The notes below the pieces were generated by a model. It ran no database searches. It worked only from the letters and a program-made list of their open reading frames with translations, and had not been told where the DNA came from. Position numbers and translations under genes: made by a program. Of a stretch of 54,358 nucleotides of DNA, positions 1-54,358 are shown one piece after another. Position 1 is the stretch's first letter. Every line of letters begins with the position of its first letter. This stretch comes from a virus: IMG/VR virus record IMGVR_UViG_3300046703_000036, positions 1 through 54,358 of that record, one strand, 5' to 3'.

Positions 1-45
1 GAAGACATTGAATTGGTGACATCGGCCGAACCTATCAAATATTAA
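1..45 (+). CDS. C-terminal end of the 252-aa hypothetical protein (partial)
   Basis: The first 14 codons and TAA stop are identical to the last codons of the gene at 53371-54129. This is the 3' end of that gene, cut by the window start because the contig overlaps itself. It is not a separate gene. Confidence 0.9.
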   Translation, partial: EDIELVTSAEPIKY

Positions 46-250
46 CACAAAACACGAATCATAAGCGAGTGATTTGTACAATACGACACAGATATTAGAA
101 CAACGCGAAAAGGACACGGTGAGGAACATGAACATAAAGCGAAGGATTGACAACGAAATAGGCGACATGATGTTCGTTGTATTTATAGTGATACTTAGCA
201 CGTTCGAGGCATACGACTATCTTAAGAGCAAGGCAACGGGCAAGGAATGG
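1..250 (+). repeat. Left copy of imperfect terminal direct repeat
   Basis: Bases 1-127 match 54085-54211 exactly. After one extra T in the right copy, 128-250 aligns without gaps to 54213-54335 with scattered substitutions. The repeat holds the end of one gene, an 82-base leader and the start of the next gene. The simplest reading is a circular or circularly permuted genome whose contig ends carry two strain variants of one locus. A true tandem duplication of the small gene is the alternative. Confidence 0.9.
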
Positions 251-289
251 CGACCGCGCATAGAGAGGCAATACGAGGTCAACGAATGA
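128..289 (+). CDS. Small single-pass membrane protein, hypothetical
   Basis: A 53-residue protein with a basic N terminus (MNIKRRID), a hydrophobic stretch around residues 14-27 (FVVFIVIL) and a charged tail. The ATG at 128 is chosen over an upstream start because GGTGAGG lies just before it and the second copy at 54213 starts at the same point. Its stop overlaps the next start (ATGA). A diverged allele is encoded at 54213-54358. Function unknown. Confidence 0.7.
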   Translation: MNIKRRIDNEIGDMMFVVFIVILSTFEAYDYLKSKATGKEWRPRIERQYEVNE

Positions 290-453
290 CCGTAACGATA
301 AAGCGAACGGCGATCCCGCTCGAATACAAAGGAGAAACAGTCGCGTATCTGTCAGATATAATAATGAACAATATGTCTATGCCTCACGGGACTATCGTCT
401 TTAAGGATTGGGACGCGGCCACAAAGATGATTGAGGAGTTGAGGAAGTTATGA
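286..453 (+). CDS. Hypothetical protein, 55 aa
   Basis: Starts at the ATG overlapping the previous stop, with GAGGTC upstream, and ends overlapping the next ATG. The compact alpha/beta-looking sequence has no recognised motif. It belongs to the tightly overlapping run of small genes that leads into the intergenic region before the portal gene. Confidence 0.65.
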   Translation: MTVTIKRTAIPLEYKGETVAYLSDIIMNNMSMPHGTIVFKDWDAATKMIEELRKL

Positions 454-662
454 GCGATAAGATACGAACGGCTATTTGCCCGGCTTGTAATAACGAAGTC
501 GAGTTTAAGAACGGCATGCATCAATGCCAAGAACTAAAGGAGTTCCCGTATTGTGGAGGGTTCGCCTATATCCTCGAGGACGTTGACCCGGACATAGCGT
601 CAGCATTCCATTTAAAGGAACTATCGGGACTCATTAGTTGCTTAAGCGGAGACAAAGAATGA
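450..662 (+). CDS. Small zinc-binding-type protein, hypothetical
   Basis: A 70-residue protein with CPAC at residues 10-13 and further cysteines near 26 and 35, consistent with a zinc ribbon. It overlaps both neighbours by four bases, so the genes are translationally coupled. It is one of many small Cys-rich proteins in this genome. No specific function can be assigned. Confidence 0.7.
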   Translation: MSDKIRTAICPACNNEVEFKNGMHQCQELKEFPYCGGFAYILEDVDPDIASAFHLKELSGLISCLSGDKE

Positions 663-1117
663 AACGATGCAATAGTGAATACTCATACGACTTAATCAAA
701 GGCTGCAAATACGGGGACGATAGACCAGCAACCAAGTGGAATAAAGACCGCGACTTAATCGGCTTCTTTTGTAAGTGTCCCAACAAGTGCGAGACGTGCT
801 ATGTTGGCTCGGGACGTCAAGCGGTTTACATGCATCCCGACTTACATGCACAATACGAAGCGTCGTATCTCTGCAACATACGGGGCAACGTAGCCAAGGG
901 AGCCAAGGATGAGCGGCTCGAGATCCCTCGAACCAAGTGTTCACGTTGCGGACACAAGAAGCCAGCCGACGCATACAAGACATGCCAAGAGTGTCGAGAC
1001 AGAGGCAAGAGATCAAGGGATAAGGACGAGGAGAAGCGTAGAGAACTAAGGAAAAAGAATAGGGTCGATTGGAAGGCTACACAAAAAGGGGTCACAAAGC
1101 ATGAGGCGATTCTTTAG
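659..1117 (+). CDS. Cys-rich protein with C-terminal zinc ribbon and basic tail
   Basis: 152 residues starting at the ATG that overlaps the preceding TGA. It has a CKCPNKCETC cluster near residue 40 and a second CSRCG...CQEC ribbon near residues 105-125, followed by a strongly basic, charged tail. Two metal sites plus a basic tail suggest nucleic-acid binding, which is inference only. It overlaps the next gene by 17 bases. Confidence 0.7.
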   Translation: MKRCNSEYSYDLIKGCKYGDDRPATKWNKDRDLIGFFCKCPNKCETCYVGSGRQAVYMHPDLHAQYEASYLCNIRGNVAKGAKDERLEIPRTKCSRCGHKKPADAYKTCQECRDRGKRSRDKDEEKRRELRKKNRVDWKATQKGVTKHEAIL

Positions 1118-1628
1118 GCGTCTAATCTATGGGCGGAGATATAGCAAGCCAAGCGATAGACTATTCCAAGACCATATACTCGAGGAGCAGCATTATAGGG
1201 AATGGAGTGAGAATCCCCCGCAAGGCGGATCTTGTTTAAGTGTAAACTGTGGAGTCCCCCCCTCGATTTATAAGCAGCCTAAACGAGACGCTTATGGGAA
1301 CGTGCTCGATGACGAAGGTTATCTCAAGGGAAGTCGAGCGCAACTTTATCTCACTTTTAAAGACGCCAAATCAAAGGAGGAAGCACAACACAAGCTTGAA
1401 TCAGCGCATGATCTCAAACTAGGTGGAGTGTGGCTACCAAAAGGATCGGCCGCAACATACCTTCAACTCAAGCAAGACAAAGACATCATTGACAAGATGG
1501 TTGATCCCGAGGACGAGCGCAATATGAGCGTCGCAGAAAGTATGTTCGGCCCCGTAATAATAGCGGGCATGGTCGCAAGCGGAAGTCTCTTATTAGCGGC
1601 CGTCTTTCAATGGGCGTTAACTCTTTAA
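1101..1628 (+). CDS. Hypothetical protein with C-terminal membrane helix
   Basis: 175 residues: a basic N terminus (MRRFFRRLIYGRRY), a soluble middle and a C-terminal hydrophobic segment around residues 150-173 (VIIAGMVASGSLLLAAVF), so probably tail-anchored. It is the last gene before the intergenic region that precedes the structural operon. Family not recognised. Confidence 0.65.
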   Translation: MRRFFRRLIYGRRYSKPSDRLFQDHILEEQHYREWSENPPQGGSCLSVNCGVPPSIYKQPKRDAYGNVLDDEGYLKGSRAQLYLTFKDAKSKEEAQHKLESAHDLKLGGVWLPKGSAATYLQLKQDKDIIDKMVDPEDERNMSVAESMFGPVIIAGMVASGSLLLAAVFQWALTL

Positions 1629-1681
1629 GATATAACGATCATTAAGGCTTGTCGAGTTAGGCTATTTCTCGACACATGATT

Positions 1682-1783
1682 GGGGGGCATAGGACATGAA
1701 ACGGGAGCGGCTTTTAAATCGTGGTTAATTTCACCGACTTCCTCCCGCACACCCCGGGCGTTTTCACATGCTCCTATGCCTCC
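1682..1783 (+). repeat. Imperfect inverted repeat (large stem-loop)
   Basis: The left arm GGGGGCATAGGACATGAAACG pairs with the right arm CGTTTTCACATGCTCCTATGCCTCC when three bases of the right arm are bulged out. GGGAG (1703-1707) and CTCCC (1742-1746) can extend the stem inward. The region is far more GC-rich than the A/T-rich sequence after it. Confidence 0.55.
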
Positions 1784-1890
1784 GTCAACACGGGCCGGGA
1801 TGTTTAACCATTTTCCTCTCGGCCTCCTTTACGCTTAATCTATACTATTTTTACGTTTAACTAAAATATTTTCCTTAGAAGATTGATAAA

Positions 1891-1906
1891 ACTTTAACTT
1901 ATATCG
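1891..1906 (+). promoter_or_regulatory. Candidate archaeal TATA box for the portal/capsid operon
   Basis: ACTTTAACTTATATC is centred about 24 bases before the GTG start at 1923. No Shine-Dalgarno sequence lies between them, as expected for a leaderless archaeal transcript. Upstream sequence is A/T-rich. The call rests on position and composition only. Confidence 0.45.
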
Positions 1907-1922
1907 TCCTCCTATTTTATAT

Positions 1923-3404
1923 GTGCCTAACTTACGGACTCCTAATAACAAGCAATCTCTTATATCCCGTATCAGGAAGGCTGTCCCTATACCCGCCGGG
2001 CGGGGCTCAAGACAAGGCGGTTCTTTTTTCTCTGAGTTCTTAGGAGCACAACGTCAAGCGGGTAGCGTTAAGCGTGGAGTTCCCGAATTCTTAGCGGCTT
2101 ATAACTCACTTCCTTGGTATAGAGCGGGCATTAACAAGATAGCGTCCTCAGTCTCAGCCGTTGAATGGCTGGCATTGACGCAAGACCCCGAGACGGAACA
2201 ACTCGTCCCGGTCGAGGACATCATTAATCAGAAGCACCCGCTCGAGATGTTCTTTGAACAACCGCATCCTTATTTCTCTTGGCAAACTATTCAATTTATA
2301 TGGGCTGTTCACTTAAAGACAGCCGGAGAAGCGTTTGGTATATGGGACGACAACTCAGAGGGCCGACAGATATGGCCCGTTAATCCGACAACTATCACCA
2401 AACTCCCGACTCCCGATGAACCCTTTTTTATTATGTCACTCTCAACGGGACAACATGAGATCCCCGTTGATGAGATGCTTTGGTTATTAGACCCCGACCC
2501 AACTGCTCCTTATGCTCGAGGCTCGGGTATTGCGCAAGCGTTAGACGACGAACTATCGACCGATGAGGAAGCAGCAAAAACAATACGGGCATTCTTTGAG
2601 AACCAAGCAAGACCCGATGTACTAATCACAGGACGCGGCCTCAACCCCGAGAAGACAAAGAAGATTGAGGAGGAATGGAAAGAGAAGCAAAGCGGTTTTT
2701 GGAATGCGTTTAAGCCTCACTTCATGTCAGAACAAGTCGACATCCGTGAGTTTAAGCAAGACTTCCAATCAATGCAATTCATCGAGTTAAGGAAATACGA
2801 ACGAGACACAATCATTCAGGTCTTTGGGATTCCTCCCGAGATCATCGGCATTTTACAGAACTCAAATCGAGCAACCATTGAAGCAGCGGACTTGTTTTTT
2901 GCGAGATACACGCTCGACCCTATATTGCGACAAATGCGTGAGGCGTATCAAAAGCAAATCGTCCCCAAGTTTGACGACACGGGCCTTATTGAGCTTGATT
3001 ATATCAGTCCGATTCAAGAAGACAAGGAATACAATCTTAAGATTATGCAAGCGGCTCCGTACGCATTCCTCGTTGACGAGGTGCGTGAGTTGGCTGGACA
3101 AGAAGCGTTCCCGAACGGCTTGGGCGAGAAGATCCCTATGCCTCTTAATCTTACTATGACATCTATCGACGAGGGAGACGAGGAACCAAACCTCGCACCT
3201 ATACCGGGCGAGACGATCGAACCAAATCCGAACGCACCCGCACCAACCGAACCGGGTCAAGGAACGCCGCCCGAACAAATGCCAACCGAGCCAACACAAG
3301 CACCAATGCAACCACTCATGCCCCCGACAGCGGCAAGTTACAAAAAGAAGGGCCGGAGAATCAGGACGGGGCGAGGCGCTATCATACGCATAAGGAGGGG
3401 CTAA
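1923..3404 (+). CDS. Portal protein
   Basis: 493 residues, usual length for the HK97-type portal family (Phage_portal). The dodecameric portal sits at one capsid vertex and conducts DNA during packaging. Family features are the N-terminal LPWYRAGINKIASSVSAVEW stretch (residues 57-76), the central clip/stem region, and ERDTIIQVFGIPPEIIG near residues 290-310. Residues after about 420 are a Pro/Thr-rich, then basic tail. The start is GTG at 1923 with a TATA-like element 24 bases upstream. A 50-residue gene, the protease and the capsid gene follow, the standard order. Confidence 0.93.
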   Translation: MPNLRTPNNKQSLISRIRKAVPIPAGRGSRQGGSFFSEFLGAQRQAGSVKRGVPEFLAAYNSLPWYRAGINKIASSVSAVEWLALTQDPETEQLVPVEDIINQKHPLEMFFEQPHPYFSWQTIQFIWAVHLKTAGEAFGIWDDNSEGRQIWPVNPTTITKLPTPDEPFFIMSLSTGQHEIPVDEMLWLLDPDPTAPYARGSGIAQALDDELSTDEEAAKTIRAFFENQARPDVLITGRGLNPEKTKKIEEEWKEKQSGFWNAFKPHFMSEQVDIREFKQDFQSMQFIELRKYERDTIIQVFGIPPEIIGILQNSNRATIEAADLFFARYTLDPILRQMREAYQKQIVPKFDDTGLIELDYISPIQEDKEYNLKIMQAAPYAFLVDEVRELAGQEAFPNGLGEKIPMPLNLTMTSIDEGDEEPNLAPIPGETIEPNPNAPAPTEPGQGTPPEQMPTEPTQAPMQPLMPPTAASYKKKGRRIRTGRGAIIRIRRG

Positions 3405-3556
3405 TGGTCGACTACATAATTGACACAACGCCCGAGGAACAGAGGGAGGCTTGGCGCGAGATGTTCAAGGCGCTTATGACGTACCCATATCGAGGGACGT
3501 ATTCTTACGATTATAGGGAGGGAGTTGAACTAAATGACAGAGAGCAAGGACGTTAA
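3404..3556 (+). CDS. Small hypothetical protein between portal and protease
   Basis: 50 residues. The ATG overlaps the portal stop (TAATG), AAGGAGGGG lies just upstream, and the frame overlaps the protease start by 23 bases. The predicted helix-rich sequence (TPEEQREAWREMFKALM) has no recognised family. Position suggests a minor head protein or simply a coupling ORF. Confidence 0.55.
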   Translation: MVDYIIDTTPEEQREAWREMFKALMTYPYRGTYSYDYREGVELNDREQGR

Positions 3557-5096
3557 ACACGGGACTCCAATATACAAGGTCTATAAAGTCAGCGACGTTG
3601 AGGTCGAGGGCGATCCTAATAATGACAACGCTCCACTTACGTTCACCATAACAACGGACGTCACTGACAGAGACAAGGACATCGTTGACCCGGCCGGAGC
3701 AGTCGTTGAGAATTACAGCAAGAACGCTGTCATGCAATGGGCTCACCAATATGAGGAACTACCCGTCGGGAAATCAGTCGAGATGTTCGCGACCAAGATC
3801 AAGGCAGTTAAGGACGGACAAGAGCAAGACTTTAACGCTATCAAAGCGCGTGTAGTCTTTCAACCCGATTCAAATTATCATGACTCTTACACGGGCATAC
3901 GTGGATCTATGGTTCGGCGTATGTATGTGACCGGCTTTTTGAACGCGGTCTCTATTGGCTTCGATCCTTTGGAGTGGGAACCCATTGAGGAGAAAGGAGA
4001 GAAGACCCCTTCCGAATTACTTGGCATGGTTCCGAATAACGGGACACGCTTCGTCAAGTGGGACTTGCTTGAGTTCTCGGCCGTCCCCGTTCCCGCAAAC
4101 CCACAAGCACTCGTCGACCGCAATTATGATTCGGTCGCTAAAGCGCAGTTGAGACGGGTCGCGGCCGACGTTCTCGAGCAGTGTAAAGAGGGCGAATGTC
4201 CCCGATTAACGAAGGGAGTTATACCTTACAAACAAACGCCCAAGGCTCCCGAAGGTGAAGCATGGCAAGGCCCGGCCGAAGTCGCAGCCGCAAGCATTGA
4301 CGATTTAAAGGTTATGTGTACGTGGTTCGACTCGAGCAAGGCAACGGCCGACCTCACAAAGGGCGACTTCAAACTCCCGCATCACAAACAGCAAGGCTAC
4401 GCACTCGTTCGACAAGGTTTGATCGGGGCGGGCAACGCACTCACGGGGGCTCGAGGTGGAGTCAATATACCGGCCGGAGATGAGGCCGGAGTTAAGTCAC
4501 ACTTAGAGAAGCATTATGCCGAGTTTCAACTCGACGCACCTTGGAATAAATCACTCGAGGAGGATTCTATGGAGTTAAAACATACAGTAGCGGACGACAG
4601 ATTTGTCGAGCAGATTAAAGCAATAATCATAAAAGAGGGCCGAGTCCTCTCGGGTAAAAACGAGACGGATCTCAAGGACGGAGTTGCACAGATTAACGCG
4701 GGCGTCAAGAAGGTTAATGACGTTCTCGGCAAGGTAAACAGCGGAGGGCAATCAGAACCAACCGCACCGACAACGCCGCCCACTCCACCCGCACAAGAAC
4801 CTAAGTCAATGTTTACAGTGAGCTTCCCGCTTGGCCATGAAGCTTCATATCTAAAGAATGAGGCCGAGTTAGCGGAGGAAGTAGTTGAGGAGGAGGAACA
4901 AGAAGTGACACTCACACCAAAACCCGCCGAGGTTCAATCTGAGAATCCCGACGAGGACATCTATATTATCGACGAGACGGTCTATGACGAGGAACTCCAA
5001 GCCTATATCACTCAAGTTAGGGATGAGGTTAAGGAGGAATTAGAGACGGACGATAATCAAAGCGACCTCGCAACGCAACGCGAGGAACCAACCTAA
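3534..5096 (+). CDS. Prohead protease fused to scaffold-like C-terminal region
   Basis: 520 residues. The N-terminal 200 residues match the HK97 prohead protease family (peptidase U35/S78): likely catalytic His71 in QWAHQYEELPVG, Ser140 in LNAVSIGFDP, and the conserved EFSAVPVPANP at residues 180-190. Residues ~205-335 form a second domain with KLPHHKQQGYALV and HLEKHYAEF, seen as an accessory domain in other tailed phages. Residues ~346-520 are acidic, Pro-rich and coiled-coil-like, as in scaffolding proteins. It should process the prohead during capsid maturation. The start is ATG 3534 after GGGAGGGAG. Confidence 0.9.
   Translation: MTESKDVKHGTPIYKVYKVSDVEVEGDPNNDNAPLTFTITTDVTDRDKDIVDPAGAVVENYSKNAVMQWAHQYEELPVGKSVEMFATKIKAVKDGQEQDFNAIKARVVFQPDSNYHDSYTGIRGSMVRRMYVTGFLNAVSIGFDPLEWEPIEEKGEKTPSELLGMVPNNGTRFVKWDLLEFSAVPVPANPQALVDRNYDSVAKAQLRRVAADVLEQCKEGECPRLTKGVIPYKQTPKAPEGEAWQGPAEVAAASIDDLKVMCTWFDSSKATADLTKGDFKLPHHKQQGYALVRQGLIGAGNALTGARGGVNIPAGDEAGVKSHLEKHYAEFQLDAPWNKSLEEDSMELKHTVADDRFVEQIKAIIIKEGRVLSGKNETDLKDGVAQINAGVKKVNDVLGKVNSGGQSEPTAPTTPPTPPAQEPKSMFTVSFPLGHEASYLKNEAELAEEVVEEEEQEVTLTPKPAEVQSENPDEDIYIIDETVYDEELQAYITQVRDEVKEELETDDNQSDLATQREEPT
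4569..5096 (+). CDS. Nested in-frame scaffold-like protein (internal start of the protease gene)
   Basis: An internal ATG at codon 346 of the protease gene is preceded by CGAGGAGG with a 5-base spacer, a ribosome site as strong as any in the window. Initiation here would yield a 175-residue protein containing only the acidic, helical C-terminal region. This mirrors phage lambda, where scaffold Nu3 is nested in frame at the 3' end of protease gene C. The site is seen directly; its use is inferred. Confidence 0.55.
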   Translation: MELKHTVADDRFVEQIKAIIIKEGRVLSGKNETDLKDGVAQINAGVKKVNDVLGKVNSGGQSEPTAPTTPPTPPAQEPKSMFTVSFPLGHEASYLKNEAELAEEVVEEEEQEVTLTPKPAEVQSENPDEDIYIIDETVYDEELQAYITQVRDEVKEELETDDNQSDLATQREEPT

Positions 5097-5110
5097 AGGA
5101 GGTTTAGTAT

Positions 5111-6304
5111 ATGGCCGAGATAAAACTGACCCGGGCTCAGATCAAAGAAAAGATCTTAGAGGACACGGGCAAAGATGTTAAGGAGGCGGTCAAGGACGCA
5201 ACGAAGCAGCAAAATCTCGCGTTGCGAAGTATGTTGGCCGACGAACAGAAATATCGAGAGGCGAATGTTGGGGAGAAGATTGATCCTATTGGAGGTTTAA
5301 TCATTGCTCTCGCAGCGAACAAGGGCTCACCAAGCGACGCCGCTAAGTGGGCGAGCAGAAAATACGGTGAGAAGTCTAAAATTGTCAAGGCTCTCAACAC
5401 GACAACCGACACAGCGGGAGGCTTTTTAGTCCCGGAGGTTCTAAGTCCCGAGGTTATAGAGCTACTCTCTGCAACGACAGTCATGAGAAAGATGGGTTGC
5501 CGCGTTATGCAATTGGTCAACGGACAACTCACGATCCCGCGAATGACCGGGGGAGCAACGGCCGCTTACATCAGTGAGGGGACGAGCATCACTTCGAGTC
5601 AAGAGACCTTTGGACAAATCAATCTCCAAGGCCACAAACTCGCGGCTCAAGTACCAATCAGCAACGATCTCTTAAAGTTCGCGACCGCAAACGCCGATCA
5701 AATCGTTCGACAAGACCTCGTCTTGCGAATGGCTCTCAGAGAAGACCTCGCCTTTATGGAAGGTGACGGGACTCTTGCAACGCCGGTCGGTCTAAGGAAC
5801 CAAATGACAGCGGCTAACGCTATCGCAATGACAGCAACGCCGACAGCCGTGACCGCAACGACGGACGCGGGGAGGATGATTAACCTTCTCGACAACGCTA
5901 ACGTCCCCGATACAAAGCGCGGTTGGATCATGAGACCGAGCGTTAAGAATTGGCTATCAACTGTCAGAGAAGCGACCGGGGCTCTTGCATTCCCCGAGGC
6001 ACAGAAGGGCGTCTTTTGGGGCTACCCAATAGCAACGACAACCGCTATCACTATTGATGCGGCCGGGCCTCCGACACAGTCGAGAGTCTATCTTGCAGAG
6101 TTCCCCGAGCTGATTATCGGCGACGCTATGACGCTAAGGATCGACGCAAGCGACACAGCCGCATATTCGGACTCAACGGGAGCGGTCGTAAGTTCGTTCT
6201 CGAGAGACGAGACAATCGTTCGGGCAATCAGCATGCACGACTTTGGCATGAGACATGCTGGAGCAGCCGCAGCGTTAACCGGATGCACATGGGGCGGGGC
6301 ATAA
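5111..6304 (+). CDS. Major capsid protein, HK97 fold
   Basis: 397 residues, typical for the Phage_capsid family. Residues 1-95 are helical and charged, resembling the delta domain that is removed or acts as scaffold. The HK97 fold starts at the family hallmark TTDTAGGFLVPEV (98-110) and continues with TIPRMTGGATAAYISEG, APISND-like PISNDLL, and EDLAFMEGDG then TPVGLRN. AAAGGAGG precedes the start. It follows the protease directly and is followed by a T-rich hairpin region that could set its transcript level. Confidence 0.95.
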   Translation: MAEIKLTRAQIKEKILEDTGKDVKEAVKDATKQQNLALRSMLADEQKYREANVGEKIDPIGGLIIALAANKGSPSDAAKWASRKYGEKSKIVKALNTTTDTAGGFLVPEVLSPEVIELLSATTVMRKMGCRVMQLVNGQLTIPRMTGGATAAYISEGTSITSSQETFGQINLQGHKLAAQVPISNDLLKFATANADQIVRQDLVLRMALREDLAFMEGDGTLATPVGLRNQMTAANAIAMTATPTAVTATTDAGRMINLLDNANVPDTKRGWIMRPSVKNWLSTVREATGALAFPEAQKGVFWGYPIATTTAITIDAAGPPTQSRVYLAEFPELIIGDAMTLRIDASDTAAYSDSTGAVVSSFSRDETIVRAISMHDFGMRHAGAAAALTGCTWGGA

Positions 6305-6309
6305 TTAAG

Positions 6310-6340
6310 CTCCACTCTCCTTTATTTTTAGAGGAGGTAT
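6310..6340 (+). promoter_or_regulatory. SD-masking hairpin with T-tract after the capsid gene
   Basis: CTCTCC, a TTTATTTTTA loop and GAGGAGG can fold so that the Shine-Dalgarno sequence of the next gene is paired (TCTCC with GGAGG). The T-tract also resembles an archaeal T-rich terminator. Nearly the same element recurs at 7322-7346 with matched small deletions in both arms, which supports pairing. Confidence 0.5.
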
Positions 6341-6346
6341 AGCAAC

Positions 6347-6814
6347 ATGGGCAAATCAAACGTCTTACAAAACGTGGTTACGAAGGTTATTGACGTTGCA
6401 CAAACGCTGACAGCGAACGCGACGCATGCGAACTTGAGTCCGGCCTTGACGGTCGGAGTTCATAAGGAGTTCAATGAGGTCAAGGCAATATTCCCGTTTG
6501 TCGCAGCCGGAGCGGGCGGAACTAAGTCCGTCACGATAGAGATTCAAAGCGACACGGGAGCAGCGTCCGCATATCAAGCGGTCGCGACGTCAGTAGTCGG
6601 AACGGATGCGGGGCATGGTTATATCGCGACGACCGGGAACGGCGTTGCCGAAGTCTCTTGCAGCATGAACGATGTTAGAATCGGAGCGAATATTAAGGTC
6701 TATGTGCATTATCTCGGGACAAGCACCGACACATGCATAGGGCCGACACTGCTTCAATTCTACAACGCTCGAGAGGAGCCGCCCCTTAACGCGACCATGA
6801 CAACGTTAGCATAG
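6347..6814 (+). CDS. Capsid decoration-like protein (paralogue 1)
   Basis: 155 residues, beta-rich, Ala/Thr-rich, without membrane segment or cysteine motif. It shares the N-terminal pattern (N.V..K......TL) and the C-terminal pattern (hhL...AREEP) with the next gene, so the two are tandem duplicates. Position directly after the major capsid gene and the beta-rich composition suggest a capsid decoration or head-fibre protein; no known family was recognised. The SD GAGGAGG precedes the start. Confidence 0.6.
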   Translation: MGKSNVLQNVVTKVIDVAQTLTANATHANLSPALTVGVHKEFNEVKAIFPFVAAGAGGTKSVTIEIQSDTGAASAYQAVATSVVGTDAGHGYIATTGNGVAEVSCSMNDVRIGANIKVYVHYLGTSTDTCIGPTLLQFYNAREEPPLNATMTTLA

Positions 6815-6826
6815 GAGGTCTAAAGA

Positions 6827-7306
6827 ATGACGTGGAAAAGGAATTGTTTAAAGAATACAGTGACCAAGCTAATCGGAGCGTCAACGGCGCTTACGATCGG
6901 CGGAACAGTCACACACTCAAGCACTCCGTTCGACCTCGGCCTCGACAAGAAGTATTCGGGCGCTAAGATCATCTATTACGGAGCGCATACCGGGACGATC
7001 GCGCTTGACGTTCAAATGACTGTCAACACGGGGCCGACTAATGCACTCGCAACCGGAGCCGCAACGACAATAACGGCCAAGGGAACGGCTGTAAACACGG
7101 GTCACGCGGGCTCGGGAGGAACGGTTATTCTTGAGTCATACGTTGACTTCGCCGACCAACATATTGACCGATGGATCGGAGTCGATATATTAGCGACAGC
7201 CGGTTCGGGAACCGATGGATTAACGGGGATCATATTAATGGTTCTCGAAGCAGCGAGAGAGGAACCGACGTCAACGCTTGGTACAAATACCATGACGACG
7301 GCGTAA
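6827..7306 (+). CDS. Capsid decoration-like protein (paralogue 2)
   Basis: 159 residues and a tandem paralogue of 6347-6814. Both open with a basic N-terminal segment (NCLKNTVTKLIGASTAL here, NVLQNVVTKVIDVAQTL before) and close with AREEP plus a Thr-rich tail. The SD GGAGG is 10 bases upstream. The likely role is a second decoration or head-surface protein, inferred from position and duplication. Confidence 0.6.
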   Translation: MTWKRNCLKNTVTKLIGASTALTIGGTVTHSSTPFDLGLDKKYSGAKIIYYGAHTGTIALDVQMTVNTGPTNALATGAATTITAKGTAVNTGHAGSGGTVILESYVDFADQHIDRWIGVDILATAGSGTDGLTGIILMVLEAAREEPTSTLGTNTMTTA

Positions 7307-7321
7307 GGAGAGCAACAAACT

Positions 7322-7346
7322 CTCCACTCCTTTATTTTTGGAGGTG
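7322..7346 (+). promoter_or_regulatory. Second copy of the SD-masking hairpin/T-tract
   Basis: CTCC-TTTATTTTT-GGAG forms a perfect 4-bp stem with a 9-base T-rich loop, and the right arm is the SD of the gene at 7351. Compared with 6310-6340, the left arm lacks TC and the right arm lacks a matching purine pair. It lies 15 bases after the stop of the second paralogue. Confidence 0.5.
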
Positions 7347-7350
7347 AAGC

Positions 7351-7551
7351 ATGTCGACAACAACATGGACTATAACAGTCGAGACGACCGGCGTTCAAAT
7401 GGCCGCATACATCGCTATGCGATTAAATCAAGACGCTGTAACCGTAACGATCGAGCAAGCAGTACAAGAACTGCTCACTATGGGCGGCATAAATACAGCC
7501 GGGACAAGTTCGGGGCCGACGATCAAGCATCACGGCAACGACTTCCAATAA
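7351..7551 (+). CDS. Hypothetical small virion-region protein
   Basis: 66 residues starting at ATG 7351 with GGAGGTG 6 bases upstream. Thr-rich N-terminal strands are followed by a helix (IEQAVQELLTMGG) and a tail with HHGNDFQ. No family recognised. It lies in the decoration block, so may be a minor structural protein. Confidence 0.6.
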   Translation: MSTTTWTITVETTGVQMAAYIAMRLNQDAVTVTIEQAVQELLTMGGINTAGTSSGPTIKHHGNDFQ

Positions 7552-7564
7552 GGGGCGCGATATA

Positions 7565-7783
7565 ATGCAACTTATAACATTTTGCCAAGAATACAGCGGC
7601 TATCATAAAGGGGCAAGCCAATACTTTGAGGAAGTTCTTGCGGCTCAACTAATAGCGGCGGGAATTGCCAAGGACGCATACATGAAAGAAGTCGAGGAAC
7701 CCGAGGTCAAGGTCGAGGAGAAAAAGGCCGTTGAGAAGCCTATCAAAGACAAGATGATCCGGTCTCCTAAACGTAAGAAGTAA
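7565..7783 (+). CDS. Hypothetical protein with charged tail
   Basis: 72 residues. The N-terminal half (FCQEYSGYHKGASQYFEEVLAAQLI) resembles the short 'FixG/Ig' linker-like or gpFI-like head proteins only in size. The C-terminal half is an alternating Glu/Lys tail. It starts at ATG 7565 with GGGGCG upstream. Function unknown; position suggests an assembly or structural accessory. Confidence 0.55.
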   Translation: MQLITFCQEYSGYHKGASQYFEEVLAAQLIAAGIAKDAYMKEVEEPEVKVEEKKAVEKPIKDKMIRSPKRKK

Positions 7784-7795
7784 GGAGGCAAGAAC

Positions 7796-8515
7796 ATGGC
7801 GGACGCATCAGGGAACGAGAGGTCAAGCTTCGCGGCTAATGTAATTGACACAGAGCAGATATTTGACGCTTGTATAACGGCGGTCAAACTCGCGACCGAC
7901 TCAGTGATAACGGCAAAGATTCAAGATGACGCGGTCACAAGCGATAAGATCGCTCCGGGAGTCCTCACTCAGCATGTGCGGAACATGGTCGCTTATGCTG
8001 CGATAGGACACACGACAGTAACAACACCGATCGGGACGATTCCGGCGGGGGCTCTCATAAAAGGATGTATCGTATCAATCACGGAAGCTTACAATGGTAC
8101 AACTCCCTCTATTGATATTGGGGTGGCTGGCGATCATGATTCGCTACTTCCGACTGCAAGCATAGCGAGATCACTCAATTCAATAAGCGGAGAAGACCCG
8201 GCGACTTATGGAGTCGAACTATGGGTTCCGGGAGTTCAAACAGCAATAGCACAAACGACGACGGCAAGCGATTGGGCGTTAAGCGCGTTGACCGTTGACT
8301 CTGGGACACACGCTATGGCCTCGCATACACAGGCAACGACGGCGGGGGATTATACAGTCACGGCTTCCCCAATCGTCACGACATACGGACATCCGAGAAA
8401 GAAATATCTCGCGGCCGATACGGTTTATAATGCGTACACAGCGGCGGGAACGGGTACGACAACGGGAACGGCCGACGTTTTTATTCTATATGATAGGGTG
8501 GTGATGGCAGATTGA
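7796..8515 (+). CDS. Head/tail surface protein with duplicated beta domain (copy A)
   Basis: 239 residues. Residues 1-60 resemble the trimerising N-terminal segment of phage fibre proteins (ITAKIQDDAVTSDKIAPGVLT). The remainder is a beta domain with PIGTIPAGALIKGCIVSITEAYNGTTPSI and DVFILYDRVVM at the end. The beta domain is clearly homologous to the next gene (IPAGA/FSAGT, ITEAYNGT/VTEAINGT, LLPTASI/MLPDASI). AAGGAGG precedes the ATG. Likely a fibre-like decoration protein. Confidence 0.65.
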   Translation: MADASGNERSSFAANVIDTEQIFDACITAVKLATDSVITAKIQDDAVTSDKIAPGVLTQHVRNMVAYAAIGHTTVTTPIGTIPAGALIKGCIVSITEAYNGTTPSIDIGVAGDHDSLLPTASIARSLNSISGEDPATYGVELWVPGVQTAIAQTTTASDWALSALTVDSGTHAMASHTQATTAGDYTVTASPIVTTYGHPRKKYLAADTVYNAYTAAGTGTTTGTADVFILYDRVVMAD

Positions 8516-8928
8516 CCGACGTTGATCCTATAACTTACGGCGTCCCGGTGCGAATCATCGGAACGTCTAATGCAGTAACGACACATATCACGCACGACGG
8601 AGGCACAACGCAGCCGATCGCGACGTTCTCAGCGGGAACCATTATCGAGCATTGCCTTCTCGTAGTAACGGAAGCAATCAACGGGACGGCGACCGTTAAT
8701 ATCGGAATAGCAACGAACACCGATGGCATGCTTCCCGACGCTTCAATAACCAAGACACTCGCAGCGGTAAACGGAGAAGATGAGGCCGATTTGGGCGACC
8801 TTCTCTATGCAACGCACAAGCACGTCTATTATTGTGCGGCTGCAACGATCGTCAATGCGACGCTCGGTTCTTTAGGAACGACAACGACCGGCGAGGCGGA
8901 CGTGATTATCACATATAGAGCGCCTTAG
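8512..8928 (+). CDS. Head/tail surface protein with duplicated beta domain (copy B)
   Basis: 138 residues: only the beta domain of the preceding gene, without its N-terminal segment, so a tandem domain duplication. It starts with TTG whose last two bases overlap the previous stop (TTGA), behind GGTGGTGA. It ends with a strand resembling copy A (ADVIITYRAP versus ADVFILYDRV). Likely assembles with copy A on the virion surface. Confidence 0.65.
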   Translation: MTDVDPITYGVPVRIIGTSNAVTTHITHDGGTTQPIATFSAGTIIEHCLLVVTEAINGTATVNIGIATNTDGMLPDASITKTLAAVNGEDEADLGDLLYATHKHVYYCAAATIVNATLGSLGTTTTGEADVIITYRAP

Positions 8929-8942
8929 AGAATCGCCAATAA

Positions 8943-9245
8943 ATGACCGAGACACAGTTCATTAAGTCCGAGGAACGGGGCAAGAAATACGAGGTAGAGT
9001 TCGAGGTCTTTGACCCAAAGGTCAAGATCAAGAATAATGTTTACCCGTTGCCTTGGGAGTTTCATAATTGCGGGACTTGCAGGAGTGCGAGATTCTTGCA
9101 AAAACCGGAGCCGGGAGTATTGCGCGTTAAGTGTTTGCTCTCGGGACTTTGGATTGACGAGAACGAGGGAACATTTGACAACGGTTGCCCGGGACACAGA
9201 AGGGCAATTCCAAGACGTGAGATAATAGGAGGAGTAACATTATGA
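8943..9245 (+). CDS. Cys-containing hypothetical protein
   Basis: 100 residues with a CGTC pair near residue 42, then single cysteines near 61 and 81 (NGCPGH), which could bind one zinc. The ATG is directly preceded by an in-frame stop, and no clear SD is visible, so expression may depend on coupling to the upstream gene. Family not recognised. Confidence 0.6.
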   Translation: MTETQFIKSEERGKKYEVEFEVFDPKVKIKNNVYPLPWEFHNCGTCRSARFLQKPEPGVLRVKCLLSGLWIDENEGTFDNGCPGHRRAIPRREIIGGVTL

Positions 9246-9688
9246 CGGGAGCTATGTATAGAGGGGGCGTGATCCGACTACTCGGACACGGAACGGAGCG
9301 AATCGGTTGGATCTCAGCCGGAGATAGTTTTTACGCGGCTCTATCAAAGACCGCATACGCACCGACTTACACGGACACAAGTTATGCAACGATCGCGGCT
9401 GCAATGGAAGTCGCGAATGGCAACGGTTACGCGACCAAAGGCAAGACAATCGCGCAGGTCACACCGGCTTATGAGTCCGATACTTACGACTATATCAAAT
9501 GCGATTCGGCCGATCCGGCTGCTTGGACGACTGCAACATTCATCACCGATGGCTCGGTCATTTGGGACGACACCGCAACGAACGACCCGGTCGTATGTTG
9601 GCTTGACTTTGGAGGCGATAAGAGCGTCACGGCGGGAACCTTGACGGTCGTATTTGACGCACACGGCGTATTTAGATTTAAGGTCTAA
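9242..9688 (+). CDS. Hypothetical virion-region protein
   Basis: 148 residues, Ala/Thr/Asp-rich and beta-strand-like, overlapping the previous stop (TTATGA). GGAGGAG precedes the start. The C terminus (LTVVFDAHGVFRFKV) is a strand pair often seen in phage head-surface proteins. No specific family recognised; a structural role is inferred from neighbours. Confidence 0.6.
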   Translation: MTGAMYRGGVIRLLGHGTERIGWISAGDSFYAALSKTAYAPTYTDTSYATIAAAMEVANGNGYATKGKTIAQVTPAYESDTYDYIKCDSADPAAWTTATFITDGSVIWDDTATNDPVVCWLDFGGDKSVTAGTLTVVFDAHGVFRFKV

Positions 9689-9718
9689 TCGCTTTTGTTA
9701 AGCGGAGGGCCGTAAGAC

Positions 9719-11680
9719 TTGAGCCAATTTGCTATCTATACGTTCGCAGAGAATAGCGCGACCGTAACGAATCACGGCTCGGGCGGTTCGGGTTATAACG
9801 GACAAGCAAACCGCAATATGTACGCGGTTCGCAATGGCCACGGAACTTATGGCCCGTTCGGAGCGGCCGATCATATTATTGTCCCGGCGGGTGCGGCCAA
9901 TAACAACCAATTAATTCACTCTTGGGAGCTTGCTTTTTATGTAGTTGGCAACGGAGCGGACGCGACCTATGCTCACCTTTGGGATAAAGCATACGGCGGC
10001 TACATGCTCGAGATGCAAAAGTTCGGCGGATATTATCGCTTCACGCTTTATAGGGCAATAGCGGGAGGCGGCGGCTGCTTTTGGTCTTGGATGACGGGCT
10101 CGTTTAATATTGGGGAAGTGTATTATCTGCAAGTCGCGGCGAACATGCCCGCGAATCCGCAATCGGCGTCACTCGGGAACGTTCACTGTCATATCGGTTG
10201 GGGTAACAACGCCCCCGTTCATTGGAGCGACTCGAGCAAAATGGAGTTTGGTCGCAGTGGAGCGGGGACATCTTGGTTTAATGATTCGGGCCAAACCGTC
10301 ATGATCGGGAATTCCCCGGCAAACAATTACAACGCGAACGTTTACTTTTGGATCATACGCGAATACGATCAAATTATCAATTGGGATAACTCGGGCAATT
10401 GGGCGACAGATCACTTGCTTTGGAATCCGAATCAAGCGACGACGATATCATGCAACGCAAGCACGTTGACCCCGATACTCGGCGCGAATTACGTAGTCTC
10501 TGGGACACTGCAAACGACGGGCGGAACAAAGCTCGCATACAAACCGCTCACGGTATTTTACAGCCTCGACAATGGCGGGACATGGCAATGGACGGGCGAC
10601 GGTTGGACGAACACCGACGCGAATGGCAACTATTCCTATGCACAAACGGCCGTCGCGACCGAATGGGAGTATGTCGAATACTATGGAGGAACAGGTTACA
10701 ATTCATGCATAAGCCCGGTCATTAAAGTCTATGGACAAAAGATTCCGACGTCTCTCTCGTTAGCAACTTCTAATGCCAATCCTCCGCTTGGAGCGACATT
10801 CACACTCTCCGGGACATTGCGAGCAAATGGCGTAGCGTTCGCGAATCAATCTATTGACTTATGGGTCGCCTCAATGCAAAGCGGGCCATGGACTCACACA
10901 GTTGGAGCCGCAACTACTGACTCGAGCGGCAACTATTCTAAGAACATAACAGCGATCGCGGGGACTATGTATTATGGAGTTAGCTTCATAGAGATAGGCA
11001 ATTATGCGGGCTGCTCGTCCTCACCTCTTACAGTCCCGATCGCAACGATCACAAACGTCGACGTGACGATCAATGCAACGACGATCACGTCAGAGTCGGG
11101 CGTCAAATCTCCGACTGAATTTATCGCTGTCGATGGGACGGTCAACCTTAACGACATAGGAACAGATCATCACCATGAGCATGCGAGTGTTGATGCGAGC
11201 GTCCTTGACATAATACCTCAGATTGACTGTACTATCGTATCGGGGTGCGTTTATAGCAACGCGAGTCGCGAGGACTTCTTTGCTCCCGTCGTAGAAGCTG
11301 ACGCCGATACGGTTTGGCTTGACATCGAGGGAATGTATGAGGTAGTGATCCCCTTCGGCCCGATCGTCGAAGCAGAGGCGCTCAACATGCCCGTCGCACA
11401 ACTTAGCACAGAGGTTCATGCGGCCGTCATTGAATCAATCGCGGCGACTGCTCCCTTCTGTCCGACGCACATATCGCAAGTTCTCAACTTAACAACTATC
11501 GAAGCGGGCGAGTCCGAAGTGGTCGACCCATATTGCCATGTGAATAATCCCGAATGGATCACGACCGACGGCGAGATCTTAGAGGAGATCGAAGTCGACG
11601 CGACAATCGTGGAGACGGCATTCATCGGCGGGACTGTTATCGAATTGGAGGAAATTGAGATGGAGGTCTCTTACGAATGA
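9719..11680 (+). CDS. Large adhesin-like virion protein with lectin-like and Ig-like domains
   Basis: 653 residues starting with TTG behind GGAGGG. Residues ~1-235 resemble a concanavalin/LamG-type beta-sandwich (WELAFYVVG, WDKAYGGYMLEMQ, PVHWSDSSKMEFG). Residues ~240-340 and ~342-435 are two Ig-like repeats with NGxYSxxxTAxxxTxYYG strands, as in bacterial surface Big_3-type domains. Residues ~440-653 are acidic, with repeated short strands. It should project from the particle and bind a glycan or cell-surface component, which is inference. It overlaps the next gene (ATGA). Confidence 0.65.
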   Translation: MSQFAIYTFAENSATVTNHGSGGSGYNGQANRNMYAVRNGHGTYGPFGAADHIIVPAGAANNNQLIHSWELAFYVVGNGADATYAHLWDKAYGGYMLEMQKFGGYYRFTLYRAIAGGGGCFWSWMTGSFNIGEVYYLQVAANMPANPQSASLGNVHCHIGWGNNAPVHWSDSSKMEFGRSGAGTSWFNDSGQTVMIGNSPANNYNANVYFWIIREYDQIINWDNSGNWATDHLLWNPNQATTISCNASTLTPILGANYVVSGTLQTTGGTKLAYKPLTVFYSLDNGGTWQWTGDGWTNTDANGNYSYAQTAVATEWEYVEYYGGTGYNSCISPVIKVYGQKIPTSLSLATSNANPPLGATFTLSGTLRANGVAFANQSIDLWVASMQSGPWTHTVGAATTDSSGNYSKNITAIAGTMYYGVSFIEIGNYAGCSSSPLTVPIATITNVDVTINATTITSESGVKSPTEFIAVDGTVNLNDIGTDHHHEHASVDASVLDIIPQIDCTIVSGCVYSNASREDFFAPVVEADADTVWLDIEGMYEVVIPFGPIVEAEALNMPVAQLSTEVHAAVIESIAATAPFCPTHISQVLNLTTIEAGESEVVDPYCHVNNPEWITTDGEILEEIEVDATIVETAFIGGTVIELEEIEMEVSYE

Positions 11681-12045
11681 CGACCTTTGATATTCATATC
11701 GACGAACGGGCGTCGCTTACGGTTAAGGTAAACACCAAGAAGCCCGACGGAACTCCGAGGGACGTAACCGGGGCAACAATAGAGTGGAATGCGACGCATA
11801 ATGACGTTGAGGAGATAACAAAGACAACGGAAGACGGGACGATCCAATACGGGACGCCGGTCGAGGGAGAAATACGATACTTCGCGTTTACATTCTTACC
11901 AGACGATACGGTTCTCCCGGATGAATCGGAATACGGAACGCCCGTTCTCTATCGGCATGAGGCCCGGGTCTATCTAGATGCAAAGGAGTTCGTAGCGATT
12001 AGAGGGCGGCTGTTTATAACACCGTCGCAAACAGGGGAGGTTTAA
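11677..12045 (+). CDS. Small BppU-type/Ig-like baseplate or fibre domain protein
   Basis: 122 residues, beta-rich. It is homologous to the last ~110 residues of the gene at 14962-15990: both carry TIEWNAT, EITKTT or KITKTT, RHEARxxxDAKExxxxRGRxFITP. The pattern resembles N-terminal domains of BppU-like fibre adaptors, which attach receptor-binding proteins, though this assignment is tentative. SD and ATGA overlap with the upstream adhesin suggest coordinated expression. Confidence 0.6.
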   Translation: MTTFDIHIDERASLTVKVNTKKPDGTPRDVTGATIEWNATHNDVEEITKTTEDGTIQYGTPVEGEIRYFAFTFLPDDTVLPDESEYGTPVLYRHEARVYLDAKEFVAIRGRLFITPSQTGEV

Positions 12046-12046
12046 A

Positions 12047-13189
12047 ATGACAATAACAGTAACAGGCGGCCCGGCTTACGGGTTAAGTTGGAATAAAACA
12101 ACGCAGACTGATGGAAACGGTACTCGTGTAGCTTCCGCAGCGGGATTAACGGCGGGCGCTGACTTTAATGCTCTGTCGGGAGGCGCGTGGGGATTGCGTC
12201 GCTGTAACCTATGGGATGATGGCACCCCAACCGCTTATTATGGTGATAGGTGTTACACCGATACCGACATAGCGAATATGGGTCAGGCGATGGTACAGAT
12301 CCCTAAGTTCTATTATTATATGGAATATGACGCGGGAACAACGACTTATTATTGGTTCGTTACAACTAATGCTTCAACGACGATAGACGTGGGGTTAGGC
12401 ATTGGACCTCAGGCGGTTAAGATACACCCAGCATTTACGCGCAATACAGTAACTAAGAATGATATTTACTTAGGCGCGTATGAGGGGTTTGTTAATGCCC
12501 CCTCTGGTAAATTAGAATCTAAATCGGACGTAGCGCCGACAGCATCAATAAACATAGCGCAGTTTAGAATTGCCGCTCAATTACGCGCAGGTGTAGCTGA
12601 TAAGTGGGAAATAAACGACTATCTAACTACAAGCGCGGTTCAATTGTTAATCCTTATTGAATATGGTGGTTTCAATTCGGCGGCGTTACTTGGGCAGGGA
12701 CTTACTAATACCACGATTCAAAATACCGGACTTACTGCATCTTACGGGAATACTTCATATGGTGTTACAAGCGATGGCACGCATGCGATTAGTTATCGTG
12801 GAATTGAAAACTTCTATGGCAACGTCCATAAACATATCGACGGACTAAACATTAAAGCAGACCATAACCCATGGATAGCAGACCACGGTTTCGTAAGCGA
12901 TACATTCGCAGCGCCCTATGTTGATACAACGCTTACGTTGTATGCTTCTAGTGATTATGCCGGTGATATTGCGACAACCGCAACGATTGATTATGGGTTT
13001 TTACCATCGGCGGGTGGGGGTTCGGCTTCGACAAAACTTTGCAGCTATTACATGCAAATCACAGGAAACGCGCACGCGCTATTTGGTGGGCGCAAGGATT
13101 GGCCCATAGGTATGTTTTCAATACTGCCAATGCTTGTTGCAGTATCCGCGACAGCCGATTATGGCGCGCGCTTAATGTATATCGGGTAA
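12047..13189 (+). CDS. Receptor-binding-type protein with C-type-lectin-like C terminus
   Basis: 380 residues. The C terminus follows the pattern of phage tail-fibre and formylglycine-enzyme-like C-type lectin folds: NAHALFGGRKDWPIGMF, then GARLMYIG as the last strand. The middle has IQIPKFYYY-like motifs common to these ligand-binding fibres. Similar folds are targets of diversity-generating retroelements, but no reverse transcriptase or second copy of the 3' end is present. Codons look different from neighbours (more GGT, TTA, CGC and fewer GTC/GAC), suggesting recent acquisition together with the next gene. Confidence 0.6.
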   Translation: MTITVTGGPAYGLSWNKTTQTDGNGTRVASAAGLTAGADFNALSGGAWGLRRCNLWDDGTPTAYYGDRCYTDTDIANMGQAMVQIPKFYYYMEYDAGTTTYYWFVTTNASTTIDVGLGIGPQAVKIHPAFTRNTVTKNDIYLGAYEGFVNAPSGKLESKSDVAPTASINIAQFRIAAQLRAGVADKWEINDYLTTSAVQLLILIEYGGFNSAALLGQGLTNTTIQNTGLTASYGNTSYGVTSDGTHAISYRGIENFYGNVHKHIDGLNIKADHNPWIADHGFVSDTFAAPYVDTTLTLYASSDYAGDIATTATIDYGFLPSAGGGSASTKLCSYYMQITGNAHALFGGRKDWPIGMFSILPMLVAVSATADYGARLMYIG

Positions 13190-14380
13190 GTGAGGCAATC
13201 AAAAAAGATGACCTATCCATCCAAGCGAATATTCGCTGCTGCAGGAACGTTTGAAGCTTTTACTGATGCCGAAGTAGCGTTTTTTGGCATTGAAGGATGG
13301 GAACCAATCCTGCCCTGCACGTTGGGGACTACTGGAGCACCGGCAACACCAACACTTGCAGAGATTGAGCCGACCATTCAAAGATACGCTGATGTAGGGT
13401 TACCAGTGTGGCTTGAAATCGAAACTAATATGAACGGCGGCACAGTAAAAGCCACGCCGTATTCCTACTATGATTTTATGCTTGCCGGTATGGCAACCGC
13501 CGATGCAGATGACCGTATAAGTGGGTTCGTATGGGAATATGGCTACGATAACGGCATCGAATGGTTGCGCGACCACACAGATAAAATATTGTCTATGCAA
13601 TATATTAAAATTGCGTGGGAGAATACGCCTTATTTTATAAATGATGACCATACCATCGACTATCGGCTTGGTCTTATCGATGAGTTGGTATGGGAAACGT
13701 TCGCTATGGATGAACTTGGTACAGCGATTATTGCATTTAATTATGTAATTGATAACTTCCCTAATATAAAATTAGGAATAAACCAGCAAACCGATGATAA
13801 TACTTACGTTTCATATTGGGGAGATGCGTGGAACCCTCTTGTAGGTCCATTTTATTCCTATGAAGAGCGCAAGAAACGCGCTCAGACGTTTATATATAAC
13901 TTAAAAGCGGCTACGCAACCGTTCAATGTATTACATCAATCATACGGGGGGGCCCCATCCGTCACAACGCAATGCGATTTCAGCGATTCGCTTGGTATGT
14001 TCGGCGCAGGGACGAAGGGCGTGGTAAATATGCGAGAAACAGGACTTAGTCCATTATATTCCCGTGTTAGTGAATGCGTAATGCATAGTGGTTCTTATAA
14101 TACACCCCTTACCCCCCCGATAGATGCGTTTGTAAACACCGGCAACGAACTAATACTTTTAAAAAGCTATGGAGTGGACTGTGCAGCACACGTGATAACC
14201 GTAACATCAACCGATACACTAACCCACGAAGATTATAAGCTCGCGTTATCGCCAAATAGGGGTACTGTTATAGGCCCGTTCCCGGCCGCACTTTTTGGGT
14301 CTCTTCCAACAATCACTTATGATAACACAAATTTGCATATCTCGATATTGAAGGCCGCGCTATATTCGGAGGTGTGTTAA
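13190..14380 (+). CDS. TIM-barrel-like putative glycosidase with C-terminal beta domain
   Basis: 396 residues from GTG 13190; ATG at 13208 is an alternative start. Residues ~15-285 read like a glycosidase-type barrel: PVWLEIETN, RISGFVWEYGYD and HQSYGG strands with acidic residues at their ends. Residues ~300-396 form the beta domain shared with other genes here (DAFVNTGNELILLKS ... GPFP ... LHISILK). Enzyme activity is not proven. Atypical codons match the previous gene. It may bind or cut host surface glycan. Confidence 0.5.
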   Translation: MRQSKKMTYPSKRIFAAAGTFEAFTDAEVAFFGIEGWEPILPCTLGTTGAPATPTLAEIEPTIQRYADVGLPVWLEIETNMNGGTVKATPYSYYDFMLAGMATADADDRISGFVWEYGYDNGIEWLRDHTDKILSMQYIKIAWENTPYFINDDHTIDYRLGLIDELVWETFAMDELGTAIIAFNYVIDNFPNIKLGINQQTDDNTYVSYWGDAWNPLVGPFYSYEERKKRAQTFIYNLKAATQPFNVLHQSYGGAPSVTTQCDFSDSLGMFGAGTKGVVNMRETGLSPLYSRVSECVMHSGSYNTPLTPPIDAFVNTGNELILLKSYGVDCAAHVITVTSTDTLTHEDYKLALSPNRGTVIGPFPAALFGSLPTITYDNTNLHISILKAALYSEVC

Positions 14381-14383
14381 ACG

Positions 14384-14965
14384 ATGACCGACACAATACC
14401 CGCAATCCTCACTTATGATGGCCCCACACCGACTTATATAGCGGTGAATATTACTGATGATATAACCGTTGATGCGAGAACTATCATTCACCTTTACAAC
14501 GATTCCGCCGTCAATGACGTTATTGTGTTTTATCTTAGCGATTTGCCTTGTCAAACCGTTTTGATTCCTCCGGGAGACGAATTAATTTTAGGGCTGTTCA
14601 ATGTTGACTCGTACGCTCCGACACTTACTATCATACACTCACAAACCGCCGACGTGACTATGACAGTCCTTACGATCGGGGGAATACAAACTCAATATTT
14701 GCAGCAAGACGGGCTTACTCCGAACTATTCTATTATGCCGCCCGCCGACACTTTTGAACACGCGGGCAACGAAATTATATGTATAAAAAATAGCGGTTAC
14801 GAGACCCCGCATGAATATACGTTAACTGTCGGTGAGAGCGAATACGTCTTGACAATCCCGGCGAATCGTTGTGCGTTTATTCGTCCCCCAATCCGGGCGA
14901 CGGAAATTCATTACGACACAGAATCAGATCTTGAGATCACTATATTAAAGGAGCCGACGACATGA
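14384..14965 (+). CDS. Two-domain beta protein (tandem copies of the repeated virion domain)
   Basis: 193 residues made of two copies of a ~90-residue beta domain. Copy 1 has IIHLYNDSAVNDVIVFYL ... LGLFNVDSY ... VTMTVLTI; copy 2 has DTFEHAGNEIICIKNSG ... FIRPPI ... LEITILK. Copy 2 matches the C-terminal domain of the upstream gene. GGAGGTG precedes the ATG. A surface or decoration role is inferred from domain reuse in neighbouring virion genes. Confidence 0.55.
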   Translation: MTDTIPAILTYDGPTPTYIAVNITDDITVDARTIIHLYNDSAVNDVIVFYLSDLPCQTVLIPPGDELILGLFNVDSYAPTLTIIHSQTADVTMTVLTIGGIQTQYLQQDGLTPNYSIMPPADTFEHAGNEIICIKNSGYETPHEYTLTVGESEYVLTIPANRCAFIRPPIRATEIHYDTESDLEITILKEPTT

Positions 14966-15990
14966 CGACAGCGGCATTCCCGACGCAAGATATTTCAGAG
15001 GACGGATACATCCCGACTTATGATGCAGTAAGCGTCAGCGACAGTGTCCCAATAGTTCCGACGACATTTTGTCATTTGTTTAACGACAGCTTGACCGCCG
15101 ACGTTATCACTGTGTCAACGTTGTGCGATACAGATTCTTATACGGCAACGCTTCCGGCGGCCGTTGAGGGTATAGCCGGAGAGCTGTTCTTGGGGCCATT
15201 CGATATGGACACGTATGCTCAAGTCGTTAAGATAGCGCATTCGCACCCCGGGAGTGTGTCTATGGCCGCATTAAACGCACCGGCAGGAACATACATAGAG
15301 ACGACTGTCGTCGAGAGCGAAGCAACGTCGGTTAATCCGTCTCTCGTGATTGATGCAGATATAACGACCGTGGTCGCCGGGATTGAAGCGTCCGCCGACG
15401 TTGTTTATCCGCTCACGGTCGCCGACTACTTGGCTATTCCAGCTTCCGCCGAATCAGAGGCCGAGATTCTTGCTCCTTGTCAATTATGCCGCGTAAGCTC
15501 GACTATCACAACTACGACAATCGAAGCCGTCGCGGGCGACATTGCTCCGACAGCACCAATCTCAGTTCAAACAGGACTCCCGCTTCCCGCCGAAGTCTCA
15601 GCCTCGACAGGGATTCCGGCTATTATATCGGGAACTCCGGCAATTGATATTTCAATGGAGGAGGGGGCGACTCGCTCCATATTGATGAGCTTTAACAAAC
15701 AGAACGGCGATCCGTTCCCTCTGACTGATGTGACGATCGAATGGAATGCGACGTGTGAGGGAATAGTGAAGATCACAAAGACGACGCCTCACGCCTTGGA
15801 GATTATCGGCCCGGATAGCGGACTCGTTCGATTTGATCTTTTACCCGTCGATACGGAACTCACCGAGGTCGAGGACTTAGACACGCCGGTTATATTCCGA
15901 CATGAGGCCCGAATAACGACAGTCGATGCAAAAGAATACATTGGCGTGAGAGGACGAATGTTCATAACGCCTAAGATGATAACAGCATGA
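14962..15990 (+). CDS. Multidomain fibre-like protein with BppU-type C terminus
   Basis: 342 residues. Residues ~10-115 are another copy of the repeated beta domain (CHLFNDSLTADVITV ... LFLGPFDMDTY). Residues ~115-230 are Ala/Glu/Thr-rich and low-complexity. Residues ~232-342 are homologous to the gene at 11677-12045 (TIEWNAT, KITKTT, FRHEAR, FITP). It is thus a mosaic of two domain types that also occur separately nearby. It ends just before the first head-tail connector. Confidence 0.6.
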   Translation: MTTAAFPTQDISEDGYIPTYDAVSVSDSVPIVPTTFCHLFNDSLTADVITVSTLCDTDSYTATLPAAVEGIAGELFLGPFDMDTYAQVVKIAHSHPGSVSMAALNAPAGTYIETTVVESEATSVNPSLVIDADITTVVAGIEASADVVYPLTVADYLAIPASAESEAEILAPCQLCRVSSTITTTTIEAVAGDIAPTAPISVQTGLPLPAEVSASTGIPAIISGTPAIDISMEEGATRSILMSFNKQNGDPFPLTDVTIEWNATCEGIVKITKTTPHALEIIGPDSGLVRFDLLPVDTELTEVEDLDTPVIFRHEARITTVDAKEYIGVRGRMFITPKMITA

Positions 15991-16002
15991 AGGGAGGTTA
16001 CG

Positions 16003-16641
16003 ATGAGATACACGCTTAAAACAATAGAAGCGCCGACACAATATCCGGTCGAGACCGAGGCTATGATGCGATTCGTTAGACTCGACACGACCAACCCGGC
16101 ATATACGACGACCTCTGATGAGGGACTCTTTGTCGAGGACTTAATCGGGGCTGCGACGGCAATGCTCGAGGAACTCACGGGCCGGGCCTTTATGACTCAA
16201 GTCCTTGAGATGGTCATGACGCCGGTCTTGAGGCCGGGCGTGACGGCGGGCATGTCGACGTATGCTTATGAGCTGCTTCCCGACCCGATCAAACTATGGA
16301 GGCCGCCTTGTCAATTAGTCCTTGGGGTATATGCGACCGATCAAGCCGGGACATCATACGCACAAAGCAGCGCGAATTATACGGTCAACTACGATCAGCA
16401 ACCGGCCGAGATAACACTAAAAGAAGGGGGCGCGTGGAATTATTACAACCGGGGCGCTTACAAGATACGCTATGTCGCGGGTTACGGGGACACGATTGAC
16501 GACGTCCCACATCAGATACGGCAAGCGATCCGGGTCACTGTCGCACAGTGGTACGCACAACGGGAGAACATGGACTATTCGCTCCCGACGGCCGCCGTCG
16601 ACTTAATCTCAAATCTAGCCTTGGAGGTGCGTGACCTATAA
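16003..16641 (+). CDS. Head-tail connector (adaptor, gp6/phiE125 gp8-like)
   Basis: 212 residues. Typical adaptor features are an N-terminal helical part with VEDLIGAATAMLEELTGRAF, then LWRPPCQLVLGVYATD, a middle beta part, YKIRYVAGYGDTIDDVPHQIRQAIRVTVAQWYAQRE split over residues ~150-190. Such adaptors form a ring under the portal and link it to the tail. GGGAGG precedes the ATG, and the gene overlaps the next by one base. Confidence 0.85.
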   Translation: MRYTLKTIEAPTQYPVETEAMMRFVRLDTTNPAYTTTSDEGLFVEDLIGAATAMLEELTGRAFMTQVLEMVMTPVLRPGVTAGMSTYAYELLPDPIKLWRPPCQLVLGVYATDQAGTSYAQSSANYTVNYDQQPAEITLKEGGAWNYYNRGAYKIRYVAGYGDTIDDVPHQIRQAIRVTVAQWYAQRENMDYSLPTAAVDLISNLALEVRDL

Positions 16642-17057
16642 TGGTTTTGCCTAAATGGAAATGGACTCAGCAATCGCCGGGCCTCGCGAACCTCTGGTCT
16701 AAGATGAATCAGCGGGTCATAATCCAACAACAAAAGGGAACGGTCGACCTCGCGGGCGGGACTCCTCCCGACTTTGAGGACTACCTAACGGGGCCGGACG
16801 GACACGGAGTCGACGCTGAGATCAGGGAACCAAAGCCGGACGACATTATAATAGCTCTCGCAGCTAATATTAAACTCACACACGCGATAAAAGTCAGATA
16901 CGACAACAGAATCAAGGAAGATATGCAAATCAAATATTGGGACGACGGCGAGTATCACTATGCACGAATCAAGACGATAGTCGACCCGAACTTTAATCAC
17001 TTATACATGCTCTTGGGATGCGTCGAGGACGTCCCGCTTGCGGAGGCATATAGATAA
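16641..17057 (+). CDS. Head-tail joining (head closure) protein
   Basis: 138 residues, in the position and size of SPP1 gp16/HK97 gp8-like head closure proteins. Recognisable family features are RVIIQQQKGTVD near residue 20 and the beta-rich middle with HAIKVRYDNRI and KYWDDGEYHYARIKTIVDPN. It should seal the connector after packaging. Single-base overlaps on both sides show tight coupling. Confidence 0.8.
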   Translation: MVLPKWKWTQQSPGLANLWSKMNQRVIIQQQKGTVDLAGGTPPDFEDYLTGPDGHGVDAEIREPKPDDIIIALAANIKLTHAIKVRYDNRIKEDMQIKYWDDGEYHYARIKTIVDPNFNHLYMLLGCVEDVPLAEAYR

Positions 17058-17614
17058 TGGCCGGAGCAAAAGAACGGCTGGTCGATGCAAGTATCATCGG
17101 AGCGGACAAGCTCAAGGCTCAATTCGACTCAGCTCTCCCGAAGGTCAAGCAACAACTCGCGACCGATCTAAATAAGCTCGGATTCGACGCGGCTAATAAA
17201 CTGAGACAGCGGATCGCGGGGCCGCTCCCCCCGAGTGGCTATCCCGCCCGGAGGACGTCGCACATGATGACCGGGATTAGTGTCGAGAAGGCAAGCGCGA
17301 ACATGCCATTTGTGAATATCAGGTCTAAAGAAAAGTACTTCGGTTGGGTCAACGAGGGAACTCCGCCTCACGGCGTTAGCAAGGAGGGGCAAGCAGCAAT
17401 AGCACGATGGTCGATAGCGCACCCGTATTCGTATCAGGACAAAAAGTCGGGCAAGACCGTTAAAGTGTCCCCCGAAGCGAGCGCATATCTAATCTCCCGG
17501 GCAATCAAGAAGCGAGGAAGTCCGCCGAGACACATCACCGACGCGGTTATTCCGGGAATACAAGTAATAGCGAGACTCACCGTTGAGGCGGCTCTTGGGA
17601 GAGTGAACCTATGA
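17057..17614 (+). CDS. HK97 gp10-like neck/tail completion protein
   Basis: 185 residues with the family features KQQLATDLNKLGFDAANKLRQRI, then GPLPPSGYPARRTSHM, KYFGWVNEGTPPHG, and PPRHITDAVIPG. The pattern fits the HK97 gp10 family that joins head and tail. It overlaps the next gene by four bases. Confidence 0.85.
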   Translation: MAGAKERLVDASIIGADKLKAQFDSALPKVKQQLATDLNKLGFDAANKLRQRIAGPLPPSGYPARRTSHMMTGISVEKASANMPFVNIRSKEKYFGWVNEGTPPHGVSKEGQAAIARWSIAHPYSYQDKKSGKTVKVSPEASAYLISRAIKKRGSPPRHITDAVIPGIQVIARLTVEAALGRVNL

Positions 17615-18075
17615 CAGTCACAGGAACGATAAAGAAAAACCCGCAATACGAATTAAGAATCTTTATTCGTGGGCTGCTCGACAACGCGATTTGGTATAAA
17701 GGGAAGACAGTCGCCGTATTCGAGGCCGTTCCGAAGGGCTATCCCCGGCCGTATATCGTCCTCGAGGATTGCACATGGGATAACGGGTCAACAAAGGACA
17801 AATTTGAGGAGGACTATGTTCTCAAGGTCGGCGTTTATACCGACTATGGGGGAACATTGGACAATTGCGCGATAATTAACGTCGTTTATGAGATACTCTC
17901 AACGAAATACAACGCGGGCGAACTGCAATTCGATACGGCAAGCGACTTTTGTGTTACTATATTTTGGTTCGGGAGTGGAGAGACGCGAGTCATGCGGGCG
18001 GAAGAAACAGGTTGGGAGGACGATCTCGAGCGAACGATGCTCGACCTTATGTTTAGAATTAAACAATTGAGGTGA
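17611..18075 (+). CDS. Tail terminator-like protein
   Basis: 154 residues. Position between the gp10-like protein and the tail tube genes, length, and the pattern AVFEAVPKGYPRPYIVLED followed by VLKVGVYTDYGG fit the tail terminator family (lambda gpU/DUF3168-like), which caps the tail tube. The alpha/beta pattern agrees, but no invariant motif is available. Confidence 0.72.
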   Translation: MTVTGTIKKNPQYELRIFIRGLLDNAIWYKGKTVAVFEAVPKGYPRPYIVLEDCTWDNGSTKDKFEEDYVLKVGVYTDYGGTLDNCAIINVVYEILSTKYNAGELQFDTASDFCVTIFWFGSGETRVMRAEETGWEDDLERTMLDLMFRIKQLR

Positions 18076-18079
18076 TGAA

Positions 18080-18655
18080 TTGGTCAAGAAAAAGATTAAG
18101 ACAGTTAAAGCAGTCAAAGGGGCGGTCGAAGTCGTCGGAGCCTCAATTATGATTGAGAACGATGTTCCGTTCTCAGATAAATTAGAGGACTTTAAAGAGA
18201 ACCTCTCAGAAGCATTGGAGCCGATAACAGAGGAAGCTCCTAAGAGCGATATGTGGGCGCTATATCGTGTTTTAAAACAGCGATTAGAGGCCGAGGGCAT
18301 CTCCGTTAACGAGCCTCTCACAGTTACCCCACAAGTAACGATTGAAAAAGACTTTGTTAAAGATTGCATGGCTATGATCCCCGTCAATATGGTCGGAACC
18401 TTGCCGGAATTTGCTCCGTTCAATGTAGCGGCGCGAGTGACTTGTATCGTCGCGAAGGGCGACAACACAGGTCTCCGGTTGGATCTCCTTAAACAGTCGG
18501 TGAGAGCCGCCGTTATGCAAGAACCGTTAGACTTTGGATTGTTGTTCAAAGTCAATGTCGTAGTTACGGAGGAGGATGACTTTAGAGAAATCGGATTCCG
18601 TAAGAGCAGATTGACTCTCCATTTGGGAGTCGTAAGAACTAAACAAAAGAGGTGA
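18080..18655 (+). CDS. Hypothetical protein of the tail gene block
   Basis: 191 residues starting with TTG behind GAGGTGAT. A Lys-rich N terminus (MVKKKIKTVKAVKG) is followed by an alpha/beta domain. It lies between the terminator-like and tail tube genes, where many siphoviruses carry no gene. No family recognised; a tail assembly role is inferred from position only. Confidence 0.6.
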   Translation: MVKKKIKTVKAVKGAVEVVGASIMIENDVPFSDKLEDFKENLSEALEPITEEAPKSDMWALYRVLKQRLEAEGISVNEPLTVTPQVTIEKDFVKDCMAMIPVNMVGTLPEFAPFNVAARVTCIVAKGDNTGLRLDLLKQSVRAAVMQEPLDFGLLFKVNVVVTEEDDFREIGFRKSRLTLHLGVVRTKQKR

Positions 18656-18662
18656 ATAATAT

Positions 18663-19085
18663 ATGACAAGTTGCTATCCCGCAAGTTTTGAGAACGGGAC
18701 GGACACTAGATTGTATGTAGACGCCGCTTTGTCCGGGACTACGTCTTGGACAAAGATAGGGGGCGAGACGACATGCAAGATTAGCATAAAACCAAAGAGC
18801 GCAGAAGGGACGAACAAGGATTCAACGGGAGGCTTGACGCTTCCGGTCGGTTACGATTGGAGCATGAGCGGCGAGTGTCAATGGGATCTTGACGACCCCG
18901 GACAAGTGCTTCTCCGAGCAATGCCTATCGGCCTTGAACTAAGGAGAATCGCATGGAGACCGAACGGTGCGGCCGTCGGTTATTACGGCTATGCAATGGT
19001 CGGTTGGGATGCTGACGCTCCACAAAGAGCGATCACAAAGATGACTATCTCGGTCGACGGTTGCGGAGACATAGTTTACGCTTAA
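18663..19085 (+). CDS. Major tail (tube) protein
   Basis: 140 residues, beta-rich with NGTDTRLYVD, TSWTKIGGETTCKIS and NKDSTGG...PVGYDWSMSGECQ, the pattern of TP901-1/phage tail tube proteins in which a small beta-barrel with a long loop polymerises as stacked hexamers. The SD AGAGGTG precedes the ATG. The short length fits a tube core without an added surface domain; the next two genes may supply that domain separately. Confidence 0.75.
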   Translation: MTSCYPASFENGTDTRLYVDAALSGTTSWTKIGGETTCKISIKPKSAEGTNKDSTGGLTLPVGYDWSMSGECQWDLDDPGQVLLRAMPIGLELRRIAWRPNGAAVGYYGYAMVGWDADAPQRAITKMTISVDGCGDIVYA

Positions 19086-19099
19086 GGAGTGAGTAACAC

Positions 19100-19462
19100 A
19101 TGGTAGCCGTAGTACATACAGCACACATTTGCGAACTCGCGGGGCTCGACTTGACCGCTCACTTAACGGCGGCTGTGGCTCCCGGCGGGACGACCGGAGA
19201 CAGCTTCCCGAACACCGGGAGGACGCTCTTTGTACATCTCAATGCGGACGGATCGAACGCAAAGACCGTCACCTTTGGAGAGGGCTCTTGTAACTTTGGG
19301 ACAGATCACGACAAGCTTGTCTCGACAGCGACCAGCACTAACATGATTTATGGCCCGTTCCCGTTGAGCAAGTTCGGAACGTCTATCCCGGTTGCTTTTG
19401 GAGGAACCGGCGGAATCACCAATGTCAAGGTATTGATTCTTGAGGTTCCGTTCGTGAACTAA
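19100..19462 (+). CDS. Tail surface protein with the repeated beta domain (copy 1)
   Basis: 120 residues: a single copy of the beta domain seen at 13190-15990 (SFPNTGRTLFVHLN ... IYGPFPLSKFG ... VKVLILEVPF). It follows the tail tube gene directly, so it may decorate the tube. GGAGTGAG precedes the start. This domain pattern (NTG near the start, GPF in the middle, hydrophobic last strand) links it to the following gene. Confidence 0.6.
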   Translation: MVAVVHTAHICELAGLDLTAHLTAAVAPGGTTGDSFPNTGRTLFVHLNADGSNAKTVTFGEGSCNFGTDHDKLVSTATSTNMIYGPFPLSKFGTSIPVAFGGTGGITNVKVLILEVPFVN

Positions 19463-19475
19463 GGAGGTTTAAAAT

Positions 19476-19922
19476 ATGGTAGTAGCAACCGAAGTAGATT
19501 TGCCGGTTCAAACGGCGACGTATCACGATACGATCCCCGGGACTCCCGACGACGATCACGTCGGGCTCAACATGACGATGCACACGGTCGCCGGGGATGA
19601 CATAACATACGGGATCACATTCGAGAATACCGGCCGGGAGATCGTGATTGTCCGCAAGACAAACGCGACAGAGGCCGTCTTGACAATGGTCTCCGGGGCG
19701 TGTGACCAAGGGTACACGACACAGCATAATGTCGTTGGACATCAGCAAACCGGAGCAGTCACGCCGACGTATAAGATCCTCGGGCCGTTTGAGCCGTCCC
19801 GATGGAATACGACATACGGAACGCTTGCCGACGCGGTAACGAACCGGGCAAAGATAACGTTCAGCGGCGAGACGACCGGCCTCGAAATCGTGGTCGTTAG
19901 AGTCCCGTATTGCGGAACGTAA
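19476..19922 (+). CDS. Tail surface protein with the repeated beta domain (copy 2)
   Basis: 148 residues, a tandem paralogue of the preceding gene: ITFENTGREIVIVRKTN, then ILGPFEPSRWN, and TGLEIVVVRVPYCGT as the final strand. GGAGGTTT precedes the ATG. Likely a decoration subunit of the tail tube or its tip; this is inferred from position and the shared domain. Confidence 0.6.
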   Translation: MVVATEVDLPVQTATYHDTIPGTPDDDHVGLNMTMHTVAGDDITYGITFENTGREIVIVRKTNATEAVLTMVSGACDQGYTTQHNVVGHQQTGAVTPTYKILGPFEPSRWNTTYGTLADAVTNRAKITFSGETTGLEIVVVRVPYCGT

Positions 19923-19952
19923 GGAATTAAAAGGAGTTTAATAAGAATCGAC

Positions 19953-20399
19953 ATGGCGGCAAATCCGCATAAAGGAGAAGTCGAGATCGACTTGAGAAAG
20001 TCAGTCTCAAAGAATCTACTGCAACCTCGCGACCGTAAGACGGTCTATCTCAAATTTTCGATGGAAGCAGTCGGGAACATTGAACGAGATATACGGCGGG
20101 AAGTCGGAGGCGACATCTCGGTCTTTGAAATACTGATGCGTCTAAGGAAATTCCCTTGGAAGATCAGCATACTCGAGACCGCTGTCATGCTTCAACACGG
20201 CTTGGCCGATCAATTCCCTTCAATGAGCCTTGAATTAGCTTATCGGATATTAGATATTCAAGAGCTTGGAGTGCTCCTCAGCACAATCTTAGAAGCTTTG
20301 AACGTTTCATTTGAGGGGGCCATGCCCGAGGCAGTTCAAAAAGAGTTAGACCAAGAGCCGTTCATTGAGACAGTCGAGGAGGGCGAAGGAAAAAAGTAA
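19953..20399 (+). CDS. Tail assembly chaperone (gpG-like)
   Basis: 148 residues from ATG 19953. It sits just before the tape measure gene, where siphoviruses encode the gpG chaperone that coats the tape measure during tail assembly. Helix-rich with an acidic, Glu-rich end (VEEGEGKK). The best SD (AAAAGGAG, 19929-19936) is 16 bases from this ATG but only 4 bases from an in-frame ATA at 19941, so translation may begin at ATA and add MRID. Its last codons contain the slippery heptamer described separately. Confidence 0.75.
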   Translation: MAANPHKGEVEIDLRKSVSKNLLQPRDRKTVYLKFSMEAVGNIERDIRREVGGDISVFEILMRLRKFPWKISILETAVMLQHGLADQFPSMSLELAYRILDIQELGVLLSTILEALNVSFEGAMPEAVQKELDQEPFIETVEEGEGKK

Positions 20400-20926
20400 C
20401 TCTGCTCGACGTCGAGGCAATTAAGAACGTCGGGCTCGGGCATTTATGCTTGAGTCATATCGAACTGTTTGCCTTGACATACTTCCAATTTATCGAGCTT
20501 TATAGAGGTTGGGAGGAACGACAAAAACATGACTCGATTAAAAGGGCCGAGATCATTGCGACTCTGTACAACGTTAACCGAATGGACGAGTCCTCGAAGG
20601 TCGTCGAGATCGCTGACATTCTCCCTTGGTATTCGGATTATGCCGGGAACGGAAGGGGAACCGAACAAGATGTAATAGGCTTTGAACTATCTCGTCCGAT
20701 AGATGAGAGCGTTCCGCAACTCGAGCGAGTCACTAAGCGGCTTCTTGAGGAATGGGGGAGGAATCCCAACATGCCTCGCGACGCCCCGGAGTGGATCGAC
20801 GCCGAGCAACATGCGCAGCAAATTCTCGGGCCGGGCGGATTGGAGGGCGACACGGTGATGCTGCAAGGGGTCAAGATTAAAAAAGCAGATCCTAAAATAT
20901 GGGGAGAGAAATTCCCCGATTGGTGA
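19953..20926 (+). CDS. Tail assembly chaperone fusion (gpGT-like) made by -1 frameshift
   Basis: Slipping back one base at AAAAAAG (20390-20396) joins gpG to a frame open from 20396 to the stop at 20926, giving about 324 residues. The downstream frame has no credible SD or start of its own: its first possible start (TTG 20450) has none. The T-like part contains SHIELFALTYFQFIELYRGWEERQ. G/GT frameshifting is conserved across long-tailed phages, where GT binds the tape measure. Confidence 0.8.
20390..20419 (+). promoter_or_regulatory. -1 programmed frameshift signal: A AAA AAG slippery site plus hairpin
   Basis: The heptamer A-AAA-AAG is in the correct phase (GGA AAA AAG TAA in the zero frame), followed by a 6-base spacer and a hairpin with CTCG/CGAG (20405-20408 with 20413-20416) extended by TG/CA around a bulged G. 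The zero-frame stop is the next codon. The design matches known bacterial and phage -1 sites such as dnaX. Confidence 0.8.
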
Positions 20927-20938
20927 GTTGAGACTAGC

Positions 20939-23900
20939 ATGGCAGGAATTACAGATATAATCGTCAAAATCGGCGCTGATATAAGCGGCTTGAGTAAGGG
21001 CTTTTCAGACGCGGGCAAACAAACCGGCGACTTTGAGAGCAAGATCAAGGGCATAGGCGGAAGCATGACAGCGGCCGGGGGCGCTATGACGGCCGGAGTC
21101 ACCGCCCCACTAATGGCGATTGGAGCGTTTGCTATGAAGTCCGCAAGCGACGTCGGAGGCGCGTTTAAGACAATCGAGAAGGCAACCGGGGCGACCGGGC
21201 CGCAACTTGTGTCGCTCAAAGGCACGTTTAAAGACGTGTTCGGGAGCATGCCGATCTCGGCCGGAGACGCTGCAACTGCAATTGGTAAGATCTCACCAAT
21301 ATTAACGACCCTAAATAATGGGATTGCTCCGACCCGGGAGTCGATGACCCAAGTTACGACCGCCTTTGAGGAGTTCGCCAAGGTCACGGGAACCGACATC
21401 ACGGCCGACGTCACGACGTTAGGGAAAGCATTTACAGCGTTCGGAGTCTCGGGAGACGAGATCCCGGGCATGCTTGGAGAGGTAAATGTCGCGGCTCAAA
21501 AGACGGGGGATTCTACTGATACTTTAATGGCGTCAGTATTGTCGGCCGCTCCGGTCTTCAATACGATGGGCTTCTCAATGACTGAGACGACGGCGCTTAT
21601 GGCTAAACTCGACATGAGTGGAGCAAAGGGTAAGGCGACAATCTCGGCGCTAAGCAAGGTCATGCAAGAGGCCGGAGAAGCGGGCAAATCTCCTAAATTA
21701 GTATTTAGCCAATTAAGCGAGGAACTCAAGAACGGGACGCACACGTCGGCCGAAGCAACTAAACTCTATAAGGAGTTGGGAGCAAAGGGATTCGCGAACT
21801 TATCAACGGCCGCTCGGTCGGGTGCGTTAGACATCGGAACCCTCACCAAAGCGATGAAAGAAGGCTCCGGCGGACTCGATGCACAATATAAGAAGACACT
21901 CACGTTCGGCGATAACTTAAAGATACTCACCAATAAACTCGAGGTCGCATTCCAACCGCTCGGGACGGCCATCTTTAACACGCTCGGCATGATCGTCGAT
22001 GCGGCAAAGCCCATCATTGACATAGTCACAAAGATAGCGGAAGCATTCGGCAACCTCCCGGCTCCGATTCAAATGGTCGTTGTTATCGTCGGGATGATAG
22101 CGGCCGCAATTGGCCCCGTCCTTATGGCTGTCGGAATGGCGCTCCCCGCAATCACAACGGCTATTGGAGCAATAACGGGACTGTTCGCAGAGGGAGGGAT
22201 ACTCGCCGGAATTGGAGGATTTATAGGAGAGTTAGGATTAGCGGGAGTTATGCTTAATCCTATTACAATCGCCGTCGCTGCTCTCGTCGGCTTATTTGTT
22301 TTGCTTTATACGCAGTCCGCAACATTCCGGGACGTGATAGGCCAAGCAGTCGCTAAGGTTCAAGAGTTGTTCGGCTTTATAATGAAACTCGGCGGGCTCC
22401 TATTAGGCGGCAAATGGGGAGAAGCGGGCGAGATGCTCAAAAAGGGATTCACCGACGCGGTGAACATGATTAAGAACATCAATTGGGGCGGCGTGAGAGA
22501 CACAATTCTTAAAATCTTCTCAGAAGTCGGGACGTCAATAATGAACTTCCTTAAGCCGGTCGGCAACATGATCGGCGGTTTATTTGATGGAATCAAGAAG
22601 GTCGATTGGGGCGGCATATTGGCCGGGGCTCTTGATGCGTTCGCAAACCTTCTCGATCAGGTCATGGGCATGGATTGGGGCGGCATAGTGACGGGCCTCA
22701 TTGATTCTCTTGTCGGGGCATTTGGTGGAGGCGGCGGAGGCGATGATAAAAAGAAGGCGGACGATGCGGCCAAAAAGACCGGGGACGCTGCAAAACAATT
22801 TGACATGGGCAAGACGTTGTCGACAAGCGTTGAGAAGGCGGCCCCGGATATACTCGGCAAACTTGGGAACGTCTTTGTCAAACTCGTCGCGACGTTACCC
22901 GTTATATTTCTTAAGATCACAACGGCTCTTGCGGCTGCTCTCATGAAGGTCAATTGGGGCGAGATCGCTAACAAACTTTGGGAAGCAATCAAGACCGCTC
23001 TCGGAGTGATCGTCACTTGGCTTGTCTCACAACCTTGGGCTCAATGGGCGATGACTGTGTGGAATGCTCTCACCGGGGCGGTTGGAAAAATAATCGTATG
23101 GTTACAAAGCCTTCCGTGGATTCAATATGCGACGACCGTTTGGAATGCACTTAAGACGGTGATCGGGACGATTGTTACATGGTTACAAAGCCTCCCTTGG
23201 GCGTCTTATGCTGCTACTGTTTGGAATGCTTTAAAAGGCGCGATAGGCGCGATAGTCGGTTGGCTGATAAGCCTCCCTTGGGCGTCTTATGCTGCTACTG
23301 TTTGGAATGCTTTAAAAGGCGCGATAGGCGCGATAATTGGCTGGCTTATCGGGCTTGATTGGGGCGGCGTCGCTAGAACGTTTTATAATGCAATAACCGG
23401 CGCTGTCGGCGGGATAATAGGTTGGCTCCGGGGGCTTGATTGGGGCGGCGTCGCGAGGACACTTTATAATGCAATAATCGGCGCTCTCGGCGGACTTCTC
23501 GGTTGGTTCTTGAGTATCAATTGGGGGCAAGTCGGGACGGCTCTATGGAATGCGATTCAGTCGATAGACATTCCCGGGAAGTTATCAAGCGCACTCAGCA
23601 CAATAGGCGACGGAATCGTCAACGCTTTAAAGAGCTTTTGGAATGACCATATCGCGGGACACTATGGGATCGGGCCACTTGGCTTTGACATTGCGCGAGT
23701 AGCGAGTGGAGGACTTATCAACGCTCAGCGGGGGGGCATGCTCGCGGTATTAGGCGAAGGTGGAGAGCGGGAATGGGTCGTTCCCGCGAGATATGAATGG
23801 GGCATCGATCCGGCGGTCAGATCTGCTTTGTCAACGCACCAATTTGCGACCGGAGGAGTTATTAGCGGGGCATATAGTTCGTCTATGTCATTCCCAAGAT

Positions 23901-24043
23901 CATCCGCACGATCGGGCGGAACGACGGCCGGAGCGACATATCAATACAACGCATACATCACGGTCGATTCAGAGAATATAAAGCGCGAAGTATTCAAAGG
24001 ATTCCGGGAGTTAGAAGATTATGCTCACCTTGGGAGGTTCTAA
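20939..24043 (+). CDS. Tail tape measure protein
   Basis: 1034 residues, by far the largest gene, directly after the chaperones. It has a Gly/Ala-rich N terminus with AGGAMTAGVTAPLMAIGAFAMKSASD typical of the family's phage-related minor tail domain, then long helical parts and several hydrophobic segments (residues ~375-470). It sets tail length; roughly 1.5 angstrom per residue would give a tail near 150 nm. Residues ~670-875 are tandem 27-residue repeats. The C terminus carries GGEREWVVPARY, common in tape measures. Confidence 0.92.
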   Translation: MAGITDIIVKIGADISGLSKGFSDAGKQTGDFESKIKGIGGSMTAAGGAMTAGVTAPLMAIGAFAMKSASDVGGAFKTIEKATGATGPQLVSLKGTFKDVFGSMPISAGDAATAIGKISPILTTLNNGIAPTRESMTQVTTAFEEFAKVTGTDITADVTTLGKAFTAFGVSGDEIPGMLGEVNVAAQKTGDSTDTLMASVLSAAPVFNTMGFSMTETTALMAKLDMSGAKGKATISALSKVMQEAGEAGKSPKLVFSQLSEELKNGTHTSAEATKLYKELGAKGFANLSTAARSGALDIGTLTKAMKEGSGGLDAQYKKTLTFGDNLKILTNKLEVAFQPLGTAIFNTLGMIVDAAKPIIDIVTKIAEAFGNLPAPIQMVVVIVGMIAAAIGPVLMAVGMALPAITTAIGAITGLFAEGGILAGIGGFIGELGLAGVMLNPITIAVAALVGLFVLLYTQSATFRDVIGQAVAKVQELFGFIMKLGGLLLGGKWGEAGEMLKKGFTDAVNMIKNINWGGVRDTILKIFSEVGTSIMNFLKPVGNMIGGLFDGIKKVDWGGILAGALDAFANLLDQVMGMDWGGIVTGLIDSLVGAFGGGGGGDDKKKADDAAKKTGDAAKQFDMGKTLSTSVEKAAPDILGKLGNVFVKLVATLPVIFLKITTALAAALMKVNWGEIANKLWEAIKTALGVIVTWLVSQPWAQWAMTVWNALTGAVGKIIVWLQSLPWIQYATTVWNALKTVIGTIVTWLQSLPWASYAATVWNALKGAIGAIVGWLISLPWASYAATVWNALKGAIGAIIGWLIGLDWGGVARTFYNAITGAVGGIIGWLRGLDWGGVARTLYNAIIGALGGLLGWFLSINWGQVGTALWNAIQSIDIPGKLSSALSTIGDGIVNALKSFWNDHIAGHYGIGPLGFDIARVASGGLINAQRGGMLAVLGEGGEREWVVPARYEWGIDPAVRSALSTHQFATGGVISGAYSSSMSFPRSSARSGGTTAGATYQYNAYITVDSENIKREVFKGFRELEDYAHLGRF
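22946..23563 (+). repeat. Tandem 81-bp (27-aa) repeats inside the tape measure gene
   Basis: Seven full units and a partial eighth follow the pattern xxxWxxxAxTxWNAxxxxxGxIxxWLx. Units 4 and 5 (from 23189 and 23270) are identical over at least 66 bases, so that duplication is recent. The repeats are hydrophobic and amphipathic. Changes in copy number would alter tail length in 27-residue steps. Confidence 0.9.
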
Positions 24044-24972
24044 TGTCGGAAGTTTGGGTAATTAAGACAAGCGACGGAGAGGAATACGGGTTTAAGACAC
24101 TCACCGACGACCCGATGGGGCTCACGTATGACGGACATTATCAACTCCTTAAGGGAGCACACGGGCATCATGGCATGTCTCGCAAATATTCATCTGACCC
24201 GGTTCCCGGAATGGCCGGGGAGGAATTGCGAGAGGAGCAGATCGAGATCCGTGAGATATACATGCCGATTCGGATTCACGGGACGGACGCGGCCGACCGG
24301 GATGAGAACAAGCAAGCACTCCGGCGCTCTATCTCCCGGGCATCATTCGAGCTTTGGATCACAAACGAACAAGGCGAGACGAGGGTCTTTTATTGTCGCT
24401 ATGGGGGGGGCTTTGATAAAATAGTCGACGATTGGACGAACAGCCCGACATTTATCAACGTCCCGCTTACATTAATATGCTTTGATCCGTATTGCTATGA
24501 CCTCCCGGGGAATGAGGTCACACATACGACAGAGTTTACGCTTCCGACACAATTGTTCTTTGATGCGAACCCTTGGTTCTCCTCTCCTTGGAGACTCTCG
24601 AGCGGTTCAGTCAATCGCGAATGGACGGTTTACAACGACGGCGACGAGGACGCTTATCCGGTTTGGACACTCGCCGGGCCGGGCCGGGCTCCGATACTAA
24701 AGAATCTCACGACCGGCAAATCATTCGCATTGGATTATGTTCTCGCGTCGAACGAATCAATAACGATCGACATGACCGCATGGACGGTCGTCGCGACAAT
24801 AGGGGTCGGCGACGCGGCTGTTATGACGAACGCTCGCAAATACATGATTAGAACCATGCGCGACATGTGGGCGTTGCAGCCCGGGCCGAACGATCTATCA
24901 ATCGAGATGTACGGCGGGGAGCAGGGAGCACAAGTCGAATTCAGCTTCTTAAAACGATTTGAGGGAATATAA
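24043..24972 (+). CDS. Distal tail protein (Dit-like)
   Basis: 309 residues right after the tape measure, overlapping its stop. The pattern fits Dit/siphovirus-type tail proteins: an N-terminal beta domain with VWVIKTSDGEEYGF, the middle IREIYMPIRIHGTD and the C-terminal galectin-like part with NDGDEDAYPVWTLAGPG...GKSFALDY. Dit forms the hexameric hub at the tail tip. Confidence 0.8.
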   Translation: MSEVWVIKTSDGEEYGFKTLTDDPMGLTYDGHYQLLKGAHGHHGMSRKYSSDPVPGMAGEELREEQIEIREIYMPIRIHGTDAADRDENKQALRRSISRASFELWITNEQGETRVFYCRYGGGFDKIVDDWTNSPTFINVPLTLICFDPYCYDLPGNEVTHTTEFTLPTQLFFDANPWFSSPWRLSSGSVNREWTVYNDGDEDAYPVWTLAGPGRAPILKNLTTGKSFALDYVLASNESITIDMTAWTVVATIGVGDAAVMTNARKYMIRTMRDMWALQPGPNDLSIEMYGGEQGAQVEFSFLKRFEGI

Positions 24973-24986
24973 GAGGACTAAAAGAC

Positions 24987-26498
24987 ATGCCGGAATCATC
25001 ACTTGTCGACGCGAATTGCGAGATCATCATAAGAGATGAGAACTTGGAGGACGCGGGAGCGATCCGTAACCTAATCAAGTTCGACTCGACGCTCAGATTA
25101 AACGAGGTCTCGAGCTGGCAAATCGACATGCACACTGACGACTTTATGGCTCTCAACGCGAACGGCGGATCGTTCGGGCTCGGGAGCGGGATCATGTTCA
25201 GACGCGACAACGTGCAAATCTTGAGCGGCCCCGTGATGCTCGTTAAACCTCATTATCTCGCGGGCAACCGGACGACGACCATATTCGGGGGCTGCGATAA
25301 CGCATGGCTGCAAACCCGTATCTGTTACCCCAAGGTTGAAGGAATGATCTACGAGGACGGGATGTATCGGTTCGCACAGAAGCGACTCGCCGATGGATTG
25401 ACGACAGTAACGACCGAAGTTATCGCAGTGGGCGACTCAAAGATGACAGTCAAAGACGCGAGCGGCTTCCTCCCCGGGGCGACGATTCAATTAGGAACCG
25501 GCGGGAAGACCAACATAGCGACAATCGACTATCCTCAAAACGTGCTTAACTTTAAAGCAGTGTTCTCGTCGACATACCCGATCGGGACGGCTATCACACA
25601 AAGCGGGACGGGAAGCTCTATCGTCGATGACCCGGCGTTCTTAGGTTATGACGTCCGAGTCGATAAAGCCGAGACGGTCATGAAAGAGCTTGTTTATTAT
25701 AATGCGGGAGCGGGGGCATGCGTGGATAAGTTCGGGTCTCGGGCTATTCCTCATTTGGTAGTTCCGACAAACTTCGGCCGGGGCAATACCGTTACGTCAA
25801 ACGTAAGGGGCGAGAATCTTCTGTCGCAAATACAAAGCCTCGCGATCATTGGTCAGCTCAACTTCCAAGTTACACAAGTCGACACAGATTTAGTCTTTGA
25901 CGTATTCATCGGGGAAGACCTTACCAAGAACGACGACCTTGTGTTCAGCGTAGAAGCTAGGAACCTAAAGGAATATGAGTTCAGCTTGGGGCTTCCCGAT
26001 GCAAATATGCTTATCGGAGTCGGGCCTTACATAATGCTAAGGGATGAAACCGGAAAATTTACGGCCAAAACTACACATAAAGGATTTTTCCCGTCCGCTG
26101 ATTTGGCTTCGATGGCTCAATTCGGCCGGTTCGAGGGTTGGATTAATGCCTCCCAAGGGAATGCAGGAGAAACGGCGGACGATATTAAGACCTATATGGA
26201 CTCACAAAATCAAATGACATTGCTAACGACTGCGAATAATTCGTCGCTCTCGATCTCGCTCCAAGAGACCGACCAAGTGAGGTTCCCTCGGGACTTCAAT
26301 GTCGGGTCTAAAGTAGTTATCATGATAGGCGACGAGCCGACCGAGCAAGTAGTGACTAACGTCAATTATTCAATACCCGGAGGCGCGGGCGGTTCGGGTT
26401 CGGCGGTCGCGGCATTCACACAGAAACAAATGAGCCGGGTTATGACACGACAGAACCGGCAAGGCGATTTAATAAAGCAACTAATGTTAAACAGTTGA
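24987..26498 (+). CDS. Tail-tip protein of the ReqiPepy6 Gp37-like family
   Basis: 503 residues. Features resemble the Sipho_Gp37 family: CEIIIRDENLEDAGAIRN, FDSTLRLNEVSSWQID, SGIMFRRDNVQILSGPV and later LVFSVEARNLKEYEFS near residue 325-340. The family occupies the tail tip next to Dit in siphoviruses and is believed to act as tail-associated hub. GAGGAC precedes the start. C-terminal Gly/Ser-rich loop GGAGGSGSAV. Confidence 0.78.
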   Translation: MPESSLVDANCEIIIRDENLEDAGAIRNLIKFDSTLRLNEVSSWQIDMHTDDFMALNANGGSFGLGSGIMFRRDNVQILSGPVMLVKPHYLAGNRTTTIFGGCDNAWLQTRICYPKVEGMIYEDGMYRFAQKRLADGLTTVTTEVIAVGDSKMTVKDASGFLPGATIQLGTGGKTNIATIDYPQNVLNFKAVFSSTYPIGTAITQSGTGSSIVDDPAFLGYDVRVDKAETVMKELVYYNAGAGACVDKFGSRAIPHLVVPTNFGRGNTVTSNVRGENLLSQIQSLAIIGQLNFQVTQVDTDLVFDVFIGEDLTKNDDLVFSVEARNLKEYEFSLGLPDANMLIGVGPYIMLRDETGKFTAKTTHKGFFPSADLASMAQFGRFEGWINASQGNAGETADDIKTYMDSQNQMTLLTTANNSSLSISLQETDQVRFPRDFNVGSKVVIMIGDEPTEQVVTNVNYSIPGGAGGSGSAVAAFTQKQMSRVMTRQNRQGDLIKQLMLNS

Positions 26499-26508
26499 GG
26501 AGATAAGA

Positions 26509-28701
26509 ATGGTTGGAGGCCCGTTACGGATTGCAGCGCATGGAGGAATTGTCAGCGACGTCGGTTGGCTCAAGACTAAAGGTCTTGATGAGGTCGGCTT
26601 AGTTGTTTATAACGGCAATAATCCGTCTCCGGCGTTTATCAAGAATGCCGGGATTAAGTATGCTACTTTAAATCCTTGGAATGACTCGGGCGACCCGCCT
26701 TACAGCAACGGCGATCACTACGCGGGATATATGCAATCAATTAAATCGAACGGTTGGGACATGGTCGCGGGCGAAGGGCGAGGCGGAGACAACGTTCGCG
26801 TTTGTAATAATTATCTTTGGTATTGTAATTATGGAGGGATCGTCTCGGAGCAACAATATGATATGTACGCGTCCCCGTGGCTTCATCCTAAGAACGGGTC
26901 GCACGTTGACTATATTGAAACGTATAACAACGGCGGGGGGCTTGTCTTGGATTCGGCTTATAATTGCATTGCAGCCGCCAAGAACGCCGGATCGCAAGAG
27001 CTTGGGATATTGATAGGCGATTGGATGTGCTCGAGTAGAGGGATTGGGAGCGGAACATACATCGCATTTATTGACCGTTGTCGCAACGCCGGTCTCGCAG
27101 TTAATACTGCTCTATTTTGGTGCGGCTATAATTATGATATAACGTCTTCATTGAAAGGAAAATGCAATGAGGTCATGCAAGGATTGATAAATCATTATGG
27201 AATCCGACACGGGATTGGTTCGAGCGGCGGCGGAGGAGGCGGAACAACGCCGGTCACACCCGCACCAACTCCCGCACCCGGGACGGCCGGGAATTGTCCT
27301 TGTAAACATATATGGTGCGGGATCGTCGGAGCGCCGTCACTTTATACATTCACACAAACAAGCGCCGTCCCTATCGAACTCGGCGGGATACAAGGATGGG
27401 TCGACAACGCCGGGGGGTGGGTTCCCAACAAACCGGACGCGACAAGAATATCTATCGTTCAGAAGTCCCCAAACGGATCGCTTCAAACAATAGGAACAGT
27501 TACACCGGACGCAAAGGGCAACTTTAGAGCCTCGATAAAGGCTCCCGGGACGGGGACATATCACTATAACGCCAAGGGTGCGTCGGGCAATTGGGGCAAC
27601 GATTGTACAGTGGTTTGGCAGCAATTCGGAGCAAACCCGGCTCCGGGTTCCCCCGCGATAGACTTTGCGGGTTCGACTCCGGCCGCGTGTTCTCCAAATG
27701 GGAGCGACATCTCTGTCTTTGTAAGAGGGACAGACGCGGCAATATGGTTTAGAAGTTGGTATAGTGGATCATGGCATGATTGGACGAGCATCGGCGGTAT
27801 AACGGGAGCAATGACCGGCCCGGGCGCTGCTTCTTGGGGGAGTGGCCGCATGGACGTCTTCACGGGAGGAAGCAATAGCCACGTTTGGCATAAATTCAAT
27901 ACGTCGGGACAGTGGTCAGGTTGGGAGGATCTCAGCGGATTAATTACCTCGGATTGTGCGGCGACAAGCTCGGCATCGGGGCAATTGAGCGTCTTTGTTA
28001 GAGGGACGAACGGAGTTGTATATCACAAGAGATATGTCGGCGGCGCTTGGGGCTCTTGGGTCAGTATAACCGGACTTGTCAAAGAAGGGACTGCTCCGGC
28101 TGCTTGCTCATGGGGTGGAGAACGGATTGACGTCGTCGTAACGGGGACGGATAGCCACGTTTGGCATAATTCAACGGCCAACGGGACAACGTGGTCAGGT
28201 TGGGTCTCTATCGGAGGAACGACGGCGGCCTCTCCCGCGATCGCGACGCTCGGGAGTGGTCAACTCGCCGTATTTGTGCGGGGAACGGACGACGAGCTTT
28301 GGATGAAACAATATTCAGGCGGAGCATGGGGCGATTGGCTCGAGATGGGCGGGACGCTTGCATACGGGCCGGGTATTGGAGCTTGTGCAACGGCGACCGA
28401 ATATCACGTCTTTGTTATAGGAACGACGGGCTCCGTGTATCACACTTATGGATCGGCTGCTTGGACAGGTTGGCAAAACGTCGGGGGCAAAGTAGCTATA
28501 CCAGCGACGGAGCCCGAGATGGCGAGCGGCGGTTTGATTCCCGCGAACGATTCCGAGTCGATGGTTCCGCCGATCACGGTTCCCGACAAGGATGAGGATT
28601 TAACGTTGCCGCCGACCGATCCGGTTCCGACAACGCAACCGGAAGGGCTGACAGTGATATTGAGGGATCATAAAAAGAACTTAACGGAGGTTAATAAATG
28701 A
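26509..28701 (+). CDS. Tail-tip hydrolase-like protein with six-blade PLL-type lectin repeats
   Basis: 730 residues. Residues ~1-235 look like a TIM-barrel hydrolase (LVVYNGNNPSPAFIK, GWDMVAGEGRGGD, GILIGDWMC). A Gly/Pro linker and an Ig-like domain (~260-385) follow. Residues ~395-670 hold six ~45-residue repeats of type VFVRGTDxxxWxxxxxxWxxWxSxGG, the signature of PLL-like beta-propeller lectins that bind sugars. The N-terminal and repeat domains are shared with the gene at 38829. Likely binds and perhaps degrades a host-surface glycan; catalysis is unproven. Confidence 0.65.
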   Translation: MVGGPLRIAAHGGIVSDVGWLKTKGLDEVGLVVYNGNNPSPAFIKNAGIKYATLNPWNDSGDPPYSNGDHYAGYMQSIKSNGWDMVAGEGRGGDNVRVCNNYLWYCNYGGIVSEQQYDMYASPWLHPKNGSHVDYIETYNNGGGLVLDSAYNCIAAAKNAGSQELGILIGDWMCSSRGIGSGTYIAFIDRCRNAGLAVNTALFWCGYNYDITSSLKGKCNEVMQGLINHYGIRHGIGSSGGGGGGTTPVTPAPTPAPGTAGNCPCKHIWCGIVGAPSLYTFTQTSAVPIELGGIQGWVDNAGGWVPNKPDATRISIVQKSPNGSLQTIGTVTPDAKGNFRASIKAPGTGTYHYNAKGASGNWGNDCTVVWQQFGANPAPGSPAIDFAGSTPAACSPNGSDISVFVRGTDAAIWFRSWYSGSWHDWTSIGGITGAMTGPGAASWGSGRMDVFTGGSNSHVWHKFNTSGQWSGWEDLSGLITSDCAATSSASGQLSVFVRGTNGVVYHKRYVGGAWGSWVSITGLVKEGTAPAACSWGGERIDVVVTGTDSHVWHNSTANGTTWSGWVSIGGTTAASPAIATLGSGQLAVFVRGTDDELWMKQYSGGAWGDWLEMGGTLAYGPGIGACATATEYHVFVIGTTGSVYHTYGSAAWTGWQNVGGKVAIPATEPEMASGGLIPANDSESMVPPITVPDKDEDLTLPPTDPVPTTQPEGLTVILRDHKKNLTEVNK

Positions 28702-30293
28702 CAGAAACATCATTCCCGTTCGGAACGGGGGCGGGCTCTACTATGTCGGAAGACACATGGGCCGCACAAATGAGATACGTCCTCGGAACGGGCGTCATAG
28801 CGGTTGCATTCCAAGATGAGGTAAACGAGTTACGAGTAACTGCCGGGACGGGGCTTCAAGTTCTTTTGGATTCCGGCAGCGCGTGGATACAAGGACACTA
28901 TTACAAAAACGACGCTTCAAAGCCGATAACAATTGCAGCTAACACAAACCCGGCAGGGACGCGGGCGGATCTGATAGTCCTCGAGTGCAAATGGGGGACG
29001 AATGCGGGAATAACTGCAAAAACCATCGCAGGAACGCCCGGGCTTGTGTGGCCCGCCGGGAGTGGCTCTTTAACGGGGCTACCAAAACCGGCGACATATC
29101 CCGGGGTATTGGTTCAACAATACTTGGTCAAATGGCAACTTCCGATCGCACAAGTCAACGTCGCGTATAATGCCTCCTCGATCACAGCGAACGATATACT
29201 CGATCAACGCTTATTCGTCAATGGTGGAGGAGTTCAATCGGACACATTTGTCGTCGCTTCCGACGGCGCTTCTCCGTTGATCCGGGCAAATACCAAATAC
29301 GTCGTCCCTTATGGCAGCATTCACGCCGAGGACGTAATAAATGCGGCTATCGCCGACGCTTATACTTATGGAGGCGGAACGGTCAAACTCAGTGAGGGCG
29401 ACTTCAATATATCGGGCTCAATCCTCCCTCTGTCAAACGTCAATCTCAGAGGACTCGGAACTCGATCGAGGATACTCGCAGCGCAAACAAGCATCTATCC
29501 GGCAATATACTGCAACACACAAAGCAATATCAAAATTAGCGACTTATATGTATATGGGAACGGAGTATCGTTATCGCCGGGAGCTTGTCCGGCGGTCGTT
29601 CCCTATGCGGACTTAATTTCGATCCATGACGGCTCTCTCGTTTGGGTCAAAGATTGTCACCTATTTAACGCTAGAGCGAGCGGCATCTATGTAGACACGA
29701 CCGGGACGGCATCGGCTTCTCACGGGCATAGGGTCGAGGGTTGCTTGATTCACGATTGCGCGTCGACCGGGATGCAATCCTCTGGTAACTCAATGATAAT
29801 CTCAAACAATCAATTCCTCGGGAACGGCCACGGGATCGTACTCGCGGGAGCGAATGCAAGTTGGGGTGCGAGCCTAACAAACGTTGCCAATAATATCGTC
29901 CGTGAGAACTATTACGACGGCATACGACTCGTCGGCCCGACAGGCTTTAACGTCACGCAAGCGATGGTTCATGGGAACTCGGTTATTAACAACGGTCAGA
30001 ACGCGCATAATGTGTATTCAAACATCTATCTATACGGAACCTTTTGCGCGTATAACTTCATAACCGGGAACACGATTCAAAGCTGGATGGCGAATAAAAC
30101 GGCTTATGGGATCTATGTCGACACGACTTGCTATGAGAATTCGATCATGAACAATCATGCGATAGCCGCGTCGATCGCAACGTCGACGAATATAAAGTGC
30201 GGGAGAGCGGCAAGTTCAAACACAGCGCCGAACAATATAAGATTTAATCACAGCGGAAGCGTCGCTCCAAACGGCTCAAGTTACGACGCATGA
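28698..30293 (+). CDS. Tail spike with right-handed beta-helix
   Basis: 531 residues. Residues 1-175 resemble the N-terminal baseplate-attachment domain of phage receptor-binding proteins (FPFGTGAGSTMSEDTW, GLQVLLDSGSAWIQGHYY, LDQRLF). Residues ~200-510 repeat short strands with Asn ladders (NNQFLGNGHGIVL, NNIVRENYYDGIRL, HGNSVINNGQN), typical of pectate-lyase-like parallel beta-helices. Such spikes bind or cleave polysaccharides. It overlaps the preceding gene by four bases. Confidence 0.8.
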   Translation: MTETSFPFGTGAGSTMSEDTWAAQMRYVLGTGVIAVAFQDEVNELRVTAGTGLQVLLDSGSAWIQGHYYKNDASKPITIAANTNPAGTRADLIVLECKWGTNAGITAKTIAGTPGLVWPAGSGSLTGLPKPATYPGVLVQQYLVKWQLPIAQVNVAYNASSITANDILDQRLFVNGGGVQSDTFVVASDGASPLIRANTKYVVPYGSIHAEDVINAAIADAYTYGGGTVKLSEGDFNISGSILPLSNVNLRGLGTRSRILAAQTSIYPAIYCNTQSNIKISDLYVYGNGVSLSPGACPAVVPYADLISIHDGSLVWVKDCHLFNARASGIYVDTTGTASASHGHRVEGCLIHDCASTGMQSSGNSMIISNNQFLGNGHGIVLAGANASWGASLTNVANNIVRENYYDGIRLVGPTGFNVTQAMVHGNSVINNGQNAHNVYSNIYLYGTFCAYNFITGNTIQSWMANKTAYGIYVDTTCYENSIMNNHAIAASIATSTNIKCGRAASSNTAPNNIRFNHSGSVAPNGSSYDA

Positions 30294-30305
30294 GGAGGAG
30301 GTAAC

Positions 30306-32312
30306 ATGACGGACGTAGTTATTGACGTGACTTGTATCGACTGCGAGTCGACCGAGGTCAGCGTGGCCCCGGTCATAGATTGGACGGGAATTGAGGATCA
30401 CACTTACGATGACCCGTCGATCGCACCGCTCGTAGAGAGTGAAGTCGTCGACCCGTTTATTGACTACGATCCAACGTTCTCCGGCCCGACGATCGAATGC
30501 GAAGCGAGCGTATGCGATCCCCGTGTCGCGTCCGATCATGGAATAGCGTCGATAGGCTCCGGGGCCGAGATGCTTTGGAGTAAGACAACTACATGGGCGG
30601 GGGGCATAGTCCCCGGCGACGGGAACGCTGTCGCTATCGCTCTCGGCGACACGGTTCACTTTGACGTCGATCAAGCGACTTACTTCGTCGGCCTTGATGG
30701 TCTCGTTGTTCACGGGACGCTTAAATTTATCACAAACGCCCCGGCAACCGGACATCCCGAACTCGACCCGGCAACACTCTCCCCTTGTCTCGCACTAAAA
30801 GACTCGACACAGGTCTCGGGCGAGGGGGCTCTTTATGTCGGGACTTCAACGACCGATCCGATCTCGGCTCCCGCTATCGGTGCGAATTATAGGGCGCTCT
30901 TAAGATGTTTGGGGACTGCTCCGCCGGGCGGCTTAATCGACGTCGGCGTATGTCACATGTATGGGTGGTTTGACACAATCAATTCAACGACGCTCGCAGT
31001 TGACCAAGCAACTCTCTCGACGACTATTACACTGACGGACAACCTCACGCTCACGGCCGGAGACACTATTATTATTGGAGCGGGAATTGACCAAGGAGTG
31101 TTTATCGAAGCGGCTGTCGGACGTTATACGGTCGCTAGTTATGACACAGCAACGAAGGTCGTCACGCTCACAGAAGCACTCACGGACGAGCGTCTTGCGG
31201 GAGACCCGGTCGCTCATATCTCACGGCCTATAAAGATCGAAGCAACACTCGCGGCCGCTGCGAATATCCCGCTCCTCGCGACGAGGATCGGCGTCTTCAC
31301 ACTCGAGGGCGTTTGGATCACGGGAGGGCTTCATGTCGCGAATACCTTACAAGACGATCACACACTCAACGCATGCACAGTAGACGGGAACTACATGCCC
31401 GCGTTCTATGGGAATACCGGGAACGTCATAATCTCAAACAGCACGTTCGTCGGCGGGCTCACTGATACGACGCATGGGGCTGCGATTGACAACATGCATG
31501 GAGAGGCATTCCTTGATACATGCGTGATCTTGGGAGGTGAGGTTGGAATATCCGATACAGCCGGAGCACAAGCAAAGGCCGTCACGATTCAAAACATGGC
31601 AACTGCTTGTCTCTCAGAGATACGGAGTTCTCTCTTTAAGAGCTGTATGATTCAAGGGTCGAACCTCGGATCGTTCAACGGCGGGGCAAATCAATATATC
31701 GATTGCACTTTGGACAATAACGTCGTCGACTTTGATTCCGAATATCAAGCGGTCACACATAGACTCACGCTCGGGAACCCGCTCAGTTTGGGGCTCCCGA
31801 TACAAACCTCCGAGATGCTTTGGTATAGTAATAACTCTTACGATCATAACCGGGAGCAAAGCACTCACCGGGTTTGGTGCGTGGGCGGCTATGCGTTTAT
31901 TCAAACGCTCGAGACGTACGCGGGGCTTCCGACTTGGGAGTTCGTCGTTCAAAATGCCGACTTGCCGATCTATTATGATACTCCGTTCATGGTCGTCGAG
32001 GGCCAAGCGTTCACAATCTCGGTCGCTATGAAAAAGTCATATCTTGGGGGGACAGCGGCATTCCAAATTATCGACCCGGCGGCCGATCCTCTGTTCGGAT
32101 TCGATGACGCTGCAATCGCTGAGATCAATCTCCCCGACGAGTCAGACCATTGGAGAGTCCTATCGTTGACATACTATCCGCAAGCGACGCAAACATTAAT
32201 CGCCCGGGTCTTGGCTCAAAACGTTGTCGCCGAGGGTAAAGTTCACGTACAACTCGGGGGTTTACGAGCTGTTCAGATAGTCGGAGACACGACAATTGTA
32301 GTGAATGTATAA
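30306..32312 (+). CDS. Tail spike with G8-like domain and beta-helix
   Basis: 668 residues. Residues ~1-85 are an acidic linker. Residues ~90-200 resemble the G8 domain: LWSKTTTWAGGIVPGDGNAVAI, LGDTVHFDVDQATYFVGLDGLVVHGTLKF. A parallel beta-helix follows (VIISNSTFVGGLTD, ACTVDGNYMPAFYG). The C-terminal ~150 residues form a beta-sandwich. G8 plus beta-helix is typical of glycan-binding or hyaluronidase-like proteins. GAGGAGG precedes the ATG. It is probably the second receptor-binding spike. Confidence 0.68.
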   Translation: MTDVVIDVTCIDCESTEVSVAPVIDWTGIEDHTYDDPSIAPLVESEVVDPFIDYDPTFSGPTIECEASVCDPRVASDHGIASIGSGAEMLWSKTTTWAGGIVPGDGNAVAIALGDTVHFDVDQATYFVGLDGLVVHGTLKFITNAPATGHPELDPATLSPCLALKDSTQVSGEGALYVGTSTTDPISAPAIGANYRALLRCLGTAPPGGLIDVGVCHMYGWFDTINSTTLAVDQATLSTTITLTDNLTLTAGDTIIIGAGIDQGVFIEAAVGRYTVASYDTATKVVTLTEALTDERLAGDPVAHISRPIKIEATLAAAANIPLLATRIGVFTLEGVWITGGLHVANTLQDDHTLNACTVDGNYMPAFYGNTGNVIISNSTFVGGLTDTTHGAAIDNMHGEAFLDTCVILGGEVGISDTAGAQAKAVTIQNMATACLSEIRSSLFKSCMIQGSNLGSFNGGANQYIDCTLDNNVVDFDSEYQAVTHRLTLGNPLSLGLPIQTSEMLWYSNNSYDHNREQSTHRVWCVGGYAFIQTLETYAGLPTWEFVVQNADLPIYYDTPFMVVEGQAFTISVAMKKSYLGGTAAFQIIDPAADPLFGFDDAAIAEINLPDESDHWRVLSLTYYPQATQTLIARVLAQNVVAEGKVHVQLGGLRAVQIVGDTTIVVNV

Positions 32313-32327
32313 AAAGCGAGGCAAGAA

Positions 32328-32903
32328 GTGCGAAGCATGGATAAAACAATTTTTAAGAAAGCACACGTAGAGATAAACGCTCGGAGGGAAAAGCAATTGT
32401 CGGAGAATTCACCTAAACAAGAAGCAGCGCCAAAACATACGGATCACGAGCATGCAACAATAGAAGCACAGGTTCGATTAGACGCTATTGACAAAACTAT
32501 TGCGGAGATACGACAAACCGCTCACGAATCACAATTGGTAGCGCGAGAAAGCAGGGATGAATCGGTGCGGCAGGGGGTAGAAATAACCGGAATAGCAAAC
32601 TGGCAAAAAAGACAAAACGGTGAGATCTCAAGCATGGTTATATCATTTAATAACCTTTCAGTATCCGTTAATGATAAATTAGACGGGCTAAAGCTACAGA
32701 TTGATAAACTACATACAGCCCACTCAAATGAAATAGAACGTATTTGCGATCAATATGATGAAAAAATTGAAGCGGTGACTATTAACTCTCTAAAACAGAC
32801 AGCAAGCGATAGAGACACATTTCAACGTTGGCTTATTGCGATTATGGGGACTATTATTGCGGGTTTAATAATAACAGTCGTAAGTATTAGATTTGGGTTT
32901 TAA
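32328..32903 (+). CDS. Coiled-coil protein with C-terminal membrane anchor (lysis-cassette candidate)
   Basis: 191 residues from GTG 32328 (GAGG upstream; ATG 32337 is also possible). A Lys/Glu-rich helix with heptads (VRLDAIDKTIAEIRQ, NNLSVSVNDKLDGLKLQIDK) ends in one membrane helix (IAIMGTIIAGLIITVVSI). Two more tiny membrane genes follow, each with a strong SD. This topology resembles phage haemolysin XhlA-type lysis accessories. The gene is more A/T-rich than the spikes before it. Confidence 0.55.
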   Translation: MRSMDKTIFKKAHVEINARREKQLSENSPKQEAAPKHTDHEHATIEAQVRLDAIDKTIAEIRQTAHESQLVARESRDESVRQGVEITGIANWQKRQNGEISSMVISFNNLSVSVNDKLDGLKLQIDKLHTAHSNEIERICDQYDEKIEAVTINSLKQTASDRDTFQRWLIAIMGTIIAGLIITVVSIRFGF

Positions 32904-32916
32904 AAAGGAGGTCAAC

Positions 32917-32997
32917 ATGAACGTAGATAACTTAGTGTATGTAGTGGTCGTAATAGTTATTCTATTGATACTATTGCGGGTTTTTGGACTCGTTTAA
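32917..32997 (+). CDS. 26-residue membrane peptide
   Basis: Too short for usual gene calls: MNVDNLVYVVVVIVILLILL then RVFGLV. It is almost entirely one membrane helix and has AAAAGGAGG placed 6 bases before its ATG, equal to the SDs of its neighbours. It lies between the coiled-coil membrane protein and a holin-like protein, so could be a small holin or holin regulator. Confidence 0.6.
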   Translation: MNVDNLVYVVVVIVILLILLRVFGLV

Positions 32998-33012
32998 AAG
33001 GAGGTGATAAGC

Positions 33013-33222
33013 ATGAGTGGAGATGACCTAGGCACAGGAAAGAACATCCTTAAGTCTAAAACGTTTTGGGCGAACTTGTTATCAGCAATTGTGTTCGGGT
33101 ATTCTATTTTCTTTGGGAAAGTAGTTGACCCTATACTTCTTGCTCAGTTTATGGTATTTTACTTCTTCTTCCTAAATACCATATTGAGATTCGTAACAAA
33201 CGAGCCTATCGTGTGGAGTTAG
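33013..33222 (+). CDS. Holin-like membrane protein
   Basis: 69 residues from ATG 33013, chosen because AAAAGGAGGTGAT sits 6 bases upstream. There are two probable membrane helices (FWANLLSAIVFGYSIFFG and LLAQFMVFYFFFLNTIL) with short hydrophilic ends. Size, topology and position after tail spikes fit a holin or a related membrane-permeabilising protein; archaeal virus holins are poorly known, so this is inference. Confidence 0.55.
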   Translation: MSGDDLGTGKNILKSKTFWANLLSAIVFGYSIFFGKVVDPILLAQFMVFYFFFLNTILRFVTNEPIVWS

Positions 33223-33227
33223 AACGA

Positions 33228-33275
33228 TTGAGGCGGGTCGCATGTCGGCTCGACCTCTATTTTCTTTGTCATTTG
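33228..33275 (+). terminator. Candidate terminator after the lysis-like cassette
   Basis: GAGG (33230) and CCTC (33254) plus imperfectly paired G/C bases form a hairpin, followed by TATTTTCTTTGTCATTT. T-rich tracts are the termination signal in archaea; the stem is weak and mismatched. Confidence 0.35.
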
Positions 33276-33302
33276 AAGGGATCAAAATAAGGATTAAAGC
33301 TT

Positions 33303-33761
33303 ATGGCAACGCCGAATTTTGGGTCACTTGTAAAAACCCAAGAGGACGAGGCCACATGTCGGAGAATCTACATGCGGCTTACCAAGATGGAGAAAGAGAT
33401 CACGGGCTCAAAGTTGCCGGGGACGGCGGGCGCTGAGTGTGAATCCGTCGAATCGACTGTTTGCGAAGTAACTAAAAGAATCCTTGAGGATAGAGGATTC
33501 GACCCGGAGAAGATTGATTCAACGTCGGACGAATGGCAAGAAGCCGAGGAGGACGCCGAGAAATTAGTTTATGTCCCGCACGTCTCACACCATGCCTCTC
33601 TTGTGGCCGTGTGTGTTGACGCTTTGATTGAAATTACCGTTGATATTGATACTATTGAGAACGACTATGCCCGTGAGTTCTTGAGACTTTATTATTATGA
33701 GGTCAAGAAGCCGGTTTGCATGAACGCTGATGCTCAAGCGTACTTTTTGAATTGTAAATAA
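33303..33761 (+). CDS. Hypothetical acidic helical protein
   Basis: 152 residues, acidic and helix-rich, with scattered single cysteines but no CxxC motif. SD is weak (AAGGATT). Possible internal pattern: HVSHHASLVAVCVDALIEITVDIDTIE. It is the last gene before a 295-base intergenic region. No family recognised. Confidence 0.6.
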   Translation: MATPNFGSLVKTQEDEATCRRIYMRLTKMEKEITGSKLPGTAGAECESVESTVCEVTKRILEDRGFDPEKIDSTSDEWQEAEEDAEKLVYVPHVSHHASLVAVCVDALIEITVDIDTIENDYAREFLRLYYYEVKKPVCMNADAQAYFLNCK

Positions 33762-34056
33762 CATAATAACGAGATAACAAAATCTTAGTCAATTCTCCAA
33801 AGAAAAAAAGGAAAAGTCAAAACACTCTCAAAAGATATGTCTCAAGATACGGAAAGGATATATAACCATAAAAGAAACAGATACACGCAACTTTTTTTAG
33901 GCGTTTATTAATATCGACTATTTTAGTCGTCTATATTGTCGGACGAGGTTAAACTTCTTGAGATTCTTTTTTTAACTTCGCGCTCACTTACAGATTTTAT
34001 TATGTTGTTATTTTAAGATACTGTTAAATAGTGTTGTGCTCATATAGTCCTCAATC
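33762..34056 (+). other. Intergenic region with two TATA-like elements and a small hairpin
   Basis: A/T-rich, without a credible gene. It contains GGAAAGGATATATAACC (33851-33867), a good BRE/TATA match, a perfect hairpin CGACTA-TTT-TAGTCG (33915-33929), several T-tracts, and a second TATA-like TTAAATAG (34023-34030) 27 bases before the HNH start. It separates the late structural operon from the nuclease genes, so it likely combines termination and a new promoter. Confidence 0.5.
33851..33870 (+). promoter_or_regulatory. BRE/TATA-like promoter element
   Basis: GGAAAGGATATATAACCATA has a purine-rich BRE-like stretch next to TATATAA, the closest match to an archaeal promoter in this region. The next gene lies ~190 bases downstream, so it may drive an untranslated leader or a small RNA. 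Confidence 0.5.
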
Positions 34057-34467
34057 ATGGCAAGAACATTCGCTGTCAAGGACTCCGAAGTAACGAGACA
34101 TAGACTTCAAAAAGATATTCGAGATAGGACTCTCGAATGTTTTGTACCGCGTTGTTGGACTTTGAAAGATGAGACGGACAACGGTCAGATCTATCTCGAC
34201 CGAACTATGAACGACGGCGACGGCGGAATTTGGATTCAAATAAGAAGGTACCTCTTTTATGTCGCTTATGATTATGTCCCGGATCGCCGTAAGTTGCTCG
34301 CGCTTTGCGGGAATTATCGTTGTTGCAATCCCGGCCACATGACGTATAAGGGGCAAGTTATGTCTCCGAAAAAAATCGCGTGGTTTATCGACAAAGGTTG
34401 GCTCTCTGTAAAGGACGCTCATAAATGGCACGACTTTAATTTAGGAGACGAGAATGGCGACGAATGA
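34057..34467 (+). CDS. HNH endonuclease-like protein
   Basis: 136 residues. The HNH family zinc/His region is visible as LLALCGNYRCCNPGHMTYKG (residues ~88-107), matching the C..xxCxNPxH pattern of phage and homing HNH enzymes. A basic N-terminal half could contact DNA. No SD is seen; a TATA-like element 27 bases upstream suggests a leaderless start. It overlaps the next gene by 14 bases. Could be a free-standing homing endonuclease or a packaging-associated nuclease. Confidence 0.7.
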   Translation: MARTFAVKDSEVTRHRLQKDIRDRTLECFVPRCWTLKDETDNGQIYLDRTMNDGDGGIWIQIRRYLFYVAYDYVPDRRKLLALCGNYRCCNPGHMTYKGQVMSPKKIAWFIDKGWLSVKDAHKWHDFNLGDENGDE

Positions 34468-34687
34468 ATTAGGAACCTATATGATAGCACAGAAAGGCGG
34501 GCCTTATGTCAAAATCGGCGCTGCTTTAAACGTAGCTAAACGAATACGCGACTTACAAATGGCGAGCCCGCTCGAGTTATACGTCGCGATGTGGATTCCG
34601 AACTTCGACATGGAGCGACAATTGCATAAGCAATTTAAAATTTATAAGATTCGAGGAGAGTGGTTTAGAGCAATAGATAGGATATAA
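34454..34687 (+). CDS. GIY-YIG-related protein (T5orf172/MUG113-type)
   Basis: 77 residues: GTYMIAQKGGPYVKIG (residues ~7-22), then VAKRIRDLQMASPLELY, MERQLHKQF and GEWFRA. This is the core layout of the T5orf172/MUG113 branch of the GIY-YIG nuclease superfamily. The first motif is GTY rather than GIY. It is short and without an added DNA-binding domain. It overlaps the HNH gene, suggesting the pair moves or acts together. Confidence 0.7.
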   Translation: MATNELGTYMIAQKGGPYVKIGAALNVAKRIRDLQMASPLELYVAMWIPNFDMERQLHKQFKIYKIRGEWFRAIDRI

Positions 34688-34701
34688 TAACTTAATAACA
34701 A

Positions 34702-34711
34702 CTTATAAATA
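34702..34711 (+). promoter_or_regulatory. TATA-like element before 34760
   Basis: CTTATAAATA lies about 30 bases before the expected transcript start, leaving a short leader that contains the SD GAGAGGTG of the 34760 gene. Surrounding sequence is strongly A/T-rich. Confidence 0.5.
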
Positions 34712-34759
34712 CTATTAAGTATATTAGTATATTGCAGGGAACTGCGAGAGGTGAAAATA

Positions 34760-35098
34760 ATGGGAGCACACAAATTTGAAACAACGGCTTTCGGAAAGAC
34801 TGTTGAAGAAGCATACATTCACGCATGCAACGAAGCTACGTGGGGATGCGGTCACGATCCTTACAACGGAACAATCAGCACGACCCAGGGATTTGTAGTA
34901 ATTACTCCAAAACCTCGCAGACAAACGTGGAAAGTTGTAAAGGAATACATGAATATTAAGGACGGAATCATAGAGAAGTGGGGTAAGTGTGGAGCCATAA
35001 TTCTGAAAGGTAAAGAAGCAAAGCAATACAGAGAAAGTCACAATCTTGTCGGAAAGAAGGGACTTGTTGTTCTATTCTTTGGGTGGGCTGCAAGTTAA
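34760..35098 (+). CDS. Hypothetical protein, 112 aa
   Basis: Starts at ATG 34760, 6 bases after GAGAGGTG. The N-terminal ~45 residues (ETTAFGKTVEEAYIHACNEATWGCGHDPYNGTIS) look like a small conserved archaeal/viral domain; the C-terminal part is Lys-rich. Two cysteines only. It begins a block (to 37453) that is more A/T-rich than the structural genes. Family not recognised. Confidence 0.6.
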   Translation: MGAHKFETTAFGKTVEEAYIHACNEATWGCGHDPYNGTISTTQGFVVITPKPRRQTWKVVKEYMNIKDGIIEKWGKCGAIILKGKEAKQYRESHNLVGKKGLVVLFFGWAAS

Positions 35099-35123
35099 AT
35101 AACTTAATGAGGGGGAGAATAAA

Positions 35124-35249
35124 ATGACCAAACAGAATGAGAAAGTACAGAAAGTAAACACTGGCAAGTACACGATGACATGGGAAGAATGTCAAGGAGC
35201 ACACGAAAGAGCGCGAGACGTTCTAAACTTACTAGCTGATGACCTATGA
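35124..35249 (+). CDS. Small hypothetical protein, 41 aa
   Basis: GAGGGGGAG precedes ATG 35124, and the stop overlaps the next start (ATGA). Charged, likely helical (WEECQGAHERARDVLNLLADDL). No function recognised. Confidence 0.55.
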   Translation: MTKQNEKVQKVNTGKYTMTWEECQGAHERARDVLNLLADDL

Positions 35250-35524
35250 ACGAAGCACGAATGGAGAATGTTCACGACTGCGACAGCTGTGAGCGGGTCA
35301 CATTGGAAACGGCAAAAGAATACCTGTGCCCCGATTGCTCAACTGAATACGACGCAGAAATCAAACACCTTAACAGTGAAATAGACATCTGGAAAGAAAC
35401 GTCAAAAGTGCATTACAAAGCAATGGTGAAAGCAAAACTCGCGCTAAAGAAAGCAAACGAAACGTGTGAGTTCTTGCGAATGGAAGTGAATCGTAAGGAC
35501 CAACAAATGAAGTTCTTGAGGTGA
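35246..35524 (+). CDS. Zinc finger plus coiled-coil protein
   Basis: 92 residues. CDSC (12-15) and CPDC (28-31) form a four-cysteine site, followed by a long charged helix from ~residue 40. It lies just upstream of a ParB-like gene. It may be a small DNA- or protein-binding factor; this is inference. Confidence 0.6.
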   Translation: MNEARMENVHDCDSCERVTLETAKEYLCPDCSTEYDAEIKHLNSEIDIWKETSKVHYKAMVKAKLALKKANETCEFLRMEVNRKDQQMKFLR

Positions 35525-35530
35525 GGAAAA

Positions 35531-36550
35531 ATGACAACAAAATACGAACTATTAGAAATCCCGATGGATTCGATAAAGCCATCAGAGGACAATCCTCGTA
35601 AGACCTTTGACGAGGACAGACTAAAGGAACTTGCAGAGTCGATTAAAAATGTCGATCTTCTGGAAGAGATAAGCGTCCGTTCAACAGGTAATGGTGATTA
35701 TGAAATCATCAATGGTGAGCGGAGATACAGAGCTGAGAAGTCAATCGGTGCTGCGACGTTGAGGGCGAAGGTCTATCATGTCGATGAGCTACAAGCTCAA
35801 GAGATGCGCCTTACTGAGCTTTCACAGCAAGAGCAAGTTGACCAATTAGAAATTGAGAACGCAGTTTACTTCTATTGGTTAGCCAAGAAAAAAGTAAACC
35901 CAAAGCTTATTGCAGAAGATTTAGTGCCGATGACCGGCTTCTCAAACAGCACGATAAGTAGATTTATTAAAGCTGGAAAAGAGCGGTTCTCTGAACACGA
36001 CGACGAAATTTCGCGCGACGCGAAATCTGATTTGTTAGAAGTTTCGGCTTTCGACCTTCAAACACTTCGGCCAATTAAAGACACAAAGCCACACGTATAT
36101 GAGGCATACCTACACGCTCGCGCAACCGAGATGGTGTCAGCAGAACGCCTGCGCGAACTCGTTAAAGAGGCAGTTGAACTAGAGGGAGACACAGTAGAAA
36201 AAATAGCACACAGCAGAAGCAAGAGAAAAACACAGAAGCAAGAACCTAAACCCGAACCAGAGTCTGAAACTGAACCTGAAGCATCGGAAGAAGAAGCGAC
36301 CGATGAAGACGTAGATGAGGCAGGGCCAGATGAAGAAGACATGGAGCATCTAAACGATCTCAAATATGATAGTGAGATGGTCGATAAGTTTTTTGACCTA
36401 CACGCATTAGTGCTGGCAAAAGTCCGTACTGAGAACATAGATCGCATGCAAAATGTCGAGAAAAAAGACCAATGTCTTACTTATGTGAGTAGGATAAAAG
36501 GAATTTGCCAAAGCGTTCTTAATGAGCAAGGATGGGGTGAACTAACATGA
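35531..36550 (+). CDS. ParB/Spo0J-like protein (cassette 1)
   Basis: 339 residues. The ParB N-terminal CTPase/nuclease domain is clear: SIKPSEDNPRKTFDEDRLKELAESI (spread over ~14-40) and the hallmark GERRYRAEK (~62-70). A central helix-turn-helix (TGFSNSTISRFIK, ~133-146) follows. Residues ~235-275 are a very acidic linker, then a C-terminal helical domain. No ParA gene was found, so it is more likely a DNA-binding regulator or replication factor than a partition system. A homologous cassette is at 47135. Confidence 0.85.
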   Translation: MTTKYELLEIPMDSIKPSEDNPRKTFDEDRLKELAESIKNVDLLEEISVRSTGNGDYEIINGERRYRAEKSIGAATLRAKVYHVDELQAQEMRLTELSQQEQVDQLEIENAVYFYWLAKKKVNPKLIAEDLVPMTGFSNSTISRFIKAGKERFSEHDDEISRDAKSDLLEVSAFDLQTLRPIKDTKPHVYEAYLHARATEMVSAERLRELVKEAVELEGDTVEKIAHSRSKRKTQKQEPKPEPESETEPEASEEEATDEDVDEAGPDEEDMEHLNDLKYDSEMVDKFFDLHALVLAKVRTENIDRMQNVEKKDQCLTYVSRIKGICQSVLNEQGWGELT

Positions 36551-37251
36551 AAAAGGTGAGATACGACATACACTCCAAACCAAAAGAGCCGCGGGTAAAC
36601 ACGGTTAAGAAGAAAAACCGCTATGATGTGAAGCTTGAAAAGATGGAAAAGCATCACGATGCGTTTGATAAACTTAGCCGTGAACAGCTCTGTAAGGAGT
36701 GCGATGTTAAGGCCGATGAATGGCCTAACTTATGGCACAGGATCAGCTTTTGGTTTAAGCACTTCAACAATGAGGTAGAATACAGAAAGGAGCAATACGG
36801 GGGCGAACTGCCAGAAATCGCGTATTATCAGTTAATCGAAAGATTCTATAATAGGTACAGACAGCGCCCACGACAATGCGATCCCGAAACATCGCTGTAT
36901 CAGGTTCCAGAGTGGACACATAAAGGAGAACTAGACACGCTTAAAATAGCGAAGCAAGCTAAGGGGCTTAATCGAGTGATCAGAGTTGCGGATAATCTAC
37001 GAGAAGATTTGCCGCTACAAATCTCGACGGCAGAGCTGCTAAGTGACGCAAAAGCACTCCTAGCTAAATCCACTGACTGTTCAATAGTCGATCAGGAGTT
37101 AGGCAAATGTCCGAAATGTAAGGGACCAATCGGCAGCATGTTTGTCGCGTGTCCTCGATGCGGTCGCGACTTAACAACAAGAGAAGGGGCTACGTCAGAG
37201 GATACACTAGAATATAGCGAACAAGCTGGACGGTTCCTTAACAAGAGGTAA
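36547..37251 (+). CDS. ParB-linked partner protein with C-terminal zinc ribbon (cassette 1)
   Basis: 234 residues, overlapping the ParB stop. The middle part (EWPNLWHRISFWFKHFNNEVEYRK, AYYQLIERFYNRYRQRP) matches in layout the protein after the second ParB gene (48097-48621). The C terminus adds a zinc ribbon, CPKC...CPRCG at residues ~189-211, absent in the other copy. Conserved pairing suggests the two proteins act together; function unknown. Confidence 0.65.
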   Translation: MKKVRYDIHSKPKEPRVNTVKKKNRYDVKLEKMEKHHDAFDKLSREQLCKECDVKADEWPNLWHRISFWFKHFNNEVEYRKEQYGGELPEIAYYQLIERFYNRYRQRPRQCDPETSLYQVPEWTHKGELDTLKIAKQAKGLNRVIRVADNLREDLPLQISTAELLSDAKALLAKSTDCSIVDQELGKCPKCKGPIGSMFVACPRCGRDLTTREGATSEDTLEYSEQAGRFLNKR

Positions 37252-37255
37252 CACT

Positions 37256-37453
37256 ATGGGATACGCAAGCAAAGAATGGCTAGACAAACATGTGCAAGTA
37301 AGCATACCTAGAAAAGCACATACATGGCTAACAAAGAGAGCAGGACAAATACAAAATGAGACAGGACAAAGGATGGCAATAGGTGATGTTATCCTTCTGT
37401 TGATAGAAGCGATGGAACAATACGACGAGGAAAATCAAGTAGTATTCAAATAG
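37256..37453 (+). CDS. Ribbon-helix-helix-like DNA-binding protein
   Basis: 65 residues. A short strand (VQVSIPRKAHTWL) followed by two helices (AGQIQNETGQRMAIGDVILLLIEAM) fits an RHH fold as in small phage and archaeal repressors. It follows the ParB cassette by five bases. Target unknown. Confidence 0.6.
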   Translation: MGYASKEWLDKHVQVSIPRKAHTWLTKRAGQIQNETGQRMAIGDVILLLIEAMEQYDEENQVVFK

Positions 37454-37496
37454 AGGAATGTGAATCGAATTAAAAACGAGGTAAGGTGAAAGAATT

Positions 37497-37622
37497 ATGG
37501 CAAAGCAATTAATGGCAAGGATCTTCACGCCCGAGGAGGCGCGTCTATTCTTGAAGTATTGGGTCGTCGTATTATCGGCGGCCGGGACATATCTCTTATT
37601 CTTTGGAATAAGCAAACTGTAA
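37497..37622 (+). CDS. Small membrane protein, 41 aa
   Basis: ATG 37497 lies after AAGGTGAAAGAATT. The C-terminal half is one membrane helix (YWVVVLSAAGTYLLFFGI). It continues into another membrane-protein gene. Function unknown. Confidence 0.55.
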   Translation: MAKQLMARIFTPEEARLFLKYWVVVLSAAGTYLLFFGISKL

Positions 37623-37633
37623 AGGAGTGGATC

Positions 37634-37942
37634 ATGGAAGACACAGAAAGCATAGAGGAATGCCGACACGGAGGTTGCGACGACTGCGACGAGGAGGTTC
37701 TCAGTCATGCGACCTTCCGACTAAACAGCAATGCGGGCAACATCAACGTCGTTATTGATGACGGAGCAGCGTATGATAACGCGATTCAAATGCTCAAAGG
37801 CATAAAGCCCATCTTACGACTAAAAGGGCGAACCCTTTGGAGTTTAAACGACACAGCGCAATTCGCCTTAGTGGTAACGAACCTATTGCTCGCCGTGATG
37901 ATTCTAATCTTATTTTTTAGATTAGGGACTTTTGGATTATAG
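37634..37942 (+). CDS. Hypothetical protein with C-terminal membrane helix
   Basis: 102 residues from ATG 37634 (AAAGGAG upstream). CRHGGCDDCDEE at residues ~10-21 is a Cys cluster, followed by an amphipathic middle and a membrane helix (FALVVTNLLLAVMILILFF). No family recognised. Confidence 0.58.
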   Translation: MEDTESIEECRHGGCDDCDEEVLSHATFRLNSNAGNINVVIDDGAAYDNAIQMLKGIKPILRLKGRTLWSLNDTAQFALVVTNLLLAVMILILFFRLGTFGL

Positions 37943-37955
37943 GAGGTGAAAGAAC

Positions 37956-38228
37956 ATGAACGAACAACCAATGCAACAAACAATAAACGTAACGGGGGGG
38001 CCGTCTCGAAAGAGCCCGGTCTTAGCGGCTATTCTAGGTTTGCTCATAGTGGGCGTGGGCTTATTCTACGTCGGTAAATGGTGGGCTGGTCTCGGTCTTA
38101 TAATCGCGACCATAATAGGCTCAGTGTTTACGGGATTCCTTTTAGCGCCCGTCTTTTGGATAATAAGCGCCGTGTGGTCTTACATGGCCGCAAAGGACTA
38201 TAATAGGCGAGCGGGCTACCCGGGATAA
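37956..38228 (+). CDS. TM2-like small membrane protein
   Basis: 90 residues: a polar N terminus, then SPVLAAILGLLIVGVGLFYVGKWWAGLGLIIATII and a second hydrophobic part (GFLLAPVFWIISAVWSYMAA). The helix-Gly-Tyr-helix layout is typical of TM2-domain or DUF5683-like membrane proteins. GGAGGTG precedes the ATG. Confidence 0.6.
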   Translation: MNEQPMQQTINVTGGPSRKSPVLAAILGLLIVGVGLFYVGKWWAGLGLIIATIIGSVFTGFLLAPVFWIISAVWSYMAAKDYNRRAGYPG

Positions 38229-38232
38229 GCTA

Positions 38233-38403
38233 ATGGAGAACGCTTCAACACAACTCTCCGCACTCGAGATAATAATGCGGATAACCGAGCACACGAATAA
38301 TTGCCCGGTATATAGCGACTGCGACAACGCGGGCGTTATTGGAGAGTGTAACGAGTGCGACTGCCCGAAGCAATCGAGATTCAAACAAAGGAGCAAACAG
38401 TAA
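38233..38403 (+). CDS. Small Cys-rich protein, 56 aa
   Basis: Starts at ATG 38233, four bases after the previous stop. Cysteines at positions 24, 30, 39, 42 and 44 could bind a metal. It lies just before the terminator and tRNA-like gene. No family recognised. Confidence 0.55.
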   Translation: MENASTQLSALEIIMRITEHTNNCPVYSDCDNAGVIGECNECDCPKQSRFKQRSKQ

Positions 38404-38426
38404 GGCGCTTCACGGCGTCTTTTTTC
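38403..38426 (+). terminator. Hairpin plus T-tract terminator
   Basis: AGGCGC pairs with GCGTCT (one G-U) around TTCACG and is followed directly by TTTTT. It starts inside the stop codon of the preceding gene and ends four bases before the tRNA-like gene. Confidence 0.55.
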
Positions 38427-38429
38427 TTT

Positions 38430-38586
38430 GGAGGAGTGGTCTAGCGGAACGATTCTTGGCGAAGGCATGCTCATCTGTGGTTTAATGAACAGATCAAACG
38501 TTGCAGCGTACACAGCGCGGGTCGACGCGGGTGCGTGGGCATGCCCGGCGGTTCAAGAGACAAGGGTTCAACTCCCTTCTCCTCCA
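38430..38586 (+). tRNA. tRNA-like gene with a large insertion in the anticodon loop
   Basis: The acceptor stem GGAGGAG/CTCCTCC is perfect with A73. The T-arm AAGGG-TTCAACT-CCCTT fits the consensus GTTCRANYC. The D-arm has AGCGGAA between three base pairs. CUUGG pairs with UCAAG as an anticodon stem. Between these lies an ~85-base insert with its own stem (GGCATGC/GCATGCC) and inner hairpin (ATCTG/CAGAT), as in archaeal tRNA introns. The anticodon cannot be assigned, because no U33 is visible at the simple junction. No CCA is encoded. Confidence 0.55.
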
Positions 38587-38828
38587 CTTTTAACGAAAAT
38601 TATATGCCTTAGAGGCTTCATATTTAAACCCGGTTGGACGAGGTGAGTAGTTATATAACAGTGAGCATACCCAATATAGCATGTCGACGGAGCAAAAGCC
38701 ATAATTCTTTCACCAATCAACGGCTTGTTTTACGTCCTATCTCTGTCGACCCTCACCTATGTTCTCCTTTTAGTATATTACTATTAGGGTATTACCATTA
38801 GGTATATAACAAAAAGCGGAGGCTATCT
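38587..38828 (+). other. Intergenic region with repeated operator-like sequence
   Basis: A/T-rich and without a gene. It contains TTATATAAC (38653-38661), a T-rich tract after the tRNA-like gene, two GTCGAC sites (38682, 38737) and the tandem TATTAC(T/C)ATTAGG repeat described separately. It probably holds the promoter for the gene at 38829. Confidence 0.5.
38771..38810 (+). promoter_or_regulatory. Promoter with tandem 14-base direct repeat
   Basis: TATTACTATTAGGG (38776-38789) is followed by TATTACCATTAGG (38790-38802), one mismatch in 13, and then TATATAAC. Upstream TAGTATATTA is a second TATA-like site. The repeats overlap or abut both TATA candidates, so a bound protein could control transcription of 38829. 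Confidence 0.5.
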
Positions 38829-39836
38829 ATGGCGATATGGTTGGGGGTCGGAGGCGGTGCGTGGAGCGTCAACGAAGCAAACTGCAAGGCTCTTTTTGAC
38901 TTAGGCGCGAGAGACGTTCAAGCGGTCATGCCCGATTTAAACGTGCATGCGGCCGAACTCGCAGCTATTAAAAAATTTGGTATGACGGCGACATCAGATA
39001 TTGAGGTTCCCTTATGGGTTAATACGGGAATGAACCCGAACGTCGACATCTCATGGGCAAAGCCGCAACTTCAAGCACAAAAGAACGCGGGTTGGCAGTA
39101 CTTCTCAAGTGAGGGTTTGGGGCGGGGCCAAGTCGATGTAATACGCTCGGTCGCTCCTTTTTTGAACTATGGTTCCGAGAACGGGGCCAATATGTACGCG
39201 GGACAATATAATCACGCGACCGACTCGCACTATGCGAACCTTTTGGAATCTTATCACAAGTGGGCGATCAATGACTATTACGCGAGCGCAGCGATCGCCA
39301 AACAGAACTCGCCGAGGTTTGGAATCACGCTCATGATGTATGCGGCCGACCTCGAGACGGACATCAATGCACTCTTAAACTATATCGACAAAGTTGGGAA
39401 CGTTCAAGAGGTCTTATTATGGTGCGGGCTCAATGACACGGTCATGAAGGTCTTTAGCTCTCCATGGATAGACATAGTCAAAGCAATTAAAGCAAAATAC
39501 GGATTCAGAACCGACACTCCTTGGGCGGCTGTTACACCTCCGCCTCCGCCTCCGCCGCCTCCACAAGACGTCATTCTCAAAGCCGATGCTTATACGTTTG
39601 TTAGAGGAACGAACTCGGCCGTATATGTTAAAGGGCTGGTCAATGGTAAATGGACGCCCGCTTGGACAAGCATCGGCGGAATTGCGACGGGCGCTCCTCA
39701 GCAAACAAAAGCACCCGACGGAACGGTCTTTGTCTTTGTCCGAGGAAGCGACGGGGCTCAATGGTATAAGTCAGTTGACCCGACGACCGGGAAGTTCTCG
39801 GCGTGGGCGACCTTGAGCGGATTATTAGCACCCTAA
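38829..39836 (+). CDS. Hydrolase-like protein with two PLL-type lectin repeats (paralogue of the tail-tip protein)
   Basis: 335 residues. Residues ~1-230 form a TIM-barrel-like domain related to that at 26509 (GWQYFSSEGLGRGQVD, APFLNYGSENGANMYA, VLLWCGLND). A poly-Pro linker (~238-246) leads to two PLL-type repeats (VRGTNSAVYVKGL...WTSIGG; VRGSDGAQWYK...WATLSG). It has its own promoter, away from the tail genes, so may be a released hydrolase or endolysin rather than a structural protein. GGAGG precedes the ATG. Confidence 0.6.
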   Translation: MAIWLGVGGGAWSVNEANCKALFDLGARDVQAVMPDLNVHAAELAAIKKFGMTATSDIEVPLWVNTGMNPNVDISWAKPQLQAQKNAGWQYFSSEGLGRGQVDVIRSVAPFLNYGSENGANMYAGQYNHATDSHYANLLESYHKWAINDYYASAAIAKQNSPRFGITLMMYAADLETDINALLNYIDKVGNVQEVLLWCGLNDTVMKVFSSPWIDIVKAIKAKYGFRTDTPWAAVTPPPPPPPPPQDVILKADAYTFVRGTNSAVYVKGLVNGKWTPAWTSIGGIATGAPQQTKAPDGTVFVFVRGSDGAQWYKSVDPTTGKFSAWATLSGLLAP

Positions 39837-39838
39837 AC

Positions 39839-40051
39839 ATGGCCTCAAGAACCGCGATAAAGTGTCGCAGTTGCGGGAAGCCGATCCTATTACTCCAAAA
39901 CTTAACGTTTGTCGACGAAGGAACGGTGAGAATCCTTTGTCCCTTTTGTCAGCACCCGCAAGACCTCGAGTCACGCGACCCAAGCAACCCGGGCCTTGAT
40001 GCCTTAATACGGGATAAGATGGTCAGAGACATCGATGAGAGGACAATATGA
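39839..40051 (+). CDS. Com-like zinc ribbon protein
   Basis: 70 residues from ATG 39839 just after the preceding stop. CRSCGKPIL (8-16) and CPFCQHPQ (34-41) form a classic four-cysteine zinc ribbon, like the Mu Com translational activator family. It ends overlapping the HTH gene. Possible RNA or DNA binding. Confidence 0.65.
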   Translation: MASRTAIKCRSCGKPILLLQNLTFVDEGTVRILCPFCQHPQDLESRDPSNPGLDALIRDKMVRDIDERTI

Positions 40052-40290
40052 CACAGCCGGAGATATATCATGCTCTACGAAGTGCGGATCGACCGTTGAC
40101 TGCTCAGCAAATCGCGATAACATACGGGCATGAGATCACAAAGGTTCAAGACCAGCTCCGGCGACTCTTAAAAAAAGGTTGCATAGAGCGACGAGAGTCT
40201 TATAATCGAACCCGAACTTATGTTTATTGGATAAAGGAGGAGGTGAACACACATGGCAAACGTAAAGCCACAAGCGAAATTAGACAATAG
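40048..40290 (+). CDS. Winged-helix DNA-binding protein
   Basis: 80 residues with the winged-helix layout: RSADRPLTAQQIAITYG, VQDQLRRLLKKGCIERRES and a wing TRTYVYWI. It precedes the small terminase and overlaps it by 38 bases. Could regulate the packaging operon or bind DNA. A similar but smaller winged helix is at 52133. Confidence 0.65.
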   Translation: MTQPEIYHALRSADRPLTAQQIAITYGHEITKVQDQLRRLLKKGCIERRESYNRTRTYVYWIKEEVNTHGKRKATSEIRQ

Positions 40291-40747
40291 GCGACGCGAG
40301 TTCTATACGCGCATGTCTCAAGGAGAAGACCTATGCGACGTCGTCCGGTCTATATCGGCGAAGTACGGAGTCACCGACAACCGACTCTATCACGATTGGA
40401 AAGACCGGGGGACTTGGGGCGACTATGTCCTTATCGAATTCGAGGAGGAATTCATAGTTCAAGACTACCTCCAAGAGATTCGCGAGATCGAGAAGACCCT
40501 TTGGGAAATAGCGCTCAACTCTCCCGACGATAAGTCCCGCATTGCAGCACTCGCACAACTCAAGGATATTAAGTTTAAGCGGCTTACAGCGAACCAAGAA
40601 CTCGGACGCATACACAAAGAGCCGGTCAAGATACAGATACAAGAACACATCGACCGGATATATTCGACGATACAAGAGGTCGCGGGGGACGACAAGGTTC
40701 TCCAAGGCCGTATAATAGACAAGATGTTGTATGAGCGTGGCAATTAA
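40253..40747 (+). CDS. terS: Terminase small subunit
   Basis: 164 residues directly before the large terminase. Residues ~25-55 form a helix-turn-helix (VVRSISAKYGVTDNRLYHDWKDRGTW) and the rest is helical, with KSRIAALAQLKDIKFKRL, as in small terminase oligomerisation domains. The SD AAAGGAGGAGGTG is very strong. It should recognise viral DNA for packaging. It overlaps the ATPase gene by 17 bases. Confidence 0.8.
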   Translation: MANVKPQAKLDNRRREFYTRMSQGEDLCDVVRSISAKYGVTDNRLYHDWKDRGTWGDYVLIEFEEEFIVQDYLQEIREIEKTLWEIALNSPDDKSRIAALAQLKDIKFKRLTANQELGRIHKEPVKIQIQEHIDRIYSTIQEVAGDDKVLQGRIIDKMLYERGN

Positions 40748-41567
40748 AGATATAGGGGCAATACCTCCACAAACGCCGAGGATAGACAACCCGACTCTCG
40801 AGGACTTAGTCGCACTAAGCAAGAGTCCGGTTCACTTCGCCCGGGCGGTCGGGTTCCCGAACTTAGACCCGTGGCAAGAGGAAGTCCTCAACTCTGACAG
40901 CAACCGCGTGATCTTGAATTGTTGCCGACAATCGGGCAAGAGTGCAATGGCTTCGATTATCGCTATCACGCATGCACTCTACACGCCCGGGTCAATGGTA
41001 ATAATAATCTCGCACACGTTACAGCAAGCGGGCGAGACATTCCGCAAGGTTCACGACTACTATAAACGAGTCGCCCGCCCGGTGATAAGTATAACGGAGT
41101 CCGTTCACCGATTAGAACTATCGAACGGGTCTCGGGTGGTCACACTTACGGGCAAGGCTCCCGACTCTATTCGAGGGTTCTCAAACGTCTCTCTCCTTAT
41201 CGTCGACGAGGCTTCGCAAGTCCCCGACGAGTCCTATCACGCCGCGAGACCAATGCTCGCCGTCAGCGAGGGCCGGATCATCTTGCTATCGACCCCTCAC
41301 GGGAAGCAAGGCTTTTTCTATGACACGTGGGCGAATAAGGAAGGCTGGCTCAAGATCGAGATTAACGCCGACCAAGTCCCGAGGTTCACAAAAGCGTTTA
41401 TTTGGGATGAGAAGATGACTATGGTCGGTTGGTTCTTTAGGCAAGAATATTACAACGAATTCGCCGAAGGCATAACAAGCGTCTTTAGAGCAGAGGATAT
41501 TAAGGCGGCTCTCAATCATCCCGAGCTTAAAGTGTTAGATATAGACATGAGTCTTGATGACCTATGA
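40731..41567 (+). CDS. terL: Terminase large subunit, ATPase half
   Basis: 278 residues: only the N-terminal motor domain of TerL. Walker A is CRQSGKSAM (~65-73), Walker B LLIVDEAS (~155-162), and the coupling motif LSTPHG follows near 186-191. The protein stops after VLDIDMSLDDL, where a normal TerL would continue into its nuclease domain. The nuclease is encoded in the second gene downstream. No frameshift path joins them: a separate zinc-finger gene lies between. Confidence 0.92.
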   Translation: MSVAIKDIGAIPPQTPRIDNPTLEDLVALSKSPVHFARAVGFPNLDPWQEEVLNSDSNRVILNCCRQSGKSAMASIIAITHALYTPGSMVIIISHTLQQAGETFRKVHDYYKRVARPVISITESVHRLELSNGSRVVTLTGKAPDSIRGFSNVSLLIVDEASQVPDESYHAARPMLAVSEGRIILLSTPHGKQGFFYDTWANKEGWLKIEINADQVPRFTKAFIWDEKMTMVGWFFRQEYYNEFAEGITSVFRAEDIKAALNHPELKVLDIDMSLDDL

Positions 41568-41728
41568 TAAATCAATCAAATCAATCCGTCAAAAATTGTA
41601 TAACATGCGGGAATCTCCGACTCCTTGATGAGTCTTATATATGCATGGCAGGGGAGGAACGCCCCGAATTAAAAGACATGCTCGGCGAGTGTCCGCAATG
41701 GAAGCCGTTTAGAGGGGACGCTTCTTAA
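41564..41728 (+). CDS. 54-residue zinc-finger protein inside the split terminase locus
   Basis: Overlaps the ATPase stop (ATGA) and the nuclease start (TAATG). Cysteines at positions 12, 15, 27 and 43 give CxxC...C...C, a likely single zinc site. Translational coupling to both terminase halves suggests that it is co-produced and could bridge them, which is speculation. Confidence 0.7.
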   Translation: MINQSNQSVKNCITCGNLRLLDESYICMAGEERPELKDMLGECPQWKPFRGDAS

Positions 41729-42495
41729 TGCCGAGATTGTCTTGGATGCCGGGCGATCCGTTTGACGTCGAGGCGCTCTATGACGACCTTGACGCTCCTA
41801 GGAAAAAGGCCCGGGACGACGAACTCATGGAGAAGTCGACCGAATGGAGGACGACCGAATACGGGAACTATAACAAAAGCATCTTTGTCGGCGTTGACCT
41901 TGGCAAAAAGTCCGACTATACGGCGATCGTCTTCTTGTGTCCCTTCTTACCGATCAATCCCGAGGAAGATCAAACCCGGTTCGTTTATCATATTTCAAAG
42001 ATCGACCGGCTCCCGCTCGAGACCCCTTATCCTATTGTCGCGAGGCTGCTCCGCAAGATCAATAAGCAGCTCCTCAAACATCCGCACGTCAATTATGTTT
42101 ACTACGTCATAGATGAGGGGGGCGTCGGAACGGCCGTCGCCGATCAGGTTATCGAGCTTATTCCAAGCGCCGACATTTATCGCGTTACACTTACCGGGGG
42201 GCTCCGTCCTAAATGGCAAGACCAAAGGAACGTCAGTCTCCCAAAGCCACAAATGGCGTCGACATTGATCGCGTTGTTTGAGTCGCGGCGCTTATGGGTA
42301 GCTCCCGACTTAAAAAATACAGTCGACGAACTAGAGAGGGAACTCATGACATACGAGAGGAAGATCACAGCGGCCGGACACGATCAGTTCGGCGCTATGA
42401 AAATTGGCGAGCATGACGATATTGCTTCGGCAATCGGACTCGCTGCTTGGATTGCGGAGGACTTACAAGGCGGGAGTGTCCCGCTTATATGGTGA
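41728..42495 (+). CDS. terL: Terminase large subunit, nuclease half
   Basis: 255 residues with the RNase H-like nuclease fold of TerL: IFVGVDLGKKSDYTAIVFL (first catalytic Asp ~57), a middle YYVIDEGGVGTAVADQ with second Asp/Glu ~126, and HDDIASAIGLAAW with the third acidic pair near ~238. Residues 1-50 form a linker with SWMPGDP. It cuts concatemeric DNA at packaging ends. Together with the ATPase half it would equal an ordinary ~530-residue TerL. Confidence 0.9.
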   Translation: MPRLSWMPGDPFDVEALYDDLDAPRKKARDDELMEKSTEWRTTEYGNYNKSIFVGVDLGKKSDYTAIVFLCPFLPINPEEDQTRFVYHISKIDRLPLETPYPIVARLLRKINKQLLKHPHVNYVYYVIDEGGVGTAVADQVIELIPSADIYRVTLTGGLRPKWQDQRNVSLPKPQMASTLIALFESRRLWVAPDLKNTVDELERELMTYERKITAAGHDQFGAMKIGEHDDIASAIGLAAWIAEDLQGGSVPLIW

Positions 42496-42504
42496 GGTGA
42501 TAGC

Positions 42505-42666
42505 ATACAACAAAAAACAAAATGGCGGTTTGAGGTCGTAAATATCCCGCCTAAAAAGGTCGAAGTTCCCAAGGACGAACAACATATAAAGGAATTCTCC
42601 AAACAAATGAGGGAGCTTCGCGAGTGGAATAGACGACTTAAAGAATCAAGGAGGAGAAGATTATAG
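42505..42666 (+). CDS. 53-residue basic protein with apparent ATA start
   Basis: GAGGTGAT lies 3 bases upstream of an in-frame ATA at 42505; the frame is then open for 53 codons with no ATG/GTG/TTG near the N terminus (first ATG at codon 36). The sequence is plausible as a protein: TKWRFEVVNIPPKKVEV followed by a charged helix ending RLKESRRRRL. Its TAG stop overlaps the ATA of the protease (ATAG), like an ATGA junction. Confidence 0.55.
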   Translation: MQQKTKWRFEVVNIPPKKVEVPKDEQHIKEFSKQMRELREWNRRLKESRRRRL

Positions 42667-43514
42667 AACGAAAAGGTTTAGGGTGGAGGAAGCAACTTCC
42701 CGACCCAAAAGATTATAAATTTACGGCAAGGCCCGAACAACTCGCGGCTATCCCGACGAGTGCGGATCTAAGGGCGGGCGGTTCCCCAATAAAAGACCAA
42801 GGCCCGACGTCCTCATGCACCGGGCAAGCGGCGGCGTCTCTGTTTGAGTGGCATCAAAAGGCTAAGCACGGGAGCTTCACTCCGGCGTCGGTGCGTTTTA
42901 TTTACAAAGAGAGCCGGGATCTCGAGGGCATCACGGGCGACGAAGGGTCAACGCTGAGAGCGACAGCCAAGGTCATGGCCGATGAGGGGGTTGCTCCGAG
43001 TGCTTTATTCCCTTGGAATCCGAGCCGAATAGACGAGGAGCCGAACGCCGACGTCAAAGCAGCGGCCATGAAGCAGCAAGTCACGAATTATTATGGCGTC
43101 AACGGATTGACCGACCTCAAGGCGGCTCTCGGAGTCGTGCAAATGCCCGTCATGATCGGGTTCACGTGCTTCTATAATCCGAACGACGACAACGCTCCGT
43201 CCGTATTTAATCCCGGCCCCGGAGGTTTGATTCCAATTCCAAACCTCACGACCGACAAGGTTGCGGGAGGTCACGCCGTCGAGGCATGCGGCTTTAACGA
43301 CGCCGGGGCCTATGTAACAATCAAGAACTCTTGGGGCGAGACATGGGGGGAAAACGGTTACGGAAGGCTCCCCTATTGGTATTGGAATAAGGAACTTGTC
43401 GACGATTGTCAGCTCATAGCCGAGGAGGAAGACTTGAATCCGCCGCTCCCGCCGACTCCCGATCCGACTCCTAAGACATTATGTCAAAAGATTAAGGAGT
43501 GGCTAACAGCATGA
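42663..43514 (+). CDS. Papain-like (C1) cysteine protease with non-canonical start
   Basis: 283 residues from ATA 42663; ATT 42660 is an alternative. The N terminus LPDPKDYKF...DLRAGGSPIKDQGPTSSCTGQAAAS is the family signature, with Cys52; His is in AGGHAVEACGFND (~204) and Asn in IKNSWGETWG (~222). From the first ATG/GTG/TTG (42891) the protein would lack the catalytic Cys. A strong SD, AAGGAGGAG, sits 3-6 bases before ATT/ATA. C1 proteases in phages act on other proteins; here it may aid maturation or lysis of a proteinaceous cell layer. Confidence 0.82.
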   Translation: MERKGLGWRKQLPDPKDYKFTARPEQLAAIPTSADLRAGGSPIKDQGPTSSCTGQAAASLFEWHQKAKHGSFTPASVRFIYKESRDLEGITGDEGSTLRATAKVMADEGVAPSALFPWNPSRIDEEPNADVKAAAMKQQVTNYYGVNGLTDLKAALGVVQMPVMIGFTCFYNPNDDNAPSVFNPGPGGLIPIPNLTTDKVAGGHAVEACGFNDAGAYVTIKNSWGETWGENGYGRLPYWYWNKELVDDCQLIAEEEDLNPPLPPTPDPTPKTLCQKIKEWLTA

Positions 43515-43648
43515 GCAAATCGATCACCATATCGGACGCGACTTATACGCTGATTAAACAACTGAAGTACCAAGCGACCAGAGCACAAGACAAGACCGTA
43601 ACGTTCGGTCAAGTCGTCGATTGTTTAATTGAACTCGCGAGAAAATGA
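43511..43648 (+). CDS. Small ribbon-helix-helix-type protein, 45 aa
   Basis: ATG 43511 overlaps the protease stop region and the stop overlaps the next ATG. SITISDATYTLIKQLKYQAT...VTFGQVVDCLIELAR fits a strand-helix-helix DNA-binding fold. Function unknown. Confidence 0.55.
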   Translation: MSKSITISDATYTLIKQLKYQATRAQDKTVTFGQVVDCLIELARK

Positions 43649-44442
43649 TCGACAACGAGACCGCCGAGGGGATCAACTTCTCGGCGCTTTGGCTCAGTGA
43701 TCGCGAGTTATATAAGCAGATACTTAGGGACAACGCGGCGGCATATTTTAAGACTCCCGAGGAGCCCGCTCTATTGGAGGCGATTGATCGTCTTATCGAC
43801 GACCTCTCCAAGGACGGGCCTCCCGAGTATGTCATAGCCGACGTCGTCATTGACGGCGGGCCGGGTTCAATCAATAACCTCCTCTGTTCAGATTGTCCCG
43901 CGACGTGTTGTCTTGAGAGCAACTATATCAGCGTCGGGAACGGCGACCTTCGGGCAATAGCTAAGTATCTCGGCATGCCGTGGAAAAAGTGTGCGAAAAA
44001 GCATTTAAGGCCGACGTCCGGGGAGTTCCGTGAGTGGTTCTATGAGAAGACCAAAGGCAAACCCGAGCCTTGGATTCTAAGGAACGTCGACCCTTGTGAG
44101 TTCTTAGTCGACGGGCGTTGTCAAATATACCCGGTTCGGCCGAACGGCTGTCGATGGTACCCGCTTATATGGAAAAAGCCCGACGGCTATGGCGTGGAGA
44201 TACATCAGGTTTGTCGCTATCCACTCAACATAATAATCTCCGAGATCGTCGGTCAATTCGAGCCGAAGCATTGGAAAGATCCGCAACCTTGGATGCACTT
44301 CATAAGGAAGCGGGCCGCATATACCTTTGAGACAGAGGGCAAGAAGCCCGGCTTAACACAAGAGGAACGAATCGAGTGCTATAAGAAGGGGAACGAGTCT
44401 ATATGGAGGAGGGTTACGAATGAGAGAAGATATGACAAATAG
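43645..44442 (+). CDS. YkgJ-type cysteine cluster protein (large)
   Basis: 265 residues. The YkgJ/UPF0153-type pattern is clear: CSDCPATCCLES (~79-90), DPCEFLVDGRCQIYPVRPNGCRWYP (~152-176) and a last Cys in VCRYPLN. This family is proposed to bind zinc or iron. An N-terminal ~75 residues are extra. A smaller member lies at 44742. Their role in a virus is unknown. Confidence 0.78.
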   Translation: MIDNETAEGINFSALWLSDRELYKQILRDNAAAYFKTPEEPALLEAIDRLIDDLSKDGPPEYVIADVVIDGGPGSINNLLCSDCPATCCLESNYISVGNGDLRAIAKYLGMPWKKCAKKHLRPTSGEFREWFYEKTKGKPEPWILRNVDPCEFLVDGRCQIYPVRPNGCRWYPLIWKKPDGYGVEIHQVCRYPLNIIISEIVGQFEPKHWKDPQPWMHFIRKRAAYTFETEGKKPGLTQEERIECYKKGNESIWRRVTNERRYDK

Positions 44443-44575
44443 GATCTCTGAGGAATGGGGCGACCCTAAAGAGGAGCAGGAAGGCTCGAAAGTAGCGATT
44501 GTTCTCTTGTCATTTGCGTTTATTGTCGGCATTCTATTCGACCATTATTTTATAATTGGTTATTTACACTTATAG
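44420..44575 (+). CDS. Small membrane protein, 51 aa
   Basis: ATG 44420 with GGAGGAGGG upstream, overlapping the previous gene end. A charged N-terminal half precedes one membrane helix (VAIVLLSFAFIVGILF). No family recognised. Confidence 0.55.
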   Translation: MREDMTNRISEEWGDPKEEQEGSKVAIVLLSFAFIVGILFDHYFIIGYLHL

Positions 44576-44587
44576 GGAGGTGAGCGT

Positions 44588-44740
44588 GTTAGTCGAATCA
44601 AGCCGAATAAGCGAGATTGTCATTTATGCAAGCACTTTATCACTCCCGCGTCATGCGAGATAGACAGGGAATGCGATGGCGTCGGGTGGTGCGAGAAGTT
44701 TGTTAACTACTACATTGAACGAATCTTAACCGGGGGATAG
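44588..44740 (+). CDS. Cys-rich protein, ~50 aa, start uncertain
   Basis: The frame read here (VSRIKPNKRDCHLCKHFITP ... CEIDRECDGVGWCEKF) is a convincing zinc-type protein with CxxC and two later Cys pairs, but has no ATG/GTG/TTG. SD GGGAGGTGAG is placed 4 bases before an in-frame GTT at 44588. The GTG at 44586 is in another frame and gives only 25 codons. Either a near-cognate start or a one-base assembly error is present. Confidence 0.45.
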   Translation, partial: VSRIKPNKRDCHLCKHFITPASCEIDRECDGVGWCEKFVNYYIERILTGG

Positions 44741-44741
44741 A

Positions 44742-45095
44742 GTGACCGAGTTTAAAGAGTGTCAAGAATGCTATGGAGTTTGTTGTACAGCATACTCTCT
44801 AACTCCACTTAGGACGGGCGAGGCCGCCCGTATAGCGGCATATCTCGACATGACAGAGGCGGACTTCCGTGAGCGTTACCTTTGGAAGCCTCGATACGTC
44901 GCAAACGACCGGGAGATGGAAGCAATAACTCCCGCAAATCCATGTCCTTTTTGGCAAATGGGGCAATGTGCTATCCATGAAGTCAAACCCGAGACGTGTG
45001 CGAATTACGGGCCGGGGGATAAGACTCTCGAGGAATGCGCGGAATATCACAAATATCGGATGAGGCATGACGAAACGGGACGATCGACGGCATAA
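44742..45095 (+). CDS. YkgJ-type cysteine cluster protein (small)
   Basis: 117 residues from GTG 44742. Pattern: CQECYGVCCTAYSLTPL (~7-23), then PCPFWQMGQCAIHEVKPETCANYG (~67-90). This is a compact, complete member of the same family as 43645-44442. Residues 25-60 (GEAARIAAYLDMTEADFRERYL) are the usual family helix. It overlaps the head morphogenesis gene by 29 bases. Confidence 0.78.
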   Translation: MTEFKECQECYGVCCTAYSLTPLRTGEAARIAAYLDMTEADFRERYLWKPRYVANDREMEAITPANPCPFWQMGQCAIHEVKPETCANYGPGDKTLEECAEYHKYRMRHDETGRSTA

Positions 45096-45909
45096 GTTCG
45101 CGATAGCAATGGCTGCTCATAGGAAGCTATGGGCGAGGATCGCGTTTAATCAACTTAGCAAGGCGGCCAAGTTTGATAAAGCACACGTCCGACAGATCAT
45201 GCGGGCAACCTCCGACTCTGAGGCCGCTTTAAAACATATCAAAACTTACTTTGAAGGCCCGTCCCGCGTCTATTGGGCGAGTGTATTAAGAACCGTATGG
45301 AAAACAACAGGAAAAGAGGCGTCGCAAGTAGTCAATGACCTCATAACGGGCAAAGACTTTATGCGTTCGTTGACCGGAGTGACTCTCTATGGCCCGCAAC
45401 GCAAAGACGGGGCTTTGGAAGCAGCGTCCGCCGGGTCTTCTTGGGATCAAATCGTTGAGCAGAAAATCACCGCAAGAGCGAACAAGGTTAAAGGGGTAAC
45501 TGATACAACTTACGAACAAATCAAGAGAGTTATGCTCGCCGGGCATGACGAAGGCGCGACTCACTATGAGATAGGGCAACGGATCGAGGAGCATCTCGAC
45601 GAACTTTGGCCCGGGCGTGGAGAGGCAATCTCAAGGACAGAAGTAAACGGGGCAATGAATACGGCCATGCTCTCAGAAGCGCAACAAATCTCTCCAGAAT
45701 TAAACAAGGTTTGGTCTTGCACTATGTCTATAAACTCACGTCAATCTCACATGGACGCTGACGGGCAATCAGTCCCGCAAGGCGAACCGTTCAACATAGA
45801 CGGCGAGGACATGGAGGAACCGGGAGACGATTCAGCGAGTCCCGAGAACGTTATAAATTGTGAATGTACTATGTTTTTTGAACAGCCCGAGGAGGGTTCT
45901 AATGAATAA
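45067..45909 (+). CDS. Head morphogenesis protein (SPP1 gp7/Mu gpF-like)
   Basis: 280 residues. The C-terminal domain shows the family signature: AISRTEVNGAMNTA (~188-201), WSCTMSINSRQSHMDADGQSVP (~218-239), and SPENVINCECTMFF. The N-terminal half is helical, with KTTYEQIKRVML before the signature. The family is a minor capsid component that works with the portal. Here it is about 10.5 kb from the portal across the contig junction, which fits a circular map. Confidence 0.87.
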   Translation: MTKRDDRRHKFAIAMAAHRKLWARIAFNQLSKAAKFDKAHVRQIMRATSDSEAALKHIKTYFEGPSRVYWASVLRTVWKTTGKEASQVVNDLITGKDFMRSLTGVTLYGPQRKDGALEAASAGSSWDQIVEQKITARANKVKGVTDTTYEQIKRVMLAGHDEGATHYEIGQRIEEHLDELWPGRGEAISRTEVNGAMNTAMLSEAQQISPELNKVWSCTMSINSRQSHMDADGQSVPQGEPFNIDGEDMEEPGDDSASPENVINCECTMFFEQPEEGSNE

Positions 45910-46129
45910 AACCGAGTGTAATTTCCCTAAAGACGAGTTTCAAATCATCATGCCGCAAGGCTGCGAGAAATGCAAAAAGCCTTTAGACGATTGTCGTTGC
46001 CCCGAATATCCCGCTATGGACGGGATTCATTGGTACGAGGGCGAATGGCTTTGCGAGGCTTGCTTGCATGAGATCGGCTGCAAAGAGTTCTTAGGTGACT
46101 TCTCCAAAAGAGGAGCGAGGAGAGAATGA
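45902..46129 (+). CDS. Zinc-binding-type small protein
   Basis: 75 residues from ATG 45902 inside the end of the preceding gene (AGGAGG upstream). CEKCKKPLDDCRC (~21-33) and CEACLHEIGC (~52-61) suggest two metal ligands pairs. It overlaps the next start. No family recognised. Confidence 0.62.
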   Translation: MNKTECNFPKDEFQIIMPQGCEKCKKPLDDCRCPEYPAMDGIHWYEGEWLCEACLHEIGCKEFLGDFSKRGARRE

Positions 46130-46269
46130 AAGACGGAGACAGAGGGGACGGTTCAGCGGACGGCCCGATCAAGTTCTTTAAGCCCGGCTATTGTCACTTT
46201 TGCGGCTGCGAGACGTTGATTGATATAGCGTCGAACCGTTGTGCGGACTGTCATAGGAGGAAAGAATGA
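46126..46269 (+). CDS. Small zinc ribbon protein, 47 aa
   Basis: ATG 46126 overlaps the previous stop. CHFCGC (23-28) and CADC (39-42) form a four-cysteine ribbon at the C terminus. GCGAGGAGAG precedes the start. Function unknown. Confidence 0.6.
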   Translation: MKDGDRGDGSADGPIKFFKPGYCHFCGCETLIDIASNRCADCHRRKE

Positions 46270-46472
46270 GTCGCAAAGAAGACGAATACGATGACGTGGT
46301 CAAATCTATGTCAAATCACTGGCGGCTTGACTTGCTCGAAGCTAAAGTCAAAAATCTCGAGAAGATGATCGAGAGTCATTGCGGGAATTGCGGGCCGCAA
46401 AGCAGGGCATTTAAGACCGTTCACGTCAGCTTTAAAGACGGCAAACCCGACCGAGAGATCCCTATTGAATAA
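46266..46472 (+). CDS. Hypothetical protein with CGNC motif
   Basis: 68 residues, ATG overlapping the preceding TGA. A helical N-terminal half (HWRLDLLEAKVKNLEKMIES) is followed by CGNC and a short beta tail. AGGAGGAAAG precedes the start. It lies directly before the nuclease gene. No family recognised. Confidence 0.6.
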   Translation: MSRKEDEYDDVVKSMSNHWRLDLLEAKVKNLEKMIESHCGNCGPQSRAFKTVHVSFKDGKPDREIPIE

Positions 46473-46474
46473 TC

Positions 46475-46969
46475 ATGCCCGGGACATCTCCTTGGGAGAC
46501 GACCCTCGTCGGTCGTATCAACGACTATTTTAAAGACACGCAACAACCCGGGATAGCGTTCCGACTCAAGCAAAGCCACTTTTATACGCAATACGTCGAC
46601 GTCCTTGTCGATCACGGGAGCCGGGCGTTCTATCTCGCTATTGAGTGTAAGTCGATTGATCCCAAGAAGACCAAGAAGTTCTATTTTAGTTCATGGACGG
46701 TCGACAAGAAAGGAGTGCATCAAATAGACCGGATCTCTGAGTTCTTGGAGAAGGGACAACGCTTCGGAATCCTTGCAGCCGAGATACGACGCGGCCAAGG
46801 ACACACTAACGAGGTCTATCTCGCCCCTTGGCATCATGTTAAGTATGCTTATGACAACGGCGTCAAAGGGTTCTCTCCGAAGGATCTCGCCGAGAAATAT
46901 CCCCGACTGCTCAAGGATGAGGGCGTCCTTAATCTTGAGTATTGCTTGCATTGCCTTCGACAGTTTTGA
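46475..46969 (+). CDS. PD-(D/E)XK nuclease, RecU/Holliday-resolvase-like
   Basis: 164 residues. The catalytic core is visible: YVDVLVDHGSRAFYLAIECKSID, with Asp ~32 and Glu-x-Lys at the IECK segment (~54), then a long helical region with a conserved-looking WTVDKKGVHQIDRI. The length and layout resemble archaeal and phage Holliday junction resolvases, which process branched replication products. A restriction-like single-site nuclease cannot be excluded. Confidence 0.72.
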   Translation: MPGTSPWETTLVGRINDYFKDTQQPGIAFRLKQSHFYTQYVDVLVDHGSRAFYLAIECKSIDPKKTKKFYFSSWTVDKKGVHQIDRISEFLEKGQRFGILAAEIRRGQGHTNEVYLAPWHHVKYAYDNGVKGFSPKDLAEKYPRLLKDEGVLNLEYCLHCLRQF

Positions 46970-47012
46970 TTGTCACCAACCTTTTTGAAGGATTGGGTAT
47001 ATAGTGGTAGCT

Positions 47013-47138
47013 ATGGAATCCATAACAAACATTCCAATAAATGTAGAGACCCGGGAACTTCTTAAGAAGCGTGGCTCCAAGGGGGATACTTACGACGCGA
47101 TCATCCGGGAACTTTTGGATAAGGTGAAAGAAGTATGA
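47013..47138 (+). CDS. VapB-type antitoxin-like protein (orphan)
   Basis: 41 residues: a short strand, then RELLKKRGSKGDTYDAIIRELLD, the pattern of the archaeal VapB-like antitoxin family DUF7557 (…KGxTYDxIIxxLL). There is no toxin gene next to it; the flanks are a nuclease and a ParB gene. A role as DNA-binding regulator of the ParB cassette is possible. Its stop overlaps the ParB start (ATGA). Confidence 0.65.
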   Translation: MESITNIPINVETRELLKKRGSKGDTYDAIIRELLDKVKEV

Positions 47139-48097
47139 CACAAGCAATATATGAGACAGTCGAGTTGCCGATCGACGACGTTAAGCCGTCAACACACAAC
47201 CCGAGAAAAACATTCGACAAAGAGCAACTCGATATATTAAGGGACTCGATCAAACAACACGCGATCCTTGAGCCGATCCTTGTCCGCAAGGAAGGTCTTG
47301 AGATCATAGACGGCGAGAGACGTTGGAGGTCTTTAAGGGGCAACGGTGCGGCAACCATCGTCGCTCGAATCTATGACGTCGACGAACCAACGGCCGCCGA
47401 GATACGACTAACCGCACAAATGCAACGGGTCGATTTAAGCGACCGTGAGAAGGAAGACGCTCTTTATGAGTTGTGGATTGAAGGGAGCGAGACCGGCCGA
47501 TATGAGACACAGAGAGACATGGCAAAAGCGACAGGAATTAATATTCAGACTCTTAAGCGGTTTATTTCGGCAAAAGGAGAAAGGGCCGCACTACAGGATG
47601 AGGGAATCGAAAATGTCTCAGCGATTGATTTAAGCGAAACACACATACTCAAAGAATCAGACCCCGACGCTCGCAACGAACTACTCATGCAACGGCAAGA
47701 AGGGAACATAACATGGGACGAGATGCGAGAACTAAAGAACATAATCGCCGAGAAGGATCACGGAGATAAATCAGCAAAGGAAATTATTGATGAGTTCAAG
47801 ACAATCAAACAAGAGCAAAAGGCCGAGACTCGGGACGCTTTAAAACGTCGGAAGCTCCAAGGACAAGGGGTCGAGGACATCGTTGTCACCAAAGGGGTGC
47901 AAGAATTCGAGGAGTTCACGTCGGAGAGTCGATTGCTCAAAGACTATCAAGACACATACTCTCGCGTTTGGAGTTCGTTCAGAGTCGACGTCCTCAAGAA
48001 CATGAAGGACGAATCAAAACAAAAGGCATGCGTGAACCTCGTTTGGAAGGTATATAAAGCGTCCGAGGAGGTTCTTAACGAGATGGGGGTTCTCTGA
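47135..48097 (+). CDS. ParB/Spo0J-like protein (cassette 2)
   Basis: 320 residues. ParB N-terminal domain motifs are NPRKTFDKEQLDILRDSI (~24-41) and GERRWRSLR (~61-69), with the RVDLSDREK segment and a helix-turn-helix (TGINIQTLKRFIS, ~132-144). It aligns with the first ParB at 35531 but is clearly diverged. It overlaps its partner gene by one base. No ParA is present. Confidence 0.85.
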   Translation: MTQAIYETVELPIDDVKPSTHNPRKTFDKEQLDILRDSIKQHAILEPILVRKEGLEIIDGERRWRSLRGNGAATIVARIYDVDEPTAAEIRLTAQMQRVDLSDREKEDALYELWIEGSETGRYETQRDMAKATGINIQTLKRFISAKGERAALQDEGIENVSAIDLSETHILKESDPDARNELLMQRQEGNITWDEMRELKNIIAEKDHGDKSAKEIIDEFKTIKQEQKAETRDALKRRKLQGQGVEDIVVTKGVQEFEEFTSESRLLKDYQDTYSRVWSSFRVDVLKNMKDESKQKACVNLVWKVYKASEEVLNEMGVL

Positions 48098-48621
48098 TGG
48101 ATGTCGCACCCAAGGTAAAAAAGCCGACAGTTCATTGGAAACCGCAATGTCGTGTTTTAAAGCGTTGGTTGGATAAACACGCCGGAACATTTTTCAATAA
48201 AGCCTCTTTAAAGGCCGACCTTAGACTGAGTGAGAAGGAATGGTCAAAGACGTACCAATGTTTAACATATTGGCGCGATAAGTTCCGAGACTATATGGCG
48301 TATCGTTATGACCGAGGGAAGATGAACGGCCCCGATCACGCCGCACTCCTTGAGGTTGCATATCGGGACTTCTATGCCGAATGGGGCATGCAACCGTTCT
48401 ATAATGACGGCGTCGAGTATTATGTCCCGGATCTTAGAGATAAGATCGTCATAGACAATAGGCGCTTAATTCGCAAAGCATACGGGATCGAGACCGTTGC
48501 TCGTGAGTCGTTGCATAGTAACGTCACGTTAAGGGACGGGACTCCAATGACTGCAATAATCGGGGACATCGAACAGATCAAGCAAAAATTACTCGACGGA
48601 ATGGATAGCAAAAGGGGTTAA
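48097..48621 (+). CDS. ParB-linked partner protein (cassette 2)
   Basis: 174 residues. It shares with 36547-37251 the layout of a basic N terminus, a WxxxYQxLTYWRDKFRDY-type helix, then EVAYRDFYAEWGMQP and a C-terminal helical part, but lacks the zinc ribbon. The conserved ParB-partner order in two places suggests a functional pair. Ends within a terminator hairpin. Confidence 0.65.
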   Translation: MDVAPKVKKPTVHWKPQCRVLKRWLDKHAGTFFNKASLKADLRLSEKEWSKTYQCLTYWRDKFRDYMAYRYDRGKMNGPDHAALLEVAYRDFYAEWGMQPFYNDGVEYYVPDLRDKIVIDNRRLIRKAYGIETVARESLHSNVTLRDGTPMTAIIGDIEQIKQKLLDGMDSKRG

Positions 48622-48639
48622 TCAAACCTCTCTTTTTTT
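48613..48639 (+). terminator. Hairpin plus T-tract terminator
   Basis: AGGGGTT pairs with AACCTCT (one G-U) around AATCA and is followed by CTTTTTTT. The stem starts inside the stop region of the ParB partner gene. Both a bacterial-type hairpin and an archaeal T-tract are present. Confidence 0.6.
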
Positions 48640-48648
48640 CCACTATTG

Positions 48649-48676
48649 AATACATACAATACATACACTTATATAC
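48649..48676 (+). promoter_or_regulatory. Promoter with tandem 9-base repeat
   Basis: AATACATAC occurs twice in direct succession, followed by ACTTATATAC, a TATA-like element about 70 bases before the next ATG. The leader between them contains a G/C-rich hairpin-forming stretch. The repeats may bind a regulator. Confidence 0.5.
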
Positions 48677-48744
48677 TGAAGGGTGCATGTATAGTATTAG
48701 ACAAGCGGGACGGGGCAACCCGGCCCGGGAGTGGTGAACAAAAA

Positions 48745-49014
48745 ATGACTCAAAATCTTGGGACTTGTATAAGGTGCGACGCAAAGACTCTTAATCACGA
48801 CCGTCTTGACAGCGGATACGTCTTTTTTATCTGTGAAGACTGCGAGCGCGTCCGCAACCGAAGCGCAATCGAGGAGCTTAGAACGGTCTTAGTCGACAAT
48901 AAACTCCCCGACGAGACGACCTTTAACCACTGCGAGCATGAGGAGTGTCACGGTTGCTCACTCAGCATGGCACACTGCGACGGATGCCCGACGAAGCACC
49001 CGGAGAAGTTCTAA
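48745..49014 (+). CDS. Protein with two Cys clusters
   Basis: 89 residues from ATG 48745 (GTGGTG upstream). N-terminal CIRC...CEDCERVRNR is a ribbon at residues ~8-35. The C-terminal HCEHEECHGCSLSMAHCDGC is a second dense Cys/His cluster. It starts the last operon section. Function unknown, probably metal-binding. Confidence 0.6.
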   Translation: MTQNLGTCIRCDAKTLNHDRLDSGYVFFICEDCERVRNRSAIEELRTVLVDNKLPDETTFNHCEHEECHGCSLSMAHCDGCPTKHPEKF

Positions 49015-49036
49015 GGGGGCCAAGGCTCCCTTTTTT
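49014..49036 (+). terminator. Hairpin plus T-tract terminator
   Basis: AGGGGGCC and GGCTCCCT pair over eight positions (one G-U), with AA in the tip, followed by TTTTTT. It begins in the preceding stop codon and leads into the SD of the next gene. Confidence 0.6.
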
Positions 49037-49052
49037 ATTGAGGTGATGAAAA

Positions 49053-49250
49053 ATGGCTAAGTTTTTAAAAGAGTGTGAATACTGCGGCCGCACGTTTGAC
49101 CCCGATGAGGACTACGACGACGGCGGCTATTACTCTGAGGAATATTGCTCCGCTCGTTGTGAGTCGGCGGATGAATCATTCCGAGCCGCTCAGGACGCGG
49201 CCGACGCCAAATTTGTCGAGATGGCATACGGCCCCGAGGACGTGTTTTAA
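49053..49250 (+). CDS. Small zinc finger protein, 65 aa
   Basis: GAGGTGAT precedes ATG 49053. CEYCGRTFDPDED (8-20) followed by YCSARCE is the treble-clef-like pattern found in many phage and archaeal small zinc proteins. Acidic overall. Function unknown. Confidence 0.65.
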   Translation: MAKFLKECEYCGRTFDPDEDYDDGGYYSEEYCSARCESADESFRAAQDAADAKFVEMAYGPEDVF

Positions 49251-49376
49251 ATGTATTGCACATGGTACGGACGCGACGTAACGGGGCGCTTCTGCGAGGA
49301 TTGCCCCCGTTACACTAACGTCGTCGATCGCGACGGCGTATTGGAATGCTTGCATATTAGGGAACGGGAGACATAA
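49251..49376 (+). CDS. Small Cys-rich protein, 41 aa
   Basis: ATG directly follows the previous TAA. Cysteines at 3, 15, 18 and 33 with FCEDCP near the middle. Function unknown; the SD is internal to the previous gene (CCGAGGAC). Confidence 0.5.
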   Translation: MYCTWYGRDVTGRFCEDCPRYTNVVDRDGVLECLHIRERET

Positions 49377-49382
49377 CGTTAC

Positions 49383-49391
49383 TAATATATA
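49383..49391 (+). promoter_or_regulatory. TATA-like element before 49426
   Basis: TAATATATA lies 35-43 bases before the ATG at 49426, leaving a short leader that holds the SD TGAGGTGAAAG. Confidence 0.45.
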
Positions 49392-49425
49392 CATAGAAGA
49401 CTATTATAGGTGAGGTGAAAGACTT

Positions 49426-49605
49426 ATGGCAAAAGTATTCGTTGAACTATCCGACGGCGACTCAGTTCAAAAGAGAGGTCTTATTGAAATCTCCCGGGAG
49501 AACTATGAGAAGCTCGAGAAGATACGTGAAGACACAGAGATCGCGAGCGGACGCAAGACCACAATAGACGACGTCTTATTCGAGCTGACTTATGGCCGCT
49601 ATTAA
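49426..49605 (+). CDS. RHH-type small regulator, 59 aa
   Basis: An N-terminal strand (MAKVFVELSDGD) is followed by helices ending TIDDVLFELTYGRY, resembling RHH antitoxin or repressor proteins. AGGTGAGGTG precedes the ATG. It overlaps the next gene by 14 bases. No toxin partner recognised. Confidence 0.55.
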   Translation: MAKVFVELSDGDSVQKRGLIEISRENYEKLEKIREDTEIASGRKTTIDDVLFELTYGRY

Positions 49606-49876
49606 GCAATACAAGCGGAGCCTCGACATCACAGAGCCGACCGGCCCGCTCTCGTTTGGGACGATATGCGTCGGCAAGTTTGGCGAGTCTTTGGACTGTT
49701 ACGTCCCGATTGAATTATGCTCTATTTGTGAGTGGGGCTCGACTAACATCAATCATGGCCGTTACTGCTCGCACCCCGACGCATTAAAGAATTGGAGGAG
49801 GTTGCTCAATGAGCAGCATGAAAAAGCATTTTTCAGAGTATTTAAAAGAGAGAAAAATCACGGGCGACGAGATTAG
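49592..49876 (+). CDS. Cys-containing hypothetical protein
   Basis: 94 residues. CSICEWGSTNINHGRYC near residues 43-59 may bind a metal. A basic helical C terminus (ALKNWRRLLNEQHEKAFFRVFKREK) follows. It overlaps the next gene by 68 bases, so one of the two starts may be internal. Family not recognised. Confidence 0.5.
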   Translation: MAAIKQYKRSLDITEPTGPLSFGTICVGKFGESLDCYVPIELCSICEWGSTNINHGRYCSHPDALKNWRRLLNEQHEKAFFRVFKREKNHGRRD

Positions 49877-50087
49877 ACTCGACGTCATACACGACTTTTT
49901 AGCTCTCTATGAGTTGCCTATGTTTATCAGTGTCCCCGACGCCGGGGCTCTTATCGGGGTCTCAAGGAACGAAGCCTATAAGATGGCAAGAGACGGCCGA
50001 CTCCCGATCGTGCATGTCACCGGCCCCGGACGCAAGAGAATCATGGTTAACACACGCAAGTTTTTGGAATTATTGGAGGAATCATGA
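49809..50087 (+). CDS. Excisionase/MerR-like helix-turn-helix protein
   Basis: 92 residues with a strong SD (GGAGGAGG). FISVPDAGALIGVSRNEAYKMARDGRLPIVH is the HTH_17 pattern of excisionase-family DNA-binding proteins (~38-68), followed by RKRIMVNTRKFLELL. No integrase is present, so a regulatory rather than recombination role is likely. Confidence 0.72.
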   Translation: MSSMKKHFSEYLKERKITGDEIRLDVIHDFLALYELPMFISVPDAGALIGVSRNEAYKMARDGRLPIVHVTGPGRKRIMVNTRKFLELLEES

Positions 50088-50323
50088 CACTCAACGACGA
50101 AATAGAACAACTGAGAATCGAACCATATAAGCAAGACCGACAACTGCTTGTCAAGATCAAGGACATGCTCGAGGACAACGGGTTTAAGTCTACCTTTTTG
50201 GACACGACAATCTTTGAGCCCGCTAACTTAGTATTTAAAAAAGAGGAGAGCCCGATAACCGTCAAGATATTCCTATCGCGAGAGCTGCGAGGCTCTTTAA
50301 TCTTTGAGGGTTTGAAACGTTAA
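50084..50323 (+). CDS. Hypothetical protein, 79 aa
   Basis: ATG overlaps the preceding TGA. An alpha/beta-looking sequence with KDMLEDNGFKSTFLDTTIF and ITVKIFLSRELRGSLIF. No family recognised. Confidence 0.58.
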   Translation: MTLNDEIEQLRIEPYKQDRQLLVKIKDMLEDNGFKSTFLDTTIFEPANLVFKKEESPITVKIFLSRELRGSLIFEGLKR

Positions 50324-50338
50324 GGAGGTGAAAGAATT

Positions 50339-50461
50339 ATGGATAGGGTTGCTCAAGTTGCTCAAACGAGCGAAGCAGATACGAAATACCTATTGGACTT
50401 GATAGACGAAATCGAAGCACGACTCGAGAGAATCGAGATGAATAAGGGGTGGGGAAATTGA
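50339..50461 (+). CDS. Small helical protein, 40 aa
   Basis: AAGGAGGTG sits upstream of ATG 50339. Almost entirely helical (TKYLLDLIDEIEARLERIEM), likely a coiled coil. The stop overlaps the TTG start of the next gene. Function unknown. Confidence 0.5.
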   Translation: MDRVAQVAQTSEADTKYLLDLIDEIEARLERIEMNKGWGN

Positions 50462-50625
50462 CATTTGAAGACACAATAGGACTCGACGAATACGACTTTG
50501 TGTTCGTCACAACGATGGAAGACGACGACCGGATTCAAGTGATAATTCGCAAAAACAAACAAGACGTCGGCTTTTGTTTTATTAGCCGAACGATCTTAAA
50601 GGGGCTCGTAAAAGCTCCGAGGTGA
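50458..50625 (+). CDS. Hypothetical protein, 55 aa, TTG start
   Basis: TTG 50458 shares bases with the preceding stop (TTGA), behind GGGGTGGGG. Sequence DEYDFVFVTTMEDDDRIQVIIR... is alpha/beta-like. No family recognised. Confidence 0.48.
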   Translation: MTFEDTIGLDEYDFVFVTTMEDDDRIQVIIRKNKQDVGFCFISRTILKGLVKAPR

Positions 50626-50629
50626 GGAC

Positions 50630-51028
50630 ATGGACGACACACTCGCGGGGCCGATTATAGCGGCCAAACGCAAGGAATTAGACGACGCAGCGGACGAGAT
50701 TTTAAAGTTGTCCGAGGACATAGCTCGGGACGATCTTCTCGCAAGCGAGTTCAAGGATCAAATCGCACTTAAAGAGGCGACGATCCGGGTCGGCGTATCA
50801 ACGGCCATGAACAAGGAGACGGGGAGAGCCCGCTATCCTAACATTGACGCACAAAACGCCGAGACACTTATCGAGTTAGAGGACGAGATCGACTATTCAA
50901 CTATCAAGAACACGCTCCTCGACACGCTCTTGGGAATTGAGATCAAGAAGGCGAAGCGAACCCGGCTCGAGCAGAGAAGACACGACGTAAGAACAGAGGT
51001 CGAACTAACGGCCGCACTATTGAGGTGA
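50630..51028 (+). CDS. Coiled-coil hypothetical protein
   Basis: 132 residues from ATG 50630 (GAGGTGAG upstream). Long charged helices with heptad-like spacing. No recognised family; the sequence resembles small phage accessory proteins involved in single-strand annealing or recombination only in size. Confidence 0.58.
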   Translation: MDDTLAGPIIAAKRKELDDAADEILKLSEDIARDDLLASEFKDQIALKEATIRVGVSTAMNKETGRARYPNIDAQNAETLIELEDEIDYSTIKNTLLDTLLGIEIKKAKRTRLEQRRHDVRTEVELTAALLR

Positions 51029-51032
51029 AATA

Positions 51033-52004
51033 ATGGTTGATATAATAGAGAACAAGATCCCGACGGAGTTCGTCGGAGGATATATATTAGACAAATACGG
51101 CGTTGAGGTCGGGGAGCTATGCCGAGAAGCAAGGGCTCCCGAGGGGCTTATTATGAACCTCCTCATGTTCGGCCCCGACGCACTCGCCGACGCTTACCGG
51201 CTCGGATCTCCCGAAGTGGTCGAAGCAGCATGCAAGGTCTTTTACTCAAAGGCCGGAATACCCCGAGGAATCTTTTGGATGCGTCTCGATGACACAGTCT
51301 ATAAGCTTAGAGAGTCTATGAAGCAACCAGCATTTAAGGCGGTCGATGAATCGGAAGCATACGACGAAAGCTTCCCGATAACGACGATAGTGCCTAAAGA
51401 GTCGGCGGTTAAGATCCCCGGGCATAGGGCATCAAAAGGCAAGAAGCTAAGCAGCACGACTTTGGCGAAGCGAATGGTCACATCGCTCCATAACGATCAA
51501 AACAAAAAGAAGGGGCAAACGATCCGCCTAACGCCCGCGAGAGCTGCTCTTGCAGCCCGAGGGATCTCAGTCGACACGGTTCGGGCAAAGATGGGCGTCT
51601 CGACAAATATTGTCTACCCTCTATTTGATGGAATGGCCCCGTCGATTAAGAACGTCGATCTTATCAAGAGGGCCAAGAAAAATATGGCCGACTACTTGAT
51701 TAAAGACCTTGGCTTGCCGCTTGATCCTAGAGACGTGTTTAAGCTGAGGAATTTTGTTTGGGATGATAAAGCGTTCCGCTTTGTGCAACCGTCTAAAAAG
51801 AGCAAAGCGACGTCTATCGGCTTTGAGCCTTTGACTCCCGATGAGGCAAAGGTTCTCAGCGGGCAAATCAAAAAGAGCGAGTTGGACAAAATAACATGGT
51901 CTCCTCCGACTACGTTCAAACCCGACGTCGTTTATGTCTTTGACGACCCGGGAGACAAACTCGGCATATTGACCCGGATCAAGAATTGGTTTAAGGGGGA
52001 CTGA
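51033..52004 (+). CDS. Hypothetical protein, 323 aa
   Basis: The largest unassigned gene of the right half. The middle contains a possible helix-turn-helix (RLTPARAALAARGISVDTVRAKMGVS, ~165-190), with helical, basic regions around it. The C terminus ends KLGILTRIKNWFKG. It could be a replication or DNA-binding protein, but nothing identifies a catalytic site. GAGGTG precedes the ATG. Confidence 0.62.
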   Translation: MVDIIENKIPTEFVGGYILDKYGVEVGELCREARAPEGLIMNLLMFGPDALADAYRLGSPEVVEAACKVFYSKAGIPRGIFWMRLDDTVYKLRESMKQPAFKAVDESEAYDESFPITTIVPKESAVKIPGHRASKGKKLSSTTLAKRMVTSLHNDQNKKKGQTIRLTPARAALAARGISVDTVRAKMGVSTNIVYPLFDGMAPSIKNVDLIKRAKKNMADYLIKDLGLPLDPRDVFKLRNFVWDDKAFRFVQPSKKSKATSIGFEPLTPDEAKVLSGQIKKSELDKITWSPPTTFKPDVVYVFDDPGDKLGILTRIKNWFKGD

Positions 52005-52007
52005 AAT

Positions 52008-52136
52008 ATGGACGAGATAACCAAGTTTCAAGAGGCTTGTTTACTATTACTCGCGGCATTGCTATCGGCCCCGTTTGTTTTTGTGTGGGGCATTGCGACC
52101 GTGATTGATTGGATCGCTAAGAAGGCGGCAATATGA
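52008..52136 (+). CDS. Small membrane protein, 42 aa
   Basis: ATG 52008 after GGGGGAC; overlapping the next start. One hydrophobic segment (CLLLLAALLSAPFVFVWGIATV). Function unknown. Confidence 0.5.
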   Translation: MDEITKFQEACLLLLAALLSAPFVFVWGIATVIDWIAKKAAI

Positions 52137-52330
52137 CCCAAGAGGAAGTCTTCAACGTGCTTAAAGCGACACGGCGAGCACTCACAAAAGACGAGATCGC
52201 CGGAGTAATAGGTACGACCTCAAACAACGTCTCACAGAACCTTATTAGACTACGAAAAAGGCGCGAGGTTGAAGTGGTAAGAGGCCCGGGCAAATTCAGA
52301 TACACGCTCAAAGCCGGACTTAGGGACTAA
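52133..52330 (+). CDS. Small winged-helix DNA-binding protein
   Basis: 65 residues: VFNVLKATRRALTKDEIAGVIG, TSNNVSQNLIRLRKRREVEVVRG and a wing KFRYTLK match a MarR/TrmB-like winged helix. It overlaps the previous gene stop. Similar in layout to 40048. Confidence 0.66.
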   Translation: MTQEEVFNVLKATRRALTKDEIAGVIGTTSNNVSQNLIRLRKRREVEVVRGPGKFRYTLKAGLRD

Positions 52331-52335
52331 AGAGA

Positions 52336-52509
52336 ATGACAATCGACGAACTCCATGTCTTGGTCATAGCGTTAACAATAGGCGGCGCTTCGATGTTCAT
52401 AGGGGGCTCACTCATACTCAATACGGGAAACCTCATGGGCCTCGTCTTTATGACCTTTGGATTCGCCGTTCCTGTTCTAACGTTTGTGATTATGGAGAAC
52501 ACAAGATGA
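52336..52509 (+). CDS. Small two-helix membrane protein, 57 aa
   Basis: Two hydrophobic segments (VLVIALTIGGASMFIGGSLIL and LMGLVFMTFGFAVPVLTFVI). ATG 52336 after AAAGAGA. Overlaps the next start. Function unknown. Confidence 0.5.
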   Translation: MTIDELHVLVIALTIGGASMFIGGSLILNTGNLMGLVFMTFGFAVPVLTFVIMENTR

Positions 52510-52667
52510 GCGTAACGTATCTTTTAAGCGTCGCGATAAGTGGTTTATCATTTGGAGTCGGAGCTTACTTTGTCACATCAAAGCTGCTCTATGCGTTCTT
52601 ATTTATGGGCGTATCGCTCGCGGCCTTACTCTATGCGAAGCGCCTCGAGGAGGGTTTAATTGAATGA
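52506..52667 (+). CDS. Small membrane protein, 53 aa
   Basis: Two hydrophobic segments with a polar C terminus (AKRLEEGLIE). ATG overlaps the previous stop and the stop overlaps the next start. Probably works with its neighbour; function unknown. Confidence 0.5.
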   Translation: MSVTYLLSVAISGLSFGVGAYFVTSKLLYAFLFMGVSLAALLYAKRLEEGLIE

Positions 52668-52861
52668 CAAGTGGAGCAATGTCTAACTCAAACAAGTCGC
52701 GCAATTGGAGGGAGCGCAAGGTTCACGACGGTTATTTGCGCGTCACCATTTGGCTCGAGCCCGATTATGCTGCAAGACTCTCTCAGTATGCCTTTAAAGA
52801 GATGGTTCCCAAAGGAGTCGCGGCCGAGAAGCTCATTAAGAAGTGTTTGGAGGCTAAATGA
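52664..52861 (+). CDS. RHH-type DNA-binding protein, 65 aa
   Basis: A basic N-terminal arm leads to RVTIWLEPDYAARLSQYAFKEMVPKGVAAEKLIKKCL, the strand-helix-helix pattern. GAGGAGGG precedes the ATG. Stop overlaps the next ATG. Confidence 0.6.
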   Translation: MTSGAMSNSNKSRNWRERKVHDGYLRVTIWLEPDYAARLSQYAFKEMVPKGVAAEKLIKKCLEAK

Positions 52862-52956
52862 CTTTTATTGAACTTCTTGAATGGCTTGAGGAGCAAGGAG
52901 TACACATTAGAACGGTTTGCTTATGGTCTAAAGAAAAAGAAGGCGAAATAAAATGA
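52858..52956 (+). CDS. Tiny hypothetical protein, 32 aa
   Basis: ATG overlaps the previous stop. Ends with KEKEGEIK, whose DNA (AAAAAGAAGGCGAA) recurs at the end of the next gene and at the right window end. Function unknown. Confidence 0.42.
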   Translation: MTFIELLEWLEEQGVHIRTVCLWSKEKEGEIK

Positions 52957-53093
52957 CTAATTGTCCTAGATGCGGTCAAGAAATATTTACAACGCTTTCA
53001 TTAACTGATTGGGTGGGTAATACCATTATCCAGCCGTGTTGTTATAATTGTTACCAAGCGGAACGGGTAAGGCAAGAAAAAGAAGGCGAATAA
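52953..53093 (+). CDS. Small zinc ribbon protein, 46 aa
   Basis: CPRC (4-7) and CCYNC (29-33) form a ribbon. The 3' end AAAAGAAGGCGAATAA supplies the SD-like GAAGG for the next ATG. Codons look more A/T-rich than neighbours. Confidence 0.55.
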   Translation: MTNCPRCGQEIFTTLSLTDWVGNTIIQPCCYNCYQAERVRQEKEGE

Positions 53094-53378
53094 ATGACAG
53101 CCGGACAAGTATCAGCACAAGAAGGCAAGCAACGACACAAGGTAAAACATACGAGCGTCACACTCACAAGAGACCGCTATAATAAGGTCGTTGAATACGC
53201 AAGAGAGGAGAATATCTACATAACGCAAGCACTCGAGCGCATAGTAGACCAATACTTCGAGGTTAGACAAGGCTTTAAGGAACTTCAAGAAGCGTCAGAA
53301 GCGGAGTATAAGGCGAAGTTACGTCAGCGCGAGGCATGGCTAACTGACTATCTTAACAAGAGGCGACAAAATGAGTGA
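53094..53378 (+). CDS. RHH-type protein with coiled-coil tail
   Basis: 94 residues. HTSVTLTRDRYNKVVEYAREENIYITQALERIVDQYF fits an RHH fold at residues ~19-55; a charged helix follows. Overlaps the next gene by eight bases. Likely a DNA-binding regulator. Confidence 0.6.
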   Translation: MTAGQVSAQEGKQRHKVKHTSVTLTRDRYNKVVEYAREENIYITQALERIVDQYFEVRQGFKELQEASEAEYKAKLRQREAWLTDYLNKRRQNE

Positions 53379-54129
53379 CGGAGCATACACATACTTCCTT
53401 AAGAAGTATTTCGACGTTTGGAAAGACGAATGGAAGCTCGATTTAGACAAGGCCGACGTAAAGGTCATGCTCTTAAAGCCCGGTTACAATCCGAGTTGGA
53501 CTCGCGACAAGTTCGTCGAGCAGATCAAAAAGCATGAGATCAAGAAGGGCATGGTCAAGAAAAAGGTTCCGCAAGAGGTCAAACGCGATCCGCTTACATA
53601 TTTCAGTCATTGGACGACAGTGGACAAGACCGAGGAAGTTGAAATAGAAGTCCCAAACGGCTACGACGAAGGCGGCAAGAGCATCGGCCCGCTTGGCTCA
53701 TATCAAAGGCAGCAACGTTGTTTAAATGTATTTGACGAGTGGGAAGATTGGACGGTCACAACACTATATGCTAAAAAGGAGGCCGTCGGTTGGGGCATGG
53801 ACGACACGCTCGAGGAATACCCGAACAAAGCAACGTTAGTCGTCGGCTCAATGGTCTTCTATCTAAACAACGGGACGGACAAGAACTCAGTATTAATCAC
53901 TCACTGCGAACTTGGCCATAAATGCGAGAACGGATCGTTTAACATAGTGTTTAATCCCCGGGGAATCGCAAAAGCAAGCATCTTAAACGGCGACAAGAAG
54001 ACGCTCTTTGCGGATAGGGGCATTCATTGGACACAAGGTCGGGGATGTCGTAAAAAGAAAAGGGAGTATTCACCGGAAGCCATGGAAGACATTGAATTGG
54101 TGACATCGGCCGAACCTATCAAATATTAA
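53371..54129 (+). CDS. Hypothetical protein, 252 aa
   Basis: Starts at ATG 53371 overlapping the upstream stop. Residues 1-80 are basic and helical (KKYFDVWKDEWKLDLDKADVKVMLLKPGYN); residues ~85-250 are beta-rich with a few cysteines (HCELGHKCENGSF). The last 15 codons recur at 1-45 because of the terminal overlap. No recognised family. Confidence 0.65.
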   Translation: MSDGAYTYFLKKYFDVWKDEWKLDLDKADVKVMLLKPGYNPSWTRDKFVEQIKKHEIKKGMVKKKVPQEVKRDPLTYFSHWTTVDKTEEVEIEVPNGYDEGGKSIGPLGSYQRQQRCLNVFDEWEDWTVTTLYAKKEAVGWGMDDTLEEYPNKATLVVGSMVFYLNNGTDKNSVLITHCELGHKCENGSFNIVFNPRGIAKASILNGDKKTLFADRGIHWTQGRGCRKKKREYSPEAMEDIELVTSAEPIKY

Positions 54130-54336
54130 CACAAAACACGAATCATAAGCGAGTGATTTGTACAATACGACACAGATATTAGAACAACGCGAAAAGGACA
54201 CGGTGAGGAACTATGAGCATAAAGCGAAGGATTGACAACGAAATAGGCGAGATAGAGTTCGTTGTCTTTGTATTGTCGCTTGGCATAGTCGAGGCATACG
54301 ACTATCTTAAGAGCAAGGCAACGGGCAAGAAATGGA
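54085..54336 (+). repeat. Right copy of imperfect terminal direct repeat
   Basis: This is the partner of bases 1-250, identical for the first 127 bases and then diverged. Beyond it the two copies part completely: the right end runs into AGAAAAAGAAGGCGAATA, which also occurs at the end of the small gene at 52953-53093. That shared stretch may be where the assembler stopped. Confidence 0.9.
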
Positions 54337-54358
54337 TGTTAGAAAAAGAAGGCGAATA
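54213..54358 (+). CDS. Second allele of the small membrane protein (partial, lacks stop)
   Basis: 48 codons homologous to 128-289: MSIKRRIDNEIG, a hydrophobic segment, EAYDYLKSKATGK, then a different C terminus (WMLEKEGE). The window ends in TA, so a TAA stop is probably cut. The hydrophobic segment is the most diverged part. It supports strain variation across the contig junction. Confidence 0.7.
   Translation, partial: MSIKRRIDNEIGEIEFVVFVLSLGIVEAYDYLKSKATGKKWMLEKEGE

Follow-up and report, generated by a model that had tools for sequence, protein, structure and literature searches.

How are two neighbouring viral genes translated when neither offers a canonical start codon from which its conserved protein could be made? 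The question is raised by a stretch of viral DNA of 54,358 nucleotides (IMG/VR record IMGVR_UViG_3300046703_000036; hereafter the window), in which a 53-codon gene (ORF1) is followed directly by the gene for a papain-like protease. Most gene callers consider ATG, GTG and TTG only; NCBI translation table 11 lists ATT, ATC, ATA and CTG as possible starts, but not GTC or GTT. The virus, a tailed one, and its relatives are known from metagenomes only. Related viral records were gathered through alignments of the portal protein, the nuclease half of the split terminase large subunit (TerL-C) and the head-morphogenesis (MuF-like) protein, and are 50-70% identical to the window in structural proteins. 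On the evidence set out below, we think it likely that ORF1 and the protease are real, functional genes that start at ATA (42505 and 42663), at positions set by the SD and, as at most such sites in this lineage, after termination of the upstream gene, with Met-tRNAi accepted despite the mismatch.

Results

The genes and SDs described here between 41728 and 44740 lie on the + strand of the window. TerL-C (41728-42495; Pfam Terminase_6C, E=3.6e-6) has homologs in G009, G013, G015, G025 and G030. Its TGA stop (42493-42495) runs into the SD of ORF1, GAGGTGAT (42494-42501), which lies 7 nt before the putative start ATA (42505-42507), as a sequence-only reading of the window had proposed. ORF1 (42505-42666) ends at TAG (42664-42666). 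That reading had also held that ORF1 lacks a usual start, and this stands for everything ahead of the conserved core: the stop-to-stop frame (42496-42666) contains a single canonical codon, ATG 42607, near its 3' end. Since this ATG sits within the conserved core, it cannot start the conserved protein.

The C1A protease would be encoded at 42663-43514. Its ORF (42642-43514; a 283-codon frame) follows an in-frame stop TAA (42639-42641) and opens AGA ATC AAG GAG GAG AAG ATT ATA GAA CGA. We confirmed the earlier observation that no ATG, GTG or TTG occurs in this frame until GTG 42891, downstream of the catalytic Cys, and extended it to CTG. The SD, AAGGAGG (42648-42654), precedes both proposed starts, its GGAGG lying 5 nt before ATT 42660 and 8 nt before ATA 42663-42665, which overlaps the ORF1 stop to give ATAG. 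The spacings of 7 nt (ORF1) and 8 nt (protease) from GGAGG or its equivalent are within the range of this genome's canonical genes. The + strand of the window has 17 copies of GAGGTGA and the - strand one; for AAGGAGG the counts are 14 and one. Most copies stand ahead of genes, and the strand bias of GAGGTGA argues that these motifs are not chance matches.

We scanned all SD-like runs of at least 6 in the window for those 5-8 nt ahead of a genuine gene frame lacking a canonical start. Outside large ORFs, ORF1 and the protease were the clear cases. Several startless hits of an automatic survey were dropped: some were out-of-frame shadows, and others had an ATG barely within the limit of homology (window 7493, G002 7337). 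A fourth candidate, ORF 20369-20926, was rejected as a -1 frameshifted tail chaperone: 19953-20926 is a tail-chaperone pair that resembles lambda G/T in having a probable programmed -1 frameshift (A AAA AAG near 20390), and the second ORF of the pair is startless in G002, G013 and G025 too.

Both genes appear to be real, as judged from their relatives. The protease matches Pfam Peptidase_C1 (E=3.2e-11) and phrog_16701 (E=8.2e-20), and its catalytic set (Q46, C52, H204 and N222) is invariant across seven aligned proteins. The alignment to the solved structure 3OIS begins at residue 3 after the ATA; conservation starts just after ATA 42663, upstream of all canonical codons in the frame. The ORF1 product is 41% identical (12/29) and 79% similar (23/29) to its G030 homolog, with E=1e-8 in this single pairwise comparison, and small genes of the ORF1 family follow TerL-C in G009, G013, G015 (E=0.001), G025 and G030. 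For neither gene could the conserved N-terminus be encoded from any canonical start.

The position of the protease start is indicated most directly by G030, which has near-identical records in G031 and G032 (three assemblies). There, as in the window, ORF1 (with ATG) is directly followed by the protease. The G030 junction, AAACGGAGGAGAAATCAATGAGAG, reads GGAGG, 8 nt, ATG, A, an ATGA overlap; the window junction, TCAAGGAGGAGAAGATTATAGAACG, reads GGAGG, 8 nt, ATA, G. The ATAG therefore stands, by this alignment, at the exact place of the ATGA overlap in G030, in keeping with the earlier suggestion that the two are analogous. This synteny favours ATA 42663 over ATT 42660 as the putative protease start.

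Relatives nevertheless have canonical codons at these two genes. The protease starts with ATG in G013, G009/G010, G015 and G030, and ORF1 with ATG or GTG in all relatives examined; at neither gene did we find a near-cognate codon kept across relatives. The sequence-only reading had said that such codons in relatives, combined with reads showing an indel or substitution at this site, would count against it; of that pair the relatives supply the first. The other observation it had named, a protease reduced to a dead remnant, is not what we see: with its catalytic residues kept, the protein looks intact.

The canonical starts of the relatives, and the fact that ATG to ATA is a single transition, give some weight to the view that the ATA codons arose through errors in sequencing or assembly, or mark transient losses of the start in genes that this virus no longer requires. 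The site is covered by one assembly only: a second record of the virus (L004) covers just the ends of the window, and no near-identical copy of the 42-45 kb stretch was found in viral contigs, phages or GTDB genomes. However, L004 is 100% identical to the window over 7.6 kb, and the 283-codon protease frame retains its catalytic residues. Furthermore, ATGA and ATAG differ by two changes, which together preserve the ORF1 stop. This view must also account for three conserved startless genes in one genome, all with otherwise intact frames, and for equivalent cases in relatives that match between assemblies. We consider it improbable.

The third of these genes is the least certain case in the window. 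A small membrane protein gene with an ATG start (TM1; 44420-44575, stop TAG 44573-44575) directly precedes a Cys-rich gene of 51 codons (putatively 44588-44740), and by inspection TM1-like membrane genes with RIxEW-DP occur in G009, G015 and G025. The Cys-rich product is 45% identical to its homologs in G009, G013 and G025, all ATG-started; the window ORF (44576-44740) contains no ATG, GTG or TTG at all. Its SD, GGAGGTGA (44576-44583), would place the start at GTT 44588, 7 nt after GGAGG, whereas alignment to the G009 homolog pairs its ATG with ATC 44597.

Similar sites occur in the relatives, at other genes. In G030, TerL-C itself appears to start at ATA within a further ATAG overlap, in a stretch that is the same in all copies examined; a conserved Trp is residue 6 there, as in the ATG-started TerL-C of the window (MPRLSW). 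A 173-aa gene homologous to window 46475-46969 would start at ATA in G030 and at ATC in G014/G015. Its first codons are ATA-CCA-GGA-ACT-TCA-CCC in G030 and ATG-CCC-GGG-ACA-TCT-CCT in the window, and its product begins ISGSSPF in G014/G015 against MAGYSPF in G025. The ATC of G014/G015 is overlapped by an HNH nuclease gene, whose last coding bases double as the AGGAGG, and the ATG may have been replaced by insertion. G009 and G015 carry HNH endonuclease-like genes as insertions in the group of small genes that separates TerL-C from the MuF-like gene. The near-cognate sites of G030 are the same in all three assemblies, and G014 and G015 agree at 99.96%. Such independent cases, several of them seen in two or three assemblies, bear out the earlier judgement that sequencing error is unlikely.

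The G030 173-aa gene also needs a +1 shift at TCA CCC TTT C GAA, seven codons past the ATA (reverse strand, ~30950-30985 of the oriented record, L101 copy). The site is present in all copies examined and represents either programmed +1 frameshifting or an indel that has become fixed.

Only one gene is non-canonical in every relative examined. TM2 is a membrane peptide of 29 codons, a length shared by three virus types, and has different codons at its putative start, ATT (G009), CTG (G013) and GTC (G025-G027), each 7 nt after GGAGG. The GTC and GTT starts are proposed less certainly than the others.

Nine starts were thus placed in the lineage, by homology to an ATG or else as the in-frame codon 7 nt after GGAGG; five of the nine were placed through the SD, and all tests were post hoc. 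With that proviso, the second base is U in all nine (NUN; background 0.26, P=6.5e-6, post hoc) and six are AUH (background 0.067, P=6.4e-6, post hoc), four of them ATA. Compared with canonical starts, the SD runs are longer (median 8 vs 6, p=0.002) and their duplexes stronger (-16.1 vs -10.7 kcal/mol, p=0.001), both comparisons being partly circular given the five SD-placed starts. At eight of the nine sites the stop of the upstream gene lies within 17 nt. A control survey of 159 conserved ORFs in T7, T3, SP6 and KP32 found no real startless gene: of nine raw hits, by inspection, eight were short fragments coinciding with larger genes and one was T3 gene 9, which has an annotated canonical start.

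In a further alternative, the startless frames would be extensions of their neighbours. Readthrough would carry ribosomes past the TerL-C TGA into ORF1 and past the TM1 TAG into the Cys-rich frame, or a -1 frameshift would join ORF1 to the protease. In favour of this, ORF1 and the 44576 ORF are in frame with the preceding gene, the protease is -1 relative to ORF1, and the tail chaperones of this lineage use -1 frameshifting. Yet no slippery heptamer occurs in the ORF1/protease overlap (42642 to 42666), unlike the A AAA AAG near 20390, and G030 has an ATG at the same protease position. Nor does an extension predict strong SDs 7-8 nt ahead of the near-cognate codons, or a TM2 frame that varies relative to the upstream gene (the same in G009, another in G013 and G025). 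Readthrough and frameshifting are disfavoured because they are neither conserved nor needed, and we rate this alternative as a little less probable even than error or start loss.

A reading of AUA as methionine, through an altered code or a modified tRNA, would make ATA an ordinary Met start and suits the four ATA codons among the nine starts, but we reject it with near certainty, since internal ATA behaves as Ile, aligning with Ile/Val/Leu as ATT and ATC do (I 45%, M 6%, n=356; ATG with M 38%), and the remaining starts are ATC, ATT, CTG, GTC and GTT.

Discussion

Near-cognate initiation at ATA, which we favour for ORF1 and the protease, can be pictured as follows. A strong SD would hold the ribosome so that the near-cognate codon occupies the P site. 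In eight of the nine lineage cases the ribosome would just have ended the upstream gene, within ~17 nt, making re-initiation probable. The initiator Met-tRNA (anticodon CAU) would then be accepted despite a third-base, and sometimes a first-base, mismatch. The ancestral starts would have been ATG or GTG, the near-cognates arising by single-base changes. Output would probably fall below the ATG level, which may be tolerated or may serve to keep the products scarce. The exact start codon, Met-tRNAi use, re-initiation and lowered expression are inferences.

A third-base mismatch to AUG is a mild departure. In contrast, GTT and GTC mismatch AUG at two bases and would be very weak starts. Host initiation, judged from these viral codons, probably tolerates start codons that ordinarily work very poorly. 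A bolder proposal is that start selection in the host is relaxed, such that SD and position define the start and viral genes, including a terminase subunit, drift among NUN codons. We regard this as possible but doubtful; if true, the same pattern would be expected in host genes. A host search of GTDB genomes through portal and TerL-C gave no match, and the archaeal host that had been supposed is not supported.

The nearest parallels are bacterial. In S. aureus, infC, ccpN, citZ (AUA) and cvfC1 (AUU), with extended SDs, give roughly 10-30% of AUG output (PMC13009471). These genes, like E. coli infC and pcnB, combine a near-cognate AUA or AUU start with a properly spaced strong SD and a conserved protein. 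They are, however, host genes with roles in regulation or metabolism, and ribosome profiling has proved their starts, whereas ours are viral, several per lineage, variable in codon and predicted from sequence. The junctions likewise resemble ATGA termination-re-initiation, with the same four-base stop/start overlap and an SD inside the upstream gene, but in the window, and also at TerL-C of G030, ATA replaces ATG. Among the works cited in PMC2268962, initiation at non-canonical codons past a stop is described with ribosome recycling factor inactivated, and the precedent for non-canonical re-initiation given there is confined to that situation. With the phrog_16701/C1A phage peptidases (e.g. 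Thermoanaerobacterium phage THSA-485A; Xylella 3OIS) the window protease shares the full catalytic domain and an N-terminal GxGW...LPDxxD segment; those records and the homologs within the lineage have canonical starts, unlike the window protease.

While AUA and AUU starts with a strong SD are already known in bacteria, their repeated occurrence across a lineage of viruses, with a packaging gene among the cases, appears to be new: a phage-related search of the open-licence literature found no earlier report, a weak indication of novelty. If correct, a natural lineage of prokaryotic viruses repeatedly uses near-cognate starts, even for an essential packaging gene, and start-codon fidelity and coupled re-initiation could be tested by comparison rather than with engineered reporters. 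Gene callers limited to ATG, GTG and TTG would then miss or truncate real genes; the protease, for example, would lose its catalytic Cys.

Other features of the genome

The terminase large subunit is encoded in two parts (40731-42495), an ATPase gene and a nuclease gene, which a small Cys-rich gene (41564-41728) separates; the layout is similar in G015 and G030. Some relatives' proteases carry a C-terminal repeat domain (L101 3767-4963, L061 4161-5393) that resembles window 38829-39836 and 26509-28701; the window protease has a Pro-rich tail in its place. At 38430-38587 there is a tRNA-like gene (ARAGORN tRNA-Arg gcg) that contains an 86-nt insert and was not found in the relatives; its predicted loop has no U33, which makes the splice sites or the identity doubtful. 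Finally, in record L004 (1-1717) window 52618-54335 (99%) runs straight into window 1-7598 (100%), which shows the genome to be either circular or terminally redundant.
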